DNA from: Candidatus Aminicenantota bacterium
Lineage (GTDB): Bacteria; Acidobacteriota; Aminicenantia; Aminicenantales; Aminicenantaceae
Assembly (NCBI GenBank): GCA_003648765.1
Contig: QMPV01000013.1
Coordinates: 1 to 33,670, forward strand
Direction: 5' to 3'
Length of the DNA stretch: 33,670 bases
In this document: positions 1 to 33,670 of the stretch, piece after piece
How positions within the stretch are numbered: the first letter of the stretch is position 1
How the letters are laid out: every line of letters begins with the position of its first letter
The notes under the pieces: model-generated
What the model saw: only the letters and a program-made list of their open reading frames with translations
Database searches by the model: none
What the model was told of the DNA's origin: nothing
Made by a program: the position numbers and the translations under genes

Positions 1-470
1 AAAGACATTTTTTTATGAATTATCCAGGTTAAATTAAATGTCTAAAAGACTCGAAGAAAAGATAGGTCATAGATTTTAAAAGCAGCTAATTTTCTGAGTA
101 AGATAACATGATGATTTGAGGCATCTTTTTCTGAGCTTTTTTCAGCGAGTCTTCCTCAATGGGTTTAAGATGAGTGCTTTCGGTTTTTAGATTGGACTTC
201 TGAGGCTGAGAAAAGCAGCTGGAGAAGGACTTAATTTATTTTTCCAAGAACTAGATAGAAGTAGTCTTCATGAGAATGGTGGTGCTGCTCACTGGATTTT
301 TTTCTTTATTGGTCTATTTCAGAAACAATTCTCCCGAATTAAGCTTTTTCTTCTGTTTGTCTAAATTTGGACGGATAGCTTCAATTTGGCTCAGGCGCCA
401 GAGAAGATGTTGCCAAAAGGAGGCAATTTTGGCTATTCTGTAAAACCAGATGGGCAAGGAGTGAAATAGA
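1..470. other. Leading non-coding stretch before gltS
   Basis: AT-rich sequence with stops in all frames at short intervals. I find no gene, tRNA or convincing promoter. A Shine-Dalgarno-like AAGGAG lies near 457-462, just before the gltS start, so the last part is probably the gltS leader. Confidence 0.5.
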
Positions 471-1718
471 ATGGAGTTATCATCATTTGAGACTCTCTTA
501 ACTATTAGGCTGGATATGATCCAAACTACAGCGCTGGGCGCTTTAGTCCTTTTTTTAGGGTATTTTGTCAAGAGGCGGTGGTCACTTCTTGATAGATTGA
601 ATATCCCAGCCCCGGTGGTAGGCGGCTTAATTTTTGCTACTCTGGCCCTTATTTTCAGGTTGACTCATCTAGTGAGTTTCGACTTTGATATTGCCCTCCA
701 GACCCCATTTATGATTGCCTTTTTTACTACCGTAGGTTTAACCGCCAGCTTTTCCTTGCTGAAAGTAGGCGGTCCCCAGGTAGTGCTTTTTTGGGGGATT
801 GCTTCTGTTTTGGCTTTTCTTCAGGATGGAGTAGGGGTGCTGATGAGTAAACTGCTGGGGGTTCATCCTTTTCTCGGCTTAATAACTGGTTCAGTGACCA
901 TGACGGGGGGGCATGGCACCGGATTGGCCTTTGGTCCTCTTTTTGAAAAAATGGGAATGAATGGAGCTACTACTTTGGCGGTGGCAGCGGCTACTTTTGG
1001 TCTGGTATCGGGCGGGTTGATTGGGGGACCTATCGGGACTTATTTAATTCAAAAGAAAAAGTTGCGGTCCCGTTTTCAACCTTTACCTACTCTCGCCGGG
1101 ATAGCCCCCGAAGGTAAGGATCAACTCGCTGAAGAAGAAAAATCTTCTCCGGAAATTAGCGCTTATGAGATTCTTAAATATCTCACCATAATTCTGGCCT
1201 GTATGTGGGTGGGTTCGCTTCTCTCCGGCTGGATTGAAAGCCAGGGAATTACTTTGCCGGCCTATATTGGGGCTATGTTAGTAGCTGCCTTAGTTAGGAA
1301 TTTTTTTGATTTGACTAAATTAGTGCCTATTTCTCAAGGGTATATTGATGTTTTAGGCTCAGTGGCTTTGAATCTATTTTTGGCCATGGCTTTAATGAGC
1401 CTGCGTCTCTGGGAACTCCTGGAATTGGCCTTACCCATGCTGATTATCCTCTGTCTCCAAGTAATGTTAATGGCTGCCTTTGCTCTTTGGGTGACTTTTA
1501 ACCTCATGGGGCGGGATTATGATGCGGCGGTTATGGCTGGGGGAAATTGTGGTTTTAGTTTAGGAGCTACTCCTAACGCAATCGCTAATATGGAGTCGTT
1601 AGTGGAGAAATTTGGCCCAGCTCCCCGGGCTTTTCTGGTAATTCCCATTGTCGGGGCTTTTTTTATTGATTTTACCAATGCTTTGATTATTACCTTTTTT
1701 ATTAACATCGTGAAGTAG
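471..1718 (+). CDS. gltS: Sodium/glutamate symporter (GltS family)
   Basis: A 415-residue polytopic inner-membrane protein, about the usual length for GltS carriers (roughly 400), which import glutamate with Na+. About ten hydrophobic segments are visible, in two halves joined by a charged loop at about residues 195-228. Each half carries a glycine-rich re-entrant motif of the family: a GGHGTG stretch near residue 146 and GGNCGFSLGATPNA near residue 359. The ATG at 471 has AAGGAG a short distance upstream and starts at the expected N terminus. It stands alone, with 490 bases before the next gene on the same strand. In this context it probably feeds amino-acid catabolism (serine dehydratase and the FAD dehydrogenase nearby). 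The family is secure; the exact substrate is inferred. Confidence 0.93.
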   Translation: MELSSFETLLTIRLDMIQTTALGALVLFLGYFVKRRWSLLDRLNIPAPVVGGLIFATLALIFRLTHLVSFDFDIALQTPFMIAFFTTVGLTASFSLLKVGGPQVVLFWGIASVLAFLQDGVGVLMSKLLGVHPFLGLITGSVTMTGGHGTGLAFGPLFEKMGMNGATTLAVAAATFGLVSGGLIGGPIGTYLIQKKKLRSRFQPLPTLAGIAPEGKDQLAEEEKSSPEISAYEILKYLTIILACMWVGSLLSGWIESQGITLPAYIGAMLVAALVRNFFDLTKLVPISQGYIDVLGSVALNLFLAMALMSLRLWELLELALPMLIILCLQVMLMAAFALWVTFNLMGRDYDAAVMAGGNCGFSLGATPNAIANMESLVEKFGPAPRAFLVIPIVGAFFIDFTNALIITFFINIVK

Positions 1719-2208
1719 TCTGTAAAGTATTGATTACTACCCAGGAAGATCCTTATATCAACTGCAACTGGCAAAACTTTTATTCAATCAAAGTCTTCAG
1801 AAAAAATTTTTGGCCCTCCCACTTCTAATTAACCCCCGAGCTGGGAAGAGAAAGGAGCCTGGCCCTTAGCTCAAAGGCGAAAGGTGAAGACCGAGCTTTT
1901 CTGGTCGTCATGAGAAAATTACTCCTCATAGCTCAGGCAGTCCTTAAAATAAAGTCCCTTCCTCCCTCACTACCTATTCCCCAACTCTATTGCTTGGCTT
2001 TTTAAAAATTATCTAACTCCAATTAAATTAATTAAATTAATATGACGAACTGAGATTGGCGGGAAAGAAGGAGATATTATGCTTGCTTGGCCAGCGTTTA
2101 GCGAAGGGAAGAAAAAAGGGATTTTCTAAAATAAGATATTTTTGACTTTTTACTTGGGTAGTGATAATTCTTGTTTTTAAATAAACTCAAGCTTAAAGGA
2201 GTGAATTG
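1719..2208. other. Intergenic region gltS to M24 peptidase
   Basis: 490 bases without a supported gene. It contains a short tandem AT repeat, AATTAAATT twice at 2021-2038, and a possible promoter for the next gene at 2142-2168. No clear terminator follows gltS. Confidence 0.5.
2142..2168 (+). promoter_or_regulatory. Possible promoter of the M24 peptidase gene
   Basis: TTGACT at 2142-2147 and GATAAT at 2163-2168 resemble sigma70 -35 and -10 boxes. The spacing is 15 bp, shorter than ideal; a weaker TAATTC at 2165-2170 gives 17. The gene start is about 40 bases downstream. Confidence 0.3.
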
Positions 2209-3462
2209 ATGATTTCCCGTCGCCAATTTTTAACTATTGGAGGATTGAGCTTAACGGCCTTCGGTTTTGTTGACCGCATCTTAGCTCAATCCGGAGAGAA
2301 ATTGCTCCTTAAGATTAAGAAAATGGTTGAGGCTATAGAACCTCTGACAAAGACTGATTATGAAATGCGTCGGGAGAAAGCCCGGCAGTTTATGGCTGAG
2401 CGAGGGATAAGTGCTTTGTTTCTCACGGCCAGTACTAATCTCGTCTATTTTACGGGGGTGCAATGGCGTCGAAGCGAACGCACCTTTGGAGCTCTCCTTA
2501 GTCGGAAAAAAGAGCCCATATGGGTGTGCCCGGCTTTTGAATTGGAAAGAGCCAGAGAACTTATTCCGCCCGACCAGGAAGTAAGAACTTGGGAGGAACA
2601 TGAAAGTCCATATAAATTAATTGCCGGAATAATGAAGGACTTGGGGGCCGCTACGGGCAAATTGGCTTTGGGGCCCACAATCAGAATGTTTGTTTATTTC
2701 GGTCTCCGGCGGGATGCCGCCCATCTAGAGGTGGTCAATGGGGCCCCTATCACTGAAGGCTGTCGGGGGGTTAAAACACCTAAAGAAATTAAATATATGG
2801 ATCTAGCTAACCGGATCACCAAGTTGGCTTATCAGGAGGGATTTAAACATCTCCATCAGGAAATGTCTCAACAAGAATTGGCTGATTATGTGCGGCAAGC
2901 CCATCAGCAGATGGGGGTCTCAGGTGGAGGTTGGCCCCAGTATGGTCCCAATACTGCCTTTCCCCATGGCTCGCGACAGCTCCGCTCTCTGAAAAAGGGA
3001 GACATAGTTTTAATCGATGGCGGATGTAGTGTGGCGGGTTATCGTTCTGATGTTACGCGAACTATAGTTTTTGGTCAGCCGACAGCCCGGCAACGTCAGA
3101 TCTGGAAGATTGTCCGCAAAGCTCAGCAAGCAGCTTATCAAACAATTCGTCCTGGTGTTCCCTGTGAAGAAGTGGATCGGGCTGCCCGGCGGGTAATTGA
3201 AGAGGCTGGCTTTGGCCCGGATTATAAATATTTTGGCCATCGTTTGGGACATGGAATTGGGCTTGAAGGGCATGAGTATCCTTATTTAGTCCGAGGAAAT
3301 AAATTGCCTCTTCAGCCGGGGATGACTTTCAGTAATGAGCCTGGAATTTATATTTATGGCGAATTCGGGGTTCGGATTGAAGATTGTTTTGTGGTTACTG
3401 AAGATGGTTATCAGGTGTTAGGAGGCATGGAAGCTGTGGCCATTGACCAGCCTTTTGCTTGA
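2209..3462 (+). CDS. Tat-exported M24 family metallopeptidase (Xaa-Pro aminopeptidase-like)
   Basis: About 417 residues. The N terminus carries a twin-arginine signal (SRRQFL) and a hydrophobic stretch ending near Ala-Gln, so it is predicted to be exported folded. A creatinase-like N domain spans about residues 50-185 and the pita-bread M24 domain about 195-410. The five expected dinuclear-metal ligands are present: D270 (LIDGG), D281 (RSDVTRT), H348 (HRLGHGIG), E377 (SNEPG) and E391 (VRIED). Family members remove N-terminal residues ahead of proline. I chose ATG 2209 over TTG 2206 because AAAGGAG at 2195-2201 is then 7 bases away. Xaa-Pro peptidases are usually cytosolic, so the Tat signal is notable. 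Prolidase or another dipeptidase activity cannot be excluded. Confidence 0.9.
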   Translation: MISRRQFLTIGGLSLTAFGFVDRILAQSGEKLLLKIKKMVEAIEPLTKTDYEMRREKARQFMAERGISALFLTASTNLVYFTGVQWRRSERTFGALLSRKKEPIWVCPAFELERARELIPPDQEVRTWEEHESPYKLIAGIMKDLGAATGKLALGPTIRMFVYFGLRRDAAHLEVVNGAPITEGCRGVKTPKEIKYMDLANRITKLAYQEGFKHLHQEMSQQELADYVRQAHQQMGVSGGGWPQYGPNTAFPHGSRQLRSLKKGDIVLIDGGCSVAGYRSDVTRTIVFGQPTARQRQIWKIVRKAQQAAYQTIRPGVPCEEVDRAARRVIEEAGFGPDYKYFGHRLGHGIGLEGHEYPYLVRGNKLPLQPGMTFSNEPGIYIYGEFGVRIEDCFVVTEDGYQVLGGMEAVAIDQPFA

Positions 3463-3648
3463 GCCTAACAGCTATTTAACTCCTAGACGATTTCTGAGGT
3501 TCATGATTATTGAGGAGTTGGGGGCAGTTCTTCACCTTTCACTTTGGCCAGCGAGAGCCAGAGGGGCAGCAGGTAGGGCTGTTTTTAACGATATTGGACT
3601 TTTGTTTCAACTGTGAAAAATTTGTAATTTTTATAAATTCTGAGACTC

Positions 3649-4401
3649 TTAGGACTCGGTTTCTGGTCTGAAGGTAATCTTCTTTAATGATAACCCGACT
3701 GGGAAAGTGAAGCCTTTTTTCTCTTGGAAGTATTCAGCTATAAGGGTGATTCGGGGTTTTGCCCTAAATTGGCGCGCCAGGTTTTGAATTAAATCATAAT
3801 TTTCCAAAGATTCCTGCTTCCATTCGAGTTTTAAAATGCTACCGTCGGAGAGATTTACCCAAATTTTTCCATAGAGATGCTTGGTTTGGGCTGAGGGAGA
3901 GGGTAGAGCTTCGAGGACTAAGGTTTCTTGTCCTTTTAACCGCTCTTCTCGGATTATTCGGTAAGTATGTCTTTTTTGCCAGTAGGGACTCAGAAGACCG
4001 ATAGGTCCAAAAATTATTTTTTTGTGTTTAAATCTTTTGGTTTTCAGATGAGCGTTAGGAATATTTTTTTCTCGGCCATTCTCTTCAAGAAGAATTCTTT
4101 TTTCCGTAATTCGACCGTCCTTCCAGATAAGTTGGTAGTCATAAAGGAGTTTGTGGCGTTTGAAAAAAGCAGTGGGACGATAATAAGTAATCCGCCGGGC
4201 TGAATAAAAGAGACGTTCCTCAACTTCTTCCAGACAGACAAAATGGAAAACTGAATTACTAAGAAGTTCACAATAAGAAGCGCATTTTTTAAGAATCTGG
4301 GCCAGAGATAGCCTCTCAGCTAACAAAGATACAGGTGACATCAAGATAAGAATTATCAGCCAAACAAAAGCCGATTTTCCCCTTTGCTGCCCGCCCCACA
4401 T
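3649..4401 (-). CDS. Exported protein of unknown function downstream of sdaA
   Basis: 250 residues. I do not recognise a named family. A signal-anchor or signal peptide covers about residues 10-28 (VWLIILILMSPVSLLAE). The rest is rich in basic and aromatic residues in alternating beta-like segments, including a YDYQLIWKDG stretch and a lysine-rich middle. This resembles LolA/LolB-type or other periplasmic beta-sheet proteins, but only loosely. It begins 22 bases after the serine dehydratase stop on the same strand, so the two are likely co-transcribed. The ATG at 4401 has only a weak purine-rich ribosome site. A role linked to serine dehydratase is not implied by sequence, only by position. 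Confidence 0.7.
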   Translation of the reverse strand: MWGGQQRGKSAFVWLIILILMSPVSLLAERLSLAQILKKCASYCELLSNSVFHFVCLEEVEERLFYSARRITYYRPTAFFKRHKLLYDYQLIWKDGRITEKRILLEENGREKNIPNAHLKTKRFKHKKIIFGPIGLLSPYWQKRHTYRIIREERLKGQETLVLEALPSPSAQTKHLYGKIWVNLSDGSILKLEWKQESLENYDLIQNLARQFRAKPRITLIAEYFQEKKGFTFPVGLSLKKITFRPETES

Positions 4402-4423
4402 AATTTTTTCTCTGCTTTGCTCA

Positions 4424-5992
4424 TTATTTATTATCTATTCTTTTCTTTTTTAGAGCAAGAGCTGAGGGTGTGATAGCTAGACCACCGAGGGAAGTGCAGC
4501 GGAGTTGGGGAGGTAGCATTTTGCCTGAAGAGAGGGCAGCGTCAATGGTGTCATCGAGAGGAATAGGGTTGTCATAACCCCCAAGGATAAGATCAGCACA
4601 GACAAAAGCACTGGCGGCCGCCGCAGCATTGCGAGTGTGACAGGGAATTTCACAGATCCCTTGGACTAAGTCACAAACGGAGCCCATAGTGTTTTGCAAA
4701 GAAATAGCGGCTGCCTGGAGAGCTTGACTGGCGGTACCGCCGCAGGCATCCACCACCGCCGCCGCCGCCATAGCGCCAGCAGCACCGATTTCTACCTGAC
4801 AGCCAGCTACTTCGGCCGCAAATGTAGCCCGCTGGGCAACAATCAGACCGATCGCCCCGGCCGCAAAAAGGGCTAATAAAGTTTGGGTTTCGTCCAATTT
4901 TTTCTCTTCGCGTAAAGTAGTTATGACACCAGGAATAACTCCAGCTGAGCCACCGGTGGGAGCAGCACAAATAACTCCCAGACTATTTGCGTGGTGCATC
5001 ACGGCCATGGCTCGAGCTGCTGCCCTGGCATGAGGCCCCCCAAGAGCCACTGTTTGCTTGTCGATAGCTTGGATAATTTTATGGGCACTGGGTTCTAGCA
5101 GTTGGAGGTGAACCTTTTCGGGTTGTTGACCAGCACGAATGGCCGCCTCCATAACCCTCAGTCTTTTTTTCATTTCAGCCAAACATCTTTGCTGGTCAAG
5201 GCCTAACAAGGTGCTTTCATACTCTAGAGCAATGTTGCCTAAGGACAAATTTTTTTCTCTGGCCATTTTTTCTATATCTGCCCCTGAAGAAAAAAGGGGT
5301 CTTCCTTTTTGAGAAAAGACATGGGGGGAGGTAGTCCAAATTCTGGCCTCAGGGGAGATGGTTTTTATTTTTCTAAATAAACTCTGGTGAGGCTTCGATT
5401 TGAACCTGACGGAAATAAAGCTCTGAGAATCCGTGGTCTGTTCGTCCATTTTTTTACCCAGAGGAAGAAAAATGGATTTTAATTTCTTCAAGTCTTTTGA
5501 CTGACACTGGAGCAAGAGGAGATAATCTTTACCCTCAAAATCAATAGCCCAATTATTAAATTTGACGATTTGGATGGCACCGCCACCAATTGATTTAGCA
5601 ATAATAGTCAAGTCTGTTGTCTTGGGGGAGTGGAGGTGAATTTTGACACTGTTAGGATGGTCGGCTTCTGGAAAGGAGGCCACAAGGAACTCAAGGTGAA
5701 TTTTGTTCCGAGCCGCCAAAGTGAGGGCGGCAGGAAATCTTTCATCAGTCAGCGACCAGCCAAGCAGACCAGCTGCAAAGGCTAAATCTGCTCCCTGAGC
5801 TTGGAAAACTCGGGCATAAGATCCCTCCGGATGAAAAGTGAATTTTGCTTCTGCCGGGGGTTCTCCTAGGAGCTCCCGAACATGGCGGCCGATAAAATAA
5901 GAGCCGGCTGTGTGCGAGCTGGATTGCCCTCGCATGATTGGTCCTAAAACATCGTTAAAGATACTAATGAAGCTTGTCGGGGATGAGCTCAT
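4424..5992 (-). CDS. sdaA: L-serine ammonia-lyase, iron-sulfur dependent, fused beta-alpha form
   Basis: 522 residues. The enzyme deaminates L-serine to pyruvate and ammonia in the cytoplasm using an oxygen-labile [4Fe-4S] cluster. The N-terminal beta domain (about 1-215) has the SSSHTAG signature at residues 24-30. The alpha domain (about 245-515) has CAAPTGGSAGVIPG from C342, GCQVEIG with C398, and CDLVQGICEIPC with C440, C447 and C451. Gly stands where E. coli-type enzymes have a third cysteine in the GCQ region. The Bacillus-type alpha chain also lacks that cysteine and uses the later CDPVAGLVEVPC-type motif, so this is a fused type 1 enzyme, not a damaged one. GGGAG precedes the ATG. A promoter is proposed at 6079-6107. 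Confidence 0.93.
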   Translation of the reverse strand: MSSSPTSFISIFNDVLGPIMRGQSSSHTAGSYFIGRHVRELLGEPPAEAKFTFHPEGSYARVFQAQGADLAFAAGLLGWSLTDERFPAALTLAARNKIHLEFLVASFPEADHPNSVKIHLHSPKTTDLTIIAKSIGGGAIQIVKFNNWAIDFEGKDYLLLLQCQSKDLKKLKSIFLPLGKKMDEQTTDSQSFISVRFKSKPHQSLFRKIKTISPEARIWTTSPHVFSQKGRPLFSSGADIEKMAREKNLSLGNIALEYESTLLGLDQQRCLAEMKKRLRVMEAAIRAGQQPEKVHLQLLEPSAHKIIQAIDKQTVALGGPHARAAARAMAVMHHANSLGVICAAPTGGSAGVIPGVITTLREEKKLDETQTLLALFAAGAIGLIVAQRATFAAEVAGCQVEIGAAGAMAAAAVVDACGGTASQALQAAAISLQNTMGSVCDLVQGICEIPCHTRNAAAAASAFVCADLILGGYDNPIPLDDTIDAALSSGKMLPPQLRCTSLGGLAITPSALALKKKRIDNK

Positions 5993-6446
5993 CTTCTTCT
6001 CCCTTTTACTTGGCCAAGTTTTTTGGGCTGGTGGAGAAAGGAACTCTTTTAACTCTCATTTTGTTCTTGGGATTTATTATTTTAGTTTATTTCTGAAAAA
6101 AAGCCAATCCACTGAAGAGAATTTAAGTAACGATTTTTTCAGGAAGAACCGCAAAGAAGTTTCAGTTATGCTTGGTTGAGCTTTTCGTGGGAAGTGCTTA
6201 ATTCAGTCGAGGAAGATGGCTTAATATTGCTATAGTCCTTGTTACTAGTAATTAGGCCGTTGAAGAATTAGCTATTTTGCCTTAAAACTCTCCGGGAAAT
6301 GGGCTAAAAAACAACTAATATCCTTCTTTTGAAACTCTTTGAGGAAGCGAGAAAAAGGATGTTCTCCCAATATTTTTTTTCTAGAGACAGAAAGGCTCTC
6401 CTTTATAAACTGACAGTCTTCAATATTAGAGAATTAGCCAGTTTGA
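5993..6446. other. Intergenic region between sdaA start and the FAD oxidoreductase stop
   Basis: 454 bases with no supported gene. It contains the proposed sdaA promoter at 6079-6107. I see no clear rho-independent terminator for the FAD oxidoreductase gene. Confidence 0.5.
6079..6107 (-). promoter_or_regulatory. Probable sigma70-type promoter of sdaA
   Basis: On the minus strand, TTGGCT (6107-6102) and TAAAAT (6084-6079) are separated by exactly 17 bases. The -10 box is about 87 bases ahead of the sdaA ATG, leaving an untranslated leader of about 80 bases. Confidence 0.4.
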
Positions 6447-7568
6447 TTATTTAAGACTTTCTTTTCCTTTGAAGGACCTATTTATAGCAAATTCCTTAAA
6501 GTCAACATCCCATTTTTCTTCGGCTATAAAATGGGCCAGATGTTTGCCGATTCCTGGACCAAACATAAAGCCGTGCCCACTCATCCCTGCGGCAATATAA
6601 AGGTTTTTAATCGGACTTTCATCAACTATGGGACTACCGTCGGGAGTCATCGTGTAACAGCCCGCCCATTGCCGGAGAATAGTGGCTTTTTCTAGAGGGG
6701 GAACTAAACGGACCATCCGTTGACCCATTTCCTGCAAGAATCCCAGAGAACTATCTATCCTAATTCCGGGCACGTTGGGAATAGGCGTATAACAGCCGAT
6801 AATATGGCCACTAATCAATTGATGGAAGTAACATCCATCGGGACGATAATCAACCAGCATAGGTTCGATAAATTTAGGCAGCCTTTCGGTGACGATAGCT
6901 TCATGTCTTTCAGGATAGAGAGGCAAATCAAGCCCCACTAATTTGGCTAATTCTCCAGTCCAGGGACCAGCTGAGAGCAGGACTTTTTTAGCTTCTAAGG
7001 TAGTGCCATCACCCAGAGTTAACCGGAAATTTCCATTGATTTTTATCTTTTTAACTGGATTATGTAAGAAAAAAGTTTGCTTTTTTTCTTGGAGTTTTTG
7101 GTGATAACCTTTCAACACAGCAAAAGGATAAGCTTGGCCGTCATCCGGACAATAAGCCGCTGCCAGCAGCCCTTCGGTATTCAGGTCGGGAACAATTTCC
7201 TGGGCCTCTTTAGGAGAGAGTAAGGTCACATTAACACCTTCAGCTTGCTGAATTTTGATGTTGTTCTGAAAAACTTCCACCATTTGAGGGGTATGAGCTA
7301 GTAAGAGATAGCCACCTTGATGAAATTCCACTGGAAAACCGAATTCTTCCTCCATTTGTTGAAAAAGGGTAAGGCTATCTTTCATCACCCGGATAGAGGT
7401 AGGCGTAGAGAACTGTTGGCGGATACCGCCGATACAACGCAGAGTTGAACCGGAACCAAGATAGTCTTTCTCAATGATAGCTAATTTGAGGCCTGCGGCA
7501 CTAAGATGATAGGCCGTGCTTAAGCCAATAATCCCGGCCCCCACTATGGCGACATCAAAGGTAAGCAT
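6447..7568 (-). CDS. FAD-dependent amino-acid/amine dehydrogenase, SoxB/HcnC-like (DAO family)
   Basis: 373 residues from the chosen ATG. The Rossmann FAD motif GAGIIG is at residues 10-15, followed by the acidic ribose-binding end IIEKD. The RCIGGIRQQFSTP stretch is characteristic of sarcosine-oxidase beta and related opine, D-hydroxyproline and HcnC subunits. A C-terminal GMSGHGFMFGPGIG loop completes the FAD site. These enzymes oxidise secondary or primary amines (sarcosine, glycine, D-amino acids, opines). The frame extends upstream to a GTG at 7619, but that start has no ribosome site, and ATG 7568 places the FAD motif at the usual position. It is divergent from the 2Fe-2S and NAD(P)/FAD genes at 7788-9474, which encode the normal partner subunits. 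The substrate cannot be read from sequence. Confidence 0.88.
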   Translation of the reverse strand: MLTFDVAIVGAGIIGLSTAYHLSAAGLKLAIIEKDYLGSGSTLRCIGGIRQQFSTPTSIRVMKDSLTLFQQMEEEFGFPVEFHQGGYLLLAHTPQMVEVFQNNIKIQQAEGVNVTLLSPKEAQEIVPDLNTEGLLAAAYCPDDGQAYPFAVLKGYHQKLQEKKQTFFLHNPVKKIKINGNFRLTLGDGTTLEAKKVLLSAGPWTGELAKLVGLDLPLYPERHEAIVTERLPKFIEPMLVDYRPDGCYFHQLISGHIIGCYTPIPNVPGIRIDSSLGFLQEMGQRMVRLVPPLEKATILRQWAGCYTMTPDGSPIVDESPIKNLYIAAGMSGHGFMFGPGIGKHLAHFIAEEKWDVDFKEFAINRSFKGKESLK

Positions 7569-7718
7569 GATAACTTTTCTCAGTGTAAAAAAGAGATTAT
7601 GAAGGGAATTTTTTAACACAGCCGGGGGCTGGTGTCAACTAGATCTGACTTCTCTTTCCCCTAAGCCACTCAGCTGGCCGTCAGTTTATCTAAGACTTGC
7701 CCCTTAAGCAGAGATTTC

Positions 7719-7753
7719 TTGACAATCCCCCAGAAAAATGTGTAGCTTATAGT
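7719..7753 (+). promoter_or_regulatory. Possible promoter elements for the 2Fe-2S/FAD pair
   Basis: A perfect TTGACA is at 7719-7724, in the 219-base divergent region. The best TATAGT-like box, at 7748-7753, is 23 bases away, too far for a standard sigma70 promoter. A weaker TAGCTT at 7743 fits a spacing of 18. Low confidence. Confidence 0.2.
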
Positions 7754-7787
7754 CTAAAAATTTGCTTTATTTTCTGTCAGGGAGACG

Positions 7788-8069
7788 ATGGATAATCTAA
7801 GGATTCCTGCTATAAAGAGGAAAGAGAAAATCAATCTCTATGTCAACGGGAAGCCCATCACAGCCTATGCAGGGGAAACAGTTTTAGCTGCTCTGCTGGC
7901 GGCTGGGTATAAAATAATCAAGAAAAATCCCGTGAGTCAGGAACCACGGGGAGCTCTTTGCGGCATGGGGGTCTGTTTTGAATGTACGGTGACGATTAAT
8001 GGTGTGCCCAATATCCGAGCCTGCGTCACCGAAGTCCAAGAAGGGATGAGAGTAGAATTAGATGATTGA
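7788..8069 (+). CDS. Small [2Fe-2S] ferredoxin-like subunit (HcnA / SoxA N-terminal-like)
   Basis: 93 residues, one plant-type ferredoxin fold covering most of the protein. The cluster ligands are visible as C58-x4-C63-x2-C66 and a distal C79. Proteins of this size are the electron-transfer subunits of multi-subunit amine dehydrogenases (HcnA of hydrogen cyanide synthase, opine and D-hydroxyproline dehydrogenases, the N-terminal part of heterotetrameric sarcosine oxidase alpha). GGGAGA lies just before the ATG. The last 8 bases overlap the next gene, so the two are translationally coupled. It probably passes electrons between the FAD of the divergent DAO-type subunit and the partner encoded at 8062. 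Confidence 0.9.
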   Translation: MDNLRIPAIKRKEKINLYVNGKPITAYAGETVLAALLAAGYKIIKKNPVSQEPRGALCGMGVCFECTVTINGVPNIRACVTEVQEGMRVELDD

Positions 8070-9474
8070 AGACAAAAGCAAATATGAAGTGATTATTGTG
8101 GGCAGCGGCCTGGCCGGGCTGGTCGCAGCCAATATTCTAGCTGATTATAATTTAAAAATTCTTCTGGTTGACGAAAATATCCATCTGGGAGGTCAACTAT
8201 TACGAAAAATTCCTGAAGAATTAGGAGAGTATTCTGAACTTCATCTGGATAAAGTGAAAAGAGTGGGCTTTGAATTTGTTAATCAAGTCAAGCAGAAAAA
8301 ACTTACCTTGCTTAATAAAACGATCTTAATGGGTATTTACAATGACCGGGAAATTCTCCTGGAGTGGAACCGCCAGAAAGCCTTTTCCTTAAAATATGAT
8401 CTCCTTTTGCTGGCTACAGGGGCTAGAGAAAGATTTATTCCCTTTAAGGGCTGGACTTTACCCGGTGTCTACTCCACGGGATTGGTCCAGGTCTTAATGA
8501 AGAGCTCGGGTGTCTTACCTGCCCGGCGGATGCTTATCGGAGGGACGGGTCTTTTTCTCTTAGCCGCTGGCTATGAATATCTTAAAAATGGTGGCCGCCT
8601 GTTAGGGATTATGGAGCAGAGTCCTTGGTTGAATAAGATAAAATTTATGCCTCAGATCTTTCACCAATTTCCTAAATTCTGGGAAGGAGCTCGGTATCTT
8701 TCTTTAATTTACCGCTCCCGAGTACCGGTCAAATATAAAAGAAAGATTGTTGAAGCCAGGGGGGAAAAACAAGTTGAAGAAGTAGTAGTGGCTCGAGTGG
8801 ATGGCCGCGGCAGAGTAATCAAGGGCACAGAAAGGACATACTCGGTGGAAGCTTTAGCGGTAGGCTATGGCTTTGTGCCTAATATTGAAGCCGCCCAGCT
8901 GGCCGGCTGTGAGCTGGAGTATGCCCGCGAAAAAGGTGGCTGGACGGTAAAAGTAAATGACCGACTGGAAACAAGCGTGCCTGATATTCTGGCGGCGGGA
9001 GAGATTACTGGCATTGGCGGGGGGCAAAAGTCAATTTGTGAGGGACAATTGGCTGCTTATACTATTTTGGAGAAACTAGGCAAGGTGAAGGAAGTACCTT
9101 TTGCCCCACGTTTAAAGAAACTTCAGAGGGAAAGGAAACATCATTTGAGTTTTATGAAGTGTTTCAACTCTCTTTATCAGGTCGAGCCGGCCACCTTGCT
9201 CGACTTACCTGAAGAGACGATTATCTGCCGCTGTGAGAGCGTCACTTTAAAAGATTTAAAAGAAGCCCTGAAAATGGGTTGTCATAATCCCAACGCTCTT
9301 AAAGTGGCCACCCGTTGTGCCATGGGTAAATGCCAGGGCCGGACCTGCACGCCTATCATCTATGAATTGCTTCAGGCGATGTGTCAGAGAGAAGGAGGAG
9401 AAATAGGGCTATTTACGGTACGTCCACCTCTTAAGCCGATCTCCTTGCAGGCTCTTAATAAGTCAAGTAGTTAA
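8062..9474 (+). CDS. NAD(P)/FAD-dependent oxidoreductase subunit with C-terminal BFD-like Fe-S domain (HcnB/SoxA-like)
   Basis: 470 residues. The first nucleotide-binding motif GSGLAG is at residues 14-19. The pyridine-nucleotide-disulphide-oxidoreductase fold continues with LLLLATGARE near 115-123, a second glycine motif IGGTGLF near 159-165, and the late ILAAGEITGIGGG near 309-321 that closes the FAD site. A BFD-like [2Fe-2S] domain follows at about 385-435, with cysteines at 389, 391, 419, 424 and 429. This layout matches HcnB and the central part of SoxA. It overlaps the 2Fe-2S subunit gene by 8 bases. With that protein and the divergent DAO-type protein it forms a plausible three-subunit dehydrogenase. 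Confidence 0.9.
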   Translation: MIEDKSKYEVIIVGSGLAGLVAANILADYNLKILLVDENIHLGGQLLRKIPEELGEYSELHLDKVKRVGFEFVNQVKQKKLTLLNKTILMGIYNDREILLEWNRQKAFSLKYDLLLLATGARERFIPFKGWTLPGVYSTGLVQVLMKSSGVLPARRMLIGGTGLFLLAAGYEYLKNGGRLLGIMEQSPWLNKIKFMPQIFHQFPKFWEGARYLSLIYRSRVPVKYKRKIVEARGEKQVEEVVVARVDGRGRVIKGTERTYSVEALAVGYGFVPNIEAAQLAGCELEYAREKGGWTVKVNDRLETSVPDILAAGEITGIGGGQKSICEGQLAAYTILEKLGKVKEVPFAPRLKKLQRERKHHLSFMKCFNSLYQVEPATLLDLPEETIICRCESVTLKDLKEALKMGCHNPNALKVATRCAMGKCQGRTCTPIIYELLQAMCQREGGEIGLFTVRPPLKPISLQALNKSSS

Positions 9475-9653
9475 AAATTAGTATCTCTTCATTATTATTT
9501 TAAATTAGTAATCTTTTTTAATTACATCAATAAGACCACTGGCTTGAAGTGAATGATCCAAAAGTGAGGAGCCGGAAATCGTTTTGGGGACTATTCTGAC
9601 TGTCATGATCCCCGATTTTTAAAGCCCCTAGCCGGATAGTAACGTAATAAGGG

Positions 9654-9669
9654 GGCCAGCCACCTGGCC
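9654..9669. other. Perfect hairpin GGCCAG/CTGGCC in the 9475-9773 gap
   Basis: A 6-bp perfect stem (9654-9659 with 9664-9669) encloses a 4-base loop. No T-tract follows, so it is not a standard terminator. It lies 180 bases after the oxidoreductase stop and about 60 bases before the likely -10 box of the next gene. The rest of this 299-base gap shows no gene. Confidence 0.35.
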
Positions 9670-9705
9670 AGTTAGTACTTATCTTTTCATCATTTAAAAT
9701 CTATC

Positions 9706-9734
9706 TTTTCTTTAATGAACTTAATCATTATAAT
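9706..9734 (+). promoter_or_regulatory. Possible promoter of the alpha/beta-hydrolase lipoprotein gene
   Basis: A perfect -10 hexamer TATAAT is at 9729-9734, with a weak TTTTCT at 9706-9711 at a 17-base spacing. The ATG at 9774 follows about 40 bases later. Confidence 0.3.
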
Positions 9735-9773
9735 AAGCCCTCTTATTTACTCGTCCTCCAAGGAAGGTTGAAA

Positions 9774-11396
9774 ATGAGAAAATACTTTGCGGGTGCTTTT
9801 TGCCTTGGTTTGATTGTCTTATCAGGTGCTTGCCACCCTCAACGAAGCAAGGATTTGCAAGGGAAATTGGTTGGTGTTGTGGCTAAAGAGAATGCCCGGG
9901 GAAGAAATGATGTTTATCTTCAACTAGAAGCCACACTGCCTGATGAAGACCAAAAAAAAATTTATTTCATAGATGATTTTTTTCTGACTTACATTATAGA
10001 ACAGACTTACAAAGTACTGTTAAGCGATTATGTTAATCAAGATGTCAGTTCGTTGGAGATTAGTCTAAAACTGGAAAACGTTTCCTTGGCGGCAGGTACA
10101 GTCAACGGTCGCCCGGTCACATTCATCACCCGGGTAGAGAGAATCTGGCCAGATTTTCCCCGCTCAGAAGAGAGTTATCTTTATCAAGAACTTAATCCCG
10201 GGCGTCCCCGAGAGGATTTTTATCATCGCTATCTAGAAGTTCCTCTTTCTTATCGTCGGCCCGCCCAGGGAAGTTTTAAATTATATTACGAACTTTGCAG
10301 TGATTTTGATGAAAACAAACCGACCATTCTGATTCCCATTGATGGACAGAGAACCTTCTCCCAGGTAGGCTGGGCGGATAAATATAAGAAGATGTTCGGT
10401 CTGGAGTTCAATACGGTCATTTATGAATACCGGGGTATGTATTGCTCCCGTATTCCTGAACTGGACAGCCGAAATATTGATTGGCCCCGGGCTTACGAAC
10501 TGCTGAACTCAGATAATGTGGTGGAGGATATTGAGCGAATCAGACGAGATTTGTTAGGCGATAAGAAAATTAACATTCTGGGTGGATCCGGAACAGCCAT
10601 GATCGGGTTGAAATATATCGCCCGCTATCCTGAAAATGTCGACCGGGCCTTTCTGATGAGCTTTTTTAAAGACGCCCGTGGCAGCAGTGAAGCCGGTGTA
10701 GCCTACTTTCAGCGATTTCTGAAAAAAAACAACCTGGAGAAAGTCTATGACCAGGCCTGGCAACAGCCGGATGTGGAGCGGGCCCAGTTGCTCTTCTTGA
10801 TCCAGCGGTTGTTGTATTACGATGAAAATGAAGTCAAAGAGCTGATTAGGGAAACCAGTCAGGGTGATTTTATTCGCTATAAAAAATATACCCGTCTTTT
10901 GGGAACAGTTGATTTTTTTGTGCGCTCGATTCAGAAATACAAGCCCTGGACAGTAGTTTTTATGTATGAAACCAATATGCCTACAGGAGTGGAGGAAAAA
11001 TACGATGTTAATTACCCTTTCTTGGAAATAGCCCGGCCCCTATTAAATATTTATGCAGAAACACCCACCTACCAGGAGCATCTTTTTGACATTAAGAACC
11101 TGGAGAAGGTCACTTCAGAGATATTATTGGTCGGCGGGACTTTGGACCAAGTGGCCCCTGTCTCAGAACTGGTGAGGATCCATCGAGCCCTTCCCCACTC
11201 CAGGCTGGCTCTTTTTGAGGCCTATCATTGTCTGGCGGCTCCTCAAGAAGCCCGCATCTGTCGGAATGACTTGGCCAATCTCTTTTTCCTTTATGGGTTA
11301 GATTCCAGCAAGTTGAGTGAATATCTCGAAAGTTCCCGCGCGGAAAATAAATTTATTGGATTTTATGACAACTCAGCCGGCAACTCCGGTAATTAG
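9774..11396 (+). CDS. Alpha/beta-hydrolase lipoprotein
   Basis: 540 residues from the chosen ATG. The N terminus is a lipoprotein signal with lipobox LSGAC (Cys20). About 130 residues of unassigned sequence precede an alpha/beta-hydrolase fold at about 155-510. The nucleophile elbow is GGSGTAMIG, Ser near residue 272. Late GGTLDQVAPVSE and EAYHCLAAP supply the likely acid and histidine. The spacing resembles tripeptidyl-aminopeptidase/proline-iminopeptidase-like hydrolases, so a periplasmic peptidase or esterase role is reasonable but unproven. The frame opens at TTG 9768; I prefer ATG 9774 because AGGAAGG at 9761-9767 is then 6 bases upstream. The next gene on this strand is 546 bases away, so it is probably monocistronic. 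Confidence 0.85.
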   Translation: MRKYFAGAFCLGLIVLSGACHPQRSKDLQGKLVGVVAKENARGRNDVYLQLEATLPDEDQKKIYFIDDFFLTYIIEQTYKVLLSDYVNQDVSSLEISLKLENVSLAAGTVNGRPVTFITRVERIWPDFPRSEESYLYQELNPGRPREDFYHRYLEVPLSYRRPAQGSFKLYYELCSDFDENKPTILIPIDGQRTFSQVGWADKYKKMFGLEFNTVIYEYRGMYCSRIPELDSRNIDWPRAYELLNSDNVVEDIERIRRDLLGDKKINILGGSGTAMIGLKYIARYPENVDRAFLMSFFKDARGSSEAGVAYFQRFLKKNNLEKVYDQAWQQPDVERAQLLFLIQRLLYYDENEVKELIRETSQGDFIRYKKYTRLLGTVDFFVRSIQKYKPWTVVFMYETNMPTGVEEKYDVNYPFLEIARPLLNIYAETPTYQEHLFDIKNLEKVTSEILLVGGTLDQVAPVSELVRIHRALPHSRLALFEAYHCLAAPQEARICRNDLANLFFLYGLDSSKLSEYLESSRAENKFIGFYDNSAGNSGN

Positions 11397-11942
11397 AGAA
11401 GTTGCTCTCAGGTTTTTCCTTTTCCCCAGTCACTTTTACTCGGGATTGACCCACCTGGATTATTCATAAATTATAGCTGAAACCAATATTTATTCTCACT
11501 CTATTTACCTGGGAGCTTGATTTTTTCTCTGGTATAACCCCTGGCTCTCTGCGGCGGCCTTTAATGACACCAAAGTCAGATTAGCCCGGGGCTGGTCTAG
11601 CCTGACGCCTCTTCTTTGTAAGACTTCACTTGAAGTGAGCCATCTCAACTACCTATTTTATTTCTCCAACAACTTCGCTTCATGAATAATTCAGGCTGAA
11701 ATGATCATCAACGGCATCTCAGATGAATTTGGCAGGCCCTCAATAGAGGAGGTGAAGACCCGCCCTTATCTACAGTTTGTAGCCTCTTTTCTCTGGAATC
11801 AATTATTTTAGACAAACTCAAAGAATTAGTCTCGTCTCGCCCGGGACATAAGAAGACTTAATCTCCCGTTATCTGTTGCTCCTATAGCTGGGGTGTGTTA
11901 TATTTACGCTTCTAATTAAATTTAGTATTTAATACATCACAG
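11397..11942. other. Intergenic region before the DUF5916 gene
   Basis: 546 bases, AT-rich, with stops in all frames. I see no gene, RNA or clear repeat. Promoter-like AT-rich sequence lies at about 11895-11935. Confidence 0.45.
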
Positions 11943-13973
11943 ATGAGAAAGATTTTCCTGACCGCTTTAATTTGTCTTGGAGGTGTCTTCTTTCTCTGGT
12001 CTCAAGAAGTGAAGAAGGTCGGTGCTCTGAAGACAGAGGCCGAGATAATTGTTGACGGAGCCCTGAATGAGGCCATTTGGCAGAAAGCTCCTTCAGCCAG
12101 TGAGTTCATTCAATTTGAGCCCCAACGGGGAAAGCCGGCCACCTTGCGGACAGTCGTCCGAGTTCTCTACGATGATAAATATATTTATTTTGGATTTCTT
12201 TGTTATGATCCCCAGCCCGAGAAAATTGCGGCCAATCAGACTAAACGAGATGCCGATTTAAGAGAAGATGATGCTGTCTCTGTTTTTCTGGATACTTTCC
12301 ATGACCGGCGGAGTTGTTATTTCTTTATCACCAATCTGTTGGGAACTCAGCTTGATGGTCGGATAACTGAGAATGGGAAGACTATGGAAACCACTTGGGA
12401 CGGTATCTGGAAATCAGCCGGTCGGCAGACCGATTTCGGCTGGACAGTGGAGATGGCCATTGATTTAAGTTCGATGAAGTATCCACCTGGGGAAGGAAAA
12501 GTCTGGGGAGTTAATTTTGGCCGTTTTATTCCTCGTAATCTGGAGATGAGTTTCTGGACCGGACCACTGGAGTCACCCCAGAAGGTCTCTCAATTTGGTG
12601 ACTTGGTGGGTTTAAATCTGAAACCAGCTCAGAAAAGAGGCTATCTCATTCCCCATATTATTACCAAATTGGAAGAAGGTCAGAAATCGGAAGTTCAAGT
12701 TGGTTTGGATGCCAATTATAGTTTTTCTCAGACGGTTTCTGGGCATTTAACTATCAATCCTGACTTCGCTACGGTTGAAGCTGACCAGGAGCAGATAAAC
12801 TTGACCCGCTTTGAACTGCGACTTCCCGAGAAAAGAAATTTTTTCCTGGAAGGCTCTGAAATATATCGGCAACGAATTAGGCTTTTTTATTCGCGCCGGA
12901 TAGCTGATATTTATGGGGGAGTAAAAATCTATGGTAAAAGCGGTGGGTATGAATTTTCAGGAATGAGTGTCCAAACCAAAGAAACTGAATACAACCAGGA
13001 GGGCTCAGCTAATTTCACTGTGTTTCGAGTCAAAAAAGATGTCTTCAAATCATCTAACATTGGTTTTCTTTTGGCCAATAAATATATCAATGGCCGACAT
13101 AAAGGCACAGCCGGTTTCGATACTGCTCTCTATTTTAGCAATACCTTTAAATTCACCGGCCAGTTGGCCATGAGTTATGGAGATTATAATTCTCAAAACA
13201 TCGCCTTTTTTCTCCGGCCAAGTTATGATTCAGCCACCTTTCATATTCATTTGCGTTACACTCATTTGGGAGAAAGATTTGGCGATAATGCCAACGAAGT
13301 AGGTTATATCCGTGATGATAATCGTCATGAATTTGATTCCAATATTACCAAAACATTCTGGTTAAAACGCTGGGGAATTGACCGGGTTAAATATAGTTCA
13401 AATTACAATATTTACTGGGGGATGGATAAAACTCTCCGCAGCTGGGAAATTGTCGAAGGCCTTTCTTTTGATTTCACCAATAAGTTTTCTTTCCGGACCG
13501 ACCACATTCAGGAATATAAGCTTTATGAAAAAGAATTTAGGAACCACCGGACCAAGTTTACCCTCGGATACAACACGCGCGAATGGCAGTCGGCTAGCCT
13601 GGCCTATTCTTTCGGTCGAAATTTCGACCTGGATTTCAAGCTCTTGGAGGGAAGTCTCAATTATAAAATTACCCGGGATTTTTCCTTTCAGTATGCTTTA
13701 ACCCGGCTGGCTTATCACCCCGATCCTCAGGGCCGGAGCACCTGGATTCATGTCTTGCGGGCCTCTAATTATTTCACTAATGATTTATTTGTCAAAGTGT
13801 TCTACCAGGTGAATACAGCCATTGATAAACATAATATTCAAGTCCTATTTGTCTATCGTTTTCAACCGCCTTTTGGTTTTATCCAAGTGGCTTATCAGAA
13901 AGGAACCGGCCGTTTTGGGGAAAAAGGAGTTCAGGGACATACATTATTTTTGAAACTGACTTATATGTTTTAA
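11943..13973 (+). CDS. Outer-membrane protein with CBM9-like domain and DUF5916-type barrel
   Basis: 676 residues. A signal peptide ends near residue 20 (FFLWSQE). A CBM9-like beta-sandwich follows at about 25-210, with the usual IIVDGALNEAIWQKA opening and a DDAVSVFLDTFHDRRS core. From about 215 to the end, repeated amphipathic strands such as NINPDFATVEAD-type and FELRLPEKRNFFLEG sequences match DUF5916 proteins, which are predicted outer-membrane barrels. The last residue is Phe (KLTYMF), the expected barrel-assembly signal. The family occurs in secretion or carbohydrate/peptide-processing contexts and has no defined reaction. No good Shine-Dalgarno precedes ATG 11943; the start rests on the signal peptide. 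A 216-base gap separates it from the convergent gene. Confidence 0.88.
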   Translation: MRKIFLTALICLGGVFFLWSQEVKKVGALKTEAEIIVDGALNEAIWQKAPSASEFIQFEPQRGKPATLRTVVRVLYDDKYIYFGFLCYDPQPEKIAANQTKRDADLREDDAVSVFLDTFHDRRSCYFFITNLLGTQLDGRITENGKTMETTWDGIWKSAGRQTDFGWTVEMAIDLSSMKYPPGEGKVWGVNFGRFIPRNLEMSFWTGPLESPQKVSQFGDLVGLNLKPAQKRGYLIPHIITKLEEGQKSEVQVGLDANYSFSQTVSGHLTINPDFATVEADQEQINLTRFELRLPEKRNFFLEGSEIYRQRIRLFYSRRIADIYGGVKIYGKSGGYEFSGMSVQTKETEYNQEGSANFTVFRVKKDVFKSSNIGFLLANKYINGRHKGTAGFDTALYFSNTFKFTGQLAMSYGDYNSQNIAFFLRPSYDSATFHIHLRYTHLGERFGDNANEVGYIRDDNRHEFDSNITKTFWLKRWGIDRVKYSSNYNIYWGMDKTLRSWEIVEGLSFDFTNKFSFRTDHIQEYKLYEKEFRNHRTKFTLGYNTREWQSASLAYSFGRNFDLDFKLLEGSLNYKITRDFSFQYALTRLAYHPDPQGRSTWIHVLRASNYFTNDLFVKVFYQVNTAIDKHNIQVLFVYRFQPPFGFIQVAYQKGTGRFGEKGVQGHTLFLKLTYMF

Positions 13974-14188
13974 GAGACAAAAGGCAACGCTCTTCTTCAA
14001 ACCTGAAGTCTAATGATCAGAAATCTATTGGGTTTAAAGACAATAATTCACAGATATGCCCATGTATTTTGATATTTTTCTTCCAGAACAGGTTAACTCA
14101 CAATTTAAATGTTAGGGAATTTATCCATTATTGTCTGGGAAAAGAAATGTCCTCCTCCAAGGTTCAGAAAGTTTTTTCTTTTAATAGA

Positions 14189-15187
14189 TTATTTCGTTTC
14201 GACTCGGTATCTTTTCATGACAGGATAAGGGATTTCTTCAGAGAAATATAGTCGTCCCTGGTCATCAATGGCCCTGAGTACACCTTCTACTTCCAGAATA
14301 GCTACAGATTTCCCTTTTTCAAAGATTTCTAAATGATTTTTTTTCTTAGTGGAAAATGATCTTAGTCCAGCATAAAGGCGACCTTGGTGTTCGACGACGT
14401 TTATTGTACACCAGAACAAGCTGAGTTGACGTCTATCGCCGGCAGTTCTGGCTTGTACTTTTAAGGGGAAAAAGAGTTTACTCTGTCCTTTTAAAGTCTG
14501 TTGAAGTTGACCGTTCTCATAGACCTGAATTTCATAGGCATAGGGATTAGCCAGAAAAATTTTACCGCTGGCAGAACAGTCGAAGTGAAGCGGTTGTTTA
14601 ATTAAAGGCACATCTTTATAGGCTGTTACCCGAGAAGGAGGGGCAAATGGTTCTCCAAAGCTTTCTAGGTGGTGACCTTGGAGGTCATAGAGGTGAACCA
14701 ATTTTTCTTCTTTCAAACCGAGAATAGCTATCCGATTTTCATCCAGAGCTCCGATCCCGGTGGGACTGAAGTCCAATTTGAAATGGCCTAGAATCTGGCC
14801 GTTTTTGTCGAGAGAAACGATTTTGCTCGCTCCTCGGTCAAGTAGAGTAATTTTTCCATCCGGGTGGACAGCTACTCCCGAGAGAGCGGCAATTTCAGTC
14901 GGGCCTTGACCTTTCTTTATCGGGAAACTTTTCAAAAAATGCCCATCTTGAGTGAAGATCTGAATGCGGTAATTAGGCCAGTCAAGAAGATAAATATTGG
15001 CTTCGTTGTCGAGAGAGACCGCCGCTACGCTGCCGAAAATTAAATTCTCGTCTCTTTGATCAACACCAATTTGTAAATCTTCAACGAGTTGAAATTCCTT
15101 GGGTTGAGGTCGGCAAGCTGAACTAAAAATAAAAGAAAAGGTTAGACAAAAGAGAGTAAACAGGACTGTCCTTGAGGCTGATTTCAT
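14189..15187 (-). CDS. 6-bladed beta-propeller lipoprotein (NHL-like)
   Basis: 332 residues. The signal ends with lipobox-like FSSAC (Cys25), so it is predicted to be a lipoprotein. The mature part repeats NHL-type blades with the pattern of an aromatic/hydrophobic strand, a glycine turn and YxIQIF or IxLLD, for example LDWPNYRIQIFTQDGHFLKSF near 65-85 and LLDRGASKIVSLDKNGQILG near 115-135. Such propellers bind partners or ligands at the cell surface and have no predictable enzymatic activity. GGGAGG precedes the ATG by about 6 bases. A second, related propeller is encoded at 26542-27741. It converges on the DUF5916 gene and lies upstream of the hyu operon in the opposite sense of transcription order, so it is probably a separate unit. 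Confidence 0.85.
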   Translation of the reverse strand: MKSASRTVLFTLFCLTFSFIFSSACRPQPKEFQLVEDLQIGVDQRDENLIFGSVAAVSLDNEANIYLLDWPNYRIQIFTQDGHFLKSFPIKKGQGPTEIAALSGVAVHPDGKITLLDRGASKIVSLDKNGQILGHFKLDFSPTGIGALDENRIAILGLKEEKLVHLYDLQGHHLESFGEPFAPPSRVTAYKDVPLIKQPLHFDCSASGKIFLANPYAYEIQVYENGQLQQTLKGQSKLFFPLKVQARTAGDRRQLSLFWCTINVVEHQGRLYAGLRSFSTKKKNHLEIFEKGKSVAILEVEGVLRAIDDQGRLYFSEEIPYPVMKRYRVETK

Positions 15188-15677
15188 TTATTTCCCTCCC
15201 AAAGATAAGGCTTATTATAAGATTAGCAATTATCAAGAGGCCAAGCAAGCTGAAAAGAACTCAAGAAAGAAGAAGAAGTAGTAGTAATAACAAATAAGAG
15301 TTAGGGAAGAAATGTAATAGCCCGGGAGATGAGGGCCACACTCAATATAAAATGACCACCAATAGAGTTAGTGAGGGAATCAATTTGTTTTGGGCCCTTC
15401 TCTTGTCCCAAGGTCAAAGGGGTGGAAGGTAAGCCGGGGGGCCATAAGCTAGAGTTTTAAGAGTCGGTTAGAGGTAATTTGCTCTTTAAAGCTGAAAAAA
15501 ACGGCTTCTCTTCAGGCGTGATAGATGACCTAAGGCTGGTCACCGTCGACAACCAGTGGGAGTTATCCCAGAGAAGGGAATTTTTCTGCAGGGCAATTAA
15601 CCTCTAAGAAGAGCAGTTAGGTTGAATTTAAGAGTAATTTTACTATAAGTCAATAAGGGAGAAGGAGAATGTTTTTT
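15188..15677. other. Intergenic region between beta-propeller start and hyuA end
   Basis: 490 bases without a supported gene. It should hold the beta-propeller promoter and the end of the asnB-hyuB-hyuA transcript. I find no strong hairpin with a T-tract and no repeat. Confidence 0.45.
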
Positions 15678-17774
15678 TTATCGCTCCAGGATTAGATTGC
15701 CGAGAGAATCAACCCATAGATGCCAGGCTGGGCCAACAAAAGTAGTTGAATTGTTTTCTTGAATAAGCGCCGGTCCTTTAATTTCATGTCCGGCGTGGAG
15801 AAGGTGACGCGGCCAGACCGGGCATTGAATCAACCGGAGACCGGTTTGAGGGGTAGTTTTTAACCAGATTTCACGGCGAGAGGCTGTTTGTTCTTTAAGG
15901 GGCGAAGAGGCTTTTTCTAAAGATGGTAGTTGAGGTTTCGGCACTTTGATTATGGCTTTTAATCTGAGATTAACTAATTCCACCGTTTCTTCAGGTTCAC
16001 AATGGCCATAGACTTGCTGGTGGAGTTGATGAAAGGAGGATAGGAGAGAGTTCATCAGCCCTGAAGTGAATTTTTTCCCCGAAAAAGGCACATTTAGTTC
16101 ATAATTTTGCCCTTGATAGCGGAGATCGGCTGAAGGTAAAAGAAGTGTGTTCTTTTGGTGGTCGGGGCTGTGTTGAATCCAGGCTTGGGCTTCTTGGAGC
16201 AGAATATCCAAAATAGATTGAATGGTGCTAAGATTTTTGGTTTCTAAAGATAGGATTCTGGTGCGGACAAAATCCATGGTGATATCCGAAAGAAGAAGGC
16301 CCATGGCTGAAAATAAACCGGGGAAAGGGGGAATAATGATTTTTTTAATGCCCATTTCTTCGGCGAGCTGACAGGCGTGAAGAGGGCCGGCTCCCCCATA
16401 AGCCAAAAGAGTAAATTCCCGAGGGTCATAGCCCTGAGAAATGGAGACAAGGCGTAGGATTCGCAACATGCTGGCGTTGGCGATGGTCAAAATGCCCTGG
16501 GCCGCCTCTCGAACATCAAGCCCAAGGGGACGAGCTATTTTTTTCTGGATAGCCTGACGCGCGGGAACGAGGTGGAGAGATTTCCGTCCGCCCAGCAAAT
16601 CAGCGGGATGAAGATAGCCGAGCAGAAGATAGGCATCGGTCAAGGTTGGTTCCTGGCCGCCCTGACCATAGGCGGCTGGTCCGGGATAAGCCCCGGCACT
16701 GTGAGGGCCGACTTGCAGATGGCCTCCAGGGTCAATCCAAGCAATGCTGCCCGAACCGGCCCCGCACTCAGCTACATCAACCATGGGGAACCGCACCGGG
16801 TAACCGCCTTGATTTTGGCCACCACTGTGAATAGGTCCACCTACTTGATAGTCCACGGTGTATTGTAGCTGGCCGTTAAGGATAAGGCCAGTCTTAGCTG
16901 TTGTTCCTCCCAGGTCAAAGGCGATCACCCGCGGGAGGTGAAGAACTTTAGCCCAATGGGCCACCGCCACTAAACCAGCCGCTGGACCAGACTCGATGAG
17001 TTGGTGAGGATGGCGGGCTGCTTCTCTCGCTGGAAGCATCCCTCCGCCAGAATGCATTAAGAAAACCTCTGAATGAGAAGAGCCCAAACGAGCCAAATTA
17101 TTCAGTAAAGCCTTCAGATAGTTAACCAAAGGAGGAGCCACAGCTGCCGCCACTACGGTAGTACTGGTGCGTTCATATTCGCGAAACTCCGGTGAGACCT
17201 GACTGGAAAGAAAAATGAATTCTTCAGGGAAAAACTCCCGAGCCAGTTGGCTGAGCCGCTTTTCGTGCTGGGGATTAAGAAAGGAGAAGAGAAGCGAGAT
17301 GGCTAAGGCTTCAACTCCCTGACGATGGAGATCTTGTAAAGCTTTCTTGGCGACTGACAAATCAATTTTCTGGATAATTTGACCTTGGGGGCCAATTCTT
17401 TCGGGAATTTCGCGGATCAATTCCCGAGGGACAAGAGGAGGTAGTTTTTCTTGCTGGAGGTTGTAAAGTTCAGGCCTAGACTGGCGTCCGATTTCTAGTA
17501 GATCGCGAAATCCGGCCGTCACCAGGAGGCCTGTTTTGGCGGTTTGCTGCTGAAGAAGCGCGTTGGTCACCAGAGTTGTTCCGTGAACAATAGTTTTCAG
17601 CTCAAATGGCTGCCTTTGAATTGCCTTGAGAATCTCCTCTAATCCTTGAAGAAAGGCTTTTTCTGGGTGGTCAGGGGTAGTGGGGATTTTGAGGGGCCAA
17701 AGCTTATTTTGTTCTTCGTCAAAAAGAAGCACATCGGTAAAAGTGCCCCCCGTATCAATGGCTGCTCTCAGCAT
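15678..17774 (-). CDS. hyuA: Hydantoinase/oxoprolinase family protein, HyuA subunit
   Basis: 698 residues, normal for HyuA (about 650-720). It is an ASKHA-type ATPase: DTGGTFTD at residues 7-14 (phosphate 1), HGTT at 64-67, SGPAAG at 262-267 (adenosine/phosphate 2 region) and DLGGTTAKTG at 287-296. The later VGPHSAGAYPGPAAYGQGG stretch is a family hallmark. HyuA works with HyuB to open a cyclic amide (5-oxoproline, hydantoins) with ATP; related pairs are acetone or acetophenone carboxylases. The ATG overlaps the hyuB stop by 7 bases, and it is the last gene of the operon. The substrate is not readable, and the asnB-like first gene makes a novel lactam or hydantoin plausible. Confidence 0.92.
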   Translation of the reverse strand: MLRAAIDTGGTFTDVLLFDEEQNKLWPLKIPTTPDHPEKAFLQGLEEILKAIQRQPFELKTIVHGTTLVTNALLQQQTAKTGLLVTAGFRDLLEIGRQSRPELYNLQQEKLPPLVPRELIREIPERIGPQGQIIQKIDLSVAKKALQDLHRQGVEALAISLLFSFLNPQHEKRLSQLAREFFPEEFIFLSSQVSPEFREYERTSTTVVAAAVAPPLVNYLKALLNNLARLGSSHSEVFLMHSGGGMLPAREAARHPHQLIESGPAAGLVAVAHWAKVLHLPRVIAFDLGGTTAKTGLILNGQLQYTVDYQVGGPIHSGGQNQGGYPVRFPMVDVAECGAGSGSIAWIDPGGHLQVGPHSAGAYPGPAAYGQGGQEPTLTDAYLLLGYLHPADLLGGRKSLHLVPARQAIQKKIARPLGLDVREAAQGILTIANASMLRILRLVSISQGYDPREFTLLAYGGAGPLHACQLAEEMGIKKIIIPPFPGLFSAMGLLLSDITMDFVRTRILSLETKNLSTIQSILDILLQEAQAWIQHSPDHQKNTLLLPSADLRYQGQNYELNVPFSGKKFTSGLMNSLLSSFHQLHQQVYGHCEPEETVELVNLRLKAIIKVPKPQLPSLEKASSPLKEQTASRREIWLKTTPQTGLRLIQCPVWPRHLLHAGHEIKGPALIQENNSTTFVGPAWHLWVDSLGNLILER

Positions 17775-19531
17775 TTTTCTTGCCCCACTTTTTTCCGGAG
17801 AGATCTGAGTCGCCTGGTGGCGGTATAATTAACTTTTTGGCCCTTAATTTCCACTCCATAGAGTTGGCGGGCTTGAGAGGCGCTTATTTTTCCCGCTCTC
17901 AAGTCTTGAAGCACCTTTTCCGGCGGCCTTTCCAGAGGCGACCCATATCCACCTCCTCCAGCTGTCCGGGCGATAAGGATCTCTCCCGGCTGGAGTAAGA
18001 GACCATTGATTTTAGAAGGGATTTTTTTCCTTTTTTTCTGGGCCGATTGGACAAGAAATTGACCCGGTTGTCCAGGAAGACCGCCTTTTAACCCCCAAGG
18101 ACGGAAACGGTGGCGGTCGGCGTGAGCCGAAAAAAGCACCGGAGTCAGAACCATAATTTCCTTGGCTATGCCTAGCCCCCCTCGGTATTTGCCGGCGCCA
18201 CCAGAGTTCTTTACCAGACCATAACGAAGTACCCGCAAAGGATATTCCGTTTCCAAGGACTCTACAGGTAGATTGGAAGTGTTGGTGATATGGACCTGAA
18301 CCCCATCAAGGCCATCGCGTTGGGAGCGAGCCCCCAGGCCTCCTCCCAGAGCCTCAATGTAGACAAACTCCTGACCAGAGAGTTTTTGGGTGCCGCCAAA
18401 GATCAGAGCAGTGGTGGCGCCATTAGAAGCCGCGATAACTTTCTCCGGGAGGGCTTCACTGAAAGCTCCCAGAAGCACATCAACTACCCGCTGGCAGGTG
18501 TCGGTCCGACCGCCGACGGCAGCTGGTTCTTGAGCGTTGACCAGAGTCCCTGGGGGAGCTAAGATTCTCAGAGGGCGTTGAAAGCCGGCATTCATGGGGA
18601 TATCTGCAGCGAGTAAGGCTTTTATGGTGTAAAAAACAGAAGCTTCCAAGGCCACCTTAACCATATTGACCCCACCTTCGGCTTGGCAGGCGGTACCGGT
18701 AAAATCAAAAAATAAAGAAGGCTGGGGGGCATGTTCGACTCGAATCTTCACCTGGATTTTTAATGGCTTTGGGGAGCAACCGTCATCGTCCAGATAGTCG
18801 TGGTACTTATATTCCCCGGGAGGAATAGCTAGAATTTGTTGACGGAGCCATATTTCACTGTAGTTAAACAAGGCTTGAAGATTCTGGTTGATAGTTTCCC
18901 AACCATAAGAGAGGACAAGTTCTTCTAACCTTTTCGCTCCCCGTTGAAGGGAGGCCAGTTGCGCTCGCAGGTCACCTTCTCTTTCGCGGCGGTGGCGTAA
19001 ATTAGTCAAAATGGCTTCAGCTATTTCCTTTTGGAATTTCCCTTGGCGATAGAGAAACAGAGGGGGGATACGGAAACCTTCTTGGTAGATCTCTGTAGCA
19101 GCTCCGGCGGTGCCGCCTCCGGGGAAAGCTCCGCCAATGTCCGCCCAATGAGCAATATTGGCCACAAAACCCACCAGTTGGTGAGAGGCAAAAACTGGCT
19201 GGACCAGAGTGACGTCAGGCAGATGCGAGCCCCCGCCTTGAAATGGGTCATTGGTGATAATGACATCCCCAGGTGTAAGAGATGCTAAGGGAAATTTCTC
19301 GCAGATTTTTTCCATTAAACCCAGCATAGAGCCGAGATGGATAGGGATATGTTCAGCCAAGGCCACTAGTTCTCCCTGGGAAGAGAAAAGGGCACAGGAA
19401 CAGTCGCGGCGTTCTTTGATGTTGGTGGAATAGGCTGTTCGGATTAAGGTGACACCCATTTCCTCGGCAATACCCTGCAAGGCATGCCGCAGGACTTCGG
19501 TAGTAATGGGGTCTACGTGGGAGTAGCTCAT
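17768..19531 (-). CDS. hyuB: Hydantoinase B/oxoprolinase family protein, HyuB subunit
   Basis: 587 residues, slightly longer than the common 520-580. The N terminus DPITTEVLRHALQGIAEEMG with IKERRDCSCALF is typical. Conserved NDPFQGGGSHLPDVTL near 93-108, TGTACQAEGGVN in the middle and GGRTDTCQR near 345 mark the HyuB fold. It is the catalytic partner of HyuA. The ATG overlaps the preceding asnB-like stop as ATGA, and its own stop overlaps the hyuA start, so all three proteins are translationally coupled. The ribosome site is weak, as expected for a coupled start. The C terminus has a glycine-rich AGGGGYGSPLERPPEKV motif common in the family. Confidence 0.92.
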   Translation of the reverse strand: MSYSHVDPITTEVLRHALQGIAEEMGVTLIRTAYSTNIKERRDCSCALFSSQGELVALAEHIPIHLGSMLGLMEKICEKFPLASLTPGDVIITNDPFQGGGSHLPDVTLVQPVFASHQLVGFVANIAHWADIGGAFPGGGTAGAATEIYQEGFRIPPLFLYRQGKFQKEIAEAILTNLRHRREREGDLRAQLASLQRGAKRLEELVLSYGWETINQNLQALFNYSEIWLRQQILAIPPGEYKYHDYLDDDGCSPKPLKIQVKIRVEHAPQPSLFFDFTGTACQAEGGVNMVKVALEASVFYTIKALLAADIPMNAGFQRPLRILAPPGTLVNAQEPAAVGGRTDTCQRVVDVLLGAFSEALPEKVIAASNGATTALIFGGTQKLSGQEFVYIEALGGGLGARSQRDGLDGVQVHITNTSNLPVESLETEYPLRVLRYGLVKNSGGAGKYRGGLGIAKEIMVLTPVLFSAHADRHRFRPWGLKGGLPGQPGQFLVQSAQKKRKKIPSKINGLLLQPGEILIARTAGGGGYGSPLERPPEKVLQDLRAGKISASQARQLYGVEIKGQKVNYTATRRLRSLRKKVGQEKC

Positions 19532-20997
19532 ATATGTTTGGTTCGACCTATTTCTTCCAGAGGCACCTTCTGGCCAAAAAAGCTTTTAAAGATTTTATAG
19601 TAGAGTAATTCTTCTTTGGAGCGAAGATGAAAATTTTCTTTTATGATCCGGGAGTTAACAAATTCTTCATCACTTATTTTTTCTTCAGCGTAATCAGCTA
19701 TCATCTCCCAGACACCCGCGCCCTGCCAGAATTTTTCTTTCCGCCGGTTAACTACTTTTGCCGGCAAGTATTCAGCCACAGCTTGGCGCAGAGGCCATTT
19801 CTCAATCTTGTCTTGGTCATAAATCTTCCAGCGGGCAGGAATAGCCAAGGCCAAGCGGACTACTTCCGGATCAAGGAAGGGAGTTACCACCCCATGTCCA
19901 TGAGCTATGGCTGAGCGGTCTACCCGTTGAAGAGCTGTATTGTGGAGAGCAGCTATAGCTTCTTGAATACAGATGGTCAGTTCTACATCACTCTGACAGT
20001 TTTTCTGGTAATCATAACCGGCGAAAAGTTCATCTCCCCCTTCACCAGAGAGGATGAAGGCAACGTGCTCAGCCGCCATCTCGGCGACCAGGTAATTACC
20101 AACAGCACTGCGGATAAGCGGAGCATCAAAAGATTCAAGATGATAAATGACTTTATCCAACACCGCCAGGGTTTCCTGGAGAGTATAAAGACGTTCATGA
20201 TGGATGGAGCCAATATGGTCGGCTACCAACCGAGCATGTTCGAGATCAGGGGCACCTTTAACTCCGGCGGAAAAGGTATGGAGGTGGGCAATATGATTTT
20301 TGGCTAGGGCCGCCATGGCACTGGAGTCAATACCACCGCTTAACCACACTCCAATGGCTGTTTCCGAGGCAGGAATGGCCCTCTGGACGGCTTTGTCTAG
20401 GCAAGAATAGAGTTGACGAGCGCTGTCTTGAGGGGAAGCAAAGTTAATATCAGCCGGAAGATATGGTTTGAAGGGGAATAGACCCGAATTGGCGATAAAA
20501 AAGTGACCCGGAGGGAATTCACGGACTTCATCCACCACATCAACCAGAGCTTTTATTTCCGAGGCGAAACAAAAGTGGCTGTGGTGAAAGCCATAATAAA
20601 GAGGGCGGACTCCCAGTCGATCGCGAGCCAGAACAAGGGTATCAGAGGTAACCATGGCTAGAGCGTAGTCACCTTCCAGGTGGTCAAATAATTCTCCACC
20701 TGATTGGGCCCAGGAAGCCAGGAGGGCTTCTTTAAGGTTATTCGCATTTTCCCCTTCAGAGCCGGGCAACTTTTCGGGATGAGTGAGGCGACCGTCCATG
20801 ATAATATTTGTTTCCCGGGATGAATTATCTAAAGGGCCAGGCTCTTCAGGCAGGTTGACTAGCTTGACCGTTCCCAAAGTAGCTTGAGAGCCTGACCAGA
20901 TATCACCTAGTTGAGAGTTTTTATGGGTCATTTTTTGGAGCATCTTTTTGACCACCTCTTGACCATTGGCCGAGAGAATACCTGCAATCCGTGCCAT
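19528..20997 (-). CDS. Asparagine-synthetase-like ATP-dependent amide ligase lacking the glutaminase cysteine
   Basis: 489 residues, shorter than typical AsnB (about 550-630). The N-terminal half keeps the class II glutaminase fold outline (DRLGVRPLYYG at 126-136), but the catalytic start MCGIAG is MARIAG, so Cys1 is absent. The glutamine-binding NGEIYN region reads MDGRLTH near 68-74. The synthetase half is intact: PP-loop SGGIDSS at 220-226, SGEGGDELFAGY at 318-329 and the RRKEKFWQGAG loop with the probable catalytic lysine near 420. AsnB homologues without Cys1 include beta-lactam synthetase and carbapenam synthetase, which adenylate a carboxylate and form an amide without glutamine. The start is secure: GGGAGGT lies just upstream. 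It is first in the operon with hyuB and hyuA. Confidence 0.9.
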   Translation of the reverse strand: MARIAGILSANGQEVVKKMLQKMTHKNSQLGDIWSGSQATLGTVKLVNLPEEPGPLDNSSRETNIIMDGRLTHPEKLPGSEGENANNLKEALLASWAQSGGELFDHLEGDYALAMVTSDTLVLARDRLGVRPLYYGFHHSHFCFASEIKALVDVVDEVREFPPGHFFIANSGLFPFKPYLPADINFASPQDSARQLYSCLDKAVQRAIPASETAIGVWLSGGIDSSAMAALAKNHIAHLHTFSAGVKGAPDLEHARLVADHIGSIHHERLYTLQETLAVLDKVIYHLESFDAPLIRSAVGNYLVAEMAAEHVAFILSGEGGDELFAGYDYQKNCQSDVELTICIQEAIAALHNTALQRVDRSAIAHGHGVVTPFLDPEVVRLALAIPARWKIYDQDKIEKWPLRQAVAEYLPAKVVNRRKEKFWQGAGVWEMIADYAEEKISDEEFVNSRIIKENFHLRSKEELLYYKIFKSFFGQKVPLEEIGRTKHI

Positions 20998-21039
20998 CTT
21001 AGACCTCCCATGTAAAAGACGGGTTTCAATAACCAGCTA

Positions 21040-21056
21040 GGGAAAAAGTCTTTCCC
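21040..21056. promoter_or_regulatory. Inverted repeat in the asnB-hyuBA leader
   Basis: GGGAAA (21040-21045) and TTTCCC (21051-21056) pair across AAGTC. It lies about 45 bases upstream of the asnB-like ATG and could be an operator or a leader hairpin. No regulator gene is nearby. Confidence 0.3.
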
Positions 21057-21119
21057 TTTTTTGGTAATGTCAATTATGAATATCTAAATTTATAGCTGGA
21101 GTAAACAAATAAGAAGTTG

Positions 21120-21148
21120 AGTCTATCATACTAAAATTTAGGTGTCAA
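21120..21148 (-). promoter_or_regulatory. Possible promoter of the asnB-hyuB-hyuA operon
   Basis: On the minus strand, a perfect TTGACA (21148-21143) is followed after 17 bases by TAGACT (21125-21120). The -35 box touches the outer direct repeat of the IS-like remnant. Confidence 0.3.
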
Positions 21149-21403
21149 CAAACAGGGGGAAGAGTGTTCCGTAAAGAACAAAAGTAGACATTTTGTAAAG
21201 ATCAAAAGTAGACGTCAGGGGAATGGGGGGAGAGAGGGGAGGGGCCTCAAAAATAGAAGCCTTCAGGCGGACTTTAAAGTTGCCGGATTCGGTCTCAAGT
21301 AGTTTATCTTTAATCTGATGTCTACTTTTGTTCACTTTTAATCTACTCTTGTTTGTTACGTTGCCTCTCCTTTTGATTTTTACGTAACACAAACAGAGGG
21401 AAG
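21148..21403. mobile_element. IS-like remnant or MITE with terminal inverted repeats, no transposase
   Basis: Two terminal regions, 21170-21216 and 21317-21360, are imperfect inverted copies of each other. The perfect core is GAACAAAAGTAGACA (21176-21190) against TGTCTACTTTTGTTC (21319-21333). Each end holds two direct copies of an AAAAGTAGA-type motif, as in multi-repeat ends of IS21-like elements. The whole is flanked by direct repeats ACAAACAGGGGGAAG (21148-21162) and ACAAACAGAGGGAAG (21389-21403), 14 of 15 identical. Only about 100 bases lie inside, so no transposase is encoded. Assignment to the IS21 group is from memory of end structure and is uncertain. Confidence 0.6.
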
Positions 21404-21794
21404 GGTTTCAGGTATAGCTTTGGGGCTTCCCCTTGAACCTTCGTTTTATCCGGAGTTTTAACTCCCAGACGGCAAGTGGAGGTTGAGGAGGTTAGCCGTT
21501 TGGATAAAGCCTCTGCTTTAATAACTTTTTACCGAGTCAACCAACAAGCCCATTCCTTTTGGGGAGTAAACGCCGTTTAAAGTAATTTTTTAGCCACGAG
21601 GGGATGAACTGATTTTGCAGCCTTTGATTCATGGTAATAATGGATATCGAGAGACATCTAAAGGTAGAGAAGTTGGAGATCTTGAGTTGAAGGTCGATCT
21701 TTTTCTTTCAATTTTGACCTAAAGTCAAGGCACGTCCTCTTAAGAGAAGCTATGTTTGGTAAGTTGGGTAGTCTGGACTGGTTTCAAGCCTGAA

Positions 21795-22091
21795 TTAGTT
21801 CTTTTTTTTCTTCAAACTTAGAAGCCGCCAGCAGGCTACTCCCAGAATAATGGTTAGGACCCCGAATAAGACCCCTCCGCGCAAGGCAGCTATGGGTTCA
21901 TTTTCTCCCAGACTGGTGCCCACGAAAGCCAGAGTGAAGCCGGCCAGGCTGAACCAGAGCAGGATAAGCAACCATTTCCACCAGGTCAACTTGATTCCCC
22001 GGTCCTCCGCCCAGGTTTTTATTCCCAGAATCACCAAGCAGGTGAGAATACCTTCGATGAACCAGAAGAAGCCGCTATTAAAAATTGACAT
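21795..22091 (-). CDS. rdhB: Reductive dehalogenase membrane-anchor protein (RdhB-like)
   Basis: 98 residues, highly hydrophobic, with three predicted membrane helices at about 6-24, 38-58 and 68-90. The first loop has the charged EDRG and the second helix begins with WWKW. Size, helix number and position directly behind rdhA match RdhB proteins, which tether the exported catalytic subunit to the outer face of the inner membrane. The ribosome site AAGGAGG overlaps the rdhA stop codon (TAAGGAGG), and the gap between the genes is 12 bases, so translation is coupled. Sequence conservation within RdhB is low, so the call rests mainly on topology and context. Confidence 0.82.
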   Translation of the reverse strand: MSIFNSGFFWFIEGILTCLVILGIKTWAEDRGIKLTWWKWLLILLWFSLAGFTLAFVGTSLGENEPIAALRGGVLFGVLTIILGVACWRLLSLKKKKN

Positions 22092-22103
22092 GGCTAGACC
22101 TCC

Positions 22104-23570
22104 TTACTCGAATTCGATAAAGTCTTCGGTCCGCAACCACCAGGGAGGACGCCGATAGGAGGCGTTTTTACCTCCGAGGGAAGGAATGTAATAGTCTTGC
22201 GGGTTGGGTCCAGGATAGAAGATTTTTTGCAGTTGGGTTAAGGCGTCATGAGACAGGCCGGTGGGGTCATTGGAACTGAGATTAAGAGCGGCTCGATGGA
22301 GCCAATTAGCTTTGCGGGTATAGGGGCAGACGGCGATACAAAGGCGACAGCCCATGTTGCCGAGATTAGAATTCCAGAAATTGTAGCATTTAGCGGCGTG
22401 CAGTTGCCATTTGCGATAGCCCCGGACAACTACTTTATCTCCTTTGGTGATGGCTCCGCTAGGGCACTGTTCGGCACAAATTTTGCAAGTTTTACAAAAA
22501 GATTCCACCCCGAATTTGATGGGCTTGTCCGGCTTCAAAGGAATATTGGTCGTCACCACCGCGGCTCTAAAATTTGGTCCGAGCTCAGGAGTAATTACAA
22601 TGGAACTGCGGGCCTGTTCGCCTAGTCCGGCGTCGATCATAATCGGGGGCACCATTAAATCATAGGAATAACCAGGGGTGTGCGGCCGGGCGGCGTAACC
22701 CAGATATTTAATGAAAGCCGCCAGGCGATAGGCGATAATCCGAGAAATAGAATAAGCGTCTTCAGAGGTGCCGTAGTTGGGATTAGCGTACATCGGGTCC
22801 CAGGACATAGGTGTGCCAACCACGATAGCGTATTCCCAGTGTGAAGGGATTTCTAGAGGCTGGTTGGGGTCCAGACCTCGGCCTGGAATGGGGTATTGAA
22901 ACACCCAATCGGGGTTGAGACGAGCGATCCCGACCAGCGTGGCTCCTAGTTCGTGAGCGATTTTTTTGATAAGACGCGAGGTTTTGGCCGGGCTTTTAAG
23001 CTTGTAAGGCCGGCGCAGTTTTTCTTGGCCACGACCCCAACCTACGTAGGGAAAATCGGCTTTTTCTGGAGGTTCAGTTATTCGAGGTGGAACCACCGCT
23101 GCCATAGCCTCCGACCAGGCTTCAGCCAGCAGAAAAGTGCGGCCATATTTTTCCTGGTCAGCCATTAGTTTTGGTCTCAGGACCTTGATATTCTCCAGAT
23201 CAAGTTCTAAATCTTCGGGATGTTCCTGATAATATTTTTGAAGATGCTCTGGTAAGCTCTCAATTCTCGGGTCTTGCCGCCAATAACGCACAAAAGTCGG
23301 CAAGCGAGAAAAAACTATCTCGCTGCGCGGATCTACGCGGCGGGTCGGCCCGACTTTTTCATAAGGAGGCTCATTCACCGTAAAGCGGTGACGAGGGAAA
23401 GTTTGGTCACCTCCTTCAAAGGTTTTCCAGCCGGTGTAACTGGCCGGGTCCCGGCCAGCTTCATAACCAAAGAAGCCCAGTCCACTGAGTCCCAAGACGG
23501 CACTGGTGGCTCCAGTGGCTTTCAGAAAACTCCGGCGGGAAAACTTTGTTTTGGGCTTATTCTGCTCCAT
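22104..23570 (-). CDS. rdhA: Reductive dehalogenase catalytic subunit (RdhA), Tat-exported
   Basis: 488 residues, normal for RdhA. A Tat signal SRRSFLK is at residues 11-17, followed by a hydrophobic stretch to about 36. The corrinoid-binding nitroreductase-like domain covers about 195-345, with the family block PPIMIDAGLGEQAR (308-321) and ITPELGPNFR (326-335). Two [4Fe-4S] clusters follow: C359-x2-C362-x2-C365-x3-C369-P, and C395 with C408-x2-C411-x3-C415-P. These enzymes use a cobamide to remove halogens from organic compounds as a respiratory electron sink. GGAGG precedes the ATG, and rdhB follows 12 bases after the stop. No regulator, cobamide or second rdh gene is in the window. The substrate is unknown. 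Epoxyqueuosine reductase is excluded by the Tat signal, the block order and the anchor gene. Confidence 0.92.
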   Translation of the reverse strand: MEQNKPKTKFSRRSFLKATGATSAVLGLSGLGFFGYEAGRDPASYTGWKTFEGGDQTFPRHRFTVNEPPYEKVGPTRRVDPRSEIVFSRLPTFVRYWRQDPRIESLPEHLQKYYQEHPEDLELDLENIKVLRPKLMADQEKYGRTFLLAEAWSEAMAAVVPPRITEPPEKADFPYVGWGRGQEKLRRPYKLKSPAKTSRLIKKIAHELGATLVGIARLNPDWVFQYPIPGRGLDPNQPLEIPSHWEYAIVVGTPMSWDPMYANPNYGTSEDAYSISRIIAYRLAAFIKYLGYAARPHTPGYSYDLMVPPIMIDAGLGEQARSSIVITPELGPNFRAAVVTTNIPLKPDKPIKFGVESFCKTCKICAEQCPSGAITKGDKVVVRGYRKWQLHAAKCYNFWNSNLGNMGCRLCIAVCPYTRKANWLHRAALNLSSNDPTGLSHDALTQLQKIFYPGPNPQDYYIPSLGGKNASYRRPPWWLRTEDFIEFE

Positions 23571-23597
23571 GATTCCTCCAAAAATTATTCTTTGCCT

Positions 23598-23616
23598 CTT
23601 TTAAAGGCTTTTAAGG
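23598..23616. repeat. Short tandem repeat in the rdhA leader
   Basis: CTTTTAAAGG is followed at once by CTTTTAAGG. It lies between the proposed rdhA promoter and its ribosome site, so it will be in the 5' leader. It could be a protein site or chance AT-rich sequence. Confidence 0.3.
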
Positions 23617-23632
23617 ATAAGAACAGGGTAAG

Positions 23633-23662
23633 ATTATATATATTTAGAATATTCCCAGGCAA
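23633..23662 (-). promoter_or_regulatory. Probable rdhAB promoter with palindrome in the spacer
   Basis: On the minus strand, TTGCCT (23662-23657) is followed after 18 bases by a perfect TATAAT (23638-23633). The -10 box lies about 62 bases before the rdhA ATG. The 8-bp palindrome GAATATTC (23647-23654) sits between the two boxes, where a repressor or activator site would be expected. Confidence 0.45.
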
Positions 23663-23915
23663 ATTGAATTTAAGTGGCAGATTGGATGAAGGCAGCTTTT
23701 TAGTTGATTGAACATTTCAAGCCGATTTTACGTAACTAATAAATAAAGAGCCCTGGGAAGAAGAGAATTAGTGTAGTTTCTGATCAGCAGTTTTGGTTTA
23801 AAGAAGAACGGAAATTGAAGATCCAGTTGGTTGAACTTGGTGGATGTATCCCTAATTACGTCAGAGGTGAAAGGGAAGACCTTGTACGTGGAAAATAGCT
23901 GTAGAGATCTAACAA

Positions 23916-24057
23916 AGTGTCCGACACCTAATGAAAGGTGTCAGACACCACAATTAAGGTGTCAGACACACAAATGTAGGTGTCAGACACCCAAGATTTA
24001 TGCGACACAATTGTAAGTATGTGATATCAAAATGCTGGACACAGTATCTGACCCCAA
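23916..24057 (+). repeat. Palindrome array 1, exact 21-bp period
   Basis: Copies of the 13-bp palindrome GGTGTCAGACACC or close variants begin at 23916, 23937, 23958 and 23979. Each is followed by an 8-base spacer that differs between units. At the next register (24000) the palindrome is replaced by ATGCGACAC, and at 24021 by a degenerate GTGATATCA. The array closes with GACACAGTATCTGACCCCAA at 24038-24057. The same elements recur in the same order and orientation in array 2. It encodes no supported protein. Confidence 0.85.
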
Positions 24058-24388
24058 TTGTCCAAGGAGGAAAATAAGGAGATTAGTTCACCAGAGAGCT
24101 GGCTCATCACGGAAATAAGGACGGTGACGAACCTGGCTAACAAGGTGAAAAGATTGCCGGAAAAGGATAATCGCCTAAATCAATAAGGGGAATTGAGCGG
24201 GAATGAGAGAGTGTCAATGAAAAAAAGAGTAGCGGTTTTTCTGAATTTAAATAAGCTGACCGGAGTCGGAAAGTTCCAGCCTTCGCCTCTTATTGTTTTT
24301 TCTGGTAGGACAGGAAGCAAGACAATAATTGGTGAGCTTTCTTCTTTAAGAGACTTTTAGAATAAAAAATAATGGAAGGAGAAAAGTA

Positions 24389-26500
24389 ATGAAAAGGTGT
24401 TCTTTGGGTATTTGGTTGATTTTTCTGGGCTTCATTTTCGGACCAATACTTGCTTGGGGAGCTCAACCGGCTTCTCTGGCCGGCCACTGGGCGGGAACTA
24501 TCGATATCCCCGGTATGAAGTTGGCGATTGACCTGGATTTCACCCAGAATCAAGACGGTTCCTGGAAAGGAGATATTTCTATCCCGGCTCAAAAGGCGGT
24601 TGATCTGCCTCTGGCGAATATTTCTGTCGAAGGACGTCTGGTTAGTTTTGAAATTATAGGAGTGCCGGGCAAGCCCACTTTTAAAGGTGAAATCAGTCAA
24701 GATGGGCAGGTAATTTCCGGTGAATTTACTCAATCGGGCCGAACATTTCCCTTTACTTTGAAAAGGACCGTTAGTCCGGCCAAAAAAGCCAAGCAATCTT
24801 TAGAGGCCCTGCCTCAAGTTGTCGAAAAAGGATTAAAGGGACTGAAAGTTCCCGGGGTGGCCTTAGCTGTAGTTAAAGGCCAAGAAGTGATTTTTGCCCG
24901 GGGCTTCGGCTGGCGGGACGTGGACAAAAAACTTCCCATGACCCCGGATACTCTTCTGGCCATTGGTTCAGCCACCAAAGCCTTCACCACTTTTACCTTA
25001 GGCACTTTGGTCGATGAAGGCCGCGTGGAATGGGAAAAGCCGGTCCGGTTTTATATCCCCTGGTTCCGTCTTTATGATACTTTTGCTACTTTACATTTAA
25101 CTCCGCGCGACCTAGTCACCCATCGGTCGGGCCTCCCCCGTCACGACCTGGTTTGGTATAACAATCATTCAGCCAGCCGGGAAGAATTTGTCCGCCGTCT
25201 GGCTTATCTTCAGCCCTCGGCCGACCTGCGGACCAAATTTCAATACAATAATTTGATGTTTTTAACCGCCGGTTATCTAATTGAGGTGCTCACTGGTCAG
25301 ACGTGGGAAGAGGCTGTTCGGGAGAGGGTGCTGAAGCCACTGGAGATGACGCGCACTAATTTTTCGGTGCTTGACTCTCAAAAGGATTCTGATTTCGCCC
25401 AGCCTTATCGGCAAGCCAAGGGGAAGATAAAGAAAATTCCTTTTCGAATTATCACTAACATGGGACCGGCGGGCTCGATTAATTCCAGTGTCAATGAGAT
25501 GACTCACTGGCTGATGGTTCATCTGAACGGGGGAAAATATAAAGGCAAGACCATTATTAAACCTCAGACCCTTCAGGATATGCACCTGGCCCATATGCCC
25601 ACCGGGACCACTCCCTCCATTCCTGAAATAACTCCGGCCGATTACGGGTTGGGTTGGTTCATCGATACTTATCGGGGGCATCAACGGGTCCACCATGGGG
25701 GCAATATTGATGGCTTTTCAGCCATGGTCTGGTTAATGCCGCAAGACGGTCTGGGATTCGTCGCCCTGGCCAACAAAAGCGGCACCGCTTTGCCCGAATT
25801 GATTATCCGTCACGCGGCAGATTTGATTTTAGGCTTAGCACCCCGGGATTGGGTGGGCCAGGCTATAGAAAGAAAAACTAAAGGTGAGAAAGAGCAGGAA
25901 AAGGCCGAGAAGAAAAAACAGTCCCGCCGCCAACCGGGCACTCGACCCGCGCATAAGCTGGAAGAATACGCCGGCCTTTACCATCATCCCGGCTATGGAG
26001 ACCTGAAGGTGTTTCTCAAAGAAGGTCAGCTTTATTTTAAATTCAATGGAATAGTGACTCCTCTGGAACACTGGCATTATGAAACTTTTAATGCTCTTCG
26101 AGCCGAAGACCCGACTTTCGTTGACATGAAATTAACCTTTAGAACCAATGTCGACGGCTTAGTGGCGGCGGTGGAGGCGCCTTTTGAACCCACCATAGAG
26201 CCGATTGTGTTCACCAAGAAACCCGCTCAACAGTTCTTTGAACCCGAGTTCCTGAAAAAGTTTGTGGGTCGATACAAGTTACTGGAGCAAGTGGTTACTG
26301 TTTCCTTGAAAGGGAATCGTTTGACAGTTGCGACTCCTGGCCAACCCGAATATGAATTAGTGCCTGTTTTAGGCGGTGAATTTGCTTTGAAACAGGTGAA
26401 AACAATTCATGTTAAGTTTATTCTGGATAAAGCCGGCCAGGTAACAGGCGTAGCCTTTATTCAGCCCAACGGTATTTTTGAAGCTAAAAAAATTAAATAG
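24389..26500 (+). CDS. Exported serine hydrolase, class C beta-lactamase-like, with N- and C-terminal beta domains
   Basis: 703 residues. A signal peptide ends near residue 25 (LAWGAQ). A small beta domain (about 28-125) precedes the beta-lactamase/transpeptidase-fold domain (about 140-480). The catalytic motifs are S194-x-x-K197 (GSATK), Y286-x-N288 (QYNN) and H436-G-G (VHHGG). A charged lysine-rich linker (about 490-515) leads to C-terminal domains: a DUF3471-like part (about 520-600) and a last beta domain to 703. This layout is that of secreted D-aminopeptidase/esterase-type hydrolases, not antibiotic-resistance enzymes. GGAG lies ahead of the ATG. It converges on the beta-propeller gene with 41 bases between stops. 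Confidence 0.9.
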   Translation: MKRCSLGIWLIFLGFIFGPILAWGAQPASLAGHWAGTIDIPGMKLAIDLDFTQNQDGSWKGDISIPAQKAVDLPLANISVEGRLVSFEIIGVPGKPTFKGEISQDGQVISGEFTQSGRTFPFTLKRTVSPAKKAKQSLEALPQVVEKGLKGLKVPGVALAVVKGQEVIFARGFGWRDVDKKLPMTPDTLLAIGSATKAFTTFTLGTLVDEGRVEWEKPVRFYIPWFRLYDTFATLHLTPRDLVTHRSGLPRHDLVWYNNHSASREEFVRRLAYLQPSADLRTKFQYNNLMFLTAGYLIEVLTGQTWEEAVRERVLKPLEMTRTNFSVLDSQKDSDFAQPYRQAKGKIKKIPFRIITNMGPAGSINSSVNEMTHWLMVHLNGGKYKGKTIIKPQTLQDMHLAHMPTGTTPSIPEITPADYGLGWFIDTYRGHQRVHHGGNIDGFSAMVWLMPQDGLGFVALANKSGTALPELIIRHAADLILGLAPRDWVGQAIERKTKGEKEQEKAEKKKQSRRQPGTRPAHKLEEYAGLYHHPGYGDLKVFLKEGQLYFKFNGIVTPLEHWHYETFNALRAEDPTFVDMKLTFRTNVDGLVAAVEAPFEPTIEPIVFTKKPAQQFFEPEFLKKFVGRYKLLEQVVTVSLKGNRLTVATPGQPEYELVPVLGGEFALKQVKTIHVKFILDKAGQVTGVAFIQPNGIFEAKKIK

Positions 26501-26541
26501 TTGAAAGCAGACTGAGGCTGGCCCTCACCGTGGCGCCAAGG

Positions 26542-27741
26542 CTAATTTTTCTTGGGCCAAGCGGTGACTCGATATTTAACAATAATCGGTAAACCCTCAG
26601 AGTCTTTTTCAATCAACCAGATGAATTTTCCCTGCCAGCAGAGGCCACTTCTGGTGAGCAAGGAGCCTTTAATCCCGGAAACTTCGATCCGCTGAATAAA
26701 ATTTCCCTGGGAGTCGAAGACATCCAAAGTCCGTTCCATTTTTTCTTTATCTTTTAAATAGGGCTGAATCAGGATATTGCCTTCCGAGTCGACCAATAGT
26801 CCCCTATAAGCTGGTTTGTAGCGGGGAAAGGTGGTGTTTTTAACAATAAAATCAGGGGCTCCTTTCTTGGTTGTTCCATCTGAACTGGCAAAAGTCATCC
26901 TGGCAAAATGGTTTTTCTGGTCTTCTTTGGTTACTTTGACCGGCTGGTAAGGACGGGTGATTTTTTTGATTTCTTCTCCCTGGAGAGTATAAAGGCTGAA
27001 TTCATAATTTTCCGAGTAGCCAATAACAATTTTCCCCTGGGGAAGAACATCCCAGTGAACCCGGGGAGAGAAAGGAAGAGGAACATTGGCCAGCCCCCCC
27101 TCACCGAAGCGAATGAATTTATTCTCCCAGACAGAATGAGAATAGATGACTTTTTTGACTTCTAACTCCGGGGAAAGCAATTCGAGAAAAACTTCCTGGG
27201 GTTTCTGCGGGTCGGCGAAGTATGTTTTTTTGGTTTCCACAATGAATCGCCCATCGGGTAAAGCCTTAACTCGCCAGGGACGACCTTTTAATTGGGTCAG
27301 GTTGGCTGAAGTTAGGTATTGGCCTGTCAGGCTGACGGTGGTTAACCGCCGATTCCTCATGTCCCAGACAAGGATCCGGTCAGAGGCGATAGCCAAACTG
27401 AACGGGGCATTGAATTCTCCCGGTCCTTGTCCTGGACGACCAATGACCTGGAGAAACTTCCCCTTGAGGTCAAATTTTTTGATGTCGCTCTCCCGGAAAT
27501 CAAGAAGGTAAATATTACCGGCAGAGTCGAGACTGAGATCTATGGGGGAAGCCAGCACCACCTCAGTGGGTAGATTTGATTGGTCAATCACCAGTTCTTG
27601 GACCAAGTTGATTTTGCCCTGCCGGTAAATCTCCACCAGCGTGTCAGCTGCTTTTTTCTGGCCGTTCATAAAGGAAGAAAAGAGAAAAGGCAGGCCGACC
27701 AGGAGAAGGATAAAGGTAGAAAAAGCAGGTTTGAATTTCAT
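26542..27741 (-). CDS. Exported 6-bladed beta-propeller protein
   Basis: 399 residues from the chosen ATG. A hydrophobic signal peptide covers about residues 5-24 with no lipobox cysteine, so it is predicted to be periplasmic or secreted. NHL-like blades are clear in the first half: IDLSLDSAGNIYLLDFRESD, then IKKFDLKGKFLQVIGRPG, QGPGEFNAPFSLAIA and DRILVWDMRNRRLTTVSL. The second half is less regular. The frame opens at a TTG at 27753, but that codon is inside the ribosome site; GGAGG then sits 6-7 bases before ATG 27741. It resembles the lipoprotein at 14189-15187 in fold. No enzymatic role can be assigned. It shares the array-bracketed block with the serine hydrolase. Confidence 0.87.
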   Translation of the reverse strand: MKFKPAFSTFILLLVGLPFLFSSFMNGQKKAADTLVEIYRQGKINLVQELVIDQSNLPTEVVLASPIDLSLDSAGNIYLLDFRESDIKKFDLKGKFLQVIGRPGQGPGEFNAPFSLAIASDRILVWDMRNRRLTTVSLTGQYLTSANLTQLKGRPWRVKALPDGRFIVETKKTYFADPQKPQEVFLELLSPELEVKKVIYSHSVWENKFIRFGEGGLANVPLPFSPRVHWDVLPQGKIVIGYSENYEFSLYTLQGEEIKKITRPYQPVKVTKEDQKNHFARMTFASSDGTTKKGAPDFIVKNTTFPRYKPAYRGLLVDSEGNILIQPYLKDKEKMERTLDVFDSQGNFIQRIEVSGIKGSLLTRSGLCWQGKFIWLIEKDSEGLPIIVKYRVTAWPKKN

Positions 27742-27877
27742 GCCGCCCTCCAAGAACGCTCAACTTTATCTTCTTTAAATATAAAGATAATGGCGGCTAA
27801 TTTAAAGGCGAAATTTCTACTTCAAGCCCAGGATTTGTTTTTCTTCTGGGTGAAGCATGATGATTAGCGAAAAGCAT

Positions 27878-28021
27878 ATTGGCGGTGTCCATATTAGCGG
27901 TGTCAGACACCACCGAGACGGTGTCTGACACCCAAAAATTATGCGACACGCCATACTTGTGGGTGTCTGACACCGAAATGTTGGTTGGCACCAAAATGAT
28001 AGACACAGTATTTGCCCCCAA
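27878..28021 (+). repeat. Palindrome array 2, exact 21-bp period
   Basis: GGTGTCAGACACC at 27899 and GGTGTCTGACACC at 27920 and 27962 keep a strict 21-base register. A half-site GGTGTCC lies within the register starting 27878. ATGCGACAC fills the register at 27941 and a degenerate GGTTGGCACC the one at 27983. The array closes with GACACAGTATTTGCCCCCAA at 28002-28021, 18 of 20 identical to the end of array 1. It lies on the same strand as array 1, 3,964 bases further on. Confidence 0.85.
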
Positions 28022-28090
28022 CTCAATTATAGAAATGGAGAAGGTTTCTGGTGAGAGGGGGTGACTGGAAAAAATTTCTGAAATATGTTT

Positions 28091-28124
28091 TTATCATAGA
28101 CTATTGATCATCAAACCATGATAA
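28091..28124. promoter_or_regulatory. Nested dyad upstream of rhaB, probable operator
   Basis: Outer arms TTATCAT (28091-28097) and ATGATAA (28118-28124) are perfect inverted copies. An inner dyad TTGAT-C-ATCAA (28104-28114) has nearly the same centre. It ends 15 bases before the rhaB ATG, a position suited to repression. No regulator gene is in the window. Confidence 0.4.
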
Positions 28125-28139
28125 GTTAGAGGCAGAGCC

Positions 28140-29621
28140 ATGACGGCCCTTAAATTTTTAGCTTTTGACTTTGGAGCCTCAAGCGGCCGGGCTATTCTGG
28201 GATTTTTCTCTGGTTCCGGAATCGAGCTGGAAGAAATACATCGCTTTCCCAATCAGCCGGTGAGAGTCCTGGGGCATCTTTACTGGGATTTACTTAATTT
28301 GTTCACTGAATTGAAACAGGGTTTGATAAAGACGAGCCGCCGGGGTCATCGGGAATTGGCCGGCATTGGGGTCGATACCTGGGGAGTCGATTTCGGCTTG
28401 GTCGGGCCAAACAATCAGCTGCTGGGTAATCCTTATTGTTATCGAGATGAGCGGACCAAAGGTATGATGGAGAAGGCGGACCAATTCCTGACCCGGGAAG
28501 AACTTTATAATTACACCGGCATTCAATTTATGCCGGTCAATACTATTTACCAGCTTCTCAGTATGAGGGAAACCTCAAAGTATCTGCTGAAGGCGGCTGA
28601 AAAAATATTATTTATGCCAGATTTATTTAATTTTCTCCTGACCGGAGAGAAACTCTCTGAGTACACTATCGCATCCACTTCCCAACTTTTAAATGCCCGC
28701 ACCAGGAGCTGGGAGCCAGCTATTTTCGACAAGCTGAATCTGCCTTTTCACCTTATGGCCCCGATAATCGAGCCCGGGAGTGTGATTGGTCCTCTCCTGC
28801 CGGAAGTAGTGGCTGAAACTGGGCTTCAACCAGCCGAAGTGATTGCCCCGGCCTGTCACGATACCGCCAGTGCGGTGGCCGCCGTACCGACGCAATCTCC
28901 CCGGTGGGCCTATTTGAGTTCGGGAACTTGGTCGTTGATCGGTCTAGAAATAGACGAACCGATTATTAATCAAAAATCGCTTCATTGCAATTTCACCAAT
29001 GAAGGCGGGGTCGGCCGAACCATCCGTTTTCTCCACAACACTATGGGGCTGTGGTTATGGCAGAGATGTCTGGCTAAATGGAATCAGGCCGGAGCCGATT
29101 TTAGTTATGACCAGCTCATTCGACTGGCTGAGCAAGCCCCTCCCTTTAAGTGTTTGATTAATGTGGATGACCTGGCTTTTTTAAATCCTCCGGATATGCC
29201 GCAAGCCATGGCCGAGTTCTGCCGGAAGACCGGACAAACGCCGCCGCAGAATGAAGGAGAGTTCACCCGCTGTATTTTTGAGAGTCTGGCTTTGAGATAT
29301 CGTTATCTTTTAGATAAGCTCTCTGAGGTAAGTGGCCAACCAATCGAGGTGTTACATATAATCGGCGGCGGTTCCCAGAATGAACTGTTGAATCAATTCA
29401 CCGCTAATGCCACCCGTCGGGAAGTTGTGGCCGGCCCGGCTGAAGCCACAGCTTTGGGCAATATTCTTATTCAGGCCATGGCCAAACGAGAACTGGCTTC
29501 CCTTAAAGAAGCCAGGGAGTTGGTGGTTCGGTCTTTTTCCCTGAAACGATACTCTCCCCGGGAGGAGTCCCTCTGGGAAGAGATGTATCAAAAAGCGAAA
29601 TCCCTCTTTTGGACGGAGTGA
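28140..29621 (+). CDS. rhaB: Rhamnulokinase (FGGY family)
   Basis: 493 residues, the usual length for RhaB. The enzyme phosphorylates L-rhamnulose to L-rhamnulose 1-phosphate with ATP in the cytoplasm. The N-terminal FGGY domain opens with AFDFGASSGRAILG (phosphate loop, about 8-21) and has GIGVDTWGVDFGLV (about 75-88) with the catalytic aspartate region. The C-terminal domain has YLSSGTWSLIGLE (about 259-271) and HIIGGGSQNELLNQFTA (about 404-420). These favour RhaB over xylulokinase or glycerol kinase. The ribosome site is weak. A 175-base gap separates it from the sugar permease. Isomerase (rhaA) and aldolase (rhaD) are not in the window. Fuculokinase activity is a possible alternative. Confidence 0.88.
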   Translation: MTALKFLAFDFGASSGRAILGFFSGSGIELEEIHRFPNQPVRVLGHLYWDLLNLFTELKQGLIKTSRRGHRELAGIGVDTWGVDFGLVGPNNQLLGNPYCYRDERTKGMMEKADQFLTREELYNYTGIQFMPVNTIYQLLSMRETSKYLLKAAEKILFMPDLFNFLLTGEKLSEYTIASTSQLLNARTRSWEPAIFDKLNLPFHLMAPIIEPGSVIGPLLPEVVAETGLQPAEVIAPACHDTASAVAAVPTQSPRWAYLSSGTWSLIGLEIDEPIINQKSLHCNFTNEGGVGRTIRFLHNTMGLWLWQRCLAKWNQAGADFSYDQLIRLAEQAPPFKCLINVDDLAFLNPPDMPQAMAEFCRKTGQTPPQNEGEFTRCIFESLALRYRYLLDKLSEVSGQPIEVLHIIGGGSQNELLNQFTANATRREVVAGPAEATALGNILIQAMAKRELASLKEARELVVRSFSLKRYSPREESLWEEMYQKAKSLFWTE

Positions 29622-29796
29622 AAGGAGTCGGGCAATAACTGATGAAGACAGGCCGGAGGGGGGCGCTGCTTGAGAAGAGAAGAGGGCTGAGGTGGTGTCC
29701 AAACAGTTTTCTCGAAACCGAAACCAATCTTCATGGTCTCCAGCTCAGAATATTCGGGGCCCCCATGGATTTTTAGACTAAGGAGAAGGAGAGGCT

Positions 29797-31116
29797 ATGG
29801 CCGAGAAGATATTTCTCTCGAAAAATAACAGGCAGAAGTCAGGATCGATTGTTCCCCGGTCCATCTTATGGCCTTTTATTCTTTTGACCAGCTGCTTTGC
29901 CTGGTGGGGTTTGGCCAACAATATGACCGATACCTTACTGGCGGCCTTTAAGAGAATCATGAGCATGTCGGATTTTCAGACTTCCTGGATTCAAATTGCT
30001 TTTTACGGTTCCTATTTTTGTCTGGCTCTCCCAGCGGCCATCTTTATCACCCGCTTTACTTTTAAAGCCGGCGTTCTTCTGGGATTGGGCTTGTTTATTG
30101 GCGGGGCCCTGCTTTTCTGTCCGGCCAGCAAGAGCATGAATTATTTTCATTTTTTGGCGGCTCTTTATATTCTGGCCGGCGGACTTTCCATTCTGGAAAC
30201 CAGCGCCAATCCCTATGTAATTGCCATGGGACCGGAGGAGAGCGGCACTCGCCGGTTAAACTTGGCTCAATCTTTTAATCCCGTGGGTTCAGTTATCGGC
30301 ATTTTTTTAAGTAAGTATTTCATCCTTTCCCATCTCCATTCCGCTACGCCAGAGGAGCGAGCGGCCATGAGTCCTGAGATGTTGAGGCAGATTCAGTCTC
30401 AAGAATTGGCGGCGGTTATGGGACCTTATGTGGCTGTGGCTTTTGTTCTGATTATTATCTGGATTTTAATTGCCGTAAACAAAAATATGCCCCGAGCTTC
30501 TGATGCGGGCTCCCCTCTCCATCTTCGAGGCAGCTTGGTCCGCCTTTTCCGCCGCCGACATTATGTCTGGGGGGTGATCGCTCAGTTCTTTTATGTGGGC
30601 GCTCAAATCGGGGTTTGGTCTTTTACGATTCGCTACGTAATGAAGGAACTTCAGCTGAATGAAGCGGCCGCCTCGACCTATTATCTCGCTTCTCTTATTT
30701 TATTCGGTGTGGCGCGGTTTATTTGTACCGCTTTAATGAAATTTATCACCCCCGAGAATCTGTTGGCCGGGTTGGGTCTGCTGGCTATGGGCTTGACTTT
30801 AATCGTGATTTTCGCCGGGGGCTATGGAGGAGTGCTGGCTCTGGTGGCCGTTTCCGGTTGTATGTCGTTGATGTTTCCCACCATCTTCGGGTTGGCCGTG
30901 CGGGGTCTGGGTGGGGAGACCAAGATCGGAGGGTCCGGGCTGATTATGGCCATTCTGGGCGGGGCTGTTTTTCCCGCTCTACAGGGGGGCGTTTCCGATC
31001 TGCTCCACAGTATTAATTTAGCTTATTTTGTTCCCTTGATTTGTTTTGTGGTGGTCACCTACTATGGGCTTTTCGCCTGCCGCCAGAAAGTATCGCCGGT
31101 TAGAGTTGAAAAATGA
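29797..31116 (+). CDS. Sugar MFS permease, FucP (L-fucose:H+ symporter) family
   Basis: 439 residues with about 12 hydrophobic segments, normal for FucP. The N-terminal FILLTSCFAWWGLANNMTDTL is typical of the family and includes the acid residue used in proton coupling. ETSANPYV near 132-139 and LNLAQSFNPVGSVIG near 148-162 are family motifs. It imports a sugar with H+ across the inner membrane. AAGGAG and GGAG lie just before the ATG. It follows rhaB on the same strand by 175 bases, so L-rhamnose or L-fucose is the probable substrate by context, though FucP-family proteins also carry other sugars. Confidence 0.9.
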   Translation: MAEKIFLSKNNRQKSGSIVPRSILWPFILLTSCFAWWGLANNMTDTLLAAFKRIMSMSDFQTSWIQIAFYGSYFCLALPAAIFITRFTFKAGVLLGLGLFIGGALLFCPASKSMNYFHFLAALYILAGGLSILETSANPYVIAMGPEESGTRRLNLAQSFNPVGSVIGIFLSKYFILSHLHSATPEERAAMSPEMLRQIQSQELAAVMGPYVAVAFVLIIIWILIAVNKNMPRASDAGSPLHLRGSLVRLFRRRHYVWGVIAQFFYVGAQIGVWSFTIRYVMKELQLNEAAASTYYLASLILFGVARFICTALMKFITPENLLAGLGLLAMGLTLIVIFAGGYGGVLALVAVSGCMSLMFPTIFGLAVRGLGGETKIGGSGLIMAILGGAVFPALQGGVSDLLHSINLAYFVPLICFVVVTYYGLFACRQKVSPVRVEK

Positions 31117-31171
31117 CCCCATTTACTCAGCCTGGATTTTTCAGATAAACTTCCGGGCGGGGCCCAAGCTC

Positions 31172-31222
31172 GGGGATTAATAAATTTTACGGGGGATTTA
31201 GTAAATCCTTGTCCCCTGCGGG
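31172..31222 (+). terminator. Repeat/hairpin after the sugar permease, possible terminator
   Basis: Two adjacent 20-base units starting GGGGATT (31172 and 31192) are similar. The second holds the perfect dyad GGATTTA-G-TAAATCC (31194-31208). A GC-rich step and TTTGTTTT follow at about 31210-31222. This might end the rhaB-permease transcript, but the T-rich tail is separated from the stem. Confidence 0.3.
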
Positions 31223-31356
31223 TTTGTTTTCGCTTCTGGTTGATCTTGTTTAGGCTAGGCCTCCTGGCCCTATTCTTGGTTTTGATGAAGACTTTCTTTT
31301 TTGCTTGGGACCAGGCCTCATCAACCTTTTTATTATCAAATAGTTAACCCCTTTTG

Positions 31357-31397
31357 CCAGCCCCAAATCGGCCTTTAAAGGCGATTTTCGGGGCCAG
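31357..31397. other. Long interrupted hairpin
   Basis: Centred on the perfect palindrome GCCTTTAAAGGC (31370-31381), the arms continue outward as CCCCAAATCG against CGATTTTCGGGG with small bulges, then GCC-type pairing. The whole 41-base structure is stable on either strand. No T-tract follows. Confidence 0.5.
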
Positions 31398-31606
31398 GTT
31401 CATGCTCCTAATGGAGACCTAGAGAGAGAAATATTTTGGACTCCAAATTTCAAACTTCTAGTCAATCTTAGGGGTTGTCAGTCTTTCTAAAACCGAGAAG
31501 GAAAATCAAGAAGGCTTACCTTATACTGACAATTTTAACTAAAAACACAGGAGATGAGTCTTGAATAAGATGAGGTACTTAAGGCGTCATGACCCAGGGT
31601 TAAGAC

Positions 31607-31719
31607 ACCCTTTATCTGATGTTCATCACGTTTTCGGAAATGCTTTGAGATGGATAAGGGGTGTTTGAGACCCTGATTATCTGTCAGGGTCATCACAGTT
31701 TCGGAAATGCTTCTCTGGG
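31607..31719. repeat. Diverged 67-bp tandem repeat pair with hairpins
   Basis: TCATCACGTTTTCGGAAATGC (31623) and TCATCACAGTTTCGGAAATGC (31690) differ at 2 of 23 bases when extended to the following TT. Preceding sequence (ACCC, TTATCTG) also matches, giving a period of 67. ACCCTG/CAGGGT (31670-31690) and GACACCCTTTATC/GGATAAGGGGTGTT (about 31603-31665) form hairpins around them. Confidence 0.6.
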
Positions 31720-31848
31720 GACTCATTAGTACCCTGAACCAAATCAAATAAATTTATTTGTTTAATGATGAAAGATTGATACAATTATTTTTCAGTTGAT
31801 GAAAAGAATAATAAATGAACTTTAAAATAAGTTTTTCCCGGAGGTAAG

Positions 31849-32178
31849 ATGAAATATTCCTTTAAAATATTTATAAGCTTTTTGGCCCTCTGCCTCGTTT
31901 TGCTCATAATGAGCAGCTGTTTGCCTGGACCCAACGATTTACGGGGAGTGCCTGATGAAGGAGGCCGGGTGGCTGGTTTCTGGAGGGGCCTATGGCATGG
32001 ATTATTGGCGCCGATAACTTTTATTATTTCCGTTTTCTCTCAAAAAGTAAATTTTTACGAAGTCCATAATAATGGTTTTTGGTATAACCTGGGGTTTGTG
32101 CTGGGAGCGGGTCTTTTTCTAAATGGCGGCCTCTTAGGTTCCCGGCGGGCGCGACGGGCAAGGAAAAAACGGATTTAA
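31849..32178 (+). CDS. Small membrane lipoprotein of unknown function
   Basis: 109 residues. A signal peptide (about 1-24) ends with IMSSC, a lipobox-like sequence with the cysteine at residue 24. Two more hydrophobic stretches follow, WRGLWHGLLAPITFIISVF (about 46-64) and WYNLGFVLGAGLFLNGGLLG (about 78-97), before a strongly basic tail RRARRARKKRI. I do not recognise a named family. The GFWRGLWHGLLAPI segment looks conserved in character (Trp/Gly-rich). GGAGG lies ahead of the ATG. The NUDIX gene starts 7 bases after its stop, so it heads a likely operon with the next two genes. Confidence 0.75.
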   Translation: MKYSFKIFISFLALCLVLLIMSSCLPGPNDLRGVPDEGGRVAGFWRGLWHGLLAPITFIISVFSQKVNFYEVHNNGFWYNLGFVLGAGLFLNGGLLGSRRARRARKKRI

Positions 32179-32185
32179 ACTTTAA

Positions 32186-32695
32186 ATGAGTTATCAGGAA
32201 TTTCGCTTTTGTCCTCGGTGTGGGCAGCAGCTAGAGTGGCGATCTCTGGAAGGCCGGTCTCGCCAGGTATGTCCCACCTGCGGATGGATTGTTTATGAAA
32301 ATCCCTTACCTTGTGCCGCAGCCTTGGTCCGCAACGAGAGGGGAGAAATTCTTCTGGTTAAGAGAGGAGTAGAGCCGGCCAAGGGTGAATGGGCTCTTCC
32401 TTCAGGTTTTATGGAAATTGACGAGACTCCGGAAGAGTGCTGCTTACGAGAATTAGAAGAAGAAACTGGTTTAAAAGGGAAGATATTACGCCTAATAGGA
32501 GTTTATGCTCAAACGTCAGCTCTTTATAAGAAAGTCTTAATTATTGGTTATGAAGTAGAGGCTCCAGGAGAGCCAGTTCCTGGCTCTGATTCTCAGGCAG
32601 TAGCTTTTTTTCTTCCAGAGAGGATGCCGCCGGTAGCCTTTTCCAGTCATCGGCAATTGATTCAGGATCTTTTAATTGTTGAAAAGGATAAATAA
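32186..32695 (+). CDS. NUDIX hydrolase with N-terminal zinc ribbon
   Basis: 169 residues. A zinc ribbon with two CxxC pairs (CPRCG near 9 and CPTCGW near 29) precedes the NUDIX domain (about 40-160). The NUDIX box is complete: G-x5-E-x7-REL-EEETGL (from GFMEIDE near residue 73 to the ETGL), giving the Mg2+ ligands. The family hydrolyses nucleoside diphosphates linked to another moiety (ADP-ribose, NADH, ADP-sugars). The zinc ribbon recalls NudC-type or ADP-ribose pyrophosphatase-like proteins. It is 7 bases from the small lipoprotein gene and one base from the DUF89 gene, so it is part of a tight operon. Confidence 0.9.
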   Translation: MSYQEFRFCPRCGQQLEWRSLEGRSRQVCPTCGWIVYENPLPCAAALVRNERGEILLVKRGVEPAKGEWALPSGFMEIDETPEECCLRELEEETGLKGKILRLIGVYAQTSALYKKVLIIGYEVEAPGEPVPGSDSQAVAFFLPERMPPVAFSSHRQLIQDLLIVEKDK

Positions 32696-32696
32696 A

Positions 32697-33530
32697 GTGA
32701 GAGCTTATCTTGATTGTTATCCCTGTTTTTTGACTCAAACCTTGAAAACTGCCCGGCTAATTACTTCAGATGAGAGGAAAATCAAAGATATTCTAGACAA
32801 AGTGGCTGCTTCTCTTCCCCAAATTAATTTTGCCGCCACCCCGGCAGAGATAGGCCGGGAGGTTTACCGAATTATTGCCCAAGAAAGTGGGGTGGAGGAT
32901 CCTTATCATCATTTGAAAAAAGTCTGGACAGCCAAAGCCCTTAAACTTTATCCTTATCTGAAGAAATTGATTCGTTCTTCTAGTGATCCTTTGTTTCAAG
33001 CCATTAAAGTGGCCATTGTCGGTAATGTAATTGATTTCGGAGTAAATCGGAGCTTTAATCTGGAAGAAGAGGTAGAGCAGATTCTACATCAACCTCTGGT
33101 GATTAACCATTATCAACGTTTCCAAGAAACGCTGAAAAAAGCCCCCCAAATTCTTTATATTGCTGACAACGCCGGTGAAACAGTCTTTGATCGGCTTCTT
33201 ATTGAAGAAATGGCTAAGCCAGTAATTTATGTTGTCCGGGAGAAGCCAGTGATTAATGATGCTGTTCGTCAGGATGCAGAAGAAGCTGGCCTGGCCCAGG
33301 TAGCCCAAATTATTTCTTCTGGGGTAGATGCGCCGGGGACGGTGCTCTCGCTCTGTCATGATGAATTCAGGAAGATCTTTATTTCAGCCGAGATGATTAT
33401 CAGCAAGGGCCAGGGAAATTATGAGGGGCTTTCGGAGGAGAAGGGCCCCTTATTTTTTCTCTTGAAAGCTAAATGTGAGGTTATCGCCCGCGAACTTAAT
33501 GTTCCTTTGGGCAGTTTGCTGTTAATTTAA
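32697..33530 (+). CDS. DUF89/ARMT1-like metal-dependent phosphatase family protein
   Basis: 277 residues from the chosen GTG. The N-terminal DCYPCFLTQTLKTAR motif, the central VGNVIDFGVN, the IADNAGETVFDRLLIEEM metal-site motif (about 155-172) and ISKGQGNYEGL near the end are the DUF89 signatures. Family members are metal-dependent phosphatases proposed to remove damaged phospho-metabolites (sugar phosphates). I chose GTG 32697 over the upstream TTG 32676 because AAAAGGA at 32682-32688 is then about 8 bases away, and TTG would overlap the NUDIX gene without a ribosome site. Placement with a NUDIX enzyme suggests a shared metabolite-repair role. Confidence 0.86.
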   Translation: MRAYLDCYPCFLTQTLKTARLITSDERKIKDILDKVAASLPQINFAATPAEIGREVYRIIAQESGVEDPYHHLKKVWTAKALKLYPYLKKLIRSSSDPLFQAIKVAIVGNVIDFGVNRSFNLEEEVEQILHQPLVINHYQRFQETLKKAPQILYIADNAGETVFDRLLIEEMAKPVIYVVREKPVINDAVRQDAEEAGLAQVAQIISSGVDAPGTVLSLCHDEFRKIFISAEMIISKGQGNYEGLSEEKGPLFFLLKAKCEVIARELNVPLGSLLLI

Positions 33531-33596
33531 TTGATATTTATTGGTGAGTGATGAGGGTTTATTGACCATCAATATATTTTTGGGAGGGTTTATTCC

Positions 33597-33670
33597 ATGA
33601 AAAATTTTTATGAATTACTAAATGGTTGTCTGCCCGACGAACCAGGTCGTCGCCGTTTTCTAAAATGGTT
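33597..33670 (+). CDS. Start of a probable Tat-exported protein, cut by the window end
   Basis: Only 24 codons are visible. GGGAGGG at 33582-33588 lies 8 bases before the ATG, a good ribosome site. The peptide contains GRRRFLKW at about residues 17-24, which fits the twin-arginine motif (S/T/G-R-R-x-F-L-K). The hydrophobic part would lie beyond the edge. A Rieske-type iron-sulfur subunit often begins with a short leader and such a motif, but any Tat substrate would fit. Confidence 0.6.
   Translation, partial: MKNFYELLNGCLPDEPGRRRFLKW

Follow-up and report, generated by a model that had tools for sequence, protein, structure and literature searches.

A predicted glutaminase-dead asparagine synthetase B homologue in an operon with a putative ATP-dependent cyclic-amide hydrolase

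The window analysed here, a stretch of 33,670 nucleotides from a Candidatus Aminicenantota bacterium, contains a three-gene operon, asnB-hyuB-hyuA, which encodes an asparagine synthetase B (AsnB)-like protein with a predicted dead glutaminase and the two subunits of a putative cyclic-amide hydrolase (HyuAB). We tentatively propose, at slightly less than an even chance, that the AsnB-like protein uses free ammonia to amidate an amino dicarboxylate other than aspartate, and that HyuAB opens a related cyclic amide. The comparisons behind this proposal showed loss of the glutaminase site, intact synthetase and HyuAB catalytic residues, a changed acceptor pocket, HyuAB linkage in two arrangements, and co-occurrence with a predicted mutase and dehydrogenase.

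The asnB-hyuB-hyuA operon

The first-pass annotation of the window described a three-gene operon with overlaps of 4 and 7 bases, and its coordinates and strand were borne out (Table 1). Pfam assigned Asn_synthase and remnants of GATase_7/6 to the asnB-like product, Hydantoinase_B to HyuB, and Hydant_A_N/Hydantoinase_A/Hydant_A_C to HyuA. A ribosome-binding-like GGGAGG lies directly ahead of the ATG at the 5' end of the trio. Promoter-like sites numbered 10 in the region, compared with a mean of 6.7 after shuffling.

Table 1 Features of the asnB-hyuB-hyuA locus, in positions of the window.
Feature	Position	Strand	Description
asnB-like gene	19528..20997	-	489 aa; AsnB-family amide synthetase, predicted to be AMP-forming and glutaminase-dead
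hyuB	17768..19531	-	587 aa; predicted ATP-dependent cyclic-amide hydrolase, metal-binding subunit; PF02538
hyuA	15678..17774	-	698 aa; predicted ATP-binding subunit of the same hydrolase as hyuB; PF05378/PF01968/PF19278
asnB-like/hyuB overlap (stop on start)	19528..19531	-	4 nt
hyuB/hyuA overlap (end on start)	17768..17774	-	7 nt
Promoter-like site TTGACA-17-TAGACT, 5' of the trio	21120..21148	-	consensus match only

The asnB-hyuB-hyuA operon is confirmed as real. The gene order was identical in all three genomes of the genus (the window's own and the other two, in which it was sought), and the AsnB-like protein was Cys-less in each, with 76 and 65% identity between the window protein and the other two. 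Since the same Cys-less trio and order recur in the genus, and the adjacency recurs in the family, the trio is more than a chance arrangement.

The AsnB-like protein and HyuAB

The N-terminus of the AsnB-like protein reads MARIAG, with the catalytic Cys1 replaced by Ala. The NGEIYN motif has become DGRLTH, the Arg of RLSI is replaced by Lys, and the Asp of SDxE is gone. The glutamine pocket comprises, in human numbering, Arg-48, Asn-74, Gly-75, Glu-76, and Asp-96 (PMC6748925), and these five positions are K, D, G, R, and L in the window protein. Cys1 was S/A/G in 20/20 aligned class members; the other three of the 23 Cys-less AsnB carriers were cut by contig ends, and two of those three proteins still display MSGIAG/VSGIAG. 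About 45 residues bearing the glutamine pocket were deleted in 14 of the 20 aligned members. The ratio of identity in the glutaminase half to that in the synthetase half was 0.78 to 0.82 among the Cys-less proteins vs 0.97 in six Cys-bearing relatives, the weaker conservation of the glutaminase half being confined to the Cys-less proteins. For the asnB-like gene, dS was saturated, so that dN/dS was not computable; dN was 0.208 for the glutaminase half, against 0.118 for the synthetase half. These comparisons confirmed the prediction of a glutaminase-dead protein, whose Cys1 is gone and whose glutamine pocket is largely destroyed, as the first-pass annotation had read it from MARIAG and the lost NGEIYN.

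The synthetase half is intact and predicted to be AMP-forming, and is better conserved than the glutaminase half. The PP-loop SGGIDSS and the GEGGDE loop, which the same annotation had described as intact, are retained together with the C-terminal Lys, and E319 and D322 (human E364 and D367) are conserved in 26/26 proteins (20 Cys-less and six Cys-bearing). An AF2 model of the protein (pLDDT 91.2) had E. coli AsnB (1ct9) as its best fold match, with a Z of 43.3 at 2.5 Å over 471 aligned residues, and matched human asparagine synthetase (ASNS, 6gq3) with a Z of 39.5. With these two enzymes the AsnB-like protein shares the whole fold, both loops (PP-loop and GEG-DE), the E364 and D367 equivalents, and the C-terminal Lys. 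However, it lacks their Cys1, glutamine pocket, Thr-Thr, and D400, and has Trp424 where both have Ser.

The acceptor pocket is unlike that of asparagine synthetases. In human ASNS this pocket includes the D400 cluster (PMC6748925); the D400 equivalent was Ala in 20/20 Cys-less proteins (A355 in the window protein) and Asn in the six Cys-bearing relatives. The Thr-Thr of ETYDVTTIR was replaced by (P/L/H/Y)-L across the members, and is P293-L294 in the window protein.

HyuA and HyuB matched caprolactamase CapAB (6yra) and N-methylhydantoinase (7hk5) over almost their entire length, with metal and ATP residues in common. All four metal ligands of CapB (D41, H99, D102, and H124; PMC8453981) were conserved in the HyuB alignment, as were the ATP-site aspartates D11 and D295 of CapA in the HyuA alignment, and the catalytic residues of HyuAB are intact on this comparison. 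However, the NCBIfam caprolactamase cut-off of 1000 bits was missed (520 and 315), and Tyr136 of CapB was not conserved in HyuB, in an alignment read by eye.

Gene neighbourhoods in related genomes

We surveyed 142 genomes of the class, of which the Cys-less AsnB was present in 23, as well as 38 genomes of the family, of which 15 carried AsnB, and the three genomes of the genus. HyuB orthologues formed a single clade (support 100/100) and were found in nine of the 142 class genomes, all in one family and all with this AsnB (9/9). Such a HyuB was absent from 14 of the 23 AsnB carriers. The conserved HyuAB link envisaged in the first-pass annotation was found in seven of the nine HyuB genomes, in which HyuAB adjoins asnB in two arrangements, an operon (three genomes) and a convergent one (four). 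In the convergent set, hyuA adjoins asnB in four other genomes of the family, accompanied by hyuB in three of the four. The asnB and hyuB genes were unlinked in the other two HyuB genomes (G158 and G180). The HyuAB-linked AsnB proteins fell in two separate subclades.

A gene of the D-glutamate-cyclase-like family PF14336 was present in three of the 142 class genomes, all of them AsnB carriers, and in two of the three asnB follows it at a distance of 17-19 bases. Ring closure, the reverse of the HyuAB reaction, is what D-glutamate cyclase is reported to catalyse.

The mutase-then-asnB order was found in seven of the 23 class members; Cys-bearing relatives in other classes have it too, and an opine-dehydrogenase-like (ODH) gene usually precedes the mutase in these clusters. 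Across the class, AsnB occurred in 23 genomes, the mutase in 31, and both together in 19, a co-occurrence whose p-value, like that of AsnB with HyuB, ignores the kinship of the genomes; the mutase occurred without AsnB in 12 family members. The predicted mutase is a one-chain cobalamin protein that resembles glutamate mutase by fold (Z 32.8 at 15% identity), followed by lysine 5,6-aminomutase (Z 30.4) and ornithine 4,5-aminomutase (Z 27.5). A profile search with its sequence found no glutamate mutase, only cobalamin domains and a weak match to lysine aminomutase, so the kinship with glutamate mutase is one of fold only. A second mutase type (29-36% matches) sits in the same ODH-TldD-TldE cluster, and most such genomes therefore have a mutase. 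This superseded a Fisher test for replacement of the mutase by HyuAB (p 0.036), which had counted mutase type 1 alone, and the replacement was dropped.

In the Cys-bearing relatives, the cassette of ODH, cobalamin mutase, and AsnB shares the pocket motif LESFDAPLVRS and its gene neighbours with the Cys-less proteins of sister families. Cys1 and NGE(I/V)YN are intact in the Cys-bearing cassette AsnB, which has Asn355 and Ser424, whereas the Cys-less proteins have Ala355 and Trp424. No HyuAB was seen beside the Cys-bearing cassette asnB among the neighbourhoods examined. The best reading is that the association of asnB with the mutase and ODH is the older context, and that HyuAB would have joined later. 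The related genomes show the AsnB-like protein as part of a putative pathway with an ODH-like enzyme and a B12 mutase of glutamate-mutase shape. An open literature search found no paper on such a cassette or pathway, in agreement with the uncharacterised pathway that the first-pass annotation had suggested.

Plasmid searches gave 916 records for HyuB and 384 for the AsnB-like protein, none reaching 60% identity in either case, and no match for the mutase. A scan of genome contigs gave one weak locus, at 31% across part of the glutaminase half. A genome of another class (G393) has a HyuB at 51%, with no AsnB adjoining.

Candidate function and alternatives

In the proposed mechanism, the AsnB-like protein would activate, by AMP-forming chemistry, the side-chain carboxylate of a non-aspartate amino acid and, with glutamine hydrolysis lost, would use free ammonia or a small amine. 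The substrate would most likely be the product of the ODH and cobalamin mutase, a glutamate-sized amino dicarboxylate, because those enzymes are the ancestral partners of the AsnB-like protein. HyuAB, the later recruit, may open the cyclic form of the same compound, a five- or six-membered amide ring, and the open acid would then become available for amidation by the AsnB-like protein. It is also possible, though we hold it clearly less probable, that the ODH-like enzyme, the one-chain mutase of glutamate-mutase fold, and the AsnB-type synthetase constitute an undescribed route to an amidated, rearranged (e.g., 3-methylasparagine-like) amino acid, and that in this lineage the synthetase abandoned glutamine and acquired a partner that opens cyclic amides.

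Four alternatives were weighed against this amidation. The least unlikely is a repair pair, in which an acyl-adenylate without channelled ammonia would partly self-cyclise to a 5-oxoproline-type lactam and HyuAB would recover the dead end. Activated gamma-glutamyl groups cyclise readily, HyuAB is a predicted ATP-dependent ring opener with intact residues, and it is accessory, in 9/23 AsnB carriers. However, the D-glutamate-cyclase-like gene occupies the same position and would not serve to recover a lactam, and HyuAB could as well supply substrate. Somewhat more doubtful is the idea that led the first-pass annotation, a ring-making homologue like the beta-lactam (BLS) and carbapenam (CarA) synthetases: a lactam synthetase using the substrate's own amine, with HyuAB opening that ring. 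BLS and CarA belong to the same superfamily and have likewise lost Cys1, with no working glutaminase; their Lys443 corresponds to K420; HyuAB and the D-glutamate-cyclase-like neighbour both concern cyclic amides; and a single clade of the Cys-less proteins with BLS/CarA was not rejected (AU test, p 0.237, on fragments only and with long branches). However, the Tyr-Glu dyad (Y348/E382 in BLS, Y345/E380 in CarA) is Glu319/Gln357 in the AsnB-like protein, and a pairwise alignment sets E382 of BLS against L356, likewise non-acidic. E. coli AsnB is the closest match to the model (Z 43.3 vs 35.6 for BLS, 1jgt, and 29.8 for CarA, 1q15), and the free tree placed BLS/CarA far away (100/100, long branches). 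In addition, the Cys-bearing relatives with the LESFDAPLVRS pocket keep an intact glutaminase site, and therefore presumably make a primary amide. A lactam synthetase inferred from the loss of Cys alone was dropped as the main reading, given the missing dyad, whereas another option of the same annotation, amidation with ammonia or an amine in connection with HyuAB, remains the best fit.

A plain ammonia-dependent asparagine synthetase, beside a HyuAB that serves separately in amino-acid salvage, is improbable to a greater degree. Asparagine synthase B (PRK09431) was the best NCBIfam match and the nearest solved structures are the E. coli and human enzymes, but both curated cut-offs were missed (373 bits vs 499 for PRK09431, and 240 vs 267 for TIGR01536), and the aspartate-pocket Thr-Thr and D400 are replaced in all members. 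The tree grouped the AsnB-like protein apart from the ordinary E. coli/human-type asparagine synthetases, the same genome already encodes two more asnB genes, both with Cys1, and the links to the mutase, dehydrogenase, and HyuAB would go unexplained. The first-pass interpretation is partly borne out, and neither outcome that it named as refuting was observed: the gene order recurs in other genomes, and the protein falls outside the ordinary asparagine synthetases in the tree. We give the lowest probability to a fortuitous AsnB-HyuAB link, with the neighbours co-inherited by common descent. The 9/9 HyuB carriers do lie in one family and two of the nine are unlinked, but this reading sits poorly with two different arrangements and AsnB proteins in two separate subclades, and with AsnB in 9/9 HyuB carriers vs 15/38 family genomes overall.

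AsnB-type synthetases yield amides, lactams, and nitriles, and the present proteins bear on what decides between these outcomes. The gene company (mutase, ODH-like, HyuAB, and D-glutamate-cyclase-like) narrows the candidate substrate to a small testable set. The proteins also form a natural series, from an intact glutaminase (Cys-bearing), through loss of Cys with the domain mostly kept, to deletion of ~45 residues, and the synthetase half and the odd pocket persist throughout.

Linkage of the AsnB-like gene with hyuAB

The first-pass annotation had described a three-gene operon in the window, and its order (AsnB-like gene, hyuB, hyuA), minus-strand position and overlaps of 4 and 7 bases were all borne out. 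Domain matches assigned Asn_synthase and class II glutamine amidotransferase remnants to the AsnB-like product, Hydantoinase_B to HyuB, and all three Hydantoinase_A domains to HyuA. A ribosome-binding-like sequence and a possible promoter-like site precede the AsnB-like gene; promoter-like sites in the region barely exceed those in shuffled sequences.

Coordinates of features in the window and of the sister Cys-less genes (Cys-less, without the glutaminase Cys1)
Feature	Location	Coordinates	Strand	Remarks
AsnB-like gene	window	19528-20997	-	
hyuB	window	17768-19531	-	
hyuA	window	15678-17774	-	
Reductive-dehalogenase-like protein	window	22104-23570		TAT signal; TIGR02486 187 bits, cut-off 160
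Two 6-bladed-propeller genes	window	14189-15187, 26542-27753		missing from these places in G149
L-serine ammonia-lyase	window	4424-5992		beta-like and alpha parts fused, 522 aa
Divergent DAO-family oxidase and sarcosine-oxidase-alpha-like flavoprotein	window	6447-7619 / 8062-9474		flavoprotein with BFD-like [2Fe-2S] domain
Sister Cys-less AsnB	L042, G093	8577-10043	-	motif MSAITG
Sister Cys-less AsnB	L107, G158	9907-11373	+	motif MSAITG

The trio recurs across the genus, with short overlaps in 3/3 genomes and AsnB-like identities of 100, 76 and 65%. AsnB-like matches at E 1e-30 or better were found in 24 of the 142 class genomes; G093, whose sole match is a different Cys-less type, was dropped, leaving 23 carriers. 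HyuB orthologues (at least 55% identity) occur in nine class genomes and form a single clade (100/100) separate from 11 other class HyuB proteins. All nine HyuB genomes carry AsnB (hypergeometric p 2.6e-8 with 24 carriers, uncorrected for relatedness); within the window's family, AsnB is present in 9/9 HyuB genomes versus 15/38 overall, likewise uncorrected. The operon arrangement is found in three of the nine, and in four (G157, G162, G175, G159) asnB and hyuA are convergent, 32-68 bases apart, with hyuB adjoining hyuA in three and lying on a separate contig in G159. The remaining two, G158 and G180, have asnB and hyuAB on different contigs. Operon-type and convergent-type AsnB fall in two separate subclades of the AsnB tree. 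As a conserved gene association, the pathway is real. No description of it was found in the open-access papers searched, and it presents known families in a new combination.

In the compared genome G149, no reductive-dehalogenase-like gene lies between asnB and a beta-lactamase-like gene.

Predicted activities of the AsnB-like protein and HyuAB

By its residues, the glutaminase half of the AsnB-like protein is dead. Cys1 is replaced by Ala, Gly or Ser in the three genus proteins and in 20/20 aligned class members, the alignment covering 20 of the 23 carriers because three are cut by contig ends. At the glutamine-pocket positions that PMC6748925 names for human asparagine synthetase (ASNS), the window protein reads K, D, G, R and L, and the ~45 residues bearing this pocket are missing from 14/20 class members. 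Relative to the synthetase half, conservation of the glutaminase half is reduced in the Cys-less groups (identity ratios 0.78, 0.78 and 0.82) but hardly in six Cys-bearing relatives (0.97).

The synthetase half is predicted to be alive, with an odd acceptor side. The AF2 model of the AsnB-like protein (pLDDT 91.2, pTM 0.91, alignment of 28 rows) best matched E. coli AsnB (Z 43.3, 2.5 A over 471), followed by human ASNS (39.5-40.2), beta-lactam synthetase (BLS, 34.7-35.6), TsnB9 (32.4) and carbapenam synthetase (CarA, 28.2-29.8). E319 and D322 are kept in all 26 rows of the joint alignment, Cys-less and Cys-bearing. Three acceptor-side features depart from the E. coli and human asparagine synthetases: the Thr-Thr of ETYDVTTIR is Pro-Leu in the window protein (L, P, H or Y, then Leu, across the class), human ASNS D400 is Ala in 20/20 Cys-less rows and Asn in 6/6 Cys-bearing rows, and Trp replaces the Ser that follows KxxF in 20/20 Cys-less rows.

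CapA D11 and D295 and CapB D41, H99, D102 and H124 of caprolactamase are essential or nearly so, according to the mutational results in PMC8453981. All six are kept in the window HyuA and HyuB in alignments read by eye, and HyuAB is predicted to be catalytically competent. Its closest solved relative is the N-methylhydantoinase 7hk5, with caprolactamase 6yra behind, and it falls below the NCBIfam caprolactamase cut-offs.

Most likely, ATP would adenylate the side-chain carboxylate of an amino dicarboxylate gripped by E319 and D322, solution ammonia would attack the adenylate to release amide and AMP, and HyuAB with ATP would open a cyclic amide of the same or a related compound. The gene company points to an amino dicarboxylate, and the retained AsnB-type Glu319 together with the same-pocket Cys-bearing relatives suggests ammonia as donor; canonical AsnB-type enzymes are described in PMC13060819 as accepting free ammonia. 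The first-pass annotation had leaned towards a lactam synthetase. BLS and CarA use a catalytic Tyr-Glu dyad. The dyad positions (Y348/E382 in BLS, Y345/E380 in CarA) are Glu/Gln in the AsnB-like protein, which, with E. coli AsnB as best fold match, weakens that reading. In the 49-row AsnB tree, BLS and CarA are fragments of ~220-235 residues on long branches, and a single clade of these with the Cys-less proteins was, with this limit, not rejected by the AU test (p 0.237). The 20 Cys-less class rows group together (84/24; 100/99 with the sister type), as do the Cys-bearing rows of the type with an opine-dehydrogenase-like (ODH) neighbour (98/92). One clade of both was not rejected with the sister type included (p 0.365) and was rejected without it (p 0.0135).

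Genes accompanying the AsnB-like gene

PF14336 (D-glutamate-cyclase-like) occurs in 3/142 class genomes, each of which carries AsnB (p 0.0043), and in 0/9 HyuB carriers. The gene ends 17-19 bases ahead of asnB in G153 and G167; the G216 copy sits on a separate contig, away from any module gene. The mouse PF14336 protein converts D-glutamate to 5-oxo-D-proline, as stated in PMC5339696. Together with the HyuAB linkage, this places two unrelated kinds of cyclic-amide gene, both concerned with amino acids, beside the same Cys-less synthetase.

The sister Cys-less type (G093, G158) sits amid genes for MTTB-type methyltransferases, with corrinoid-like genes also nearby; CN_hydrolase adjoins in G093, where the families were scanned.

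ODH and a one-chain cobalamin mutase directly precede the AsnB-like gene in G187, G191, G216 and G236 (PF02317 and the mutase N-terminal PF02310 were scanned in G191, and ODH was assigned by similarity elsewhere). G188, G252 and G254 have the mutase ahead of the AsnB-like gene, with the contig breaking off at that point. Cys-bearing relatives from other classes have the same order (G091, G081, G018, G045), or the mutase alone at a contig end (G058), or a contig beginning at asnB (G100); the mutases of these relatives share 51-57% identity with the G191 protein. The G191 model (pLDDT 89.4, pTM 0.75) joins, in one chain, a cobalamin domain (1y80, Z 16.0) to a barrel resembling that of glutamate mutase subunit E (1cb7/6h9e, Z 32.8/32.7, 374-378 aligned, 15% identity), with lysine 5,6-aminomutase (Z 30.4) and ornithine 4,5-aminomutase (Z 27.5) below. 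AsnB (23 genomes) and mutase (31) co-occur in 19/142 genomes (p 4.6e-12, uncorrected for relatedness).

In the window's family, ODH and mutase genes lie away from asnB, mostly beside TldD and TldE. Mutase type 1 is present in 19/142 genomes and the distant type 2 (29-36%) in 12/142, with both together in none, so that the types are mutually exclusive across 31 genomes. Type 2 lies in the ODH-TldD-TldE cluster of G152, and G154 and G163 carry it at the same locus. In the window's genome, contig 184 bears ODH-TldD-TldE, with TldD/TldE assigned from their similarity to the pair scanned in G157, and contig 122 bears type 2. Linkage of ODH-like and mutase genes to TldD/TldE was seen at loci L139-L149 and L180-L188, with motifs DAHTLG (type 2) and NCVHVAG (type 1). 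After the Cys-bearing ODH-mutase-AsnB cassettes of G091 and G081 (loci L037 and L038) come MarC-family and DUF389 genes, the families being those scanned in G081.

Follow-up and report, generated by a model that had tools for sequence, protein, structure and literature searches.

Introduction

Reductive dehalogenases are enzymes expected to remove halogens from organic molecules, as a form of respiration. In the PceA2B2 structure of D. hafniense, the electrons come from menaquinol. The rdhAB locus described here resembles PceA-PceB of D. hafniense (8q4h, a menaquinol:organohalide oxidoreductase) and PceA of S. multivorans (4uqu) in its Tat signal and corrinoid fold, and it shares with PceA/PceB the two [4Fe-4S] motifs, the Tyr/Arg/Trp set and a small three-helix RdhB with an E-x-E motif. 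However, its RdhA is about a third identical to PceA over the core and belongs to a separate clade with a long stem, and, unlike in the PceA systems, no rdhC or rdhT adjoins the operon. Mutagenesis links both Y246 and R305 of PceA to dehalogenation, and it has been argued that RdhAB alone can take electrons from menaquinol (PMC10624902).

The cytoplasmic, catabolic enzymes NpRdhA and BhbA have the core fold, the Fe-S motifs and the catalytic Tyr in common with the present RdhA, but they lack a Tat signal and RdhB, are fused to extra domains and fall in another clade. In addition, NpRdhA has Lys and Arg where the clade of the present RdhA has Arg and Trp. The hybrid reductive dehalogenases (Atashgahi 2019, PMC6797604) are found in the genome and class that also hold the present RdhA and are ~33% identical to it over the core, but they have no Tat signal, have their catalytic domain joined to RdhB-like helices and form a clade of their own. 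Aminicenantes rdhA genes as such are already known, as putative rdhA genes of this lineage were reported, in the form of counts, from MAGs of deep-sea seeps; the clade with Tat signal and RdhB is not resolved in the accessible part of that report (PMC6472368).

Results

Organization of the rdhAB operon

The window, i.e., the whole stretch of DNA analysed, comprises 33,670 nt and corresponds to the entire contig C13 of the host genome (G000), a 2.77-Mb Aminicenantes MAG of 288 contigs that is 92% complete. Open reading frames and their translations showed that the minus strand of positions 21795-23570 consists of exactly two tandem genes, rdhA followed by rdhB (Table 1), as the original prediction had proposed. 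The junction between them reads GAGTAAGGAGGTCTAGCCATG, with the coupling pattern TAAGGAGG..ATG, which confirms the proposed overlap of the rdhA stop codon with the rdhB ribosome site. The operon had also been described as complete. Both genes are intact, but a third gene, rdhC, which is present in about half of the relatives, is missing.

The neighbours on the contig encode hydantoinase/caprolactamase-like A and B proteins, an asparagine-synthase homologue, a beta-lactamase-fold protein, a rhamnulokinase and a fucose permease. Neither a regulator nor a cobamide gene nor another rdh was found on the 33.7-kb contig. The earlier statement that no second rdh is nearby holds for the contig but not for the genome, where a second rdhA lies on contig C49 (L031:8589-9998). 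This gene encodes a hybrid-type enzyme that has transmembrane helices at its N-terminus and lacks a Tat motif; it has relatives in a genome of the same genus (G154) and in a family member (G162).

Two further observations were made on the contig. At 15678-20997, the hydantoinase A/B-like (caprolactamase-like) pair adjoins the 489-aa asparagine-synthase homologue, an order that is kept in G154; these genes possibly belong to one pathway. The 13-nt palindrome GGTGTCAGACACC forms two clusters (23914-23991 and 27899-27974), with 13 matches in the window, both strands counted, versus 0.02 expected. Copies are scattered in a few other contigs of the host genome, and none was found in the syntenic G154 contig. 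The clusters are possibly REP-like elements.

Table 1. Positions and supporting evidence of the features of the rdhAB locus (window coordinates, unless a different locus is named).
Feature	Position	Strand	Evidence
rdhA, catalytic subunit, 488 aa	22104..23570	-	TIGR02486, PDB sequence matches, Foldseek
rdhB, three-helix membrane anchor with E-x-E, 98 aa	21795..22091	-	rdhA-adjacent in relatives; profile matches PceB
Overlap of the rdhA stop (TAA) with the rdhB ribosome site (TAAGGAGG)	22092..22106	-	sequence
Tat motif RRSFLK, residues 12-17	23520..23537	-	PF10518, 24.6 bits; R12/R13 invariant in alignment A1
Catalytic Tyr273 (PceA Y246, NpRdhA Y426)	22752..22754	-	Tyr in 53/53 clade rows
Catalytic Arg335 (PceA R305, NpRdhA K488)	22566..22568	-	Arg in 52/52 clade rows with a letter there
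[4Fe-4S] motif 1, CKTCKICAEQC (CX2CX2CX3CP)	22464..22496	-	four Cys invariant in clade
[4Fe-4S] motif 2, C395...C408xxC411xxxC415 (CX12CX2CX3CP)	22326..22388	-	four Cys invariant
RdhB E-x-E loop (E63, E65; PceB E61, E63)	21897..21905	-	invariant in 21 aligned RdhBs
rdhB 3'-end relic, locus of operon loss	L152 (G154:C37) 8544-8677

RdhA has the motifs and fold of a reductive dehalogenase

RdhA matched TIGR02486 with 187.4 bits (curated cut-off 160.35). All 33 rows of its alignment A2 also matched this model, and the best PDB sequence matches of RdhA were PceA and NpRdhA, both at ~1e-42. The Tat signal and both [4Fe-4S] motifs that had been predicted for this protein were borne out by RRSFLK and the intact Cys motifs. 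The active-site Tyr, Arg and Trp and the eight Fe-S Cys residues are invariant across the clade rows, and the Tyr at position 273 is also found in all three structure references. H425 is likewise invariant; both this residue and the E-x-E pair of RdhB were aligned by eye with the menaquinone-pocket residues described in PMC10624902.

An AlphaFold2 model of RdhA, built from 33 natural sequences, had a pLDDT of 82 and a pTM of 0.83. In a Foldseek search of the PDB with this model, the first 36 matches were all reductive dehalogenases (E ~1e-19), followed by the epoxyqueuosine reductase QueG at 1e-7. TM-scores to solved reductive dehalogenases were 0.40-0.61, with the N-terminus and some loops of the model being uncertain. 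Thus, TIGR02486, the Fe-S motifs, the catalytic Tyr with Arg/Lys and the fold all identify the protein as RdhA, which from sequence and model would bind a corrinoid.

Other assignments were rejected. QueG was ruled out because the match to TIGR00276 (47 bits) was below the cut-off of 200, whereas the hybrid type with fused transmembrane helices and the catabolic NpRdhA/BhbA type were both ruled out by the Tat signal, the separate rdhB and the place of the protein in the tree. The Tat signal (RRxFxK) and the adjacent three-helix rdhB with E-x-E are those of a respiratory-type RdhAB.

RdhB is conserved next to RdhA

In 50 of 52 relatives, rdhA is followed by a gene for RdhB, and in one of the other two the contig ends at this point. 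This count rests on tblastn, as ORF calling alone missed several rdhB genes. The RdhB of the window has three hydrophobic segments, and G62-E63-x-E65 is invariant among 21 aligned RdhBs. When the profile of these 21 proteins was searched against the PDB (177,635 sequences, E<=10), the single match was D. hafniense PceB (8q4h_C). The profile also matched the RdhB of Dehalococcoides (42 bits) and of Sulfurospirillum (24 bits).

A distinct clade that PF13486 does not detect

One scan of named genomes yielded 52 related loci, with identities of 39-88%. By MAG names, they come from about a dozen phyla: Aminicenantes, Planctomycetota, Bacteroidota, Ignavibacteriota, Myxococcota, Desulfobacterota, Gemmatimonadota, KSB1, Latescibacterota, Zixiibacteriota, Krumholzibacteriota and Chloroflexota. 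One member is from a strain, N1Y90 (MCCC 1H00481 = KCTC 72190), which has been reported as a coastal-sediment Carboxylicivirga; its rdhA is 45% identical and is accompanied by rdhB, rdhC and a MarR gene. The nearest relative of the window RdhA (L051, 88% identical) belongs to Aminicenantes HyVt-101. A search of plasmid records found no close relative, the best near-full-length match being 27%.

In the tree, 47 clade rows lie on one side of a branch with support of 100/100 and a stem of ~1.0 change per column, apart from the hybrids (100/98), from NpRdhA and BhbA, and from the PceA/Dehalococcoides types. The protein therefore falls inside RdhA when placed against the characterised groups, as had been expected, and belongs to a well-supported, distinct and uncharacterised RdhA clade. 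QueG was tried as an outgroup, but the root then fell inside the clade because of the very long QueG branch; the tree is therefore presented unrooted. Phyla are interleaved within the clade, which suggests transfer, although MAG binning errors and paralogues could cause part of this pattern.

At about half of the clade loci, rdhC (FMN_bind and Fer4_5) is found downstream, and ApbE or MarR genes are present at some; all three belong to the known rdh accessory gene set (PMC5928378, PMC12090745). A proline specific to the clade, Pro299, lies in the loop close to PceA N272. Of note, a single contig (L039, G090:C748, 4780-8915) carries two Tat-type rdhAs that belong to different clades, and each of them is accompanied by a separate rdhB-like gene.

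PF13486, which is used in surveys of organohalide respiration (PMC12090745), matched none of the 33 clade alignment rows at E<=0.01. The classical RdhAs used as controls (L001, L004 and L008) were matched, and the NpRdhA-like row L009 and the hybrid row L031 were also missed. This failure is a limit of the model; PF13486 is a survey diagnostic and not a defining property. A PF13486 search of the host genome returned nothing and the controls were equally silent; TIGR02486 was therefore used for this genome.

The operon is under selection and was lost in a close relative

Comparison with L051 gave a dN of 0.071 and a dS of 1.86 (dN/dS ~0.04), and the operon contains no frameshift. Purifying selection on it is strong. 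Taken together, the window operon is a genuine, intact and selected rdhAB pair of the respiratory type.

The same-genus genome G154 is syntenic on both flanks, so that the contig is correctly binned, but 636 bp replace the 3.35 kb of the window. These 636 bp are not an empty insertion site, as they hold the 3' end of rdhB (last ~30 codons: LPRGRIVFGVLTIILGVAGRRLLGLAKKRN versus ALRGGVLFGVLTIILGVACWRLLSLKKKKN in the window). The local score of this alignment was 35, whereas the highest score among 100 dinucleotide shuffles was 23. The common ancestor therefore already had the operon, which was deleted in G154 rather than freshly inserted in the window. Its loss in one genome of the same genus indicates that it is dispensable. 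The downstream flanks of the L051 operon differ from those of the window, and the operon has therefore also changed place.

Cofactor and electron supply in the host genome

Absences from the host MAG are weak evidence because ~8% of the genome is missing. TatC is present. Corrinoid-acquisition genes, which had been named as a check of the prediction, were found in the form of a BtuFCD-like transporter, whose permease has BtuC as its best match, below the cut-off. Corrinoid enzymes are represented by corrinoid methyltransferase proteins and a methylmalonyl-CoA mutase. Neither the window nor the BtuFCD-like locus contains a cobalamin riboswitch; one is present in G162, of the same family.

On the electron side, the genome encodes complex I and, next to HdrA-like genes, a Vhu/Mvh-like [NiFe] hydrogenase. 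Use of quinones is suggested, at the sequence level, by a QmoC-like protein and by a MenA-like prenyltransferase just below the cut-off (95 versus 102 bits). Of the genes named for the check, a BtuFCD-like importer and a hydrogenase were found, but the quinone markers MenD and MqnA and the synthesis gene CobS were not found in the 92%-complete MAG, and neither was RdhC.

Discussion

Accessory organohalide respiration is the most likely function suggested by these sequences. The sugar and amino-acid genes nearby and the fact that a same-genus relative has lost the operon agree with the accessory trait originally proposed. We consider it probable that the operon is a complete respiratory-type rdhAB that reduces a natural organohalide, with a Tat-exported, RdhB-docked enzyme carrying a corrinoid and two [4Fe-4S] clusters. 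RdhA would take up these cofactors and, once exported via Tat, attach to RdhB on the outside of the cytoplasmic membrane. The interface of the two proteins would be the entry point of the electrons, which would travel over the two clusters to Co(I); with the Tyr/Arg pair, hydrogen would then take the place of the halogen in a natural organohalide, probably a marine one. Points against this reading are that MenD, MqnA, CobS and RdhC were not found in the MAG, that no regulator lies nearby and that the loss in G154 marks the operon as dispensable. Dehalogenation, the sources of corrinoid and electrons, and energy conservation are what we infer for this system.

The clade could instead have left dehalogenation, its members being membrane-anchored corrinoid reductases for a non-halogenated acceptor, e.g., one with another leaving group. 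The long stem (~1 change per column), the clade-specific Pro299 near PceA N272 and the lack of a characterised member would fit this, and QueG shows that the wider superfamily has other substrates. However, the catalytic Tyr and Arg, linked to dehalogenation in PceA (PMC10624902), never vary, relatives carry the usual rdhC, MarR and ApbE companions, and many come from marine or saline samples according to record titles, which makes such a change of substrate unlikely. It is similarly improbable that dehalogenation serves as an electron sink or as detoxification without energy conservation, by which a fermenter sheds the reductant of its cytosolic hydrogenase/Hdr system. If the sink were cytoplasmic, exporting the enzyme via Tat and conserving RdhB would be wasteful, and the menaquinol-pocket residues H425 and E-x-E have been retained, although the undetected MenD, MqnA and RdhC, the Vhu/Mvh-like hydrogenase with its HdrA-like proteins and the deletion of the operon in G154 would fit such a sink.

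That the operon is decaying or mis-binned, and functionless in this genome, is very hard to reconcile with a dN/dS of ~0.04 versus L051, the absence of frameshifts and the synteny of both flanks with the same-genus genome, even if the rdhB relic in G154 and the undetected CobS point that way. Organohalide respiration as an accessory trait thus remains the preferred reading. More speculatively, the locus may represent a deep, coherent Tat/RdhB clade that PF13486 does not see and that spans about a dozen sediment phyla, most of them uncultured. Such a clade might have a substrate range of its own, either natural marine organohalides or an acceptor without halogen, and in Aminicenantes that lack MenD, MqnA and RdhC the electrons might arrive by a route other than menaquinol.

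No paper describing the clade was found in the open-access literature, of which coverage was incomplete. The same-genus locus with the rdhB relic documents the loss of this trait between close relatives, and the cultured member Carboxylicivirga N1Y90 makes the substrate of the clade testable. Since PF13486 matched none of its 33 alignment rows, Pfam-based surveys miss this Tat/RdhB clade of Planctomycetota, Aminicenantes, Bacteroidota, Myxococcota and others, and the halogen-cycling potential of anoxic sediments may be undercounted.
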